Program-made: the position numbers and the translations under genes
Shown here: positions 1-64,000 of the stretch, one piece after another
Numbering within the stretch: position 1 is the first letter of the stretch
How the letters are laid out: each line of letters starts with the position of its first letter
Notes under the pieces: generated by a model
Database searches by the model: none
Told to the model about the DNA's origin: nothing
Seen by the model: the letters and a program-made list of their open reading frames with translations, nothing else
DNA from: Acorus gramineus
Lineage: Eukaryota; Streptophyta; Magnoliopsida; Acorales; Acoraceae
Length of the DNA: 64,000 nucleotides
Direction of reading: 5' to 3'
NCBI GenBank assembly: GCA_030737835.1
Contig: JAUJYN010000026.1
Span: 2,177,602 to 2,241,601, forward strand

Positions 1-585
1 TGGCGCTGCTCCGCTACTGATGAAGTCCCTCGGGGAGCTCCTCCTTCAAGTCCGACTCAGTGATAACTGGAGAAAAATTATGCGAGGGGTGAGCCACACG
101 CTCAGTGAATAGCACAACCCATGCATCACAATTCATATTAACCACAAACAATCATTAAAAGCCTCAAAGTGGCAGGACCTACACAAATCCAGTGGGTCGC
201 TACATCGCCGACCCACCACACCCTCACCCTCACCCCTCAATAGGTGACATAGGATATTGGGACTGACTAGGCTGTTAATCACCCTTGGTCCACCGATAGT
301 CTCTCCTCCACTCCGTAGGCCGCTTGGCCTTCTCCCACACTTCAGCACAGTCCGAATCCAAAATCAGGAGGTACCTACTGATGGGAGCCCTCTGACGGGA
401 CGGCCTTTCTAACGCTGGGGCAGTCTCTATACGGATCCAACGAAGGGCACAAAAACAGCCTATTTATACGCATATGATCCACTCGGATCCGTCGGCAACA
501 ACTCTCATCAACTCTAATGTCATGAATTCTTCAGAATTCCTCCAGGGCGCATAACCAAGATGCGGGGAACATATATAATATTATT

Positions 586-700
586 GGGAAAAGAAACCTT
601 GGGAGGGCACCATGAGGTCCCGATATAGGACATCCCGACAACCAAACAAGGAACACGGAGTACCCTAGCCCGGGTCTCAATGTTGACCTCGCAAGGCCCC
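586..700 (-). mobile_element. MITE-like module, copy 1
   Basis: Single copy of the module of about 120 bp described at 55115-55233, with the conserved core CAACCAAACAAGGAACACGG. It is flanked by ataatattat on the left and ttaatattcc on the right, a decayed duplication. Confidence 0.7.
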
Positions 701-1049
701 TTAATATTCCATAAGGCATGCTAAAATACCAATGCTCGCATTTAATTTAATAAATCAAACTAGTAGGACACATGCATAGGTCGAGGCTTCCTAGCATGAG
801 AACAGGGTGACAAGATGCATGGCTCTTACACATATCCTAAGGGTGCAAGTCCCTAACATACAAAGTCTAGGGTAGCATGCATACTACATATTAATCATGC
901 TTGCATGGATTACATATTATACAAGTTAATATTAACCATGGTGCCCCAGGGGAGGACGGTATACGCCCAAGTGCATATAGTGCCTCCCTACTGGGTTGGA
1001 TTGTACCACTCACCGATAACCGGGTCGTCGCACAACTGTCCGTCAAGAT

Positions 1050-1739
1050 CTGCAAGACAGGGAAATCAACTCGGTGAGTAAAATACACAAATATAACCAA
1101 AAATACACTAAAATACCCAACACTCGGACAAGCGTACATACGGCCCGTACGCACGCGAGTCCGAGCACCCCGACTCACTCCCGAACCCCCGGGCAGCCGT
1201 ACGCACGGCCACCCGACCCAAGCGCACAGCCGCGCCCCAGCCCGCGCGCCCAGACGCACTGCCGAGCCCCTGTACGCATGCCCGGACACGCTGTCGAGCC
1301 CCCCGGGTGCACCGCGGGCTCACTGCGCCCCAGCGCAGCAACCCGCGCGCACACCCGCACGCCTTGCTCCCCAACGCCTCCGCGCGCACTCCCCCACACG
1401 GCGCCCTACGCGCAGCATCCGCACGCGGCCCCCTGCGCGCGGCACGCACTGCGCCTCTGCCCAGCACCCCGCGCGCACGCCCCGGCACGGCGCCCAGCGC
1501 GGAGCACCCGCACGCTCCTGCTCCACCCGCGCGCACTGCCAGCCTTCCCTGCCTGCCCTGCTTGCCCTGTATGCCCGCGCGCGTAGGCCTGATGAGCCCG
1601 CACTGCCCGAGCCGGCCAACCACCCCAACCGGCACCCACTACCACCAACAGCCACCCAAACCACCATAAAAGCCATACATACCCAAAAACACCTCCTAAT
1701 CAAGCATCTAAACAAGAAAGGAAGGAAAGGAAACCTCAC
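1050..1739 (-). other. Predicted LTR leader intron 2 (GC-rich)
   Basis: On the minus strand the donor reads CTTGG|GTGAGG and the acceptor GTCTTGCAG|ATCTTG, giving 690 nt. The interior is extremely CpG-rich, with long alternating purine-pyrimidine stretches. Long open frames on both strands here are a composition artefact. Confidence 0.75.
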
Positions 1740-1842
1740 CCAAGGAAGGAAAGGAAGGAAGGGAAGATCGGTTGCTCTTCGCGCACCGAAACACCACCTC
1801 AAGGACCACCACCACCAAGATCTCCTTCAGCCCTCGAAATGG

Positions 1843-1933
1843 CTGAAATCAGAGGAGAAAAGAGGGCATGAGAGGGGGTCACACTTGAGGGAACTCGAAT
1901 CCGAGACCACCGGAAGGTAGATCGGGAGCTCAC
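1843..1933 (-). other. Predicted LTR leader intron 1
   Basis: On the minus strand the donor is GATAG|GTGAGC and the acceptor CTGATTTCAG|CC, 91 nt apart. The position relative to the LTR start matches intron 1 of the other copies. Confidence 0.7.
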
Positions 1934-2853
1934 CTATCTTTTCTCTTCTTAGGGTTTTTGGTTTCAAGCACCCTAGCTAGGTCTAAATGTGGATTTAAAG
2001 AGAGGAGAGAGAAATTTGGGTGGAGAAGATGATGAATAGTGGGGGGAGATATTTTTAGCTTCACTTATAAGTCACCCCACACACACACCTCACACACTCA
2101 CCACTTAAGCTAATTAATTAGGTTTAGGCTAGGTTTAATTAGGTTTAAGCTAGGTTTCACCCTAGTCAACCCAACCACACAAAAAGCCAAACTCATTTGA
2201 CCAAGTCATGGGCCCACTTTGACCAAGTCAAGTCTCCCAATGACTTCTCGCTCGGTCAAAACCCGGATACGCTTCGAAACTGTGAAATTCTGAAACGTTA
2301 CCGGAATTCGATGAAATTTTCGTGAGTGGCTTGGAATGGCACCAGGACACATAATATGTAGTTAGATTTTCAATCGGAGTCCTCAAACTCAGGATGATAG
2401 CTAACAGTCCAAAATTTTAGCGGTTCCGATCGAAAAATGAAAAAACTGAAAAACTGCCAGAATGTTCCAATGGTTACCAGAAGGCTAAAAAGTGACACAT
2501 ATATAACACTACCTAAGGCATGCATATTCTATATATTCATATTAACACACATCACGCATGCCCATGCACGAAGGGCGCATGCAAACATAATAATTCACAC
2601 ATGAATATGATACATAGGCAAGTATATGGTAGAAATAGGGGGTTCTACACAATATACGAGCTATACTAACCTAGCATGCAAATACCTAGCATATTATGGG
2701 TTAGACATGACCATACTACTTATCTAAATAAGTAGTATAGTCAGGGTGCCCAACGGATGCGTGACGCACGACTACGTGCATCCAACGCTTCCTGAAGGGT
2801 TGGATCGAACCACTCACCGATACCCGGATCGCCGCGCGTCCGGTCTACGAGAT

Positions 2854-3372
2854 CTGCAAAACACAACCAATGATCCACAATTAAAATATGGAACCTCCTA
2901 ACACACATATAAGCCTACTTCATGAAGACCCTAACTCCTGATACTTCCATATTATCACACAAGACACATGCAAACAACTCCTTGACACACAATCGAGCAA
3001 AACTGCCAAACCTACTGCAACCAGCCCTACTATTTGATCTCCACAGCACCAAATACACATCCAAAAATTATGAAATAAATCATACACATTCTCTGATATG
3101 CTGGGATCATAATCTATGAAGACATTAGAACCTAATTTTTCCTCTACAGGCCCGAAATAAATTATTTCCAGAAGCAAGTCAATTCTTATGTGAATCTGGA
3201 CAGGCCATGCAAAACAGGTTCTAACTTACACCACAGATATCATAATGACCCCAAATTTCATATATAACAACTAGACACATAGATGATCATATCATATACA
3301 GACATAATCCTAAAAATGTGCCTCTAAATACTAGATTCACTGAGATCTTTAAAAGACAGAGAGCTGCCTTAC
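2854..3372 (-). other. Predicted LTR leader intron 2 (AT-rich type)
   Basis: On the minus strand the donor is CTGTTTTG|GTAAGG and the acceptor GTTTTGCAG|ATCTCG, 519 nt. The same 519-nt length recurs in copies at 19040-19558 and 20506-21024. This is the reference for the intron exactly missing at 47231/47232. Confidence 0.85.
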
Positions 3373-3484
3373 CAAAACAGGGGGAGGGAAATGGGGAGAT
3401 GCGGGGCTCTCGACACACCCACGACCACCTCGACCATCACCACCACTACCACCAGCTCCTTTGCTGCTCCTCAAGCCTTCTTGG

Positions 3485-3584
3485 CTGAAAACAGGGGGGG
3501 AGGGGAGGGCGTGAGAGGGAGATAGAGAGAAGGGAATCAACAACAACCACAACAACAACAACACACTCATGCACACACACTAAC
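3485..3584 (-). other. Predicted LTR leader intron 1
   Basis: On the minus strand the donor is GAAGG|GTTAGT and the acceptor CTGTTTTCAG|CCA, 100 nt. Exon 2 between the two introns is 112 nt here and 107 nt in the intron-less copy. Confidence 0.75.
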
Positions 3585-3972
3585 CCTTCATTGATTTCCT
3601 CTTCATGCACCTCATCCTTCATCTTCTTCTCCTTCATTACTATTAATCACAAGAGCGAGGGAGAGGAGCAAAACAAATAGCCTCGGATGGCTTTTGCTTG
3701 AGAAGGGGAGAGAGAGAGACACACACACACACTAAAAAGGGGGGTATTCAATGGGCATAAAGGGGGTTGGTGGTGGGTTGACAAGTCAACCCAACCACAC
3801 TACCAAACAAAATTACATGCCATGACTTGGTCAATGAAACCCACTTAGACGTGTGCATTTTCTCACAACCATCCAAATCAGTAACGACCAAACCCGGATA
3901 CAATTCAGAACTACATATTTTTCCCAAACAATATCGGAATTCGATGAAATTTTTTTTCGGGTAGTACAAGAT

Positions 3973-4361
3973 TGTTATGCCTGTGTCATTTAGAGCCATT
4001 TCGGTTAAGCCTTGGTCACATCTGGGTCATTCAGGGCCTTTTTCTTTTTCGATCGGAGTCGCTAAAATTTTAGCTTTTAGCCACCTGCGGGAGTTGGGGT
4101 ACTCTGATTGAAAATCTAACTGCATATTATGGGTCCTGGTACCGTTTAGTACTACCCATAAAAATTTCATCGAATTCCAGTAACGTTTTGAAAAATATGC
4201 AGTTCTGAACCGTATCTGGGTTTTGAGAGTTCCTGGTGTGGGTCGAATAGTGTGAGATATTTTGAGGATGTGGTGACCTTTGGTAACCTTACCCCCACCT
4301 TGCTTAGTCATGAAGAAATCATTGGTGTTTTGGTATGTGAGTGGGTGAGCCTAACCCTAAC
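3973..4361 (+). mobile_element. Family B solo LTR (B0), segment 1 of 4
   Basis: Starts TGTTATGCCTGTGTCAT and matches the starts of the B LTRs at 23033 and 39413. It is interrupted at 4362 by element A1. Its four pieces sum to about 3.7 kb, the normal length of a B LTR. Flanks are aagat on the left and aaaac at 46223 on the right, a target duplication differing by two transitions, which fits an old insertion. Confidence 0.88.
4357..4361. repeat. Target-site duplication of element A1 (left)
   Basis: CTAAC here equals CTAAC at 16355-16359, directly after the A1 3' LTR. Removing A1 and one copy restores normal B LTR sequence. Confidence 0.92.
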
Positions 4362-4946
4362 GGTTATATATATGTCACTTTTTAGCCTTCTGGTAACCAT
4401 TGGAACATTCTGGCAGTTTTTTTTTTAGCTTTTCGTTTTTCGATCGGAACCGCTAAAATTTTGGACTTTTGGCTGTCACCCTGAGTTTGAGAGCTCCGAT
4501 TGAAAATCTAACTGCATATTATGTGTCCTGGTGCCATTTCAAGCCACTCACGAAAATTTCATCGAATTCCGGTAACGTTTCAGAATTCCACAGTTCTGAA
4601 TCGTATCCGGGTTTTGACCGAGCGAAAAGTCATTGGGAGACTTGACTTGGTCAAAGTTGACCCTTGACTTGGTCAATGGGTTTTGGTTTTTAGTGTGGTT
4701 GGGTTGACTAGGGTCAAAGTGCATCTAACCTAGCTTAACCTAATTAATTTCCAAGTTAAGTGTGTGGTGAGTGTGTGAGTAAGTGGTGTGTGTGTGAGCT
4801 TTAAGCGGGGCGCCCATGCATAGTGCCCCCCCCCCCTATTCATCTTCTTCTCCACTTCAAAAGCTCTCTCTCATCTTCTCTCTTTTTCCTCCATATGATC
4901 TAGCTAGGGTGGTTAAAATCAAAAACCCTAGAAGGAGAAAAGCAAG

Positions 4947-5038
4947 GTATTGTCCCGATCTATCTTCCTATGGTCTCGGATTCGAGTTCCCTCATGTGTG
5001 ACCCCCCACTCATAGCCTCTTTTATCCCCTGTTTTCAG
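4947..5038 (+). other. Predicted LTR leader intron 1
   Basis: Donor GCAAG|GTATTG, acceptor CTGTTTTCAG|CCC, 92 nt; matched in the 3' LTR at 14127-14217. Confidence 0.7.
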
Positions 5039-5141
5039 CCCTTCCTTGGCTGAGAAGAAGGCCTGGTGGTGGTGGTCTTGGAGGTGGCAAATCGGTGCGC
5101 GAAGAGCACCCGATCTTCCCTCCCTTCCTTTCCTCCCTTGG

Positions 5142-5853
5142 GTGAGCTTCTTTCCTTCCTTTTCTTGTTTAGATGCATGTTTAGGATGTGTTTCTGGGTG
5201 TGCAAGGTGGGCATGAGTGTTTGGGGTGGGGGAGGGCTGAGGGAGGTGGTAGGGTTGGCTCGGGTGCATGCAGGCTAATCGGCGCTCGTGCGCCCGAGCC
5301 TGCGCGCGCAGGCAGGCAGGCAGGCGATCTGCAGTCAGGCGCTCTGGGCGTGTGCTGTGGGGCTCGCTGGGCGCGTGCTGTCGGGCTCGCTGGGCGCGTG
5401 CGGTCGGGCGCACTAGGCGCAGTGTGCGGCGTGCGCGCGGAGCGCTGCACAGGGGCGCAGTGCGTGCGGTGTGCGCGGGGAGGCGAGCGGGCGTGCGCGC
5501 AGGGTGCTGCGCTGGGGCGCAGTGTGTGCAGGTGTGCGTGCGAGGCGATGCGCTGGGTTGCAGTGCGCGCGGGTGCACCCGGGGCTGGACGCGCTGGCTG
5601 GGGCGCGGTAGCGTGCCTGAGCGTGCGGGCTGGGGTGCGGCAGTGCGCCCGGGCCGAGGGTGTGCGTGCGTGCGTGCGCACCCGTGCGGGTGGCCGTGCG
5701 TATGGCTGTCGGGGGTTCGGGAGTGAGTCGGGGCACTCGGGCTCGCGTGCGTGCGGGCCGTATGCACGCTTGTCCGAGTGTTGGGTATTTATAGCGTATT
5801 TTTGTATGTATTTGTGTATTTTAACTCACCGTGTTGAATACCCTATCTTGCAG
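5142..5853 (+). other. Predicted LTR leader intron 2 (GC-rich)
   Basis: Donor CCTTG|GGTGAGC region (GT at 5142), acceptor TATCTTGCAG|ATCTTG, 712 nt. A CTCAC branch-point-like motif lies about 30 nt before the acceptor. Confidence 0.75.
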
Positions 5854-6090
5854 ATCTTGACGGACGGTCACGCAACGACCCGGGTATTGGTGAGTGGGAC
5901 AATCCAACCCAGTAGGGAGGCGTTCTATACACTTAGGAGTGTATTGCCTTCCGCTGGGGCACTATAGTTGCATATTAACTTGTATTAAATTGTAAACTAT
6001 GCGTGCATGTTTATTATGTAGTATCCATGCCTCCCTAGACCCTGTATGTTAGGGATACTTGCCCTTATGATATGTATAAAGGTCCATGCA

Positions 6091-6841
6091 CATCCCCGAG
6101 GGAGTGGAGCAGCTTCTATGGGCGGGATTCCGGAGGTATTTCCTGGAGGAGTACTTCCCGTTCTTGACGCGACAGATCGTGATGTAGGAGTTCAAGCACC
6201 TGACGCAGGGCTCCATGTCTGTCGCTGACTACTCCACGCGCTTCACGAGGCTTTCCGGATTCACCCCAGCCTTGGTGATGGTCGAGGAGACGCGGTGCCG
6301 TCGTTTCAAGCTTGGTCTCAGTAGCGCCATTCGGGTGCATGTCACCTCCCAGGCATTCACGAGGTACTCAGACTTGGTGTCTCGGGCAAAGACAGTCGAG
6401 CGAGACCTCAGGATCTCCGTGGGGGTTCCGACCCCTACTGCAGACCAGAGACCTCCCAGGAGCCAGGACCAGGGATAGCGCAAGAAGAAGCGGCCCCGCT
6501 TTGATCAGTCAGCGACTGCCGCTACTCCAGCAGATGTGGTGCCAACGCGAGGTCCAGCACCCATTGTGGCAGTGCCGGTCCAGGCTAGGCGATCGGAGAC
6601 GCGGTGCTGTTACCACTGTCAGCGCATCGGGCATATCTTGTATAATTGCCCTGATGCTGGCCGACCCTGCGTGCTGCCTCCGCAGCAGCAGTTACAGCAG
6701 CAGTTCTAGCAGCAGCAGCAGCAGCAGTTACAGCAGCAGTTCTAGTAGCAGCCTCAGCGCCAACAGCAGTAGCAGCCTCAGCGTCAGCAACAACAGCCAC
6801 AGGGTGGCCGTGTTGACCAGAGGAGGCAGCCAGCGCAGCCG
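6091..6841 (+). pseudogene. gag: A1 gag remnant with CCHC zinc knuckle
   Basis: C-terminal half of Gag, the structural protein that packages retrotransposon RNA. It opens at about 6092 in the frame IPEGVEQLLWAGFRRYF, matching the middle of the better gag at 31116-32537. A CX2CX4HX4C zinc knuckle (CYHCQRIGHILYNC) lies at 6608-6649, followed by a glutamine-rich linker coded by CAG repeats. In-frame TAG stops occur at 6185, 6476, 6707, 6743, 6746 and 6770. All but the first stand where CAG glutamine is expected; the first replaces CGG. Gag runs into protease in the same frame, as usual for this lineage. Confidence 0.9.
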
Positions 6842-8905
6842 GTGAGGCGTGCCCCTGCTCCTCAGCCGCAGTTTGTTCAGGGCCGAGTGGCAGCGCTTTC
6901 GGCAGAGGAGGCTCAGGCTTCGGGTAGCGTGGTCCGAGGTATTGTTCAGATCTCCCAGCTCCCTGCATATGTGTTATTTGATTCTGGAGCCACGCACTCG
7001 TTCGTGTCTCCCGCTTTTGTGAGACGGATGGGCGTGGCGTCCGCCCCTCTTGGTGTTATGCTGGAGATATCATTGCCTGTCGGAGACCATATTCTCCTCC
7101 GTTCGGTGTACCGTGGTGATTGCGGAGCATGAGTTTCTAGTGGAGTTGGTAGAGCTCTCTATGACGGACTTCGATGCCATCCTGGGAATGGATTGGCTCT
7201 CAACTAGTCACGCCAGCATCGACTGTTTTGCTAAGTCGGTGTCTTTCCACCTTCTGGGTCGGAGGTCTTTCCATTTCGTGGGCGATCGTGACGTAGCCCC
7301 TTTGGGGTTCGTGTCGTCCATTCAGGCGTGGAGACTCCTTCAGGGAGGATGCGAGGGCTTTCTGGCATATATTGCTCAGGAGGACGCACCACTGTGGGCA
7401 GATATCAGTCAGACTCCGGTCGTGGCAGAGTATCCTGAGGTTTTCCCCGATGATCTTCCGGGATTACCGCCGGATCGCGCGATCGAGTTTGAGATAAATC
7501 TGATTCCGGGGACCGAGCCGATTTTGAGAGCTCCGTACCGGACGACCCCAGCAGAGCTGAGGGTGTTCAAGGAGCAGTTGGAGGAGTTGTTGGAGAAGGG
7601 CTTTGCACGTCCGAGTGTTTCTCCGTGGGGTGCCCCTGTCCTGTTCGTCCGGAAGAAGGACGGTTCGCTGCGGCTTTGTATCGATTACAGGCAGCTGAAC
7701 AAGCGGACAGTGAAGAACAAGTACCCCTTGCCACGGATTGATGATCTGTTTGACCAGCTCCAGGGAGCGCGAGTCTTTTCTAAGATCGATCTCCGCTCGG
7801 GCTACTATCAGCTGAAGATCCGAAAGTCAGACATTTCGAAGACGGCCTTTCGTACCCGTTATGGGCACTACGAGTTCAGAGTACTGCCGTTTGGGTTGAC
7901 AAATGCGCCGGCGGCCTTCATGGATCTGATGAACCGGGTGTTTCGGCCCTTCCTCTACTCCTTTGTGGTAGTATTCATCGATGACATATTGGTGTACTCG
8001 AGGAGTCTTGAGGAGCACGCTCACCATCTCCGCACTGTCTTGGAGACTTTGGCCAGACATCAGTTGTTCGCCAAGTTCAGCAAGTGCGAGTTTTGGTTGG
8101 AGCGTATGGCCTTTCTGGGCCATGTGATTTCCGGCGAGGGCATATCTGTGGACCCGGACAAGACGCTCGCTGTGTCGAATTGGCGTCGACCGTCGAACCC
8201 CACAGAGATTCAGAGCTTCCTGGGCTTGGCGGGTTATTACAGGAGGTTTGTCGAGGGTTTCTCGAAGATAGCTGTACCTCTTACCCGCCTCACTCGGAAG
8301 GATGTCCGGTTCGAGTGGTCCTCGTCTTGCAAGGAGAGCTTCCAGGAGTTGAAGCGAAGGCTCACCTCAGCGCCAGTTCTTACCCTTCTGTCTGGGAGTG
8401 GTGGGTTCGCAGTATACTCTGATGCATCGCGGTTGGGTGTGGGTTGCGTCCTGATGCAGCACGGTAAGGTTGTGGCTTACGCGTCACGTTAGTTGAAGCC
8501 CCATGAGCAGAATTACCCCACCCACGACCTTGAGTTGGCAGCCATCATCTTTGCGCTGAAGATGTGGAGGCATTACCTCTATAGCGAGGAGTTCGAGCTC
8601 TTCTCTGATCACAAGAGCTTGACTTATTTGCAGTCCCAGCCGGAGCTCAACATGCGTCAGAGACGTTGGGACGAGTTCCTGAAGGACTATGATTGTGACA
8701 TCGCTTACCATCCGGGTAAGGCGAATGTCGTGGCGGATGCTCTCAGCAGGCAGCCCTTGGGCATGGCCGCCCATATGGTTGTACGTCGTTGGAGGCTTCT
8801 GGAGGAGGCCGGTTGCTGGATCAGCGTTCGAGAGACACCTGCGGGTGGATTTTTGGCCAGGCTAGTGGTGCAGCCCGTACTTCTCGATGAGATCCGCACG
8901 GCTCA
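6842..8905 (+). pseudogene. pol: A1 pol remnant: protease, reverse transcriptase, RNase H
   Basis: The aspartic protease active site LFDSGATHSF is at about 6974-7003. A frameshift near 7110-7125 moves the reading frame before [11 protein letters not shown] follows, with [12 protein letters not shown] at about 7675 and the catalytic FIDD motif at about 7974-7985, then RNase H with the YSDAS motif at about 8413. A TAG at 8490 replaces the glutamine of the expected SRQLKPHEQ. The second part of RNase H ([20 protein letters not shown]) ends at the inserted solo LTR. The protein would copy element RNA into DNA. Except for the stop and frameshift the catalytic motifs look sound. Confidence 0.93.
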
Positions 8906-9169
8906 TGTTATATATGTGTCACTTTTAACCTTCTGGTAATCGTTGGAGCATTCTGACAGTTTTTCATTTTTTTTCGATTTTTGATCAGAACCGCTAAATT
9001 TTTGGACTATTAGCTATCGTCCTGAGTTAGAGGACTCCGATTGGAAATCTAACTGCATATTTGGTGTCCTGGTGCCATTTTAGGCCTCTCACGAAAATTT
9101 CGTCGAATTCCGGTAACGTTTCCGAAATTTCACAGTTTCGGGGCGTATCTGGGTTTTTAAGTCACTCGC

Positions 9170-9178
9170 TATATATAG
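9170..9178 (+). promoter_or_regulatory. TATA box of the family A LTR
   Basis: TATATATAG about 265 bp after the LTR start, matching TATATATATAAA at 61289 in the LTR at the window end. It lies upstream of the predicted intron 2 donor at 9501, as transcription of the introns requires. Confidence 0.6.
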
Positions 9179-9500
9179 GTGTAATCTAATTTCGAAATCA
9201 CTATTCATCATCCCTACCACTTGATTTTTCTCTCTCCTCTCTCTCTTTTTCTCCCATTTGAAGCCCTTAGAGCCCTCAAAGCTTAAAACCTAAATCATAG
9301 GAAGTGTAGATCGGGTCCCCGGTGCTTTCTACACCCCGGTGCTTTCAAATTCGAATTCCAGCGAGATTTGCCCCTCCGTCCCCCCTCTCTTCTCCTCTGT
9401 TTTGGCCCATTTCGGAGGTGGGAGTAGATCCGGGCGGTGGAAGCCTTTGGGGAAAGGTTTCGGCGCGCGGGGAGCGTCCGGACTTCCCTTGCTCCCCTTG

Positions 9501-10411
9501 GTAAGCCCTATTTCCCCTCTTTTCTTGTTTAGATGGATGTTAGGAGGTGGGTTTTGGGGTTGGGTGGAGGTCGGCGGCTGTGGGTGGCCGTCGGAGGGCT
9601 GTGGAGGTGGTCGGAGGTCGGTGGGTGGTGGTAGAGGTGCTCGGGTAAGGGTGGGGGGTGGTCTCGGGCAGCAGGTAGCACCGACAGCAGCACAGCAGCG
9701 CAGCAGGCTGGGCGCGCGCGTGCGTGCGCGCGGGCGTGCAGGGCGCGCGTGCTGGTCGTGCTGGGCGTGCGGGTGCTGGGCGTGCGGGTGTGCTGGGCGT
9801 GCGGGCGCTGGGCGTGCTGCGCGCGGGTACACCCGGGAGGAGCTGGTCGAGCGGCAGGAGCTGGGCGAGCTGTGCGCGAGGTGCTGGGCGAGCTGTGCGC
9901 GAGGTTCTGGGCGAGCTGTGCGCGAGGAGCTGGGCGGGCTGTGCGCGAGGTGCTGGGCGGCGGTGCTGGGGATGATGGCCGTGAGGGCAGTGTGTGCAGG
10001 GGTCTCGTGCAGGGTGCACGCGGAGTGGTGCGCGCGTGGCGCGGTGAGGCAGGGGTGGTGTGCGCAGGGTGAGGCGCGGCGCGCGGTGTGTGCGGGGTGT
10101 GCGCGGGCCAGCGCGAGGCGTGCGGGGTGCGCGCGGGCGGCTGCGCTGGGGCGCAGGGGGGCGCGCGGTGCATCCGGGAGGCTCGGCGGCGTGTCTCCGC
10201 GGCCGGCAGGGGCCCGGCAGTGCGCGGGGTGCGTGGGCTGAGGCGCGGCGGTGCACCCGGGCGGTCGGGTGGCCGTGCGGGTGGTTGCCGGAGTGCTCGG
10301 GCTAGCGTGCGTGCGGGTCTTATGCACGTTTGCCGAGTGTTGGGTGTTTAGTTGTGTATTTTTGTAGTATTTGTGGATTTGTACTCACCATATTGAATGC
10401 CTATCTTGCAG
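9501..10411 (+). other. Predicted LTR leader intron 2 (GC-rich)
   Basis: Donor CCCTTG|GTAAGC, acceptor TATCTTGCAG|G, 911 nt, one of the longest here. The interior is dense in CGCG and GTGCGC runs. Confidence 0.75.
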
Positions 10412-10760
10412 GTTTGGACGGACGGTCGCGCGACGACCCGGTTAGGGGTGAGTGGGACAATCCAACCCAGTAGAGAGGCGTTATACGCACTTGGGCGTAT
10501 ACCGACCTCTCCTGGGGCACCATGGATGTATATTAACTTGCAGTAATATGTAATCCATGCTTGCATGATTTAAATGTAGAATGCATGCTACCCTAGTCTT
10601 TGCATATTAGGGACTTGCACCCTTAGGATAGGTGTAAGAGCCATGCACCATGCCCCCTGTTTCATGATAGGAAACCTCGGCCTATGCATGCGTCCTACTA
10701 GTTTATTTATTAAATTAAATGCTAGTGTATGTTAATTCGCATGCCTTAGATAATATTATA

Positions 10761-10881
10761 GGGAGGAGCCTTGCGAGGTCAACATTGAGACCCGTGTTAG
10801 GGTACCCCGTGTTCCTTGTTTGGTTGTCGGGATGTCCTGTATCGGGACCTCATGCTGCCCTCCCAAGGTTTCTAGTCCCAT
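10761..10881 (+). mobile_element. MITE-like module, copy 2
   Basis: Starts GGGAGGAGCCTTGCGAGG and ends CCTCCCAAGGTTTCTAGTCCC. It is flanked by ataatattata (10750-10760) and ttaatattata (10881-10891), 10 of 11 matching. The A LTR at 41565 has the empty site: ttagaaaatattataacc. Confidence 0.8.
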
Positions 10882-10942
10882 TAATATTATAAGTAATGTT
10901 ATATAGCTGGTATGATTATTAGCATATTTAGTGAATATTATA

Positions 10943-11061
10943 GGGGAGGGGCCTTGCGAGGACAGCGGTGAGACCCGAGTTAGGGTACTCCGTGTTCCTT
11001 GTTTGGTTGTCGGGGTATCCTATATCGGGAACTCACGCCGCCCTCCCGAGTTCTTTCCCCC
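10943..11061 (+). mobile_element. MITE-like module, copy 3
   Basis: Second module in the same LTR, starting GGGGAGGGGCCTTGCGAGG, flanked by aatattata and aatgatatta. Two modules side by side recur in the LTRs at 26152, 32657 and 53894. Confidence 0.78.
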
Positions 11062-11398
11062 AATGATATTACAACCTTGCTTTTATTGTACGTGTTCCCC
11101 GCATCTTGGTTATGCGCCCTGGAGGAACTCTGAAGAGTTCATGACATTAGAGTTGTAGAGATGTGTTGTCGGCGGATCCGAGTGGATCATATGCGTATGG
11201 ATAGGCTGTTCTGTTTCCCTTCGTTGGATCCGGTAGAGACTGCCCCAGCGTTAGAAAGGCCGTCCCTTCCAAGGGTTCCCATCAGTAGGCGCCTCCTGAT
11301 TTGGTTTCGGACTGGGCTGAAGTTGTGGGTGAAAACCAAGCGGCCTACGGAGTGGAGGAGAGACTATCGGTGGACCAAGGGTGACCAACAGCCTAGTC

Positions 11399-11575
11399 AG
11401 TCCCAAAATCCTATGTCACCCGTGGTAGGGTGAGGGTGAGGGTGTAGTGGGTTGGCGATGAGCGACCCACCGGATTGTGGTTGGATGATTATCAGTCCCA
11501 ATAGCCTATGTCACCCATTGATGGGTGAGGGTGAGGGTGTGGTGGTTCGGCGATGTACGAACCACTGGATTATGT
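11399..11575 (+). repeat. G-rich tandem repeat of about 95 bp, two units
   Basis: Units start with AGTCCCAA at 11399 and 11494. Each holds GGGTGAGGGTGAGGGTG next to another G run, a possible G-quadruplex on the LTR sense strand. Unit number varies from one to three between LTRs. Confidence 0.75.
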
Positions 11576-12107
11576 TGTTATGACTTAGAGGATGGATAAA
11601 TAATTGCAATGTGGTCAATATTGTCTGTGATGCATGGGTTGTGCTGTTCACTGAGCGTGTGGCTCACCCCTCGCATATGTTTTCCCCAGTTGCCACTGAG
11701 CCTGAGCTGGAGCCGGAGCAGCAGTTGGAGCCGGAGCAGCAGTTGGAGCTTTCCGAGGGATTCCTTCAGTAGCGGAGCAGCGCCACGTTCCGCAAGTGCT
11801 AGAGGTTATCAGCATCCCTTCTTGACTGTATGTATTTTATTTTCGTGCTTGGCACGCGTCTGTGTATATTCAGTCGTATTGGTGTATATTGGCTCTCACA
11901 GGACAGATGATTGAGTATCGAGTCTGTAGTATGTTTATTTACAGATTCAGTCTTTTGCTTCCGCATTTGGTGTATATATCATGTCAGCCCTGCTTTTATC
12001 TGTGTTGTCATTTTACCTGTTGTGTGAGTGTGTTATTGAACTCCTGTTTACTGATATCATATATACACTTGCCGCGTCCCGGGGTCGGCCGGCCCTAGGG
12101 CGTGACA

Positions 12108-13510
12108 GGCAGGATCCTCACTTTCTAGTCCTCTCTGAAGGCGTCGCCCGGGGTGAGCGTCCGGACTACCAGATTCGCGAGGATGGGATCCTGCGGTTCA
12201 GAGGCCAAGTATGCATTCCTGACGACGCAGAGCTGAAGCAGAAGATCTTGGACGAGGCCCATCGTTCGAGGTACACAGTGCATCCTGGTGGCACGAAGAT
12301 GTACAGGGGCCTTCATCGTGGCTACTGGTGGCGCGGGATGAAGACGGATATTGCCCGTTTCGTTGCCCGATGCTTAGTATGCCAGCAGGTGAAGTTGGAG
12401 CATCAGCGTCCTGCGGGGAAGCTGGAGTCCATTGAGATCCCTCAGTGGAAGTGGGAGCAGATCACCATGGACTTCATCTCGGGTTTGCCGAGGTCACGTT
12501 CGGGTCGCGATGCCATCTGGGTGATCGTCGACCGACTGACGAAGTCCGCTCATTTCCTCCCCATCCGACTCACCGATTCTCTGGACACCCTGGCGCAGTT
12601 GTTTGTCTCTGAGATTGTTCGTCTCCATGGCACTCCCGTCAGCATCATTTCTGATCGAGACGCGCGATTTACTTTGAGGTTCTGGCGTAGCCTCCAGCAC
12701 GCCCTTGGTACGAACCTCCACTTCAGTACAGCGTTTCATCCGCAGACGGACGGCCAGTCGGAGAGGACGATTCAGACCCTGGAGGACATGCTGCGAGCCT
12801 GCATTCTCGATTTTGGGGGCAGTTGGGAGAGGCACCTTCCGTTGGTGGAGTTTGCCTACAACAACAGCTACCACTCGAGTATCCGGATGGCTCCTTACGA
12901 GGCGCTCTATGGCCGTAGCTGCAGGTCCCCCTTGTGTTGGGACGAGGTCAGAGAGTGCCAGTTGGAGGGACCAGAGATCATCCACCAGACCTCAGAGATG
13001 GTCAAGACGATTCGCGAGCGTATCCGAGTCGCTCAAAGCCGTCAGAAGAGCTATGCCGATCGTCGTCGCCGTGAGCTCATTTTCGAGGTTGGTGACCATG
13101 TTTTCCTGAAGGTGTCCCCGATGAAGGGCATCTTCCGTTTCGGTGTGCGGGGCAAGCTGAGTCCGCGTTTCATTGGGCCGTTCCTCATCCTCGAGCGAGT
13201 TGGGGAGGTGGCCTATCGCATAGCTCTGCCCCCATAGTTGGCTCAGGCCCATGACGTCTTCCATGTCTCGCAGCTGAGGCGTTATGTCCACGATCCTGCT
13301 CACGTCATCCCGTTCGAGCCGCTCGTCTTCGAGCCAGACTTGTCATTCGTGGAGCAGCCGATTGAGATCCTGGACCGCCGCGAGAAGAGGCTCCGCACCA
13401 AGACCGTCCAGTTGGTCAAGGTGCGATGGCAGCACCGTTCCGGTGCCGAGGCCACTTGGGAGCTCGAGGATGCCATGCGTGACGCGTATCCACATCTTTT
13501 CCCTTCCTAG
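12108..13510 (+). pseudogene. pol: A1 pol remnant: integrase and chromodomain
   Basis: Integrase resumes after the solo LTR. The zinc-binding HHCC part includes HPGGTKMYRGLHRGYWW and CLVCQQVK. The catalytic core shows D (ITMDFISGLP), D (IISDRDARF) and E (GQSERTIQ), with 35 residues between the last two, the intact DD35E triad. A TAG at 13235 replaces the glutamine before LAQAHDVFHVSQLRRY. The C-terminus (LVKVRWQHRSGAEATWE) is a chromodomain-like module, which in chromoviruses directs integration to particular chromatin. Apart from the stop and the insertion this part is well kept. The open frame running from the inserted LTR into it (from 11981) is coincidental. Confidence 0.93.
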
Positions 13511-13545
13511 ATGTTTTTGTATTTATTTTGAGGACAAAATTTCCT

Positions 13546-13558
13546 AAGGGGGGAAGAA
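13546..13558 (+). other. Polypurine tract of A1
   Basis: AAGGGGGGAAGAA directly before the 3' LTR; the priming site for plus-strand DNA synthesis. Confidence 0.88.
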
Positions 13559-14126
13559 TGTTATATATGTGTCACTTTTTAGCCTTCTGGTAACCATTGG
13601 AACATTCTGGCAGTTTTTCAACTTTTTCGTTTTTCGATCGGAACCGCTAAAATTTTAGACTTTTGGCTGTCACCCTGAGTTTGAGAGCTCCGATTGAAAA
13701 TCTAACTGCATATTATGTGTCCTGGTGCCATTTCAAGCCACTCACGAAAATTTCATCGAATTCCGGTAACGTTTCAGAATTTCACAGTACCGAAGGATAT
13801 GCGGGTTTTGACCGAGTGAAAAGTCATTGGGAGACTTGACTTGGTCAAAGTTGACCCTTGACTTGGTCAATGGGTTTTGGTTTTTAGTGTGGTTGGGTTG
13901 ACTAGGGTCAAAGTGCATCTAAACCTAGCTTAACCTAATTAATTTCCAAGTTAAGTGGGTGGTGAGTGTGTGAGGGTGTGTGTGAGTAAGTGGGGCGCCC
14001 GTGCATAGTGCCCTCCCTATTCATCTTCTTCTCCACTTCAAAAGCTCTCTCTCATCTTCTCTCTTTTTCCTCCATATGATCTAGCTAGGGTGGTTAAAAT
14101 AAAAACCCTAGAAGGAGAAAAGCAAG

Positions 14127-14217
14127 GTATTGTCCCGATCTATCTTCCTATGGTCTCGGATTCGAGTTCCCTCATGTGTGACCCCCTCTCATAGCCTCTT
14201 TTCTCCCCTGTTTTCAG
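14127..14217 (+). other. Predicted LTR leader intron 1
   Basis: Donor GCAAG|GTATTG, acceptor CTGTTTTCAG|CCC, 91 nt. Confidence 0.7.
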
Positions 14218-14320
14218 CCCTTCCTTGGCTGAGAAGAAGGCTTGGTGGTGGTGGTCTTGGAGGTGGCAAATCGGTGCGCGAAGAGCACCCGATCTTCCCT
14301 CCCTTCCTTTCCTCCCTTGG

Positions 14321-15080
14321 GTGAGCCTTCTTTCCTTCCTTTTCTTGTTTAGATGCATGTTTAGGATGTGTTTTTGGGTGTGCAAGGTGGGCATGAGTGG
14401 TTGGGGTGGGGGAGGGCAGAGGGAGGTGGTGGGGTTGGCTCTGGTGCATGCGGGCTCATTGGCGCGTGCGCACGAGCCTGCGCGCGCAGGCAGGCAGGCG
14501 CACAGGCAGGTAGGCAGGCGAGCTGCTGTCAGGCACGCTGGGCGCGTGCTATCGGGCTCGCTGGGAGCGTGCTGTCGGGCTCGCTGGGCGCGTTCGGTCG
14601 GGCGCGCTGGGCGCAGTGCGCGGCGTGCGCGCGGAGCGCTGCGCAAGGGCGCAGTGCGTGGGGTGTGCGCGGGGAGGCGAGCGGGCTTGCGCGCGGGGTG
14701 CTGCGCTGGGGTGCAGTGTGTGTGGGTGTGCGCGCGAGGTGCTGCGCTGGGTCACAGTGCGCGCGGGTGCACCCGGGGCTGGACGCGCGGTGCGCGCGGG
14801 CGCGCGTGTGCGTGCACCCGAGCGTGCGGCGTGTCTGGGCGCGCGGGCTGGGGCGCGGCAGTGCGCCCGGGCCGAGGGTGTGCGTGCGTGCATGCGCACC
14901 CGTGCGTGCGCGTGCGGGTGGCCGTGCGTATGGCCGCCGGGGGTTCGGGAGTGAGTCGGGGCACTCGGGCTCGCGTGCGTGCGGGCCGTATGCACGCTTG
15001 TCCGAGTGTTGGGTATTTATAGCATATTTTTGTATGTATTTGCGTATTTTACTCACCATGTTGAATACCCTGTCTTGCAG
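14321..15080 (+). other. Predicted LTR leader intron 2 (GC-rich)
   Basis: Donor CCTTGG|GTGAGC, acceptor TGTCTTGCAG|ATCTTG, 760 nt. A TTTACTCACC branch-point-like motif lies about 30 nt upstream of the acceptor. Confidence 0.75.
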
Positions 15081-16354
15081 ATCTTGACGGACGGTCACGC
15101 GTCGACCCGGGTATTGGTGAGTGGGACAATCCAACCCAGTTGGGAGGCATTCAATACACTTAGGAGTGTATTGCCCTCCCCTGGGGCACTATAGTTCATA
15201 TTAACTTGTGTTAAGTGTAGCTATGCATGCATGATTATTATGTAGTATCCATGCCTCCCTAGACCCTGTATGTTAGGGATACTTGCCCTTATGAGATGTG
15301 TAAAGGCCCATGCATCCTGATACTATGTTTCCATGCTAGGAAAGCCTCGACCTATGCATGTGTCCCATTTAGTTTAATTTATTTTAAATCAAATGTGAGT
15401 TATTTAGTAATGAGCATGCTTAGTGAGTATTATAACCATGTGGTTATAATACAGGCTTCCCCGCATCGTAGTTATGCGCCCTGGAGGAATTCGCGGGAAT
15501 TCATGTCATTTGAAATGTTAGGAAGTTGTTACCGACGGATCCAAGTGGATCGTATACGTGTGGGTAGGCTGTTTCTGTTCCCTTCGTTGGATCCGTGTAG
15601 AGACTGCCCCAGCGTTAGACAGGCCGTCCTGACAGAGGGCTCCCATCAGTAGGTACCTCCTGATTTGGTTTCGGACTGTGCTGAATTGTGGGAGTAGACC
15701 AGGCGGGCTACGGAGTGGAGGAGAGACTATCGGTGGACCAAGGGTGATTAACAGCCTAGTCAGTCCCAATAGACCGTGTCACCTATTGGAGGGTGAGGGT
15801 GAGGGTGTGGTGGGTCGGCGATGTAGCGACCCACTGGATTGTGTAGTTCCTGCCACTTAGAGGCTTTGAATTATTTGTGGTTAATATGAATTGTGATGCA
15901 TGGGTTGTGCTATTCACTGAGCGTGTGGCTCACCCCTCGCATATTTTTCTCCAGTTATCACTGAGTCAGATCTGAAGGAGGAGCTCCCCGAGGGACTTCA
16001 GCAGTAGCGGAGCAGCGCCACGTTCCGCGAGTGTTAGAGGCTATCAGCATCCCTTTTTTATTGTATGTATTATATTTCCGTGCTTGGGCACCCGTTTGTA
16101 TTATATTGGATGTCATTGTATATATTGGCTCTCACAAGACAGTTGATTATGTATCGAGTCTGTTATATGTCTTTGAATTTCAGACTCAGTCTTTTAGCTT
16201 CCTCTATTTGTGTATATATCATGTCAGCTCTGCTTTTGTCTGTGTTGTCATTTTTGGTGTTGTTTAGAGTATGTTATTGACCTCCTGTATAGACTGCTGA
16301 TATCATATATATACCATTGCCGCGTCCCGGGGACGGCCGCCCTGGGGCGTGACA

Positions 16355-16692
16355 CTAACCCTTATGGTCACCCCTAAACACTATTTGGACTTGAAAAAGA
16401 CATTTTTGCCCTCTCTCTCCCCCCCCTCTTTCCCATTTCGTGGAACTCTCTCAAGCTCCCTCTCTTGGTCTTTTTTTCCCCCTCTTTGTGTGTGGAGAAG
16501 GAGGAGGAAGAAGCAAATGAAGGAGAAGGTGAAGAAGGAAGCACAAAGAAGGTGAGTTTTGTGTATGTGTTGTTGTTGTTGTGGTTTCTCCTCTCTCAAG
16601 CTCCCTCTCATGTCTTCCCCCCCCCCCCCCCCGGTTTTTCAGCCAAAGAAGGCTGAGGAGGGCTGTGGAGGTGGTGGCAGTGGTGGTGGTTG
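16355..16692 (+). mobile_element. Family B solo LTR (B0), segment 2 of 4
   Basis: Begins with the right copy of the A1 duplication (CTAAC, 16355-16359) and continues the B LTR (gtcacccctaaacactatttgg), as in 23430-23460. It ends at the minus solo B LTR at 16693, in a GGTGGTGGT-rich stretch. Confidence 0.85.
16552..16642 (+). other. Predicted LTR leader intron 1
   Basis: Donor AAAGAAG|GTGAGT, acceptor GGTTTTTCAG|CCAAAG, 91 nt, with a run of C before the acceptor. Confidence 0.75.
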
Positions 16693-17199
16693 TGTCACGC
16701 CCCAGGGCGGCCGTCCCCAAGACGTGGCAATAATAAAATATCAGCTATCAATAAAGACTCCAACAACAACACACAAGGTGGCAAAGCAAGGATAATGATA
16801 ACTGACTGAAAAGCGGAAGCATAATATATAAACAATGTCTGTAAACCAAAAACATTATTACAGACTCGAATACACAATCACTGTCCTGTGAGAGCCAAGT
16901 CTAGACCAAAGAAAATACAACCTGTGCCACATGCACGATTTACAATACATACAATGATTCTAGGACTGCTGACAGCCTCGCACTCGCCACCCGCCGGAAG
17001 AACGCTCCACGCCCATAAGACCACGCCACAGGAAAGCTCCAGCTCCACGCCCAACACTGCCCCTGAACAGAAACAGTATGCGAGGGGTGAGCTACAAGCT
17101 CAGTGAGTGGCTGGAAACCAATCACCATACAATAGTTCAATACTTAAAAAATTTCTTTTCAAGGTAAACATGGGTGGAAACCCATGGATAACAGGGTCA

Positions 17200-17610
17200 C
17201 GCGGCGGCGCGACCAACCTCACCCTCACTCCCGGAGGGAGACTCTTGGGACTTTTGGGGAGAGACCATACTGTTGGTCAAGGAGACCCGGGATTACTGGT
17301 CCACACAACAATACCGGATCACCAACCTCACCCTCACCCTCACTCCCGGAGGGAGACTCTTGAGACTTTTGGGGAGAGACCATACCGTTGGTCGAGGAGA
17401 CCCGGGATTACTGGTCTACGCAACACTACTGGATCATCTACATCGAGATAACTGCCCAACGATGTCTTTAAACATCGATACGAGACCGGACCCAACAACT
17501 ATGGGAACGGACGAACAACGAATGGGTCACGAGGCGACGTGTCTTCACCTCATCCTCACCCTCACTCCCAGAGGGAGACTCTTGGGACTTTTGGAAGAGA
17601 CTTAGACTGC
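17200..17610 (-). repeat. G-rich tandem repeat of family B LTR
   Basis: Three decayed units of about 125 bp, each with CCTCACCCTCACTCCC and the phrase gagactcttgggacttttgg. It is the family B counterpart of the G-rich repeat in family A. Confidence 0.7.
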
Positions 17611-19039
17611 TCTACACCCTTGGTCCACCGGTAGCCCTTTCCCCGGGTAGTCACTACCTGGTATACTCCCACGATCAGTACGCTTCCGAACGCCTCAGTG
17701 GTACCTACGGATGGGAGCCCTCTGTCAGGACAGCTTTTCCAACGCCGAGAAGTTCCTACATCGGATCCAACGAAGGGGAGAACGATTCCACGCTCGCAAT
17801 ATCATTCGTTAACCCTCTCCCGGGTAGCCTCTACCTGGTACACTCCCACGATCAGTACGCTCCTGAACGCATCGGTGGTACCTACGGATGGGAGCCCTCT
17901 GTCAGGACAGCTACAACCCGGCCCTCTTCAACACGGATGACATTTGGAGTAAACATTCCATGTTCGCAAAGCGAACCCAATGGAAAAGCAACTACTCTTG
18001 ATAATCACTTGTCGAGATATCGAATACTACTGTACTCCCACACCGTTGCATCGCTCGGACACAGGGGGGGTGTCACGCCCCAACTACCGGCTTAACAATC
18101 CGATAAGATAATGAATTCTCCTGAATTCCAAACGAGTGCATCGCTCGGATGCACGGGGTGATTACATCGCTAGCGCTCTAACTAATAAGGTACAACCCGA
18201 CAGCGGGTCATACCCACGCCTATCCCATATAGGCCTATCAGTTTTTAACATGCGCATATAAATATATCCAGGAGAATTTTATATCTAGCTATGTGCATGA
18301 ACCATATGCACAATCATCTAATAATTATAGGGACACTCCCTAACATGGATTTACAACATAATAAATCATACAACATGGTCATGAATCACATAAGCACACA
18401 AGGCCTAACTTAAACATGCGTTGGATATCACCAACTTAAAAGAAAGGGTCAAGCACGATCTCGCGCACTAACAGGTGCATGCCAATATTCCAAACGAACC
18501 TAAGTCGAGCAGGAAATCGCATCTACTTACTCAGTTCGTTCAGAGGGAGAGGGCGGGAGAGATCATCATCTCATGAAGCTGGTCATAGCTTTGCCCCATT
18601 AGCATGGGCGCAACAACTACACCACGCCCTCGAGTCTTATCGCAAGGGAATATTAGGCAGGTGCCCGTTATTAACCCAGACTTATTCATGCTGGATATTC
18701 CAATTAATATGGTGGGAGTATTATTACAATACTACCTAAGGCATGCCATATTCTATACATCCATACACATTACCAAAAATACATGCCCATACTAGAGGGG
18801 CTCATGCAACACAATCATTCATACATGAATACAATACATGTATATAAGCCTTGCATGCAAGATATCTACATATTATAGCTTAAGCATGGCCATACTACTT
18901 ATCTACACAAGTAGTATAGCTAGGGGGCCCCATCGATGCGCGACGCACGACTACGCGCGTTGAGCGCATCCCGAGGGGGGGGGGATTGGATCGAACCACT
19001 CACCGATACCCGGATCACCGCGTGTCCGGTCTACGAGAT

Positions 19040-19558
19040 CTGCAAAACACAACCAATGATCCATAATTAAATTATGGAACCTCCTATCACACATATAAGC
19101 TTACTTCATGAAGACCCTAACCCCTGATACTTCCATATTATCACCCAAGACACATGCAACCAACTCCTTGACACTCAACCAAGCAAAACTGCTAAACCTG
19201 CTGCAACCAGCCCTACTAATTGGTCTTCACAGCACCCAATACACTTCCAAAAATTATGAAATAAATCATGCACATTCTATGATATGCTGGGATCATAATC
19301 CATGAAGACATTAGAACCTAATTTGTCCTCTACAAGCCCGAAACAAATCATTTCCCGAAGCAGGTCAATTCCTACGCGAATCTGGACAGGTCATGCAAAA
19401 CTGGTTCTAACTTACACCACAGATATCATAATGACCTTAAATTTCATATATAAATTATAGACACATAGCTGATCAAATCATAAGAAGATATAATCCTAAA
19501 AATATGCCTCTAAATACTAGATTCACTGAGACCTTTAAAAGACAGTGAGCTGCTTTAC
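19040..19558 (-). other. Predicted LTR leader intron 2 (AT-rich type)
   Basis: Minus-strand donor GTTTCG|GTAAAG, acceptor GTTTTGCAG|ATCTCG, 519 nt. Confidence 0.78.
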
Positions 19559-19672
19559 CGAAACAGGGGGAGGGAAATGGGGAGATGCGGGGGTTATCGA
19601 CACACCCACGACCACCTCAACCACCACCACCACTACCACCATCTCTTCAGCCTCTCCACCAGCCCTTCGTGA

Positions 19673-19753
19673 CAGAAAACAGGGGTGCAAGGGAATGAGA
19701 AGGGGATTGAGAGAAGAGAAACAACAACAACAACAACAACAACACATGCTCAC
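19673..19753 (-). other. LTR leader intron 1 with mutated acceptor
   Basis: Minus-strand donor AAAAG|GTGAGC is good, but the acceptor that reads GTTTTCAG in other copies is GTTTTCTG here. The intron would probably be retained or use another site. Confidence 0.5.
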
Positions 19754-20505
19754 CTTTTCTCACCCTTTCTCACTCTTTCTTGAGCTTCTTCTTCATCCTT
19801 TCCTCCATTAACAACACACACACAACCAAAAAACAGAGAGGGAGAGGGATACGAGAGTGAGAGGTTTCCACAAAAGGGGGGTTTTAAATGGAGAAAAAGT
19901 GAGTTGGTGGGGGGGACAAGACCAAATCATCCCTGACCAGAAATTCTGGACGTGCTTCACTAGAACAGCCATAACTTCCACGATATAGCTCCGAATGACA
20001 CAATTAAAAATCCTTTGGAAATCCAAGAAGCTTATCTACAACTTTCACGTTTATGCCAAGATCAAATAATCCCTCCAGCTATTCCAAAATGAGAGCTAAA
20101 CATTGAACAGGGCTGCTGCCAGAATTTTTCATCCCCGGGGTATACTTGGAAAAATACCCATAACTTTTACTACATGAATCCAGTTGATCTAATTCAACTT
20201 TTGTACGAAAGCTAACTCAAAACTGAGCATCTCATGATAAAATCATATTTAAACCTCTTCATCTTGGATTTTAACAAAATTAAATCCAAATACCAAATCG
20301 GAAATACATAACTTCTAGGAGAAAAATTATGTAGCCAAATTTTCAATCAGAGCGCTCCGACTCCTGCAGGTGGCTAAAAGCCAAAATTTTAGCGACTCCG
20401 ATCGAAAAATAAGGCTCCAAATGACACAGGCATAACAGTGGTGGTTGAGGTGGTCATGGGTGTGTCGAGAACCCCGCATCTGCCCATTTCCCTCACCTTG
20501 TTTTG

Positions 20506-21024
20506 GTAAGGCAGCACTCTGTAATTTTAAAATCTCAATGAATCTAGTATTTAGAGACACATTTCTTGGATTATGTCTGCATATGATATGATCATCTATG
20601 TGTCTAGTTGTTATATATGAAATTTGGGGTCATTATGATATCTGTGGTGTAAGTTAGAACCTGTTTTGCATGGCCTGTCCAGATTCGAGTAGGAATTGAT
20701 CTGTTTCAGGAAGTGATTTATTTCGGGCTTGTAGAGGCAAAATTAGGTTCTAATGTCTTCATGGATTATGATTCCAGCATATCAGAGAATTTGCATGTTT
20801 TATTTCATAATTTTTGAAAGTGTATTGGGTGCCGTGGAGATCAATTAGTAGGGCTGGTTGCAGCAGGTTTGGCAGTTTTGCTTGGTTGAGTGTCAAGGAG
20901 TTGTTTGCATGTGTCTTGGGTGATAATATGGAAGTATCAGGGGTTAGGGTCTTCATGAAGTAGGCTTATATGTGTGATAGGAGGTTCCATATTTTAATTG
21001 TGGATCATTGGTTGTGTTTTGCAG
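20506..21024 (+). other. Predicted LTR leader intron 2 (AT-rich type)
   Basis: Donor TTGTTTTG|GTAAGG, acceptor GTTTTGCAG|ATCTCG, 519 nt, the same length as the two minus-strand copies. Confidence 0.82.
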
Positions 21025-22539
21025 ATCTCGTAGACCGGACGCGCGGCGATCCAGGTATCGGTGAGTGGTTTGATCCAACCCTTCGGGAAGCGTTGGATGC
21101 ACGTAGTCGTGCGTCGCGCATCCGTTGGGCACCCTGACTATACTACTTAATTAGATAAGTAGTATGGCCATGCTTAAACTATAATATGTTAAATATCTTG
21201 CATGCTAGGCTTATATTGCATGTATTGTATCCATGTATGAATGACTGTATCGCATGCGCCCCTCTAGTATGGGCATGTATTTCTGTAATGTGTATGGATG
21301 TATAGAATAGGGCATGCCTTAGGTAGTATTGTAATACTACTCCCACTATATTAATTGGAATATCCAGCATGATTAAGTCTGGGTTAATAACGGGCACCTG
21401 CCTAATATTCCCTTGCGATAAGACTCGAGGGCGTGGTGTAGTTGTTGCGCCCATGCTAATGGGGCAAAGCTATGACCAACTTCAAGAGATGATGATCTCT
21501 CTCTCGCCCTCTCCCCCTGCACGAACTGAGTAAGTAGATGCGATTTCCTACTCGACTCAGGTTCGTTTGGAATATTGGCATGCACCTATTAGTGCGCGAG
21601 ATCGCGCTTGACCCTTCCCTTTTAAGTTGGTGATATCCAACGCATGCTTAAGTTATGCCTTGAGTGTGCTTATATGATTAATGACCATGTATGCATGTTG
21701 TATGATTTGTTGTTTATGATGTAAATCCATGTTAGGGAGTATCCCTATAATTATTTGATAGGTTATCGTGCATGTAGTTCATGTACATAACTAAGATATA
21801 ATTCTCCTGGATATATATGCGCATGTTAAAACTGATTAAACCTATCTGAAATAGGCGTGGGTATGACCCGTTGTCGGGTTGTACCTTATTAGTTAGAGCG
21901 CTAGCGATGTAATCGCCCCCGTGCATCCGAGTGATGCACTCGTTTGGAATTCAGGAGAATTCATTATCTTATCGGTTTTTTTAAGCCGGTAGTTATGGCA
22001 TTAAGCTAGGCCTACCCGTGCTAGGCGTGTATATGAACCGCCTGTTGGGTTATGTGCCTTGGGATTATTTTTGTGTGAGAGCAGAGGCAACCCCCTTGTG
22101 TCCGAGCGACGCAACCATGTGAGAGTAGTTGTTTTTCCATTGGGTTCGCTTTGCGAACATGGAGTGTTTCCTCCCAATGTCTTCCGTGTTGAAGCGGCCC
22201 GGGTTGTAGCTGTCCTGACAGAGGGCCCCCACCTGTAGGTACTATCGATGCATGCGGCAAGATGTACTGATCATGGGGGTATACCAGGTAGAGGCTACCC
22301 GAGAGAGGGCTAACGAATGATATTGCGAGCGTGGAATCATTCTCCCCTTCGTTGGATCCGTGTAGGAACTCCCCGGCGTTGGAAAAGCTTTCCTGACAGA
22401 GGGCTCCCATCCGTAGGTACTACCGATGCGTTCGAAAGCTTACTGATCGTGGGAGTATACCAGGTAGAGACTACCGAGGTAAAGGGCTACTGGTGGACCA
22501 AGGGTGTAGAGGAGTCTAACCTCTCCAAAAGTCCTATGT

Positions 22540-22920
22540 CACCTCTAAAGGGTGAGGGTGAGGATGAGGTGAAGACACGTCGCCGTGTGACCCATTCGTT
22601 GTTTCATCCGTTCCCATAGTTGTTGGGTCCGGTTGCGTGTCGATGTTCAAAGACATCGTTGGGCAGTTATCTTGTTGTAGATGATCCAGTAGCGTTGTGT
22701 AGACCAGTAATTCTGTGTCTCTTCGACCAACGGTATAGTCTCTCTCCAAAAGTCCCAAGAGTCTCCCTCCGGGAGTGAGGGTGAGGGTGAGGTTGGTGAT
22801 CTAGTAGAGTTGTGTAGACCAGTAATTCCGCGTCTCTTCGACCAACGGTATGGTCTCTCCCCAAAAGTCCCAAGAGTCTTCCTCCGGGAGTGAGGGTGAG
22901 GGCGAGGTTGGTCGCGCCGC
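22540..22920 (+). repeat. G-rich tandem repeat of family B LTR
   Basis: Repeated GGGTGAGGGTGAGG and GGGAGTGAGGGTGAGGGTGAGG blocks separated by caacggtatrgtctctc-type sequence, about 120 bp apart. Confidence 0.7.
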
Positions 22921-23617
22921 AGCGTGACCTTGTTATCCATTGGGTTTCCACCCATGTTTTCCTTGAAAGGAAATTGCTTTAGTATTGAACCGTTGTATTG
23001 GTGATTGGTTTCCAGCCATTCACTGAGCTTGTTGTTATGTCTGTGTCATTTGGAGCCATTTCGGTTAAGCCTTGGTCACATCTGGGTCATTCAGGCCTTT
23101 TTCTTTTTTCAATCGGAGTCGCTAAAATTTTGGCTTTTAGCTACCTGCGGGAGTTAGAGTGTTTTGATTGAAAATCTAACTGCATATTATGGGTCTTGGT
23201 ATCGTTTAGTACTACCCATAAAAATTTCATCGAATTCCGGTAACGTTTTGAAAAATATGCAGTTCCGAATCGCATCCGGGTTTTGAGAGTTCCTAGTGGG
23301 TCGAATAGTGTGAGATATTTTGGGGATGTGGTAACCCTTGGTAACCTTACCCCCACCTTGCTTAGGGGTGAAGCAACCTTTGGTTATTTGTTACGTGAGT
23401 GGGTGAGCCTAACCCTAACCTCACCCCCCCTTAAGGTCACCCCTAGGCACTATTTGGGCACGAAAAAGAACTTTTTGCCCTCTCTCTCTCTCCCCCTCTC
23501 TCCCAACTCATGGAACACTTTTCCTCCCTCTCTTATGGCTCTCTTTCTCCCCAAGTGTTTGGTTTTATGCCAAGGAGAAGAAGATGGAGCAAGAAGAGGA
23601 GGTGCAAGCACAAGAAG

Positions 23618-23700
23618 GTGAGTTTGTGCATGTGTTGTTGTTGTTGTGGTTTCTCCTCTCTCCAGCACCCTCTCATGTCTTTTCCCCCTCTGATTTGCAG
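23618..23700 (+). other. Predicted LTR leader intron 1
   Basis: Donor CAAGAAG|GTGAGT and acceptor TCTGATTTGCAG|CC are both near plant consensus; 83 nt, at the lower end of plant intron sizes. Confidence 0.8.
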
Positions 23701-23811
23701 CCAAAGAAGGCTGAGGAGGGCTGTGGAGGTGGTGGTAGTGGTGGTGGTGGTTGAGGTGGTCGCGGGAGCATCGAGGGCCCCCGAATCTCCCCCTTTCATT
23801 CCCCTCCCTAG

Positions 23812-24375
23812 GTAAGCTCTTCCCCTTCTTTTCTTGGTTTTTCATGGCTTAGGGGGTTGTTGGGAGGTCATGCATGCTAGGTAATTGGTTTAGGGTGAGT
23901 GAGAAGTGTGGGGGAGGGGTTAAAAGGGGTTAAAAAGGGGTTAAGGAAGGCTAGGCGCGCACAAGGGTATGTCTGCGCGCGTGCGCGCACAAGCACGCGC
24001 GCAGAAGGGCAGTGGCAGGCGCAGGCAGGGTGCGCGCAGGACGTGCGCGAGGACACTGGCAGGGAGCGGGGTGGGCGTAGGACGTGCGCGCGAGTGCGCG
24101 CGTGCATGGCAGTTCGCCTGGGCGTGTGTCTGGGTGCGCGGCTAGGTGCCAGTGCACGCGCGCGCGTGCGTGCGCGTGCGTGCACGTGCTGGGGCATGCG
24201 TGGGGCTGGCCAAGGGCTCGGGTAGGTGCTAGAGCACTTGGGCATGCGTGCGTACGCGCATGCTAGCATGCGTGCGAGCCCATATGCGTGCATGTCTAAG
24301 TCTTTGGTAATTCTAGTGATTTCTAAGTGTTAAATTGTGATGTTACTCACCAAATTTGATGCCCTTACCTTGCAG
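23812..24375 (+). other. Predicted LTR leader intron 2 (GC-rich)
   Basis: Donor CCCTAG|GTAAGC, acceptor TTACCTTGCAG|ATCTCG, 564 nt, with GTTACTCACC upstream as a possible branch point. The interior is the GC-rich kind, unlike the AT-rich interior in B0, Bx and the minus solo B LTR. Confidence 0.8.
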
Positions 24376-26146
24376 ATCTCGTCGGATGGGATGCGCGAGG
24401 TCCCGGGTTGCGGTGAGTGGTTCGATCCAATCCCCCCCCCTCGGGATGCGCTCGACGCGCGTAGTCGCGCGTCGCGCATCGATGGGGCCCCCTAGCTATA
24501 CTACTTGTGTAGATAAGTAGTATGGCCATGCTTAAGCTATAATATGTAGATATCTTGCATGCTAGGCTTATATACATGAATGATTGTGTTGCATGAGCCC
24601 CTCTAGTATCGGCATGTATTTTTTTGTAATGTGTATTGATGTATAGAATATGGCATGCCTTAGGTAGTATTGTAATACTACTCCCACCATATTAATTGGA
24701 ATATCCAATATGATTAAGTCTGGGTTAATAACGGGCACCTGCCTAATATTCCCTTGCGATAAGACTCGAGGGCGTGGTGTAGTTGTTGCGCCCATGCTAA
24801 TGGGGCAAAGCTATGACCAGCTTCATGAGATGATGATCTCTCTCGCCCTCTCCCTCTGAACGAACTGATTAGTAGATGCGATTTCCTACTCGACTCAGGT
24901 TCGTTTGGAATATTGGCATGCACCTGTTAGTGCGCGAGATCACGCTTGACCCTTTCTTTTAAGTTGGTGATATCCAACGCATGCTTAAGTTATGCCTTGT
25001 GTGCTTATATGATTAATGACCACGTATGCATGTTTAAGTGGGCCATACCATGTATGCATGTTGTATGATTTGTTGTTTATGATGTAAATCCATGTTAGGG
25101 GTCACCCTTATGGACAATTATTAGATGATTGTGCATATGGTTCATGCACATAGCCAGATATAATTCTCATGGATATATTTATATGCGCATGTTAAAAAGT
25201 GATAGGCCTATCTGAAATAGGAGTGGGTATGACCCACTGTCGGGTTGTACCTTATTAGTTAGAGCGCTAGCGATGTAATCTCCCCGTGCATCCGAGTGAA
25301 GCACTCGTTCGGAATTCAGGAGAATTCAATTATCTTATCGGTTTTATTAAGCCGATAGTTGGGGCATTAAGCTAGGCCTACCCGTGCTAGGCATGTATAT
25401 GAACCGCCTGTTGGGTTATGTGCCTTGGGATTATTTCTGCGTGAGAGCAGAGGCAACCCCCCCCTTGTGTCCGAGCGACGCAACCGTGTGGGAGTACAAT
25501 AGTGTTTGCTATCATCGATATGTGATTATCGAGAGTAGTTGTTTTTCCATTGGGTTCGCTTTGCGAACATGGAGTGTTTCCTCCCAATGTCATCCGTGTT
25601 GAAGCGGCCCAGGTTGTAGCTGTCTTGACAGAGGGCCCCCACCTGTAGGTACTATCGATGCATGCGGCAAGATGTACTGATCGTGGGGGTATACCAGGTA
25701 GAGGCTACCTGGGAGAGGGCTAACGAATGATATTGCGAGCGTGGAATCATTCTCCCCTTCGTTGGATCCGATGTAGGAACTTCCCGGCGTTGAAAAAGCT
25801 GTCCTGACAGAGGGCTCCCATCCGTAGGTACCACCGAGGCGTTCGGAAGCGTACTGATCGTGGGAGTATACCAGGTAGTGACTACCCGGGGAAAGGGCTA
25901 CCGGTGGACCAAGGGTGTAGAGCAATCTAAGTCTCTTCCAAAAGTCCTATGTCACCTCTAAAGGGTGAGGGTGAGGATGAGGTGAAGACACATCGCCGCG
26001 TGACCCATTCGTTGTTCGACCGTTCCCATAGTTGTTGGGTCCGGTTGCGTATCGATGTTGAAAGACATCGTGGGGCAGTTATCCCGATGTAGATGATCTA
26101 GTAGCATTGTGTAGACCAGTAATTCTGGGTCTCTTCGACCAACGAT

Positions 26147-26151
26147 ATGGT
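26147..26151. repeat. Target-site duplication of A2 (left)
   Basis: ATGGT, identical to 35954-35958. Joining the flanks restores the sequence found intact near 45085 (caacggtatggtctctcccc). Confidence 0.95.
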
Positions 26152-26699
26152 TGTCACGCCCCAGGGCGGCCAACCCCGGAACGCGGCAAATGTATACATA
26201 TCATATCAGAAACCTACACAGGAGGTCAACAATATATATCATACACAATAAACAGAATGACACACAACGACAAGAAGCTGACATGATATATACACCTAAT
26301 GCGGAAGCAAAAGACTGAATCTGTGAATAAACATTCTACAGACTCGATACACAATCATACGTCCTGTGAGAGCCAATATACACAAATATATAACTGAACA
26401 TATACAAACGTGCTCAGCACGAAAATACAATACATACAGCCAAGGAGAGGGATGCTGATAGCCTCTGGTACTCGCGGACGTAGCGCTGCTCCGCTACTGA
26501 AGAAATCCCTCGGAAAGCTCCAACTGCTGCTCCGGCTCCAGCTCCAGCTCAGTGGCAACTGGGGAAAAACATATGCGAGGGGTGAGCCACACGCTCAGTG
26601 AATGGCACAACCCATGCATCACAGACAATATTGACCACAACATATTAATCCAGCCATTCATCCCGCCTCAAAGGGGCAGGAACAACATAACCATTTATC

Positions 26700-26965
26700 C
26701 AATCCAGATCATACCCTCACCCTTACCCCTCAACAGGGGACTCAGGATTTTGGGACTAACTATCATCAATAAACAAGACCAGCGGGTCGCTTATCGCCTA
26801 CCCACTACACCCTCACCCTCACCTTTCCAAAGGTGACATAGGATTTTGGGACTGATAAACATTCATAAACAAAACCAGTGGGTCGCTCATCGACAACCCA
26901 CTACACCCTCACCCTCACCCTACCACGGGTGACATAGGATTTTGGGACTGACTAGGCTGTTGGTC
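26700..26965 (-). repeat. G-rich tandem repeat, three units
   Basis: Three units with CACCCTCACCCTYACCYC followed by acataggattttgggactga; the sense strand is G-rich. The sister LTR has the equivalent at 33205-33460, with one unit differing (caaaggtgac versus acgggtgac), suggesting copying between units. Confidence 0.75.
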
Positions 26966-27281
26966 ACCCTTGGTCCACCGATAGTCTCTCCTCACTCCGC
27001 GGTTGTTTGGCCACTCCCATGTTCAGCACAGTCCTTCATCAAACCAGGAGGCGCCTACTAGTGGGAGCCCCTGCACGGGACAACCTGTCTAACGCCGAGG
27101 TAGTCTCTAACGGATCCAACGCAGGGCAACAGAACAGCCTATCCATCGCATATGATCCACTCGGATCCGCCGACAACGCATCTCTCCAACTCAAATGTCA
27201 TGAACTCTTCAGAGTTCCTCCAGCGCGCATAACCAAGATGCGGGGAAACAGTACAATCAAAAGCAGTGTTGGAATACCACT

Positions 27282-27401
27282 GGGGGAAAGAAACTCGGGA
27301 GGGCGGCGTGAGTTCCCGATACAGGGTACCCCGACAACCAAACAAGGAACACGGAGTACCCTAACACGGGTCTCACCGCTGTCCTCGCAAGGTCCCTCCC
27401 C
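27282..27401 (-). mobile_element. MITE-like module, copy 4
   Basis: Module of 120 bp from GGGGGAAAGAAACTCGGGAGG to the complement of GGGGAGGGACCTTGCGAGG; its sister copy is at 33783-33902. Confidence 0.75.
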
Positions 27402-27536
27402 TATAATATTCACTACTCATGCTAATAATCATACCAAACATACAACTCTAACGTTCTGAATTCCTCAGAACCCACCAGGGCGCATAACTACGATGCGGGG
27501 AACATGCATAAGGTTATAACATGGTGAAATATTCTT

Positions 27537-27656
27537 GGGGGAAAGCAACTCGGGAGGGCAGCGTGAGTTCCCGTTATAGGACGCTCCGACAACCAAACAA
27601 GGAACACGGTGTACCCTAACCCGGGTCTCACCGCTGTCCTCGCAAGGCCCCTCCCC
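27537..27656 (-). mobile_element. MITE-like module, copy 5
   Basis: Second module of the LTR, with the core CAACCAAACAAGGAACACGG; its sister copy is at 34038-34158. Confidence 0.75.
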
Positions 27657-28004
27657 TAAAATAATCACTATAACATGCAATTCAACAGATACTAGTATTT
27701 AATTTAATAAATAAAACTAGTAGGACACATGCATAGGCCGGGTTTCCTAGCATGTAAACAGGGGACATGCTGCAAGGCTCATATGCATATCCTAAGGGGC
27801 AAGTCCCTAACATGCAAAGACTAGGGAAGCATGCATTCTACACATAAATTATACAATCATGGATACATATTATTGCAGGTTAATATTCATCCAAGACGCC
27901 CCAGGAGAGGTCGGTATACGCCCAAGTGCGTATAACACCTCTCGACTGGGTTGGATTGTCCCACTCACCAGTATCTGGGTCGACGCGCGACCGTCTGTCG
28001 AGAT

Positions 28005-28904
28005 CTGCAAGACAGTATTATTTGGTAAGTATTAATCCACAATTATCATTAAATACATAACACACACAACCAAACATCCAACACTTCCCCAACAACTACC
28101 CGCGGCCTCGGCAACCACCCGCACGGCCCCCGGCAACCACCCGCACGGTCGGCCACCGCCCGGACGCGCCACCGCGGGCCCCGCACGCCTCGCGCCGGTC
28201 CGCGAGCACCCCGCGCGCCCCCGCACGCAGTGCCCCGCCTCGCGCGCACCCCGCGCGCACCTCCGCCACCTCGCCGCACCTCGCGCGCACCTCGCACGCA
28301 CCTCGCACGCCTTGCCGCACCTCGCGCGCACCTCGCACGCCTGCCGCACCTCGCGCGCACCTCGCACGCACCTCCTCCGCGCCCTCCGCGCACCACCACG
28401 CACTCGCCGCGGCCTCCGCGCACGCCACGGCCTCGGCCACCTCGCGCACCACGCCTCCGCGCCTCAGCCACCTCGCGCACGCACGCCTCCGCTGCCTCAG
28501 CCACCTCGCGCACGCACGCCTCCGCTGCCTCAGCCACCTCGCGCGCCCGCGCGACCTGCTCCACGCGCGCCAGCCGCCCAGCACCCGCCTCTGCTCGCCC
28601 AGCACCGGCGCCCTGCACCAGGCCCGCGCGCCCTCGCGCGCACGCCGCGCGCCCGCGCACGCACGCGCGCCTGCCCGCGCGCACCCGACCTGGCGCCGCC
28701 CGGGGCTGCTGCTGCTGCTGCTGCTTGGCCCGGACGACCTGCCGCAGCCCGAGCGCCACCACCACTGCCCGAGACCACCCAAACCACCTTCCAACCACCC
28801 CCGACCGCCCTCCGACGACCCCCACAGCCGCCCACCACCCCCAAACACAAAAACCCCTCCCTAGCATTCATCTAAGCAAGAAAAAGGAGGGAAAGAAGGC
28901 TTAC
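28005..28904 (-). other. Predicted LTR leader intron 2 (GC-rich)
   Basis: Minus-strand donor CCTCG|GTAAGC, acceptor GTCTTGCAG|ATCTCG, 900 nt. Repeated CACCTCGCACGC-type units differ in number from the sister LTR. A (CTG)n run lies near 28707-28724. Confidence 0.78.
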
Positions 28905-29492
28905 CGAGGGGAGGGAGCGAAGTCCGGACGCTCTCCACGCGCCGAAACCCTTCCCAAAAGCCTTCTCACGCCCCGATCTAGCTCCACCACCAATATGGGC
29001 CAAAACAGAGGAGAGAGAGGGGAGGTCGGGGAGGCTAAAGTCGTCGGAATTCGGATTTGAAGACACCGGTGTGTAGATCGGGACCCGATCTACACTTCCC
29101 GTGCTTTGGGTTTTCGATTTCGAGGGGTCTAGGGGGCTTGAACGGAAGAAAAACGGAGGAGGGGAGAGAGAAATCTCGACGGGAGAGACGATGAATAGTG
29201 ACGAGGTGATTTTTGATTTCTTTTAAGTAGAGCGCGACTTAAAAACCCGGATACGCCCCGGAACTGGAAAATTTTTGCAAACGATGCCGGAATTCAATGA
29301 AATTTTCGTGGGAGGTCAGAAATGGCACCAGGACACCAAATATGCAGTCAGATTTTCAATCGGAGTCCTCTAGCTCAGACGATAGCTAACAGTCTGAAAT
29401 TATGCGGTTCCGATCAAAAACCCTAAAAATTTTAAAAACCGCCAGGGCGCTCTAACGGTTACCAACAGGTTAAAAGTGACACATATATAACA

Positions 29493-29506
29493 TTATTCCC
29501 CCCTTA
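29493..29506 (-). other. Polypurine tract of A2
   Basis: Complement reads CTAAGGGGGGAATAA, directly next to the 3' LTR. Confidence 0.85.
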
Positions 29507-30142
29507 GGAAATTTTGTCCCCAAAATTCGCCAAAAACATCTAGGAGGGGAAAGATGCGGATACGCGTCGAACCTGGCCTCCATGAGCTCCCAAGTGTCCT
29601 TAACACCGGAACGGTGCTGCCATCGCACCTCGACCAACTGGACGGTCTTGGTGCAGAGCCTCCTCACGCGGCGGTCCATGATCACAATCTACTGCTCCAC
29701 GAATGACTGTCCGGCTCAGAGACGAACGGCTCGAACGGGATGACGTGAGCAGGATCGCGGACACACCTTTACCCAACTGCGAACCCACCACTCCAAGACG
29801 GAGAGGTAAGAATTGGCGCTGAGGTGAGCCTCCGAGTAAACTCCAGGAAGCTCTCCTCGCAAGAAGGGGACCACTCGAACCGGATATCCCTCCGAGTAAG
29901 GCGGGTAAAAGGAACAGCTATCTTCGAGAATCCTCGTCAAACTTCCTGCAATAACTCGCCAAACTCCGGAAGCTCCGAATCCATGCGGGGCTCGACGGTC
30001 TACGCCAATTCGACATAGCAAGCGTCTTACCCGGGTCCACAGATATCCTTCCCAGAAACCACACAGCCCAAAAGGCCTTAACCTCCAACCAAAACTCACA
30101 CCTGATCCATCACCAGCTGATGCTTCTAAGGTATCCCTTGAC
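29507..30142 (-). pseudogene. A2 pol remnant: RT end fused to chromodomain
   Basis: On the minus strand, sequence similar to the end of RT in A1 (8090-8410) runs from about 30110 to 29775. It then passes by an internal deletion straight to chromodomain sequence similar to 13290-13500. RNase H and integrase are missing and the frames are broken. It codes no functional enzyme. Confidence 0.8.
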
Positions 30143-30257
30143 TGGGAAAAGAACCTCGGGAAAGCAGCATGAAATCCCGATATAGGATACCCCGACAACC
30201 AAACAAGGAACACGAAGTATCCTAGTCCGGGTTTCAACGCCGACCTCACAAGGCCCC
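30143..30257 (-). mobile_element. MITE-like module, copy 6 (inside A2 interior)
   Basis: Lies outside an LTR. Flanks (gtatcccttgact and ttaatccag) match those of the copy in the B1 interior at 37111-37226, so A2 and B1 share this inner segment by descent. No flanking duplication is visible. Confidence 0.7.
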
Positions 30258-31100
30258 TTAATCCAGAAAGGAACACTAGAAGAAGACATCATTATTAAAG
30301 AACATTACCAACCTCACCGGATCATCTACATCTAGATAATCATCCACCGATATCCTTCAACATCCATCTCAAGACCGGACCCAACCTCTATGGGAACGGT
30401 CGAACCACGACCGAGTCACGAGGCGACGCGTCTTTGTCTCATCCACACCCTCACTCCCATCAGGAGACATATTGGGACTTTGGGAGAGACTTAGACTGTT
30501 CTCTACCCCTGGTCCACCGGTAGCCTCTCCTCCACACCGTAGGCCGCCTGGTCCGCTCCCACAATTCAGCACAGTCCGAAACCAAATCAGGAGGTGCCTA
30601 CTGAGGGGAGCCCTCTGTCAGGAAGGCCTCTCTAACGCTGAGGAGTCCCTACTCGGGTCCAACGAAGGGGAGAACGACACCATACTCGCGTCATCATCCA
30701 TTACAGGACCGAACCCAACATCATCGGGAATGGTCGAATAAACCATTTGGTCACGAGCGACCCGTCTTCGCCTCATCCACACCCTCACTCCGAAAGGAGA
30801 CATTTTGGGACTTTGGGAGAGACTTAGACTGCTCTCTACCCCTGGTCCACCGGTAGCCTCTCCCCGCTCCGTAGCTCGCCTGGTCCTCTGACCGGGAGCC
30901 TGTCTAACGCCGGGGCTGTACTACGCGGATCCAACTAAGGGGAGAGCGATTCCACGCTCGCGACACCATTCAATAACCTCTTACCGGTAGCCCCTACCTA
31001 GCATACTCCCAAATTCAGTACTCCTCCGATTGCATCGGCGGTACCTACTGATGGGAACTCACTGCCAGGACAGCTAAAACCCGGCTTCCTTAACCCAATC
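30258..31100 (-). repeat. Family B LTR-like filler inside A2
   Basis: Minus-orientation sequence resembling the repeat zone of the B LTR (compare 30310-30480 with 17430-17580: ggatcatctacatc, gaccggacccaac, atgggaacgg). Two similar blocks end in ctggtccaccggtagcc. It replaces the protease-RT region and makes the interior chimeric. Confidence 0.75.
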
Positions 31101-31115
31101 AACCGCTCTTGACAC

Positions 31116-32537
31116 TCACTCATCCAAATACCCCCACACACTTGCATAATAACCACCAATTACACACACAACTATCCTTATACTAGAAAGCTGGGAACAC
31201 AAGATGATACCTCGAACCATGACACCCGAAGGCTGCGCCTCCTCGGCCGTAAGCGCTGCAACTCTGCCTTGAACCAACCGCGGCTGAGGAACAGGAGCAC
31301 GCCTCGCCGGCTGCACTGGCTGCTGCTGGCGCTGAGGCTGCTGCTGCTGCTGCTGGCGCGGAAGCTGCTGCTGCAAGAACGGCGGCTGCTGAGGTGGCAC
31401 TCGGGGTCGGTCAGCATCTGGGCAATTGTATCTGATATGCCCGATGCGCTGACAATGAAAACAGCGCCGCTTCTCCGGCTGCCAGGACTGGATGGGCACT
31501 GCTGCAATGGGCGCCGGATCCCATACTGGCACCGCATCTGCTGGAGGAGAGGCAGCCGCTGACTGCTCGAAGCGGGGCCTCTTCCTCTTGCGCTGCCCCT
31601 GGTCCCGACTCCCGGAAGGACCCTGATCTGAAGAAGGGGTCGGAGCCCGCACTTGAATCCCGAGGTCTCTCTCGACGGTCTTCGCCCGAGACACTACGTC
31701 GGAGTACCTCGTGAAAGCGTGGGCAGTGACATGCACCCGGATAGCGCTGCTGAGACCCAGCTCGAATCGCCGGCACCTCGTGACCTCATCCGTCACCAAG
31801 GCTGGAGCAAATCTGGACAGACTCGTGAAGCGCGTAGAGTAGTCAGCGACGGACATAGTGCCCTGAGTCAGCTGCTCAAACTCCCGCTCCACTAGCTGGC
31901 GCGTCGAGAACGGGAAGTACTCATCCAAGAAGTACCTCCGGAATCCCGCCCATGAAAGCCGCTCCACTCCCTCTGGAATGTCCACCACTCGGGTAGCCCA
32001 CCAGTCGGCGGCATCACCCTTCAGCATGAAAGTGGCCAAGGCGACTCGCTGGCGATCGGTGCAAAGCATGGCCGCGAAGATCACATCCACCTCCCTCAAC
32101 CAACGCTCTGGCGCAAGAGGATCTGCCGACTGCCCATGAAACTCGGGAGGATGGAGCTTTAGAAAGGCGTTGAGGCCACTCTGCTGCACTCGCGCTGCAG
32201 CCTCTAGCTCCTCCTCCCTCTGCAGGGGATCCTCAACTCCTACTGCCGGAACTGCCACAGGAACTGGGGGTACATCGGGTACCACAGGCGGATCTGCCAC
32301 CAAGGGGACCTGCGGAACTGCCTCGCGGGCCGCCCTCAGCTCCTGAATCTCTCTAGCCTGCTCTGCTATCATCCGCGTCTGTGTCTCCACCAAATCTGCC
32401 AACCGAGCGAAAGCACGCTCCCAAGCAGGAGGCTCCTGCGTCAAGGGCTCTCCGGTAGCATCCTCGTCTCTGGTAGGTCCGGAAACCTCCAAAGACCGAG
32501 AGGGACCTCGTCCGCGCCGTCCTCTGCGAGGAGGCAT
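31116..32537 (-). CDS. gag: Gag polyprotein of A2, 473 codons
   Basis: Forms the particle in which element RNA is packaged and copied. The start at 32537 is the first ATG after the primer site and opens MPPRRGRRGRGPSRS; B1 has the same start (MPPR) at 36781. Residues about 40-70 look like a coiled coil (LADLVETQTRMIAEQAREI). Residues about 130-260 are the gag capsid-like domain (AERWLREVDVIF, LKGDAADWWATR). A zinc knuckle, CX2CX4HX4C, lies at residues about 359-372 (31422-31463), followed by a glutamine-rich linker. The last 30 or so residues are novel because the frame leaves gag near 31195, just before the protease site. It is the only long intact element gene in the window. Confidence 0.92.
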   Translation of the reverse strand: MPPRRGRRGRGPSRSLEVSGPTRDEDATGEPLTQEPPAWERAFARLADLVETQTRMIAEQAREIQELRAAREAVPQVPLVADPPVVPDVPPVPVAVPAVGVEDPLQREEELEAAARVQQSGLNAFLKLHPPEFHGQSADPLAPERWLREVDVIFAAMLCTDRQRVALATFMLKGDAADWWATRVVDIPEGVERLSWAGFRRYFLDEYFPFSTRQLVEREFEQLTQGTMSVADYSTRFTSLSRFAPALVTDEVTRCRRFELGLSSAIRVHVTAHAFTRYSDVVSRAKTVERDLGIQVRAPTPSSDQGPSGSRDQGQRKRKRPRFEQSAAASPPADAVPVWDPAPIAAVPIQSWQPEKRRCFHCQRIGHIRYNCPDADRPRVPPQQPPFLQQQLPRQQQQQQPQRQQQPVQPARRAPVPQPRLVQGRVAALTAEEAQPSGVMVRGIILCSQLSSIRIVVCVIGGYYASVWGYLDE

Positions 32538-32638
32538 ATCAGCACCCTAAGAAAACCAGACACTAGGATCAGAATACTCATCTCGAAATCCTAGGACTCA
32601 TCTCTACGAAAGGAAGACTATTGGCTCTGACAGGACCA

Positions 32639-32651
32639 GGCTCTGATACCA
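32639..32651 (-). other. Primer binding site of A2
   Basis: Complement reads TGGTATCAGAGCC, complementary to the 3' end of plant initiator-Met tRNA, five bases inside the LTR end. Confidence 0.94.
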
Positions 32652-33782
32652 ACTTTTGTCACGCCCCAGGGCGGCCAACCCCGGAACGCGGCAAGTGTAT
32701 ATATAATATCAGAACTACACAGGAGGTCAACAATATATATCATACACAATAAACAGAATGACACACAACGACAAGAAGCTGACATGATATATACACCTAA
32801 TGCGGAAGCAAAAGACTGAATCTGTGAATAAACATTCTACAGACTCGATACACAATCATACGTCCTGTGAGAGCCAATATACACAAATATATAACTGAAC
32901 ATATACAAACGTGCTCAGCACGAAAATACAATACATACAGCCAAGGAAAGGGATGCTGATAGCCTCTGGTACTCGCGGACGTAGCGCTGCTCCGCTACTG
33001 AAGAAATCCCTCGGAAAGCTCCAACTGCTGCTCCGGCTCCAGCTCCAGCTCAGTGGCAACTGGGGAAAAACATATGCGAGGGGTGAGCCACACGCTCAGT
33101 GAATGGCACAACCCATGCATCACAGACAATATTGACCACAACATATTAATCCAGCCATTCATCCCGCCTCAAAGGGGCAGGAACAACATAACCATTTATC
33201 CAATCCAGATCATACCCTCACCCTTACCCCTCAACAGGGGACTCAGGATTTTGGGACTAACTATCATCAATAAACAAGACCAGCGGGTCGCTTATCGCCT
33301 ACCCACTACACCCTCACCCTCACCCTACCACGGGTGACATAGGATTTTGGGACTGATAAACATTCATAAACAAAACCAGTGGGTCGCTCATCGACAACCC
33401 ACTACACCCTCACCCTCACCCTACCACGGGTGACATAGGATTTTGGGACTGACTAGGCTGTTGGTCACCCTTGGTCCACCGATAGTCTCTCCTCACTCCG
33501 CGGTTGTTTGGCCACTCCCATGTTCAGCACAGTCCTTCATCAAACCAGGAGGCGCCTACTAGTGGGAGCCCCTGCACGGGACAACCTGTCTAACGCCGAG
33601 GTAGTCTCTAACGGATCCAACGCAGGGCAACAGAACAGCCTATCCATCGCATATGATCCACTCGGATCCGCCGACAACGCATCTCTCCAACTCAAATGTC
33701 ATGAACTCTTCAGAGTTCCTCCAGCGCGCATAACCAAGATGCGGGGAAACAGTACAATCAAAAGCAGTGTTGGAATACCACT

Positions 33783-33902
33783 GGGGGAAAGAAACTCGGG
33801 AGGGCGGCGTGAGTTCCCGATACAGGGTACCCCGACAACCAAACAAGGAACACGGAGTACCCTAACACGGGTCTCACCGCTGTCCTCGCAAGGTCCCTCC
33901 CC
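33783..33902 (-). mobile_element. MITE-like module, copy 7
   Basis: Sister of the module at 27282-27401, duplicated with the LTR. Confidence 0.75.
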
Positions 33903-34037
33903 TATAATATTCACTACTCATGCTAATAATCATACCAAACATACAACTCTAACGTTCTGAATTCCTCAGAACCCACCAGGGCGCATAACTACGATGCGGG
34001 GAACATGCATAAGGTTATATCATAGTGAAATATTCTT

Positions 34038-34158
34038 GGGGGAAAGCAACTCGGGAGGGCAGCGTGAGTTCCCGTTATAGGACGCTCCGACAACCAAACA
34101 AGGAACACGGTGTACCCTAACCCGGGTCTCACCGCTGTCCTCGCAAGGCCCCTCCCCT
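34038..34158 (-). mobile_element. MITE-like module, copy 8
   Basis: Sister of the module at 27537-27656, duplicated with the LTR. Confidence 0.75.
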
Positions 34159-34505
34159 AAAATAATCACTATAACATGCAATTCAACAGATACTAGTATT
34201 TAATTTAATAAATAAAACTAGTAGGACACATGCATAGGCCGGGTTTCCTAGCATGTAAACAGGGGACATGCTGCAAGGCTCATATGCATATCCTAAGGGG
34301 CAAGTCCCTAACATGCAAAGACTAGGGAAGCATGCATTCTACACATAAATTATACAATCATGGATACATATTATTGCAGGTTAATATTCATCCAAGACGC
34401 CCCAGGAGAGGTCGGTATACGCCCAAGTGCGTATAACACCTCTCGACTGGGTTGGATTGTCCCACTCACCAGTATCTGGGTCGACGCGCGACCGTCTGTC
34501 GAGAT

Positions 34506-35365
34506 CTGCAAGACAGATATTATTTGGTAAGTATTAATCCACAATTATCATTAAATACATAACACACACAACCAAACATCCAACACTTCCCCAACAACTA
34601 CCCGCGGCCTCGGCAACCACCCGCACGGCCCCCGGCAACCACCCGCACGGTCGGCCACCGCCCGGACGCGCCACCGCGGGCCCCGCACGCCTCGCGCCGG
34701 TCCGCGAGCACCCCGCGCGCCCCCGCACGCAGTGCCCCGCCTCGCGCGCACCCCGCGCGCACCTCCGCCACCTCGCCGCACCTCGCGCGCACCTCGCACG
34801 CCTTGCCGCACCTCGCACGCACCTCGCACGCCTTGCCGCACCTCGCGCGCACCCCCGCGCACTCACCGCGCCCTCCGCGCACCACCACGCACTCGCCGCG
34901 GCCTCCGCGCACCGCCACGGCCTCGGCCACCCCTCGCGCACGCACGCCTCCGCTGCCTCAGCCACCTCGCGCACGCACGCCTCCGCTGCCTCAGCCACCT
35001 CGCGCGCCCGCGCGACCTGCTCCACGCGCGCCAGCCGCCCAGCACCCGCCTCTGCTCGCCCAGCACCGGCGCCCTGCACCAGGCCCGCGCGCCCTCGCGC
35101 GCACGCCGCGCGCCCGCGCACGCACGCGCGCCTGCCCGCGCGCACCCGACCTGGCGCCGCCCGGGGCTGCTGCTGCTGCTGCTGCTTGGCCCGGACGACC
35201 TGCCGCAGCCCGAGCGCCACCACCACTGCCCGAGACCACCCAAACCACCTTCCAACCACCCCCGACCGCCCTCCGACGACCCCCACAGCCTCCGACCACC
35301 CCCAAACACAAAAACCCCTCCCTAGCATTCATCTAAGCAAGAAAAAGGAGGGAAAGAAGGCTTAC
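34506..35365 (-). other. Predicted LTR leader intron 2 (GC-rich)
   Basis: Same splice sites as 28005-28904 but 860 nt; the GC-rich units have contracted by about 40 bp. Confidence 0.78.
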
Positions 35366-35953
35366 CGAGGGGAGGGAGCGAAGTCCGGACGCTCTCCACG
35401 CGCCGAAACCCTTCCCAAAAGCCTTCTCACGCCCCGATCTAGCTCCACCACCAAAATGGGCCAAAACAGAGGAGAGAGAGGGGAGGTCGGGGAGGCTAAA
35501 GTCGTCGGAATTCGGATTTGAAGACACCGGTGTGTAGATCGGGACCCGATCTACACTTCCCGTGCTTTGGGTTTTCGATTTCGAGGGGTCTAGGGGGCTT
35601 GAACGGAAGAAAAACGGAGGAGGGGAGAGAGAAATCTCGACGGGAGAGACGATGAATAGTGACGAGGTGATTTTTGATTTCTTTTAAGTAGAGCGCGACT
35701 TAAAAACCCGGATACGCCCCGGAACTGGAAAATTTTTGCAAACGATGCCGGAATTCAACGAAATTTTCGTGAGAGGTCAGGAATGACACCAGGACACCAA
35801 ATATGCAGTCAGATTTCCAATCGGAGTCCTCTAGCTCAGACGATAGCTAACAGTCTGAAATTATGCGGTTCCGACCAAAAACCCTAAAAATTTTAAAAAC
35901 CGCCAGGGCGCTCTAACGGTTACCAACAGGTTAAAAGTGACACATATATAACA

Positions 35954-35958
35954 ATGGT
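35954..35958. repeat. Target-site duplication of A2 (right)
   Basis: ATGGT, identical to 26147-26151. Confidence 0.95.
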
Positions 35959-36666
35959 CTCTCCCCAACAGACCCAAGAGTCTCCCTCCGGGGAGTGAGG
36001 GTGAGGGTGAGGCTGGTGATTCAGTAGTGTTGTGTGGACCAGTAATTCCGCGTCTTTTCGACCAACAGTATGGTCTCTCCCCAAAAGTCCCAAGAGTCTT
36101 CTTCCGGGAGAGAGGGTGAGGGTGAGGTTGGTCGCGCCGCCTCATGACCCTGTTATCCATTGGGTTTCTACCCATGTTTTTCCTTGAAAGGAAATGGTAT
36201 TAGCATTGAACTGTTGTATGGCGATTGGTTTCCAGCCACTCACTGAGCTTGTAGCTCACCCCTCGCATACTGTTTCTTTTCAGGGGCAGTGTTGGGCGTG
36301 GAGCTGGAGCTTTCCTGTGGCGAGGTCTTATGGGCGTGGAGCATTTTTTTGGCGGATGGTGAGTGCGAGGCTGTCAGCAATCCTAGAGTCATTTTATGTA
36401 TTGTAAATCGTGCATGTGGCACAGGTTGTATTTTATTTGGTCTAGACTTGGCTCTCACAGGACAGTGATTGTGTATTCGAGTCTGTAATAATGTTTTTTA
36501 TTTACAGACATTGTTTATATATTATGCTTCTGCTTTTCAGTCAGTTATCATTATCCTTGCTTTGCCACCTTGTGTGTTGTTGTTGGAGTCTTTATTGACC
36601 TCAAGTATTGATAGCTGATATTTCATTATTGCCACGTCTCGGGGACGACCACCCTAGGGCGTGACA
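35959..36666 (+). repeat. B1 5' LTR, last part
   Basis: Resumes the B LTR after A2 and ends CCTAGGGCGTGACA at 36666. It contains the last G-rich units and the conserved tail (gggcagtgttgggcgtggag, ggctctcacaggacagtga). Confidence 0.9.
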
Positions 36667-36671
36667 AAAGT

Positions 36672-36684
36672 TGGTATCAGAGCC
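36672..36684 (+). other. Primer binding site of B1
   Basis: TGGTATCAGAGCC, five bases after the 5' LTR; initiator-Met tRNA type. Confidence 0.94.
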
Positions 36685-36780
36685 TGGTCCTGTCAGAGCC
36701 TAAGTCTAGTCGTATAGATGATGAGTCGTAGGATTGTCATCTGAGTACTCTTGTTTTAGAAGTTATCTTAGGTTGCTGAC

Positions 36781-37110
36781 ATGCCTCCTCGCATCCGTTG
36801 ACATGGACGTGACCCCCCTGGACCCACCCTTAAGTTGTCGACTGGGTCGACTGAATAGGGTCAGTTGTTGGATCCCTTGTTGCGGGATTAAGGCTTGGGT
36901 AGGAGATTCTAGCCTAGTAGTGTGATAATGATGAATTGGTCACAATTTCTAAGGTATGGATTGCGTCTCGATAATGGAGCTTCTTTCCCGTGCATCGGTA
37001 TTGCTGGTAACCATGGAGTTCGCGTGCAGCACCAGTTTCAAGTGTTGAGGATGTGGCGTATTGCTCATTAAGGGGTGATGTCTTCTTCCAGCCTTCCTAC
37101 TCAGGATTAA
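36781..37110 (+). pseudogene. B1 gag start remnant
   Basis: ATG at 36781 gives MPPRIR and then TGA, resembling the A2 Gag start MPPRRGR; the stop is where CGA could become TGA. Beyond about 36880 no gag similarity can be followed. Confidence 0.6.
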
Positions 37111-37226
37111 GGGGCCTTGCGGGGTCATCGTTGAGACCCGGGCTAGGGTACTCCGTGTTCCTTGTTTGGTTGTCGGGATATCCTATATCGGGACCTCATG
37201 GTGCCCTCCCAAGGTTTCTTTTCCCA
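37111..37226 (+). mobile_element. MITE-like module, copy 9 (inside B1 interior)
   Basis: GGGGCCTTGCGGGG to GGTTTCTTTTCCCA, with the GTTCCTTGTTTGGTTGTCGG core. It shares flanks with the A2 interior copy (ggattaa and gtcaagg). Confidence 0.72.
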
Positions 37227-37915
37227 GTCAAGGAATACCTTTGAAGCATCAAATTAGATGATTGATTTTTCCTCTCACTTGGAAGGTGCTGTAGCGAGTG
37301 GTGATGCGTACGATCGGGATTGGGTACATCCTATTGCAGCTTGGTGGGCGATTGCTTGTGGACTGGGTTCCATAGTGGCATCTGGAGTCGATATATCATT
37401 GTGCGTGGTAGCTGCCTGGTTGAGGCCAGAGCCCTGTGAGGTGCTCCTAGATACTATGCTTGTTGGTGCGTCCATATGCCAGAGATAGTGGGCTTGGGAG
37501 GCCACCAAGTAGAGGCCACACCGGGAGAGTGCGATTGGATGATGTTGAGAGCGTGGACTCCCCGTGATGAATCTGCCCATGGAGTGCAGGATGCTGGAGT
37601 TCCAATGGTTATAGTTGAGCGACCTATCTCTGGCGGCATGTGAAGCACAGTTGTGGATACTGTCGCGTTTTACCCCCACATTGGTCGCAAATGAGGAAAC
37701 GCGATGCTAACGTTCGTGATGGGACTCAACCGCCTTATCAGATAGATGACGTTGCATAGGCATTGTCGAGGTTCCACGACCCCCCTTATTGAGTGTCTTG
37801 TGGATTAAGTGCGGTTGAGCGGCTTACCAAGCGTGTAAGTGTCATCATGAGCGCTAGCCATGCTCGAGGAGCAGAATCTGGACTTAATTGTTCACAGTGT
37901 TGTTTTGATCTTCTC
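37227..37915 (+). other. B1 interior without recognisable coding
   Basis: Internal element sequence with fragments like ataccaggta-type LTR text (agtagaggccacaccggg near 37510) but no frame or domain I can name. Confidence 0.5.
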
Positions 37916-39397
37916 GTAAGGGTCAAAGATTAGGTACCCCTTGCTGTGAATTGATGATCTATTTGACCAGCTCTGGGAGCGGGTGCCTGCTGTTAGATCG
38001 ATCTTCGCACAAGGGTACCACAAGTCGAAGATCAGAGAGTTGGACATCCCGTAGATGGTCTTTCGTGACCGTTCAGGCACTACGAGTTCTAAGTACTGCC
38101 GTCGGGGTTGACGAATGCGCCGGATGCCTTCGTGGATCTCAAAAGTTTTATTGGGCTTCCGTGGACTACTTTGGGATAGTCTTCATTGAGATTGCTAGTG
38201 GTGCGATGAAAAGGCGATATGGGTGACCTTGTTTCCCCAGGTTGGCATGCCCTCAGGCAAAGTTTGAGAATCATCATCGCGTTGGAAAGCGTCAGTCCAT
38301 GGAGATTCCTTAGTGGACGTGGGAGAGGGTTATCAGGGATTGCTGCGGACTCGCTAATGTCACATTCGGGTCACGACGCCGTCTAGGTGATCATTGACCG
38401 ACTGACTAAGTCCGCGCTTCCCTCCCTAATCCGACTGATTGAGTCTCTGGACGCCTTGACGTGGGTTTTCACCTTCGCGATTGTTTGTCTTCATGGCACT
38501 CCGGTCGGCGCTATTTTCGGTTGAGACGTGAGGGTTACTTTGAGGTTGTGGCGCAGCCTTGGCAGGCTTTGGCGCGAGCCTCCATTTAAGTATAGCGTTT
38601 CATCGCCGATGGACAGCCAGACAAAGGGGATGATTCAGACCTTGGAGGACATGCTAAGTGCCTGCGTGCTCGATGATGAGGGTAGTTGGGTGAGGCACCA
38701 CCCATTTGTTGGGGTATGCCTGCAAGACGACTACCATTCGAGCATCCAAATGGATCTGTGAAAGGCACTCTACAGGCGCAGTTTTATACCTCCCTTGTGT
38801 TGGGACGGTTGAGGAGCGCCAGTTGGAGGGGCCACAAGTTATTTATTTGACCTTGCAGTGGCCAGGTTGGTTCATGTGTGCATCTGCACCTCCCAGAACC
38901 GATAGAAGGGCTACGCAGGTCATCGTCGCCAGGAGCTTACCTTCAGGTTTGGCGACCATGTTTTCTTGAAGGTGTCCCAGTTTAAGGGCATCCTCTGTTT
39001 CGACGTTCGGGGCAAGCTGAGTTGGCTCTTCAATGGGACTGTTTCTCGTCATTGAGTGGGTTGGGGAGGTGGCTTGTCATGTAGCCTTTCCCCCACAGCT
39101 GGCTCATGCCACGACGTCGTCCTTGTCTCATGGCCGAGGCGTTATGTCCAAGATCCTGCTCATGTCACTCCGTTCGACCGCCTCATCCTCGAGCTGGATT
39201 TGTCGTTCGTGGAGCAGTGGATCGAGGTCAAGGACCAGCATGAGAAGTGGCTCCACGCTAAGACCGTTCCTTTGATTAGAGTGTGTCGGTAGCGCCAGTC
39301 TGGTGCATAGACCACTTGGAAGCAAAAGATCTATGCGTGATACTTGCTACATTCGGTCTTCCCTTTGGGTTTCCTTAAATTTTGAGGACTAAATTTC
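37916..39397 (+). pseudogene. B1 pol remnant: RT, integrase, chromodomain scraps
   Basis: An RT trace ([13 protein letters not shown]-like) lies at about 37934-38110. Integrase traces follow from about 38240, including the region of ILEDMLSACVLDDEGSW-like sequence near 38640 and a Y(N/D)SSIQM-like match near 38735, and chromodomain traces at about 39100-39330. Many stops and frameshifts; several deletions relative to A1. The order matches A1, so this is a decayed Tekay pol. Confidence 0.82.
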
Positions 39398-39399
39398 CT

Positions 39400-39412
39400 A
39401 AGGGGGGGAGAA
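39400..39412 (+). other. Polypurine tract of B1
   Basis: AAGGGGGGGAGAA directly before the 3' LTR. Confidence 0.88.
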
Positions 39413-39884
39413 TGTTATGCCTGTGTCATTTGGAGCCATTTCGGTTAAGCCTTGGTCACATCTGGGTCATTCAGGGCCTTTTCTTTTTTCGATCGGAGTC
39501 GCTAAAATTTTGGCTTTTAGCCACCTGCGAGAGTTAGAGTACTCTGATTGGAAATCTAACTACATATTATGGGTCCTGGTACCGTTTAGTACTACCCATA
39601 AAAATTTCATCGAATTTCGGTAACGTTTTGAAAAATATGCAGTTCCGAATCGCATCCGGGTTTTGAGAGTTCCTGGTGGGTCGAATAGTGTGAGATATTT
39701 TGGGGATGTGGTGACCCTTGGTAACCTTACCCCCACCTTGCTTAGGGGTGAAGAAACCTTTGGTTATTTGTTATGTGAGTGGGTGAGCCTAACCCTAACC
39801 TCACCCCCCCTTAAGGTCACCCCTAGGCACTATTTGGGCATGAAAAAGACCTTTTTGCCCTCTCTCTCTCTCTCCCTCTCTCTC
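39413..39884 (+). repeat. B1 3' LTR, first part
   Basis: Starts TGTTATGCCTGTGTCATTTGG and is cut in a (CT)n tract by the solo A LTR. Confidence 0.92.
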
Positions 39885-40448
39885 TGTTATATATGTGTCA
39901 CTTTTTAGCCTATTGGTCACATTTGGGTCATTTCTGGGCATTTTCTAATTTTTCGTTTTTTTATCGAAGCCGCTAAAATTTTAAACTTTTAGCTATCTGC
40001 GTGAGTTCGAGAACTTCGATTGAAAATCCAACTGCATATTATGAGTCCTGGTGAAATTTTGTGCTACTCATAAAAATTTCATCAAATTCCGGTAACGTTT
40101 TAGAAAATTTTGCAGTTCTGAATCGTATCCGGGTTTTGACCGATTTTGGATTGTCAAAGGGTGACTTTGACCGGGTCAACGAAGACCTTGACTAGTCAAA
40201 GATGACCTTTGACTAGTCAAGGGTTTTTGTTTTCTAGTTTGGTTGGGTTGACTCAAAGTCAATCCCCACCCACCCCCTTTTCCACCATTTAATGCCTAAG
40301 TGTGTGAGTGTGTGTGTGTGTGCTTGAAGTGGGCGTCCCCTTCATCTCCCTCTCCCTCTCACTCTCTCCTTCACTTCCTCTTCTTTTTGTGCTAAATAGA
40401 AGTAGAAAAAGAAGGAGAAGAAGAAAGACTTAAAAAGGAAAAGAGAAG

Positions 40449-40545
40449 GTATGTGTGTGCAAGCTTTGAGTGTTGTTGTTGTGCTTGATTCCCTTCTCTC
40501 TAACTCCCTCTCATGCCTCCCCCCCCCCCCAACCCCTGATTTCAG
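40449..40545 (+). other. Predicted LTR leader intron 1
   Basis: Donor AGAGAAG|GTATGT, acceptor CTGATTTCAG|CCATTAAAGG, 97 nt. The acceptor-side exon closely matches the spliced-looking junction at 47338/47339. Confidence 0.8.
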
Positions 40546-40657
40546 CCATTAAAGGCTTGAGGAGTGGCTGAGAAGGTGGTGGTGTTGGTGGTGGCGGTTG
40601 AGGTGGTTTGGTGCGCCAAGGGCACCCGATTTCCTCCCCTTTCTTTCCCCTCCTTAG

Positions 40658-41216
40658 GTAAGCTCTCTCCTCCCTTATCCTTGTTTAAATGATTGATAAA
40701 GGCTCTTAGGGTGTTCATGTATGCCATGCATAGGGTTTAGGGTGGGTGTGTGGGCTGAGGAGGGGGTGGCGGAGGTTTGGGCGCGCGCGCGTCTACGCGT
40801 GCAGAGGGGTGCTGGCGCGAGCAGTCGGGCGCGCGCACGTACGCGCAGGTGCGCGAGCGTGCGCGCAGGGTGCTGGGCCGGCGCGCAGTGCACGCGAGTG
40901 CGCGCAGGAAGGGCGCACGCGAGAGTGCGCGCGCGCGCGACAGCGTGTCTGGGCGCGCAGGCAGGCGCGCGGCAGTGCGCCAGGGGGTGCGGGGGCGCGT
41001 GCGTGCGTGCGTATGCGGGCGTACGCGTGCGGGGGCCATGCGTGTGGCTGCCCGAGGGTTCGGGTAGGTGTCGGGGCACTTGGACTTGCGTGCGTACGTG
41101 CGTACTCGCATGCGTGCGAGCCCGTATGCATGCTTGTCCGAGTTTTTGGCATTTCTAGTAAATTTCATGTATATTTGTGTAGTTTACTCACCATATTGAA
41201 TGCCCTTGTCTTGCAG
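40658..41216 (+). other. Predicted LTR leader intron 2 (GC-rich)
   Basis: Donor CCTTAG|GTAAGC, acceptor TTGTCTTGCAG|ATCTTG, 559 nt, with TTTACTCACC about 35 nt before the acceptor. Confidence 0.8.
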
Positions 41217-42615
41217 ATCTTGGCGAACGGTCACGCAACGACCCGGGTTGCGGTGAGTTGGTCAATCCAAACCAGTAGGGAGGCGTTCGATGCACGTAGG
41301 TGTGCATTGCCCTCCCCTGGGGCACCATAACTACATATTAACTTGTGTGAATGAAAACTATGTTAATGCATGCTTTGCTATGATGTAACCATACCATGTT
41401 AGACATTGTATGCTAGGGATATACATCCATGTATCATGTATAGAGGCCATACATGCCTAGACACCATGTCCCATGCTTGAAAAGCTTTGATCTATGCATG
41501 TTCCCATCTAGTTTAATTTAATTAAACCAAAATGAGAATATGTTAGTATAAGCATGCCTTAGAAAATATTATAACCTTGTTATTATAATATATGTTTTTC
41601 CCCGCATCTTAGTTATGCGCCCTGGAGGAATTCTTGAGAATTCGTTACCTTAGCACTGTTTAGTAATCGTTGTCGACGGATCCAAGAGGATCGTATCCGT
41701 GAGTGTAGATTGTTTTCTCCCCTTCGTTGGATCCGTGTAGGAACTAACCGGGTTGGGAAAAGCTGTCCTGACAGAGGGCTCCCATCTGTAGGTACTACCG
41801 ATGCATTCGGGAAAGTACTGACCATGGGAGTATACCAGGTAGAGGCTACCCGGGGAAAGGGCTACCGGTGGACCAAGGGTGTAGAGCAGTCTAATCTCTC
41901 CCAAAAGTCCTATGTCACCCCTAAGGGGTGAGGGTGAGGGTGTGGTGGGTCGGCGTCGCTACGACCCTCCAGTTTGTACAGTTACTCCCATCTTGGGACT
42001 TTAATGATTTTTAAGGTTAATATGAGTTGTGTTGCATAGATTGTGCCATTCACTGAGCGTGTGGCTCACCCCTCACATATCTTTTTCCTCCAGTTGTCAC
42101 TGAGTCGGATCTGAAGGAGGAGCTCCCCGAGGCATCACATCAGTAGCGGAGCAGCGTTCGCGTTTTGGGTTCTGCGAGTGAGAGGCCATCAGCATCCCCT
42201 TCTTTTGCTAGTATGTATTGTTATTCGTGCTTGGGCACAATACTTGTATATGGATGTCTTTGTTTATATTGGCTCTCACAGGACAGTTGATTATGTATTC
42301 TGGTCTGTAATATGTCTTTGAATTACAGACTCAGTCGTTTAAGCTTCCGCTATATGTATATATATTATGTCAGCTACATTGTTAATTGTGTTATTATCTT
42401 CGAGGTTGTTTAGAGTCTTTTATTGATCTCCTGTATAGACTGCTGATATTATATATATTTGCCACGTATCGAGGACAGCCGCCCTGGGGCGTGACACTCT
42501 CCCAACTCGTGGAACACTTTTCCTCCCTCTCTTATGGCTCTCTTTCTCCCCAAGTGTTTGGTTTATGCCAAGGAGAAGAAGATGGAGCAAGAAGAGGAGG
42601 TGCAAGCACAAGAAG

Positions 42616-42695
42616 GTGAGTTTGTGCATGTGTTGTTGTTGTGGTTTCTCCTCTCTCAAGCACCCTCTCATGTCTTTCCCCCCCCTGATTTGCAG
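42616..42695 (+). other. Predicted LTR leader intron 1
   Basis: Donor CAAGAAG|GTGAGT, acceptor CCTGATTTGCAG|CC, 80 nt; near-identical to 23618-23700. Confidence 0.8.
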
Positions 42696-42807
42696 CCAAA
42701 GAAGGCTGAGGAGGGCTGTGGAGGTGGTGGTAGTGGTGGTGGTGGTTGAGGTGGTCGCAGGTGCATCAAGGGCCCCTGAATCTCCCCCTTTCATTCCCCC
42801 TCCCAAG

Positions 42808-43339
42808 ATGAGCTCTTCCCCTTCTTTTCTTGGTTTTTCATGGCTTAGGGGGTTGTTGGGAGGTCATGCATGCTAGGTAATTGGTTTAGGGTGAGTGAGA
42901 AGTGTGGGGGAGGGGTTAAAAAGGGGTTAAGGATGGCTGGGCGCGCGCAGGAGTCTATCTGCGCGCGTGCGCGCGCAGGCGCGCGGGCAGATGGGCACTA
43001 GCAGGCGCAGGCGCGCGCCGATGCGCGCGGACGCTAGCAGCGAGCGGGGTGCGCGCAGGACGTGTGCGCGAGTGCGCACGGGCGCGGGCGAGCGTGTGCG
43101 CGTGGGGGAGTGTGCCTGGGCGTGTGTCTGGGCACGCGGCTGGATGCCAGTGCTGAGGCATGCGTGTGGCTGGCCAGGGGCTCGGGTAGGTGCTGGGGCA
43201 CCTGGGCATGCGTGTGTACGTGCGTGCTCGCATGCGTGCGAGCCCGTATGCGTGCATGTCTAAGTCTTTGGTAATTCTAGTGATTTCTAAGTGTTAAATT
43301 GTGATGTTACTCACCAAATTTGATGCCCTTACCTTGCAG
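42808..43339 (+). other. LTR leader intron 2 with mutated donor
   Basis: The donor that reads TAG|GTAAGC in the 5' LTR reads AAG|ATGAGC here; the acceptor TTACCTTGCAG|ATCTCG is intact. 532 nt. Only the 5' LTR copy would be spliced in a transcript of B1. Confidence 0.6.
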
Positions 43340-45799
43340 ATCTCGTCGGATGGGATGCACGAGGTCCCGGGTTGCTGTGAGTGGTTTGATCCAGTCCCCC
43401 CTCCCCTCTCGGAATGCGCTCGACGCGATGGGGCCCCCTAGCTATACTACTTGTGTAGATAAGTAGTATGGCCATGCTTAAGCTATAATATGTAGATATC
43501 TTGCATGCTAGGCTTATATACATGATTGTGTTGCATGCACCCCTCTAGTATGGGCATATATTTTTGGTAATGTGTATGGATGTATAGAATATGGCATGCC
43601 TTAGGTAGTATTGTAATACTACTCCCACCATATTAATTGGAATATCCAATATGATTAAGTCTGGGTTAATAACGGACACCTGCCTAATATTCCCTTGCGA
43701 TAAGACTCGAGGGCGTGGTGTAGTTGTTGCGCCCATGCTAATGGGGCAAAGCTATGACCAGCTTCATGAGATGATGATCTCTCTCGCCCTCTCCCTCTGA
43801 ACGAACTGAGTAAGTAGATGCGATTTCCTACTCGACTCAGATTCGTTTGGAATATTGGCATGCACCTGTTAGTGCGCGAGATTGCGCTTGACCCTTTCTT
43901 TTAAGTTGGTGATATCCAACGCATGCTTAAGTTATGCCTTGTGTGCTTATATGATTAATGGCCACGTATGCATGTTTAAGTGGGCCATACCATGTATACA
44001 TGTTGTATGATTTGTTGTTTATGATGTAAATCCATGTTAGGGGTCACCCTTATGGACAATTATTAGATGATTGTGCATATGGTTCATGCACATAGCTAGA
44101 TATAATTCTTCTGGATATATTTATATGCGCATGTTAAAAACTGATAGGCCTATCTGAATTAGGCGTGGGGATGACCCACTGTCAGGTTTTACCTTATTAG
44201 TTAGAGTGCTAGCGATGTAATCGCCCCGTGCATCCGAGCGATGCACTCGTTTGGAATTCAGGAGAATTCAATTATCTTATCGGTTTTGTTAAGCCGATAG
44301 TTGGGGCATTAAGCTAGGCCTACCCATGCTAGGCGTGTATATGAACCGCCTGTTGGGTTATGTGCCTTGGGATTATTTCTGCGTGTGAGCAGAGGCAACC
44401 CCCCTTGTGTCCGAGCGACGCAACCGTGTGGGAGTACAATAGTGTTCGCTATCATCGATATGTGATTATCGAGAGTAGTTGTTTTTCCATTGGGTTCGCT
44501 TTGCGAACATGGAGTGTTTCCTTCCAATGTCGTCCATGTTGAAGCGGCCCAGGTTGTAGCTGTCCTGACAGAGGGCCCCCACCTATAGGTACTATCGATG
44601 CATGCGGCAAGATGTACTGATCGTGGGGGTATACCAGGTAGAGGCTACCCGGGAGAGGGCTAACGAATGATATTGCGAGCGTGGAATCGTTCTCCCCTTC
44701 GTTGGATCCGATGTAGGAACTTTCCGGCGTGGGAAAAGCTGTCCTGACAGAGGGCTCCTATTCGTAGGTACCACCGAGGCGTTCGGAAGCGTACTGATCG
44801 TGGGAGTATACCAGGTAGTGACTACCCGGGGAAAGGGCTACCGGTGGACCAAGGGTGTAGAGCAATCTAAGTCTCTTCCAAAAGTCCTATGTCACCTCTA
44901 AAGGGTGAGGGTGAGGATGAGGTGAAGACACATCGCCGCGTGACCCATTCGTTGTTCGACCGTTCCCATAGTTGTTGGGTCCGGTTGCGTATCGATGTTG
45001 AAAGACATCGTTGGGCAGTTATCCCGATGTAGATGATCCAGTAGCGTTGTGTAGACCAGTAATTCCGGGTCTCTTCGACCAACGGTATGGTCTCTCCCCA
45101 AGAGACCCAAGAGTCTCCCTCCAGGAGTGAGGGTGAGGGTGAGGTTGGTGATTCAGTAGTGTTGTGTGGACCAGTAATTCCACGTCTCTTCGACCAACGG
45201 TATGGTCTCTCCCCAAAAGTCCCAAGAGTCTTCCTCTGGGAGTGAGGGTGAGGGTGAGGTTGGTCGCGCCGCCGCGTGACCCTGTTATCCATTGGGTTTC
45301 TACCCATGTTTTTCCTTGAAAGGAAATTGTGTTAGCATTGAACTGTTGTATGGTGATTGGTTTCCAGCCACTCATTGAGCTTGTAGCTCACCCCTCGCAT
45401 ATTGTTTCTTTTCAGGGGCAGTGTTGGGCGTGGAGCTGGAGCTTTCCTGTGGCGTGGTCTTTTGGGCGTGGAGCGTTTTTTCGGCGGATGGCGAGTGCGA
45501 GGCTGTCAGCAGTCCTAGAGTCATTTTATGTATTGTAAATCGTGCATGTGGCACAGGTTGTATTTTATTTGGTCTAGACTTAGCTCTCACAGGACAGTGA
45601 TTGTGTATTCGAGTCTGTAATAATGTTTTTGGTTTACAGACATTGTTTATATATTATGCTTCCGCTTTTTCAGTCAGTTATCATTATCCTTGCTTTGCCA
45701 CCTTGTGTGTTGTTGTTGGAGTCTTTATTGACCTCAGGTATTGATAGCTGATATTTCATTATTGCCACGTCTCGGGAAAGGCTGCCCTGGGGCGTGACA

Positions 45800-46222
45800 A
45801 AAGTTCACCCCTCGCATACTGTTTTTTTTCAAGGGCAGTGTTGGGCGTGGAGCTGGAGCTTCCCTGTGGCATGGTCTTATGTGCGTTGAGCGTTCTGTCC
45901 TGCGGGTGGTGAGTGCGAGGCTGTCAGTAGTCCTAGAGTCATTATTTATGTATTGTAAATCGTGCATGTGGCACAGGGTGTATTTTATTTGGACTAGACT
46001 TGGCTCTCACAGGACATTGATTGTATATTCAAGTCTGTAATGATATTTTTGGTTTACATATTTATTGATATTTTATGCTTCCGCCTTTTCAGTTGAGTTT
46101 TCAGTTATCATTGCTTTGCCATCTTGTGTGTTATTTATTGGAGTCATTGTTGACCTCTTGTACTTGATAGCTGATATTTCATTATTGCCACATCTCAGGG
46201 ACAGCCGCCCTGGAGCATGACA
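45800..46222 (+). mobile_element. Family B solo LTR (B0), segment 4 of 4
   Basis: After six bases, aaagtt, the sequence cacccctcgcatactg continues B0 from where B1 interrupted it at 23032. It ends TGGAGCATGACA at 46222. The normal bases between (cttgtagct) are missing. Confidence 0.82.
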
Positions 46223-46357
46223 AAAACGGTACTGGGACCCATAATATACAGTCAGATTTTCAATCAGAGTACTTCAACTCCCGCAGGTAGCTAAAAGCTA
46301 AAATTTTAGCAACTCCGATCGAAAAAAAATAATGCTCCAAATGACACAAGCATAACA
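46223..46357 (-). mobile_element. Family B LTR, minus strand (Bx), right segment
   Basis: Completes the LTR start of Bx: the complement of TGTTATGCTTGTGTCATTTGG ends at 46357. It joins 3972 when B0 is removed. Bx is itself inserted in By, which continues at 46358. Confidence 0.87.
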
Positions 46358-47841
46358 ATTTCATATAGGCCTAATCAGTTTTAACGTATTTCCATTACAG
46401 AAGAATTATATCATAGTTATTTACATGAACTTACATGCACGATAACATAACAATTAATTATAGAGATACTCACTAACATGGATAAAACATAAATAGTATA
46501 TATATACAACATACATACCAGGAATGGCCTAAGTAATATGCATACAAGCATACAAGCATCACCCTAATATGCGTTGGGTATCACCAACTTAAGAGGGAAG
46601 GGTTAAACGCGATCTCGCGCACCAACCGATGCATGCCAATAATCCCAAGCGGACCTGAGTCAAGTAGGAGCCACATCTACTTACTCAGTTTACGCAAAAA
46701 GAGAGGGCGAGAGAGAGGGAAAGTCTAATCCTCTTCGGAAGCTGATCATAGCATTGCCCCAACAAGATGGGTATACCACGTCCTCCAATCTTATGACCAG
46801 GGAATATTAAGTATGCACCCGGTTATTAACCCAGGTTTAATCATGCTAGATATTACTAACATAGGGAGGTAGTACTATAAATAGGAGATACATAAGGCAT
46901 GCATATTCTATACATTCATATAAACACACATCACACATGCCCATACATGAAGGGCGCATGCAAACATAATAATTCACACATGAATATGATACATAGGCAA
47001 GTATATGGTAGAATAGGGGGTTCTACACAATATACGAGCTATATTAACCTAGCATGCAAATATCTAGCATATTATGGGTTAGACATGACCATACTACTTA
47101 TCTAAATAAGTAGTATAGTCAGGGTGCCCAACAGATGCGTGACGCACGACTACGTACATCTAACGCTTCCCGAAGGGTTGGATCAAACCACTCACCAATA
47201 CCCGGATCGCCGCGCGTCCGGTCTACGAGATCAAAAGAGGGGGAGGGAAATGGGGAGATGCGGGGCTCTTGACACGCCCACGACCACCTCAACCACCACC
47301 ACCACCACCTCATCAGCCTCTCCTCAAGCCTTTCATGGCTTAATCATCTTCTCTACTTGATCCACCTCCCTCATGTTCCTTCTTCACCATCTTCTTTTCC
47401 AACACAAAGGGAAGCAAAAGAGGGGAAAGGAAGAAAAGTGGTCGGATGGGTTGGGAGGGAAGAGAGAGAGAGGGGTTTTTCACTTTAGGGGGGCATTTAT
47501 CATGAATAAAGAGGGTTGGTGGGGTGGGTTGACAAGTCAACCTAACCAAGAAAGAAAACAAAACATCAAGACTCGGTCAATACCCCCATTTAGATGTGCA
47601 CATGAAATCCCACCTCCCAAACCAGTAACGATCAAACCCGGATGCGATTCAGAACTGCATATTTTTCTGAAACGATACCCGAATTCGATGAAATTTTTAT
47701 GGGTAGTACAAAACGGTACCAAGACCCATAATATACAATTAGATTTTCAATCAGAGTATTCCAACTCCCGCAGGTAGCTAAAAGCCAAAATTTTAGCGAC
47801 TCCGATGGAAAAATAAGGTTCCAAATGACATAGGCAAAACA
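46358..47841 (-). mobile_element. Intron-less family B LTR, minus strand (By)
   Basis: Minus-strand B LTR broken on the left by Bx, ending at 47841 with a mutated LTR start (complement TGTTTTGCC). Compared with Bx it lacks exactly the predicted intron 2 (junction 47231/47232: gagat|caaaag against predicted gagat|caaaac) and intron 1 (junction 47338/47339, complement TTAAG|CCATGAAAGG). Exon 2 between them is 107 nt. Sequence beyond the exon 3 GGTGAGTGG motif is kept, so that motif was not used as a donor. It looks like the DNA copy of a doubly spliced transcript. Confidence 0.88.
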
Positions 47842-48181
47842 GTTTGGGTCGTCTCTCGCTCCCAAACTGTTGCTCTCTGATGAGCTAGACTCCGAGACAA
47901 CCCCCCTGTCCTCTCGGGAAGAACTAAGGCGCTTCATCATCGAAGCCGTCCTCTTCCCCTTCATCATCTCTCCTGATTTCACAAGAAAAAAGAGAACCCA
48001 AATTGTTTTTAGGGTTTCAAAATCAAGAAGAAGGAGATGATCTAGGGTGAATCAAAGCCCAGAAAACCAAGTTTTTTCAAGTTAAAATGGAAGAGAAGAA
48101 GAACAGAGGGAAAGAAAACCATTTTTTTAAATGTGGGGAGAGAGTGGGTCTTTTTCAGTTATAAGGGACCCAGTCGGCCGA

Positions 48182-48277
48182 CGGCTACCCACGAGTAGCC
48201 GCCCCGTTCCCGACGGCTAGATACAACTAGCCGCCCCATCCCTGCCAGCTAAACACAGCTAGCCGCCCCCTGCCCTC
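48182..48277. repeat. 32-bp hairpin units, cluster 1 (three units)
   Basis: Units start at 48182, 48214 and 48246. Each is CGGCTAN, a six-base loop, NTAGCCG, then CCCC and filler. Stems: CGGCTAC/GTAGCCG, CGGCTAG/CTAGCCG, and a degraded third. Confidence 0.85.
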
Positions 48278-48991
48278 TACAAAAACACACTTATTTCCAA
48301 GTTTTCTAAAACAAACAGCTATGTATTGGTTCATTTCTAAATCCTACTTGATCAAACACAACTTTCTTGAAGTTTTTGCCACATTTCCAATATCATTTAG
48401 ATTGAATTTCTATAGTTCTGGTTCTTTTTCAAAAATTTCTATGCTCTGGGATGATCCGGTTCACCAACTCAAACACATTTTACTTGCTTTATGTCAGCGA
48501 TATCCCCTTGATTTGTTGAGTTACCCAAGCACAGGTACGGTAGGCACAAGGAAACTGACGCCAGGCTGCTCCGTGCATGATGGCTAAGAACCCCGTCCGA
48601 GGGTTGGATCACTCGCTACTTTACTTATTTCCACCTTCCACATGGATCATCCTTTCGGTTGAAAATTCTAGTCAAGACCCAGCCTCTGACAGTCTAAATC
48701 AACTCCCTAAATAGTATTGGTCATGTGTCCTAAACGTCTTGAAGGTCAGGCTGGCCAAAATAAGGGTCTCTTTCCTTATCATCAATCAAAGTCTTTCTAT
48801 TTCACACAAAGACTCCATACGATGAGGGACAATTGTAGATAACACAATTTTGACAACCCCAAAAGAAGAAATTTACTTCAAGTAATATTTAGAAATGACC
48901 ACATTTGGACATCTAAATAGAAAACTTTCTTGGAAACCAGAACCAGAAACCCTCGCCACAACACTTAGAAGTTCTAAAACCTGGACAGGGG

Positions 48992-49055
48992 CGGCTACCT
49001 AAGAGTAGCCATCCCATACCGAGCGGCTAGTTTCAACTAGCCGCCCCCCTAATCG
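48992..49055. repeat. 32-bp hairpin units, cluster 2 (two units)
   Basis: Units at 48992 (GGCTAC/GTAGCC) and 49024 (GCGGCTAG/CTAGCCGC), exactly 32 bp apart. Confidence 0.85.
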
Positions 49056-49115
49056 AACCCCAAACTGCTTCCCTTGGATTGGACATAAAGCAACAATTAA
49101 TGCTGATGATTGCGG

Positions 49116-49167
49116 CGGTTTGTGCCCTTTAGCCACCCCCTTTTGGGATGTTCGACCCTAGTAGCCG
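49116..49167. repeat. 32-bp hairpin units, cluster 3 (degraded)
   Basis: Two poor units whose TAGCC arms (TTAGCCA ending 49135, GTAGCCG ending 49167) are again 32 bp apart; the left arms are largely lost. Confidence 0.5.
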
Positions 49168-49570
49168 ACCCAAGCCACCGCCTGTCAGAGATGGGATGCT
49201 TGTCATAAAATAAAGATCTAATGGAAGGTCAAATCAAGCACCTCATTACCTATTTTGATATATTGTCTAGTGGACACTCCCATGCCCCTTTTTTACTATA
49301 AACAGGGGGCATCCAACTCTTTTTCTAATCATCCCCAATTGAAATCAACACATACATTTCCTTCCCAAGCCACTCACAAGCCCATGCCCCCTCCCCCACT
49401 TGAAACCTTGAGAGAAAGAGAGTCCTATTTGTGAGTAGAAAACCCATTCCCTACACAAAGTCACTCGCCAAATCCACTCTCCAAAAACCCAGGTTAAACC
49501 TAGTTTAGCCCCTGCCAAACCCCAGCCCATCTCCTATCCAGGTTCTGCCCAAATTGAACCATACACCAGG

Positions 49571-49622
49571 CGGCTAATCCCAACCAGCCGTCCCCCACAA
49601 GGTGGCTAATTCCCATTAGCCG
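49571..49622. repeat. 32-bp hairpin units, cluster 4 (two units)
   Basis: Units at 49571 (CGGCTAA/CCAGCCG, two mismatches) and 49603 (TGGCTAA/TTAGCCG), 32 bp apart. Confidence 0.8.
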
Positions 49623-50060
49623 ATCCTCATCCACACCCTGATTTCCAAACCGCCTTTAGTCAAGTTCCCTGAAGCAGAAGAGGATCCGTGTTTTTCACCT
49701 CTATGTGCGGCATGGCTGTATCTCAGAGCAGAGACCCCAAAAACTCCCCCACGAAGGCGATCAAATCCAACCCCAACTTTTCCTGCTTTTTGATAAAGTA
49801 GGTAGTGATCACAACGACCCCCTAAATCTTCCTAAGGAGCTGTCGTGCACCTCAGCAAGGAACCAAAGACACCCTTCCCCCTTCCGGGAGACGATCCGAC
49901 CAAGCCTACCAAGGCACGCCTCATATCCGAATCCCTAAAGAAGCACCACACACGCGGAAAGAAAGGCACCCAAAACCGTCAATATCTTTTTTGGAGGCCC
50001 CGCGCTTCTGGGGAAGACCCGAAAAACGATACCGACAATGAGGTTCCCAAAGGCTAGTCA

Positions 50061-50594
50061 CAACTTAGATGCTTGAGGACAGTGCCACTATAGCATTTTT
50101 CTGAGTAGAACGATTAGATCCCGACCTGAACACAGCTGCAGCTTGTAAGGGGTCAGGGCCCACTTTATCCAAGACAGCTGCCAAGGTGCGTGCTTGGCCC
50201 AACAAACAAACTAACAAAATCCCACGTGACCTGCCCAACATAACGCCACATTGCCACATTTTGTAACAGATTGTCCAGTACCACACCCTGAATAAGCTTC
50301 CCTCACGCTGAATATCCTGCCAAATCAGAGAAACGGTTACGTGAGTTTTGTTGTTTTCTCTAATAAATAGGGGCAAGAGGGAAGGAGAAGCTACACAATC
50401 TTCATCAACCACACCACTAATGCATTAAAAAAAAACCTAATTCCCTCTTAACTTGAGCATCGGAGTTCCTTTGGCCCGCACCACATCGATGTCAACAGGT
50501 TCTTGAGTGTAGGTTCGATCTTTGGGAAATTAGATCACCATTGAAAAGAGGAGCCCCGCGCACCTCTATTGGTTGAAGGGAGCATACCCCTTCA
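50061..50594 (+). repeat. LTR-like fragment 1 (Tat-like)
   Basis: Promoter-like tctaataaatagggg at about 50359, then a leader with acttgagcatcggagttcc at about 50452, a phrase typical of Tat-lineage LTR ends. It ends near TTCA at 50594. The boundary on the left is uncertain. Confidence 0.5.
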
Positions 50595-50760
50595 CTAGAT
50601 TTTCTTTTTTTTTTTGTATGGACAATCTAGGATTGTTGATGAACTGATATTCCCTTAAATTATAAGAACTTATAAGTAAGATCCATCTTATTTATGGCAT
50701 GAAAAAATATTGATTGCACTTTGTGGAGGGAAAATCTGCATCATATCAAAATATGACATG
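50595..50760. other. Short AT-rich spacer
   Basis: T-rich stretch and nondescript sequence between two LTR-like fragments; could be the scrap of an element interior. Nothing else seen. Confidence 0.4.
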
Positions 50761-51465
50761 TGTCAAGGCTTGGACGGGTATGGGCCATCATATCCGATAT
50801 ATGAGAAACCAAACTTAGAATCGAAATACTGAACAGGCACTCCCAAGTAGGTGAGACATGACTAGGTTAAACTAGGTTTGGTAGGGTGGTCTTACACCTC
50901 ACGAGCGAATGCCACCCCCGAGCAGGTCAAACACAACTAGATTATCAGGTCTGGTCGGACGGTCTTACACTTCGTGAACGAATACCCAGGTGCATGCCAA
51001 GCAAGACTTAGTGTACCGACCAGATCAAGACCATGAGCAAAACCTCTGAAACGGTCAAACACCCATAACACCTGTAATTGTTAGGTGGGTGATTAAGGGT
51101 ATGTTCAGTTACAATAAAGTGAGACAATTACCACAAAACTCGCCCACTAAGCAGCAATTAAGGGAGAGCTATTACAACGGCTATGAGGTCAGTGACAACG
51201 GCCATCTACGTCAAAAAACCCTATAAAAGGGAAGGTGATATATGAATTAAGGTATCTAACTTTCATTTGCTTATAAGCCACCTTTTGAGTGAGATTATCC
51301 TTGGAATTCCCTTACTGAAACATATCTTCAGAGTCCCTTTGGCTGGCACCACACTGGTGTACCCCTAATTTCCTTTTGAGTGCAAGACCCACACTTAACC
51401 GGATCCAGATTCAAGAGGAAGACTTCGTCTGATTGTTTTGATTGAAGGGGAAAAATATCTCTTCA
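50761..51465 (+). repeat. LTR-like fragment 2 (Tat-like), about 705 bp
   Basis: TGTCAAGGC start and TTCA end, with a TATA box (CCCTATAAAAGGG, 51220-51231). The leader matches fragment 1 (agagtccctttggctggcaccac against ggagttcctttggcccgcac). A repeat of about 67 bp with the phrase cggtcttacac lies upstream, at about 50868 and 50936, as in LTR promoter regions. Confidence 0.5.
51222..51228 (+). promoter_or_regulatory. TATA box in the Tat-like LTR
   Basis: TATAAAA within CCCTATAAAAGGG, well placed ahead of the conserved leader. Confidence 0.55.
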
Positions 51466-52350
51466 CACTTCAATTGTTCTTATGGCACTAGAAGCTTCCA
51501 ATATTATATTTTAATCACGAATCTTATAATAATTACATTTAACATTTGTTATTGCAAAAAAAAAAAAAGGCAGTAATGCAAGCATTCTCACCAATAAATT
51601 ACCAGTGATTAACATTGTAATTTTTTTGTGGCAAAATCAAAATTAAATAAATATGTAATTATTACGTACGAAGAAGAGAATATATAAGAATTTGATTGTT
51701 CATATTTGCAATTGAGAAAACGGTGTGTATATTCATTCACGAAACAAATTCTTTCATGAGTTTTTAAAAAATATTGATTGTTGTTCTCAGTGAATAAAAT
51801 ATATTCTGCTTCCAATCTCAACTTTTTGAACTTCATGGAATTTGAAAAAAAAATTATAATCTAGGTAAATAATTTATTTGCTTCATTAAACGTCTACAAA
51901 ATGTAAATAAGGAGAAAAGAAAAAAGTGGAAGGTGAGAGAACATACAAAAATATTCTAATGTTGTCTCTATAGCTCTATCTATACAATTATAACACTTAT
52001 CTAAGCAATAACAAGAATGGTGCGGTTACTCCCCCCACCTAATTTATTAGTCCCACCACCCTTATAAAACACCTACCCTCCCATTTTCTTTTCTTTTTTT
52101 TTTTTATCAAACCCACCTTCTAATAAATATACCATAAACGAAACACCAACCCCACCACCTCCCCCATCTTCTCTAGTTTTTTTTTCTTCTCTAAACATCT
52201 GGTTCTTCCTCAACCGCCATGAGTCTACACTACAGTCATTCTCGTGATCAGAAACGGATAGATGTTTATGTGTTATTTTTCAAATCTCCTTTACATCAAT
52301 TGATATCGGTGATTCATGAGTTTTATTCGTTGATCTTTTTCTGTTGTCCA
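51466..52350. other. AT-rich intergenic sequence, no recognised gene
   Basis: Contains a poly-A run near 51556, pyrimidine-rich stretches near 52088-52190 that resemble a plant 5' leader, and a 48-codon frame from the ATG at 52219 with no recognisable similarity. I do not call a gene. Confidence 0.5.
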
Positions 52351-52700
52351 AGTATTGAGGTTTAATGATAGAAAGTTAGAATTTTGATAGGAAATTCAGA
52401 TATTTATAGAGAAATGTATGGTTTAGGCTCTTTTTTTTTATTGAAAGCTATGATTGCATTTGTTTAGTTTAAACTCTATTTTACAAGTGTTGAAGTTTTT
52501 GATAGAAAGTTAAGATTTTGATAGGAAATTAGAGTATTTTTAGGTAAATGTATGGTTTAGTCTCAATTTTTTTTTATTGAAAACTATGATTGTGATTGCA
52601 TTTGTTTGATTTACACACTATATTACAAATTTTGAGGTTTTTGATAGAAAACTAGGGTTTTGATATGAAAGTGAATTTTTAGAAAAATGTATATTTTAGG
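52351..52700. repeat. Tandem repeat, period about 135-142 bp, 2.6 units
   Basis: Units start at about 52351, 52486 and 52628. Shared phrases are gatagaaagtt, ttttgataggaaatt, aaatgtatggtttag, and attgaaarctatgattgcatttg. Confidence 0.8.
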
Positions 52701-53353
52701 ACTGCAAGCTTAGTCGGATCCAACCCGAACTCGACGGGTTGAACTCAATTTGTATGTGGATTGAGTTGTAAAAATTGGGTTCGGATTCAGGTTGGTGGGT
52801 TCGGGTTTGTGTCCCAGGCAATCCGACCCAACCCAAAACCCGAACTTAATACCTGATATGATATACAACATTGACCATTGATTTTCATTTTTAAATCACC
52901 ACCATTCATTACTTTACAATTTACACAAACCTAATCTTTCCCACAAACCCAACTGCGACATTCAACCCTCCCATTCTCTCCTTATTCCTCTTCCAACCAT
53001 ATCCTGCCACACCATAATTAACATGAAAATACATGCTTTCTTCCTCTTCCAGCCACATCTATCCACATGCAACAAAATGAAATACATGCATGTCTCTCAT
53101 TAACATGAAATACATATGGGACTCTCTCTCTCTCTCTCTCTCTCTCTGTTATGTTTGGATGGAAAGATGATGGGTTTTGTTGTTTGATTTTTTATTTTTT
53201 GGTATTCAATGTATTATATTTTTCAAATTGTTTGATTTGGGATCACTATATGTGAAATAATTGTATGATTTCTTTGAGTGTATGATTTCTTTGTTACGAA
53301 GATGATTTTCTATTTTTTAAAACCAAATTCGGGTTCTTCGGGTTGGGTGTTTC
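52701..53353. repeat. Repeat with GGGTTCGGG/CCCGAACC arms, split by a copia element
   Basis: Opposed arms: ccaacccgaactcgacggg and ggttcggattcagg near 52718-52790, ccgacccaacccaaaaccc near 52823, and ttcgggttcttcgggttggg near 53328-53347. A (CT)13 microsatellite is at 53122-53147. It is probably an old non-autonomous element of unknown class. Confidence 0.5.
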
Positions 53354-53600
53354 TGTGAGAACAGTTGGTGCTATTCTGTGAGAACAACTGATGCTATTGA
53401 TTCATCTAGCTGTGGGAACATCTAGTGCACTTTCCATCTTTGTATTCTATTCTTGTAATATTTGTTGTAATTGCTACATGATTCATGGGATTGATTTTCC
53501 CAATCCATAGGATTGTAACAGGATGTAATTTCTATATAAAGAGAGGAAAACAGTGAATGAATATCAAGTCTTTCCACCATTCTTTTGCGCAATCTTTACA
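53354..53600 (+). mobile_element. Ty1/copia 5' LTR, about 247 bp
   Basis: TGTGAGAACAGTTGGTGC to ATCTTTACA. The first 23 bp are repeated at 53377, so the true start could be either. TATATAAA at 53533-53540 is the TATA box. A primer site follows directly. Confidence 0.8.
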
Positions 53601-53613
53601 TGGTATCAAAGCA
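53601..53613 (+). other. Primer binding site of the copia element
   Basis: TGGTATCAAAGCA, one mismatch from the initiator-Met complement TGGTATCAGAGCA, abutting the LTR. Confidence 0.82.
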
Positions 53614-53653
53614 CTGCAATTCTTCCTTCTGACCTAATTTTTCCTCAACAATC

Positions 53654-53710
53654 ATGGCTTCCTCTGCAAATCTCTCTTCTAACCCTAGCATTTTGATTGA
53701 ATATTTAAGT
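53654..53710 (+). pseudogene. Copia gag start, cut by the Athila element
   Basis: ATG at 53654 opens MASSANLSSNPSILIEYLS, a serine-rich start usual for plant copia Gag. The frame is cut at 53711 by the Athila LTR. The rest of the copia element should lie beyond the far end of the Athila element, outside the window. Confidence 0.7.
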
Positions 53711-54932
53711 TGTTATTAATTACCGCAAGTGCACGGATCGTTACAGAAGTATAGATCTAGCAAATACGGGTCGAACCCACAGAGAATTGTTTAAATCAGA
53801 TTATTAATCAATTTAACTAATCGAACTAGAAAGAAAGATTGATAAAGTTTTTTTATTTATTTATTATTATTATTAAAAAGAGAATATTAATATTGTCACG
53901 CCCCAGGGCGGCCAACCCAGAGACGCGGCAAGTGTATGTATCATATCAGAAGCCTACACAGGAGGTCAATAATATATATCATACATAGACAACTAGAATG
54001 ACACACATGCAACAAAAGGGGCTGACATGATATATACACCAAATGCGGAAGCAAAAGACTGAATCTGTGAATAAACATTCTACAGACTCGATACTCAATC
54101 ATCTGTCCTGTGAGAGCCAATATACACAAATACAACTGAACATATACAAACACGTGCCAAGCACGGAAATCAAATACATACAGTCAAGAAGGGATGCTGA
54201 TAACCTCTGGCACTCGCGGAACGTGGCGCTGCTCCGCTACTGAAGAAATCCCTCGGAAAGCTCCAACTGCTGCTCCGGCTCTAGCTCAGGCTCAGTGACC
54301 ACTGGGGAAAAACATGTGCGAGGGGTGAGCCACACGCTCAGTGAACAGCACAACCCACGCAACACAGACAATATTTACCACAATATTCCATTATTTTATC
54401 CAGCCATCAATACATAACAACAAAATCCAGTGGTTCGTACTTCGCCGAACCACCACACCCTCACCCTCACCCATCCATGGGTGACATAGGCTATTGGGAC
54501 TGATAATCATTCATTCACAAATCCAGTAGGTCGCTCATCGCCAACCCACTACACCCTCACCCTCACCCTACCACGGGTGACATAGGATTTTGGGACTGAC
54601 TAGGCTGTTGGTCACCCTTGGTCCACCGATAGCTCTCCCTCCACTCCGTAGGCCGCCTGGTCTACTCCCACATTCAGCACAGTCCGAAACCAAATCAGGA
54701 GGTGCCTACTAATGGGAGCCCTCTGTCAGGAAGGCCCTGTCTAACGTTGGGGGTAGCCTCTACCGGATCCAACGCAGGGAACAGAACAGCCTATCCATAC
54801 GCATATGATCCACTCGGATCCGCCGACTACATATCATCACAACTCAAATGTCACGAATTCCTCTGAATTCAACCAGGTGCATCATCAAGATGCGGGAACA
54901 TGTACAAAAATCAGCAAGGCTGGAATATCATT

Positions 54933-55051
54933 GGGGGAAAGAAACTCGGAAGGGCGGCGTGAGTTCCGTTATAGGATACCCCGACAACCAAACAAGGAAC
55001 ACGGAGTACCCTAACCCGGGTCTCACCGCTGTCCTTGCAAGGCCCCTCCCC
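54933..55051 (-). mobile_element. MITE-like module, copy 10
   Basis: GGGGGAAAGAAACTCGGAAGG to complement of GGGGAGGGGCCTTGCAAGG. It is flanked by aatatcatt and tataatatc. Confidence 0.75.
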
Positions 55052-55114
55052 TATAATATCTACCAACTATGCTAATAATTATATCAATCATACAATCATT
55101 ACATATAATATTAT

Positions 55115-55233
55115 TGGGACTAGAACATTGGGAGGGCAGCCCGAGGTCCCGATACAGGACATCCCGACAACCAAACAAGGAACACGGAGTACCCTAACAC
55201 GGGTCTCAGCGTTGACCTCGCAAGGCTCCTCCC
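55115..55233 (-). mobile_element. MITE-like module, copy 11, with perfect 11-bp flanking repeats
   Basis: 119 bp. TATAATATTAT at 55104-55114 and again at 55234-55244. Ends TGGGACTAGAACATTGGGAGG and CCTCGCAAGGCTCCTCCC form imperfect inverted repeats (GGGA..GAG..CCTTG.GAGG). The long duplication would suit a Mutator-like non-autonomous element. No coding capacity. Confidence 0.82.
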
Positions 55234-55564
55234 TATAATATTATCCTAAGGCATGCGATCTAATAAATAAACTAGTAGGACGCATGCATAGGCCGGGGTT
55301 TCCTAGCATGAAAACCAGGGGACATGCTGCATGGCTCATACGCATATCCTAAGGGTGCAAGTCCCTAACATGCAAGGACTAGGGTAGCATGCATTCTACA
55401 CATAATTCACATAAGCATGGATTACATATTATTGCAGGTTAATATTTATCCATGGCGCCCCAGGAGAGGTCGGTATACGCCCCAAGTGCGTACAACGCCT
55501 CTCTACTGGGTTGGATTGTCCCACTCACCAGAATCGGGGTCGTCGTGCGACTGTCCGTCTAGAT

Positions 55565-56382
55565 CTGCAAGACAGACAATCAATATGGTGAGTTAAAATC
55601 CATACATACCACAAGAGACAACCAAAAATACACCAAACCCATAACAAACACCCAACACTCGGGCAAACGTGCATACGACCCGCACGCACGCTAGCCCGAG
55701 CACTTCGGCTACCACCCGCACGGCCACCCGCCCTCGGATGCGCCGCCGCGCCTCAGCCCGCGCGCCCCGACGCACTGCCGCACGCACGCGCACGCTCGCG
55801 CGCGCCCGCGCGCACCGCGCGTCTGGCCCAGCGCGCCATCGCGCGCACTGCACGCACTCCCCAGCACGCGCACGCACTGGTCCCCAGCACCGCGCGCACT
55901 GGTCCCCAGCACAGCGCCCAGGCGCATGCCCAGGCGCCCTGCCCAGCACCCAGGCACAGTGCCCAGCAGCCCTGCCCGCGCGCGCGCACGCTCGCGCGCA
56001 AACCCGCGCGCGCCCGCGCGCACCCGCGCGCACTCCCGCGCACACCCCCGCTCGCGCCAGCACCCGCGCACCCGCGCGCGACTGCGCGCCCGACTGCGCC
56101 CGCCAGCGCCCAGCTCCACCCGCGCGCACGCCCGCGCGCACATCCGCGCGCACGCGCGCGCGCCCCTGCCAGCTGCTGCGCCTGCTGCCTGTGCTGCTGC
56201 CTGTGCTGCTGCCAGCAGCCACCCTGCCCGAGCACCTCCACCACCACTCCTCCGGCCACCAATGGCCTCCGACCACCTCCACAGCCCTCCGACGACCACC
56301 CACCGCCGCCAACCACCTCCCAACCCCAAATCCCACCTCCTAACATCCATCTAAGCATAAAAAAGAGAGGAAAGAGGCTTAC
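55565..56382 (-). other. Predicted LTR leader intron 2 (GC-rich)
   Basis: Minus-strand donor CCTCG|GTAAGC, acceptor GTCTTGCAG|ATCTAG, 818 nt. Confidence 0.78.
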
Positions 56383-58355
56383 CGAGGGGAGGAAGAGGCG
56401 TACGGTGGCTCTCCACGCGCCGAAACCTTTCCCAACGGTTCTCTCACGCCCCGATCTAACTTGGCCTTCAAAACGGGCCAAATCAGAGGACAAAGAGGGG
56501 AGGTCAGGGAGGCTAGGATCGCCGAAAACGGGATTTGAAAACACCGGTGTGTAGATCAGGACCCGATCTACACTTCCCGTGCTTTAGGTTTTAAGCTTTG
56601 AGGGGTGGAAGGGCTTGGAAAGTGAGAAAAAGAGAGAGGGGAGAGAGAAAATCACTTTGGGGAAGACGATGAACAGTAACTCGGGTTTTAGATCCCACTT
56701 ATTTATAGTGCGCGACTTAAAAACCCGGATACGCCCCGGAACAGCGAAATTTTTGGAAACGATTCCGGAATTCGATGAAATTTTCGTGAGAGGCCTAAAA
56801 TGACACCAGGACACCAAATATGCAGTTATATTTCCAATCGGAGTCCTCTAACTCAGGACGATAGCTAACAGTCCAAAAATTAGCGGTTCCGATCGAAAAC
56901 CCTAAAAAAATTTAAAAACTGCCAGGACGCTCCAACGGTTACCAGCAGGTTAAAAGTGACACAAATATAACAAATATGAAAAGATAACTAGGGTTTTAGA
57001 ATCCACCATGCAATACCAATTTAGGGATTATATTCAAATATGAAACTCCACCATATAACTCAATCAATATTGACGTTAATCAAATACCAATCGGAAAATA
57101 AATATTTAAAATCATATTAATTATTTCATAAAATCATATTTGAAATCAAAACAATCATCTCAATATTCACATATTAGGAAGAGAATAAGATATCAAATAG
57201 TTAACCAAGCATACCCTATCAAACCCTAAACAAGAGATCCTTGAAGATGATTCTACGATTAAAAACCTTGATTTATGAAAACCTAATAGAATGATCTATC
57301 TCCCTTCCCTTTATAAAGTCTACCAACTAAATATTCAACATGTTAAGAAGAGCATAAAATATCATAGAACTCAATCAAAGCATATTTTATCAAATCAAAT
57401 ACAAGAGATGTTTGAAGAAGGTAATAAGAAATTCTTACAAAAGGTTTCAAAAGAGAATTGAAGGAGAGATTGATAAGCAATAAAGCAAATAATATGGAGA
57501 ATTCAAATCTAAATATAAAATCCTAAACTAACATTGCATGGCTTCATCTTCAACCCTAGTTGAAGATTTAGCTACTAGAAAACATGATCAAATAAAAGAA
57601 AAGAAAAATAAAAGACATCATATTATTAAAAAATTCTTTGAAAATAAAAACACAAGATTAATATTAAAATTCAGATCTAATGGAATACAAGAATCAAAAT
57701 ATATTAGATGAAAAGAAAAACAAAAACAAAGCAAAACTCTTGAATTCTTCTTCTCCTTTTGATTGTCTTTGTGCCTCCTCCCCCTTTTCTATTCACATGT
57801 GCTCCTTTTATAGTCTCCAGCTCTTGAATCTCAACCATTTATTTGCAATATAATGGATGGTTAAGATTTGACAGTTAAGATTAGCCTCAACCTTCCTCAT
57901 ACGAAGTTTAGATTTAATTCCGGTTTTGATTTTCTGCATAATCTTCAGATGGCTTTTTGACCCGTAATAAGATGGAATTACGAAATCTTCATGAAATAGT
58001 GATTTGTAGATCTTGAAATTATCTTTCCAACGCCATATCATGAGAATAAATCAGATACTTGAGGAAAAAGTTATGATCAAAACAGTGGGATGGGATTTTG
58101 AAGAATATATTTGATTGGATTGATTTTTATTCAATCTTAACCAAATCTTTTTCCATAAGGATCTTCTAGAAACTCTTGATTCTCATTCACATCTTTAACT
58201 GATTTGTAGCATATCTTGTATTGATAATCATCATTTAAGTCAATTACCTGCAATAACACATGAATTCTTAATATTAGTTATTATTATACATAAAATAAGG
58301 ATATACAAACTTAAATTAAAGGATTTTAATGTATAATTAATATGCTTATCAAACA

Positions 58356-58371
58356 CCCCCAAACCTAGTTT
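58356..58371 (-). other. Polypurine tract of the Athila element
   Basis: Complement ACTAGGTTTGGGGGTG next to the LTR, the characteristic Athila phrase. Confidence 0.75.
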
Positions 58372-58976
58372 TTGCTAGTCCTCTAGCAATGAAAGTGATG
58401 AAACAAAATTAAAAATAAGGATAAGGCCACTTTCGCAGGCTCTCACGGTTGCATTTAGCGTATGCAACAAGCCCTTAAACCCCTAGGTCACCCCTAGTGG
58501 ACGAGTTTGACTCGTGAGGGTTTGCAGCGAATCTACCCACAAAATTCATGATTCACACTTCTTTTTTTTTTTTCTTCCTTTTTTTTTTTTTTTTTGCCAT
58601 AATCCCATGATAATATCGTAGAGCTCAAGATATTAAATTCCTTTCAGAAAAATCCTTAATGTAATGATATGGTGTGCTCGTGAAAATCTGGACAACACTC
58701 AAGAGGTTCAGACTCTTAAGTAAGAATTTTCCTTCTAATTGCTGTCGAATGGTCGGTTCTCCCTTAGACACTGAGTCAAAGCCAAAAGAGTCTACTAAGC
58801 CAGCAAGAGATTTGGATTTTCACTTTATTACCTCATGGGCTTTATATGTGATATTTCAGCTTACTTATTATCTTTTACAGGGAGGCTTTCACTCTATCAT
58901 TATTAAATCGGTCTTTAAACTTCACATAATGATTGCTAAGCTCTTTGTTAAGAGAACCATAGATTTTTTTTTTTCC

Positions 58977-59015
<39 letters not shown>

Positions 59016-59554
59016 AGAAGTACTCTATCGATATATATATATTTTTTTTTCAAGACCCAATGATAAGTAGCCCTTTTCCACTGTACTTGTGATTCAATGG
59101 TTGCTTTTCAATTGATGTAAACCCTAACTCCTTATCAAGCAAACCAATGAACTAGACTTTTAGGTTCAACAGGTTTTATGAAGTTCTTAACATTCTAGGC
59201 AATTATTAAGTCAACTCCACAAATTCATCTTAACTAAAAAATGCATCCAGATGTGTTGTGAATTTTCGAAAGATCAAGCATTTAAGACCTACTAAAATAG
59301 AAGTTAACATAAGAGCTCATGCTACTGTTGCTATATGATGACATCAAAACAATTTCATTAGTTCATCATATTTCAAAATAAAGACTACATCCAATGACTC
59401 GATGATAGTGGATGCAAACAAACACAAAACCTAGACTAAAAATGGAAAATTACCCAAACTCCCCCAAACCTAGTTTGCAGCATGAACAAGGAAATGATGA
59501 TTCGGGAGGAAAGGCACCCAGAAAAATATGGTACAAAACAATTATCAAGAGAGC
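58372..59554 (-). other. Athila 3' non-coding region
   Basis: No env-like frame survives. T-runs at about 58562-58598 and 58983-59014 (A-runs on the element strand), plus a short TA run near 59030. A second polypurine-like motif lies at about 59458-59475 (complement ACTAGGTTTGGGGGAGTT). Confidence 0.6.
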
Positions 59555-61023
59555 TTAATCTTGATAGATGGAATCATGGAGGTGAATGACCTCCATTTTC
59601 TCCAGCGGTAACTCCAAAAATGGTTTAAGTCTTTGACCATTCACTTTAAAAACATTGCCATTCTTTGGATTCTCAACCTCAATGGCACCATGGGAATAGA
59701 CCGTTCTCACTAAATATGGGCCAGTCCAACGGGATCTTAGCTTGCCCGAAAAAATATGCAATCTCGAATTGTAAAGGAGGACTTTCTCACCCACGTCAAA
59801 TGACTTCCGATGAATGGACTTATCATGGAACACTTTCATTTTCTCCTTATATATCTTTTCATTCTCATAGACCTCATTACGGATCTCCTCTAATTCAGCA
59901 AGTTGGAGTTTCCTCTGGGCTCCAGCTTTGGGAAATTCAAAATTCAATTGCTTAATAGCCCAAAATGCACGATGTTCTAATTCAACAGGCAAATGGCAGG
60001 CTTTTCCAAAGACAATCCTATAGGGAGACATACCAAGATTGGTCTTATAAGCAGTTCTATATGCCCACAATGCATCATTTAATTTCAAGGACCAATCTTT
60101 TCGAGTTGAATTTACCGTTTTCTCTAAAATTTGCTTAATTTTCCTATTTGACACCTCAACTTGACCACTAGTCTGGGGATGATAGGGAGTAGACATCTTA
60201 TGAGTGATAGAATACCTCCTCATGAGACTCTCAAAAGAACGATTGCAGAAATGAGTTCCTCTATCACTTATAATGGCACGAGGGATTCCAAAACGAGAGA
60301 AAATATTTTCTTTAATAAATCTTATAACAACCTTGTTATCATTCGTTTTACATGGTATTGCTTCCACCCACTTAGAGACATAATCAACTGCTAGAAGAAT
60401 GTATAGATTTCCATATGAATTCGGAAAGGGTCCCATAAAATCAATGCCCAAACATCAAAAATTTCAATGATTAGAATAGGATTGAGTGGCATCATGTTTC
60501 TTTTTGTAATCTTTCCCAATTGTTGGCATCTCTCACAACTTGCACAATATTCAGCTGCATCCTTAAAAATGGTGGGCCAATAAAAACCACACTGTAAAAT
60601 CTTAGCAGTAGTCTTTCTAGCACTAAAATGGCCACCACATGCCTGATCATGACAAAATGACAGGACATTTCGACACTCAGAATTTGGAATACATCTCCTA
60701 ATGATCTGATCAGGACAATGTTTGAACAAGTAAGGATCATCCCAATAAAAGTGCTTGACTTTGGATAAAAATCTAAATCTATCTTGTTTGGACCAATGAG
60801 AAGGCATTTCGCCAGTAACAAGGTAGTTCACAATATCAGCAAACCAAGGTAATGTAGACACTTCCATTAACTGCTCATCAGGAAAAATTTCAGTCACAGG
60901 AAGGTCTTCAATAGGGTCTAGGGTCAACCAAGAGAGATGATCAGCTACAACATTTTAAGAGCCTTTCTTATCATAGATTTCTAAATCAAATTCTTGTAGC
61001 AATAGAATCCAACAGGGGAGACG
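59555..61023 (-). pseudogene. pol: Athila pol remnant: RNase H end and integrase
   Basis: Integrase inserts element DNA into the chromosome. On the minus strand the RNase H end (LLLQEFDLEI) has an in-frame TAA at 60955-60957 before NVVADHLS. The zinc-binding part (CGGHFSARKTTAKIL, CASCERCQQ) follows. A one-base deletion near 60448 shifts the frame after EIFDVW. The core then runs open for 298 codons (60451 to 59555) with D in [10 protein letters not shown] in IISDRGTHF and E in GQVEVSNR, 35 residues between the last two, so DD35E is intact. [18 protein letters not shown] is typical of Athila. The region is cut at 61024 by element A3. Confidence 0.9.
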
Positions 61024-61288
61024 TGTTATATATGTGTCACTTTTTGGCCTATTGGCAATCTTTGGAGCATTTTTAGCAGTTTTAAAATTTTTAGGGTTTT
61101 TCGATCGGAACCGCGTAATTTCAGACTGTTAGCTATCGTCTGAGCTAGAGGACTCCGATTGAAAATCTAACTGCATATTATGTGTCCTGGTGCCATTTTG
61201 AGCCACTCATGAAAATTTCATCGAATTCCGGCATCGTTTGCAAAAATTTCGTAGTTCCGGGGCGTATCCGGGTTTTTAAGTTGCGCCC

Positions 61289-61300
61289 TATATATATAAA
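61289..61300 (+). promoter_or_regulatory. TATA box of the A3 LTR
   Basis: TATATATATAAA, 265 bp into the LTR. Transcription would start near 61320, upstream of the intron 2 donor at 61617. Confidence 0.7.
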
Positions 61301-61616
61301 GAAATCAAATTTACGCCTACACTATTCATCATCTCCCCCGACGTGATCTCTCTCTCTCCTCTTCCGATTTTCTTCCGTTCGAGCCCCTTCCACCCTTCAA
61401 AACCAAAAACCCAAAGCACGGGAAGTGTAGATCGGGTCCCGATCTACGCTCCGGTGTCTTCAAAACCGATTTCCGACGACCCTAGCCTCCCCGACCTCCC
61501 TTTTCCGACCTCTGTTTTGGCCCATTTCGAAGGCCAAGCTTGCTCGGGGCGTGAGAAGTCCGTTGTGGAGGGTTTCGGTGCGTGGAGAGCACCCGGTCAC
61601 CGCTTCCTCCCCTCCG

Positions 61617-62526
61617 GTAAGCTTCTTTTCCCCGTTTTTCTTGCCTAGATGATTGCTAGGGGGGGTTTTGGGGTTTGGGAGTGGTCGGCGGCAGTGGGGG
61701 TGGTCGGAGGGTGGTCGGGGGTGGTTGGAGTGGTCGGCGGCAGTGGGAGGGGTGGTTGGAGGTGCTCGGCAGGTGGGGACACTGTCCCGGGCAACAGGCA
61801 TGCGGCGGCAGCAGCCCAGGCCGCGCGTAGGCTGGGCGCGTGCAGGGATGCGCGCGTGCGCGCGTGGGCGTGCGTGCGCGCGGCAGGCGCGGGAGTGCGC
61901 GGGTCGGGGGCTGGCAGTCGGGGTCGTGCTGATGTGCCGGTTGGAGGTGCTGGCAGGGCGGACTGGCGGGCTGGTGGCCTCGGGCAGCTCGGGCACGAGG
62001 TGCTGGTCGCGCTGGTCTGGGCGCGAGGAGGTGGTGGCCACGGTGCTGTGCCGTGCGCGAGGAGGTGCTGGCCGAGGTGCTAGGGCGCGCGGAGGTGCTG
62101 GCCGAGGTGCTGGACGCGCGAGGGGCTGGCGGAGGTGCTGGCCGAGGGCTGGGCGGAGCGCACGGGGTGCGGGGGCGCGCGCGGAGGCGTGCGCGGGGCG
62201 CGGCGGAGCGGCGGAGGTGCGCGCGGAGGCGCGCGCGGGGCGAGGAGCGTGCGCACGGCGTGCGGGCTGCCGCGGCTGGGCTCGGTGGACGCGCGGGGCC
62301 CCGGGCGGTGCGCGGAGTGCGCGGGCTGAGGCGCGGCGGTGCACCCGGGTGGTTGCCGAGGCCGTGCGGGCGGTTGCCGAGGCCGCGGGTGCTTGCCGAG
62401 GCCGCGGGTGGTTGCCGGAAGGGGTGTTGGGTGTTGTTTGGGGATGTTGTGTATTTAATTGCGTGTGTTGTGTATTTTTGGGATAACTGTGGATTTATTC
62501 TAACCAGTTAATACCTTGTCTTGCAG
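61617..62526 (+). other. Predicted LTR leader intron 2 (GC-rich)
   Basis: Donor CCTCCG|GTAAGC, acceptor TTGTCTTGCAG|ATCTCG, 910 nt. CTAAC at about 62499, a textbook plant branch-point motif, lies about 25 nt before the acceptor. In this subtype intron 1 is not evident: its acceptor position reads GTTTTGGCCC. Confidence 0.8.
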
Positions 62527-62872
62527 ATCTCGACGGACGGTCGCGCGTCGACCCGATTCCCGGTGAGTGGGACGACCCTACCCAGTTCGGGAGTCGTTAC
62601 ATGCCTTGGGCGTGTACCGATCTCCCCTGGGGCGTATGGTTATATTAACTGTTGTAATTATAATCCATGTAAGCATGATGTGTGTGTGTAGATTTGCATG
62701 CCGCCCTAGATTGTATGTTAGGGACTTGCACCCTTAGGATTGTGCATGAGCCATGCATCCTGCCTCCCTGTTATCATGCTAGGACAGCCCGACCTGTACA
62801 TGTGTCCTATTAGTTTGGTTTATTTAATTAAATGCAAACTGTTTTAATAGATACCATGTTTAGGGAAAATAA

Positions 62873-62990
62873 GGGGGCCTTGCGAGGTTAACATTGAGAC
62901 CCGGGTTAGGGCACTCTGTGTTCCTCGTTTGGTTGTCGGATGTCCTGCATCGGGACCTCAGGTTACCCTCTCGGGGTCTCTCTTTTCCCC
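62873..62990 (+). mobile_element. MITE-like module, copy 12
   Basis: GGGGGCCTTGCGAGG to GGGTCTCTCTTTTCCCC. Flanks no longer show a duplication. Confidence 0.7.
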
Positions 62991-63309
62991 TCTTATGCCT
63001 TATTAAATCCCCGCATCCTGGTTATGCGCGCTGGTGGAATTCTGAGGAATTCAGGACATTAGGATTGTGGAGAGATGCTGATAGCGGATCCGAGTGGATC
63101 ATATGCGATGGATAGGCTGTTCTGTTGCCCTGCGTTGGATCCGTTAGAGACTACCTCGGCGTTAGACAGGTTGTCCCGTGCAGGGGCTCCCATTAGTAGG
63201 CGCCTCCTGTTTTGTGAAGGACTGTGCTGAACATGGGAGTGGCCAAACAACCGCGGAGTGAGGAGAGACTATCGGTGGACCAAGGGCGACCAACAGCCTA
63301 GTCAGTCCC

Positions 63310-63490
63310 AAGAGCCTATGTCACCCGGCGAGGGTGAGGGTGAGGGTATGGTGGGCCGGCGATGCGACGACCCACAGGTTTGCGTAAGGATGATTATAAA
63401 CCCGCTAAGTCCCAATATCCTAGGTCGCCCGTTGAGGGTGAGGGTGAGGGTAAGGGTATGGCGGTTCGGCGATGTGACGAACCCCCGGAT
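63310..63490 (+). repeat. G-rich tandem repeat, two units
   Basis: AGTCCCAA units at about 63304 and 63409. The second holds GGGTGAGGGTGAGGGTAAGGG, a full four-run G-quadruplex motif. Confidence 0.78.
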
Positions 63491-63977
63491 TGTGATGTTT
63501 ATGCTGCTATGAGTGAATACTGTTAATATGAACTGTATGCATGGGTTGTGCTATTCACTGAGCGTGTGGCTCACCCCTCGCATATTGTCTTTTCAGTGGT
63601 ATCTGAGGGAGGAGCTTCCGGGCGACGACACCAGTGGAGGGCAGCGCTGCGTCCCACGAGTTTTGAGGCCATCAGCACCCCTTTCTTCAGTTGTATGTAT
63701 ATATTCTGTGCTTGGGCACTTAGTTTGGATTTTGTGGTAGATATATATATTTGGCATGTTGGCTCTCACAGGACTTATGATTGTGTATCGAGTCTGTTGT
63801 ATGTTTAGACTACAGACTCAGTCTTCTTAGCTTCCGCATTGGTGTATATATTATGTCAGCCCTGCTTTATATGTGTCTTCATTTTAGTGATTTTGTGATG
63901 TATTTTTTTCCTGTTGCTGATATCATATATATACTTGCCGCGTCCTGGGGACGGCCGCCCTGGGGCGTGACAAAAGT

Positions 63978-63990
63978 TGGTATCAGAGCC
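63978..63990 (+). other. Primer binding site of A3
   Basis: TGGTATCAGAGCC, five bases after the LTR, same as in A2 and B1. Confidence 0.94.
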
Positions 63991-64000
63991 TGGTCCTGTC

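Follow-up and report, generated by a model that had tools for sequence, protein, structure and literature searches.

Several plant LTR elements, including Ogre, BARE1, EVADE and CRR, are described as carrying functional introns and producing both spliced and unspliced RNAs (passages of PMC12786077 and PMC3735527). The introns of these elements are located between or within coding regions according to the same passages (PMC12786077, PMC3735527), while both of the Acorus gramineus introns studied here are located inside the LTR and so differ from the coding or internal introns of the Ogre/BARE type. With respect to BARE, it is stated in part of PMC3735527 that DNA copies of the spliced RNA were not amplifiable. 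Loss of an engineered intron from Ty is presented as the classic proof of an RNA intermediate (section of PMC12786077). The Ty intron was artificial and experimental, whereas the Acorus introns are native, lie in the LTR and have intronless counterparts in a natural genome; a plant genome appears to have repeated the Ty intron-loss experiment several times using native LTR introns.

Among animal retroviruses, the spliced subgenomic RNA of MLV is co-packaged (passage of PMC2925334), and splice donor-associated retroelements (SDAREs) are named in a passage of PMC10496198. The MLV SDARE resembles the mechanism proposed here in that a spliced RNA is packaged and differs in that it belongs to an animal retrovirus. 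The part that is spliced out is internal (gag to env) and is not LTR sequence. HTLV-1, BLV and the foamy viruses have their major splice donor in R, i.e. inside the LTR, but the acceptor is in the internal region and there is thus no complete intron inside the LTR. Penelope-like elements have terminal repeats and copies that retain introns (portion of PMC3846280). These elements use a different reverse transcriptase and mechanism, with no LTR strand transfer. An intron may also be located within the Penelope-like pLTR. In searches of open-licence papers, we recognized no report of introns inside the LTRs of native LTR retrotransposons together with intronless copies. The phrase "intron in the LTR" occurs in a passage on lentiviral vector design (PMC5542766), "intron-containing LTR" in a passage of PMC4256276 and "spliced LTR" in passages of PMC6771403 and PMC6180158.

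Nested Ty3/gypsy elements and their LTR introns

The window (C64:2177602-2241601, the whole 64,000-nt stretch of DNA that was analyzed) is taken from the 398.6 Mb, 137-contig assembly of A. gramineus, a species in which LTR elements are reported to make up nearly 38.4% of the genome (passage of PMC10281966). It contains nested Ty3/gypsy LTR elements with LTRs of two families that have termini and leader in common: the B-type (copies A, B, D, E, F and G; complete length ~3.7-3.8 kb) and the C-type (copies C1-C9; ~2.6-3.3 kb), a diverged outgroup family. Judging from the order of the pieces, LTR B cuts LTR A, while solo LTR E cuts B and contains D, one C-type element and the F-G element (Table 1). 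As expected for Ty3/gypsy elements, the F/G and C5/C6 pairs have TG...CA LTRs of matching length at both ends. F and G are 93.4% identical (3835 and 3777 nt as cut, with LTR ends set 3 nt further in the scripts than the coordinates in Table 1), and C5 and C6 are 97.8% identical. A PBS is found 3' of LTR F and a PPT (CCTAAGGGGGGGAGAA) 5' of LTR G; we take the PBS to fit initiator tRNA-Met. The clean 5-bp repeat ATGGT (26147-26151 and 35954-35958) lies on either side of the C5/C6 element, which is nested in LTR F; no clean 5-bp repeat was found in the flanks of F/G and D. Pfam families (Retrotrans_gag, RVT_1, RT_RNaseH, rve, Integrase_H2C2 and others) were identified in six of the ten window ORFs tried, and these ORFs were assigned to C-type elements by position only. 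Scanning the window against Rfam (gathering scores) and with ARAGORN returned no match.

Table 1. Positions of LTRs, exons, introns and junctions in the window
Feature	Position	Strand	Description
LTR copy A	46358..47841	-	start at 47841 (TGTT...), cut short at 46358 where LTR B begins; without introns 1 and 2
Exon 1/exon 2 junction of A	47338..47339	-	GATTAAG/CCATGAAAGG
Exon 2 of A	47232..47338	-	107 nt
Exon 2/exon 3 junction of A	47231..47232	-	CTTTTG/ATCTCG
Exon 3 of A	47196..47231	-	36 nt, then conserved GTGAGTGG from 47195
Intron 1 of LTR B	3485..3584	-	100 nt, GTTAGT...TTTTCAG
Intron 2 of LTR B	2854..3372	-	519 nt, GTAAGG...TTTTGCAG
Intron 1 of LTR D	19673..19753	-	CTG, CAG in other copies with intron 1
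Intron 2 of LTR D	19040..19558	-	
Intron 1 of LTR E	16552..16642	+	
Intron 2 of LTR E	20506..21024	+	
F-G element	23033..45799	+	PBS from 36671 (TTGGTATCAGAGCC), PPT before 39413
5' LTR (F) of F-G	23033-26151+35954-36666	+	
3' LTR (G) of F-G	39413-39884+42498-45799	+	
Intron 1 of LTR F	23618..23700	+	
Intron 2 of LTR F	23812..24375	+	C7-like, no detectable similarity to B/D/E intron
Intron 1 of LTR G	42616..42695	+	
Intron 2 of LTR G	42808..43339	+	AT replaces GT donor
Intron 2 of C1	1050-1739	-	
Intron 2 of C2	5142-5853		
Intron 2 of C3	9501-10411		
Intron 2 of C4	14321-15080		
Intron 2 of C5	28005-28904	-	
Intron 2 of C6	34506-35365	-	
Intron 2 of C7	40658-41216		
Intron 2 of C8	55565-56382	-	
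Intron 2 of outgroup LTR C9	61617..62526	+	

Both introns sit wholly inside the LTR, and their GT...AG ends with conserved exon boundaries are those of spliceosomal introns. Of the 15 LTR copies delimited in the window, all except A have an intron 2 that runs from a donor to GCAG; these 14 have AG acceptors throughout, 13 GT donors and one AT donor. The AT donor is that of LTR G (42808), while its partner LTR F has GT. Intron 1 sites could be assigned in nine of the 15 copies, all with a GT donor and with the acceptor CAG in eight and CTG in one (D). Intron-1 splice sites are absent and intron 2 is present in C3, C5, C6, C8 and C9. Intron 1 measures 80-100 nt; the length of intron 2 ranges from 519 to 564 nt among B-type LTRs and from 559 to 911 nt among C-type LTRs.

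BLAST detects no similarity between intron 2 of B/D/E and intron 2 of F/G (the latter resembling the intron of C7), but the splice boundaries are the same: similarity between the two groups of copies ends and restarts at the GT...AG ends. This dissimilarity could suggest separate gains, as would be predicted if the ancestral LTRs were intronless and acquired introns by later insertion. Such late insertion is exceedingly unlikely for two reasons. First, 9/9 window copies of the C-type outgroup carry intron 2 at the corresponding boundary, and the C-type intron-2 acceptor is found throughout the genome (see below). Second, a tree built from exon 2 plus 350 nt places A and B as sisters (97/97) inside the B-type and leaves the C copies outside, and spliced copies elsewhere in the genome are scattered among intron-bearing ones. 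Because A falls inside an intron-bearing clade and all nine C copies carry intron 2, its intron loss is derived. We read the difference between B/D/E and F/G, from the sequence pattern, as an old exchange of introns between LTR lineages and not as gain at an empty site.

The two intronless junctions of copy A

It was initially proposed, from a comparison with LTR B, that A lacks a 519-nt and an 80-100-nt segment, each bounded by GT..AG. A global alignment of A and B has only two gaps longer than 22 nt, one of 107 nt (intron-1 region) and one of 519 nt. At the exon 2/exon 3 junction, A reads CCCTCTTTTG/ATCTCGTAGACC (47232/47231), while B reads CCCTGTTTTG/GTAAGG...TTTTGCAG/ATCTCGTAGACC (intron 3372 to 2854), making the loss exact to the base. 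When endpoints were scanned against eight relatives, the best right start was the acceptor in all eight and the best left end was the donor in six (C4 is off by one and C9 does not agree). The initial annotation cautioned that microhomology exists at this junction (47231/47232), and this is correct: one G is ambiguous, allowing two equivalent placements (a one-base slide).

At the exon 1/exon 2 junction, comparison with B alone leaves the left edge unresolved, as the B donor comes 27th at a word length of 20 and second at word lengths of 40 and 70; with the other seven relatives the donor ranks between 1 and 29. This junction is resolved by three intron-bearing sisters that carry A's own exon 1 (L006, L021 and L022). 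L006 and L021 read ...GAGAAGATGATTAAG/GTGTGTGT...TTTTCAG/CCATGAAAGG, while the acceptor of L022 is TTTTTAG/TCATGAAAGG. A reads ...GAGAAGATGATTAAG/CCATGAAAGG, which is exactly the join of the exon ends of these sisters, and the missing 80-100-nt segment is thus also exact.

The statement that two splice-exact deletions are unlikely to arise by chance also stands. Randomly placed deletions in B began with GT and ended with AG in 10/1080 placements at 519 nt and in 12/1499 placements at 100 nt, and joins shifted from the splice sites were found at 0 and 0 places genome-wide (see below). The window does not extend to the far end of A, which puts its element and TSD beyond checking.

Spliced joins across the genome

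The genome was searched for sequence patterns with up to three mismatches; each of the B and C searches given here found 0 places with the reversed pattern. The B/D/E-type intron-2 acceptor was found at 1348 places and the exact B-family exon 2/exon 3 join at 48 (20 without mismatch), compared to 0 when the join was moved by 6 nt into exon 2 and 0 when it was lengthened by 6 nt of the intron. For the C-type (the shifted controls are for B only), the intron-2 acceptor was found at 11,645 places and the spliced join at 44. The intron-minus fraction is 48/1396 matched places (3.4%) in the B family, where introns are kept in over 96% of matched places, and 44/11,689 (0.4%) in the C family, the latter probably being an undercount because exon 2 varies. 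Counting intronless copies of the family had been suggested as a check on the initial reading. Done here by pattern counts and not by full alignment, it confirms that the intron loss is real and larger in scale than first claimed. The C-type acceptor plus exon 3 start at 11,645 places of a 398.6 Mb genome is an observation in its own right; intron-bearing LTRs may make up a sizeable part of the A. gramineus genome.

Could chance DNA deletions in A have happened to coincide with splice junctions? Copies with other boundaries do exist. Among 40 scored matches to A (from 7366 candidates), eight lack intron 2 (A, L002, L003, L005, L011, L012, L013 and L017); in L012 the join is ~10 nt short, in L017 exon 2 is joined 140 nt downstream, and in a further match, L018, intron 2 is truncated. 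However, the other six of the eight have the exact join, the 48 exact joins contrast with 0 and 0 at joins shifted by 6 nt, and at least 34 of the 45 copies read at intron 1 have lost both introns. Coincidental deletion is thus hardly conceivable.

Intron 1 was read at 45 of the 48 join places, A included (C1:28905998, C3:2333295 and C10:4133291, the last in L059, were left out). By script, 19 of these have the canonical join, 15 have an alternative-acceptor join (AG/GGCTT and variants, using a second AG 8 nt downstream), one (L076) retains the intron and 10 are unclassified. On inspection by eye, four of these 10 (L028, L029, L035 and L051) have other DNA replacing exon 1, three (L048, L049 and L052) look canonical and three (L072, L073 and L077) are not clear-cut. 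Intron 1 is also retained in L012, while L034, L050 and L055 have a weak (76-80%) match to it further upstream that does not adjoin exon 2. Use of the alternative acceptor partly makes sense given that the intron-bearing copies D and L009 carry CTG at the CAG acceptor position. In L068, which has a D-like exon 1, D's donor is spliced instead to the following AG, as expected from the CTG acceptor of D. Similarly, L078 and L002 have the exon-1 end GATTAAG in common, with acceptors used 8 nt apart. The spliced copies therefore show several intron-1 donors and two acceptors, a pattern that random deletion does not account for.

Not all of these copies need represent separate events. The join AAAGG/[G/A]GCTT follows the same exon 1 in 10 copies (L030, L032, L033, L037, L039, L041, L046, L053, L067 and L074), with a near variant in L056, and these could be one intronless lineage that kept moving. 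A tree of 67 rows was built from 46 spliced rows (A being included twice, from the window and as L042), 19 intron rows (mostly from the matches to A) and two outgroup rows; five of the spliced rows are without the exon 2 part. Spliced and intron rows are interspersed, with 11 state changes of which at least four are forced by starred branches; the tree is weakened by this composition of rows and by LTR recombination, and the number of events read from it is rough. The spliced rows are also clustered beyond expectation from shuffled labels (0/500 shuffles as low), and so part of the 48 joins are relatives and not separate events. The differing intron-1 joins argue for several events independently of the tree.

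Elements with two intronless LTRs and a proposed mechanism

The initial annotation had suggested looking for a full element in which both LTRs are intronless, and one was found on C56. Its 5' LTR (start 936045) adjoins a PBS and a PPT precedes its 3' LTR (start 930386), both of the same kind as in the F-G element, and introns 1 and 2 are absent from both LTRs. Identity between these LTRs is 95.9% over 2231 aligned positions (first 2300 nt) and 93.3% over 1493 (first 1500 nt). No TSD is readable, as the 3' LTR end did not turn up in the retrieved sequence. A second case, on C8 (the genomic location and not the window copy), consists of a PPT-flanked and a PBS-flanked LTR separated by 14.9 kb that include other LTR sequence. 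Both are without intron 2 and have the same intron-1 join, with 98.3% identity over 1262 positions; if, as we infer, they form one element, it too has intronless LTRs at both ends. The C56 and C8 LTRs are 78.9% identical. In addition, one spliced LTR adjoins a PPT in L065. Same-strand pairs of spliced LTRs within 9.5 kb number two for the B family and eight for the C family (~0.03 and ~0.02 expected, respectively), with no opposite-strand pairs in either family. Seven of the same-strand C-type pairs, at distances of 5.1-7.5 kb, would fit complete elements by their spacing alone.

These elements bear on two further explanations. Exact intron removal would also be expected if a spliced LTR transcript had been copied by LINE-type (target-primed) retrotransposition, giving a processed pseudogene. 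However, such a copy would begin at the transcription start and finish in poly(A), whereas A starts at the LTR terminus and includes U3, and spliced LTRs adjoin a PBS or PPT in the C56 element and the C8 pair and a PPT in L065. This origin is almost inconceivable. Alternatively, existing LTRs might have been converted by cDNA of spliced RNA (through gene conversion or ectopic cDNA repair) with no new insertion. This could occur for single LTRs such as A, and LTR mosaics show that exchange takes place, but both LTRs of the C56 element and of the C8 pair are intronless and are ~96% and ~98% identical, respectively, as new insertion predicts. Conversion, which would itself need reverse transcription of spliced RNA, is very unlikely.

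Reverse transcription of spliced RNA, followed by insertion, very probably explains the intronless LTRs, as judged from their genomic sequences. The proposal that A is a reverse-transcribed spliced LTR RNA is supported by its exact joins, by the 48 joins compared to 0 and 0 for shifted controls and by the presence of two spliced LTRs in the C56 element. At least two related Ty3/gypsy families of A. gramineus would carry spliceosomal LTR introns downstream of the transcription start, with two introns in the B-type and part of the C-type and intron 2 alone in the remaining C-type copies of the window. Most retrotransposition would proceed from unspliced RNA, allowing introns to persist, and RNA spliced at the LTR introns would occasionally be packaged. 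Because such RNA keeps R, the U5 end, PBS, internal region, PPT and U3, it should be reverse-transcribable. In LTR elements, U5 (and R) of both new LTRs derive from the RNA 5' end; minus-strand strong-stop DNA would copy the spliced 5' end and introns would consequently be lost from both LTRs. Copy A would then either belong to an insertion of this kind or descend from one.

Loss from both LTRs requires that transcription start upstream of intron 1, and if this reading is right, the RNA start is bounded to that region and integration is possible with intron-minus LTRs at both ends of an element. TATA-like motifs are found at LTR position 265 in the window copies C3, C8 and C9, ~30 nt before a TATTCATC-like block, while none was found in the first 600 nt of the six B-type window copies. 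By analogy with retroviruses, a preference for packaging unspliced RNA is the likeliest reason that introns persist. The strictness with which spliced RNA is excluded from reverse transcription in LTR elements becomes measurable at these loci. More speculatively, the LTR introns may serve as a packaging or fate switch, in which intron-bearing RNA is the preferred reverse transcription template and spliced RNA is used for translation or export; introns would then persist at the ~13,000 matched places, with leakage founding intronless mobile lineages. We hold this suggestion only tentatively and consider it somewhat doubtful. If correct, the genome would hold a natural record of the frequency of spliced-RNA copying.

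Three minor features of the exon 3 region were also observed. First, GTGAGTGG (GTGAGTTG in C7) is located 36-37 nt after the intron-2 acceptor position in A (47195) and in 14 other LTR copies, and in 11 of the 15 it is followed 0.8-2.1 kb on by a pyrimidine tract plus AG, a candidate third-intron acceptor. The B-type spliced join predicted for this candidate was found at 0 places genome-wide, and a third LTR intron is unsupported; since A keeps the sequence after GTGAGTGG, such an intron, if real, was not removed in A. Second, on translation of exons 2-3 in 15 copies (and of exon 4 in 11), frames are inconsistently open and none was traced to a start codon. In several C copies (C3-C8, exons 3-4), an open run of ~30 codons spans the candidate third junction and varies in length by in-frame steps, which may be chance. 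Third, a 16-pair RNA hairpin (with one G-U pair) is predicted just 3' of exon 3 at ~47086-47121 in A and 2708-2743 in B, and is weaker in E. Its exact anchor is present in three of the eight copies tried, and the altered join of L017 falls near the hairpin end.
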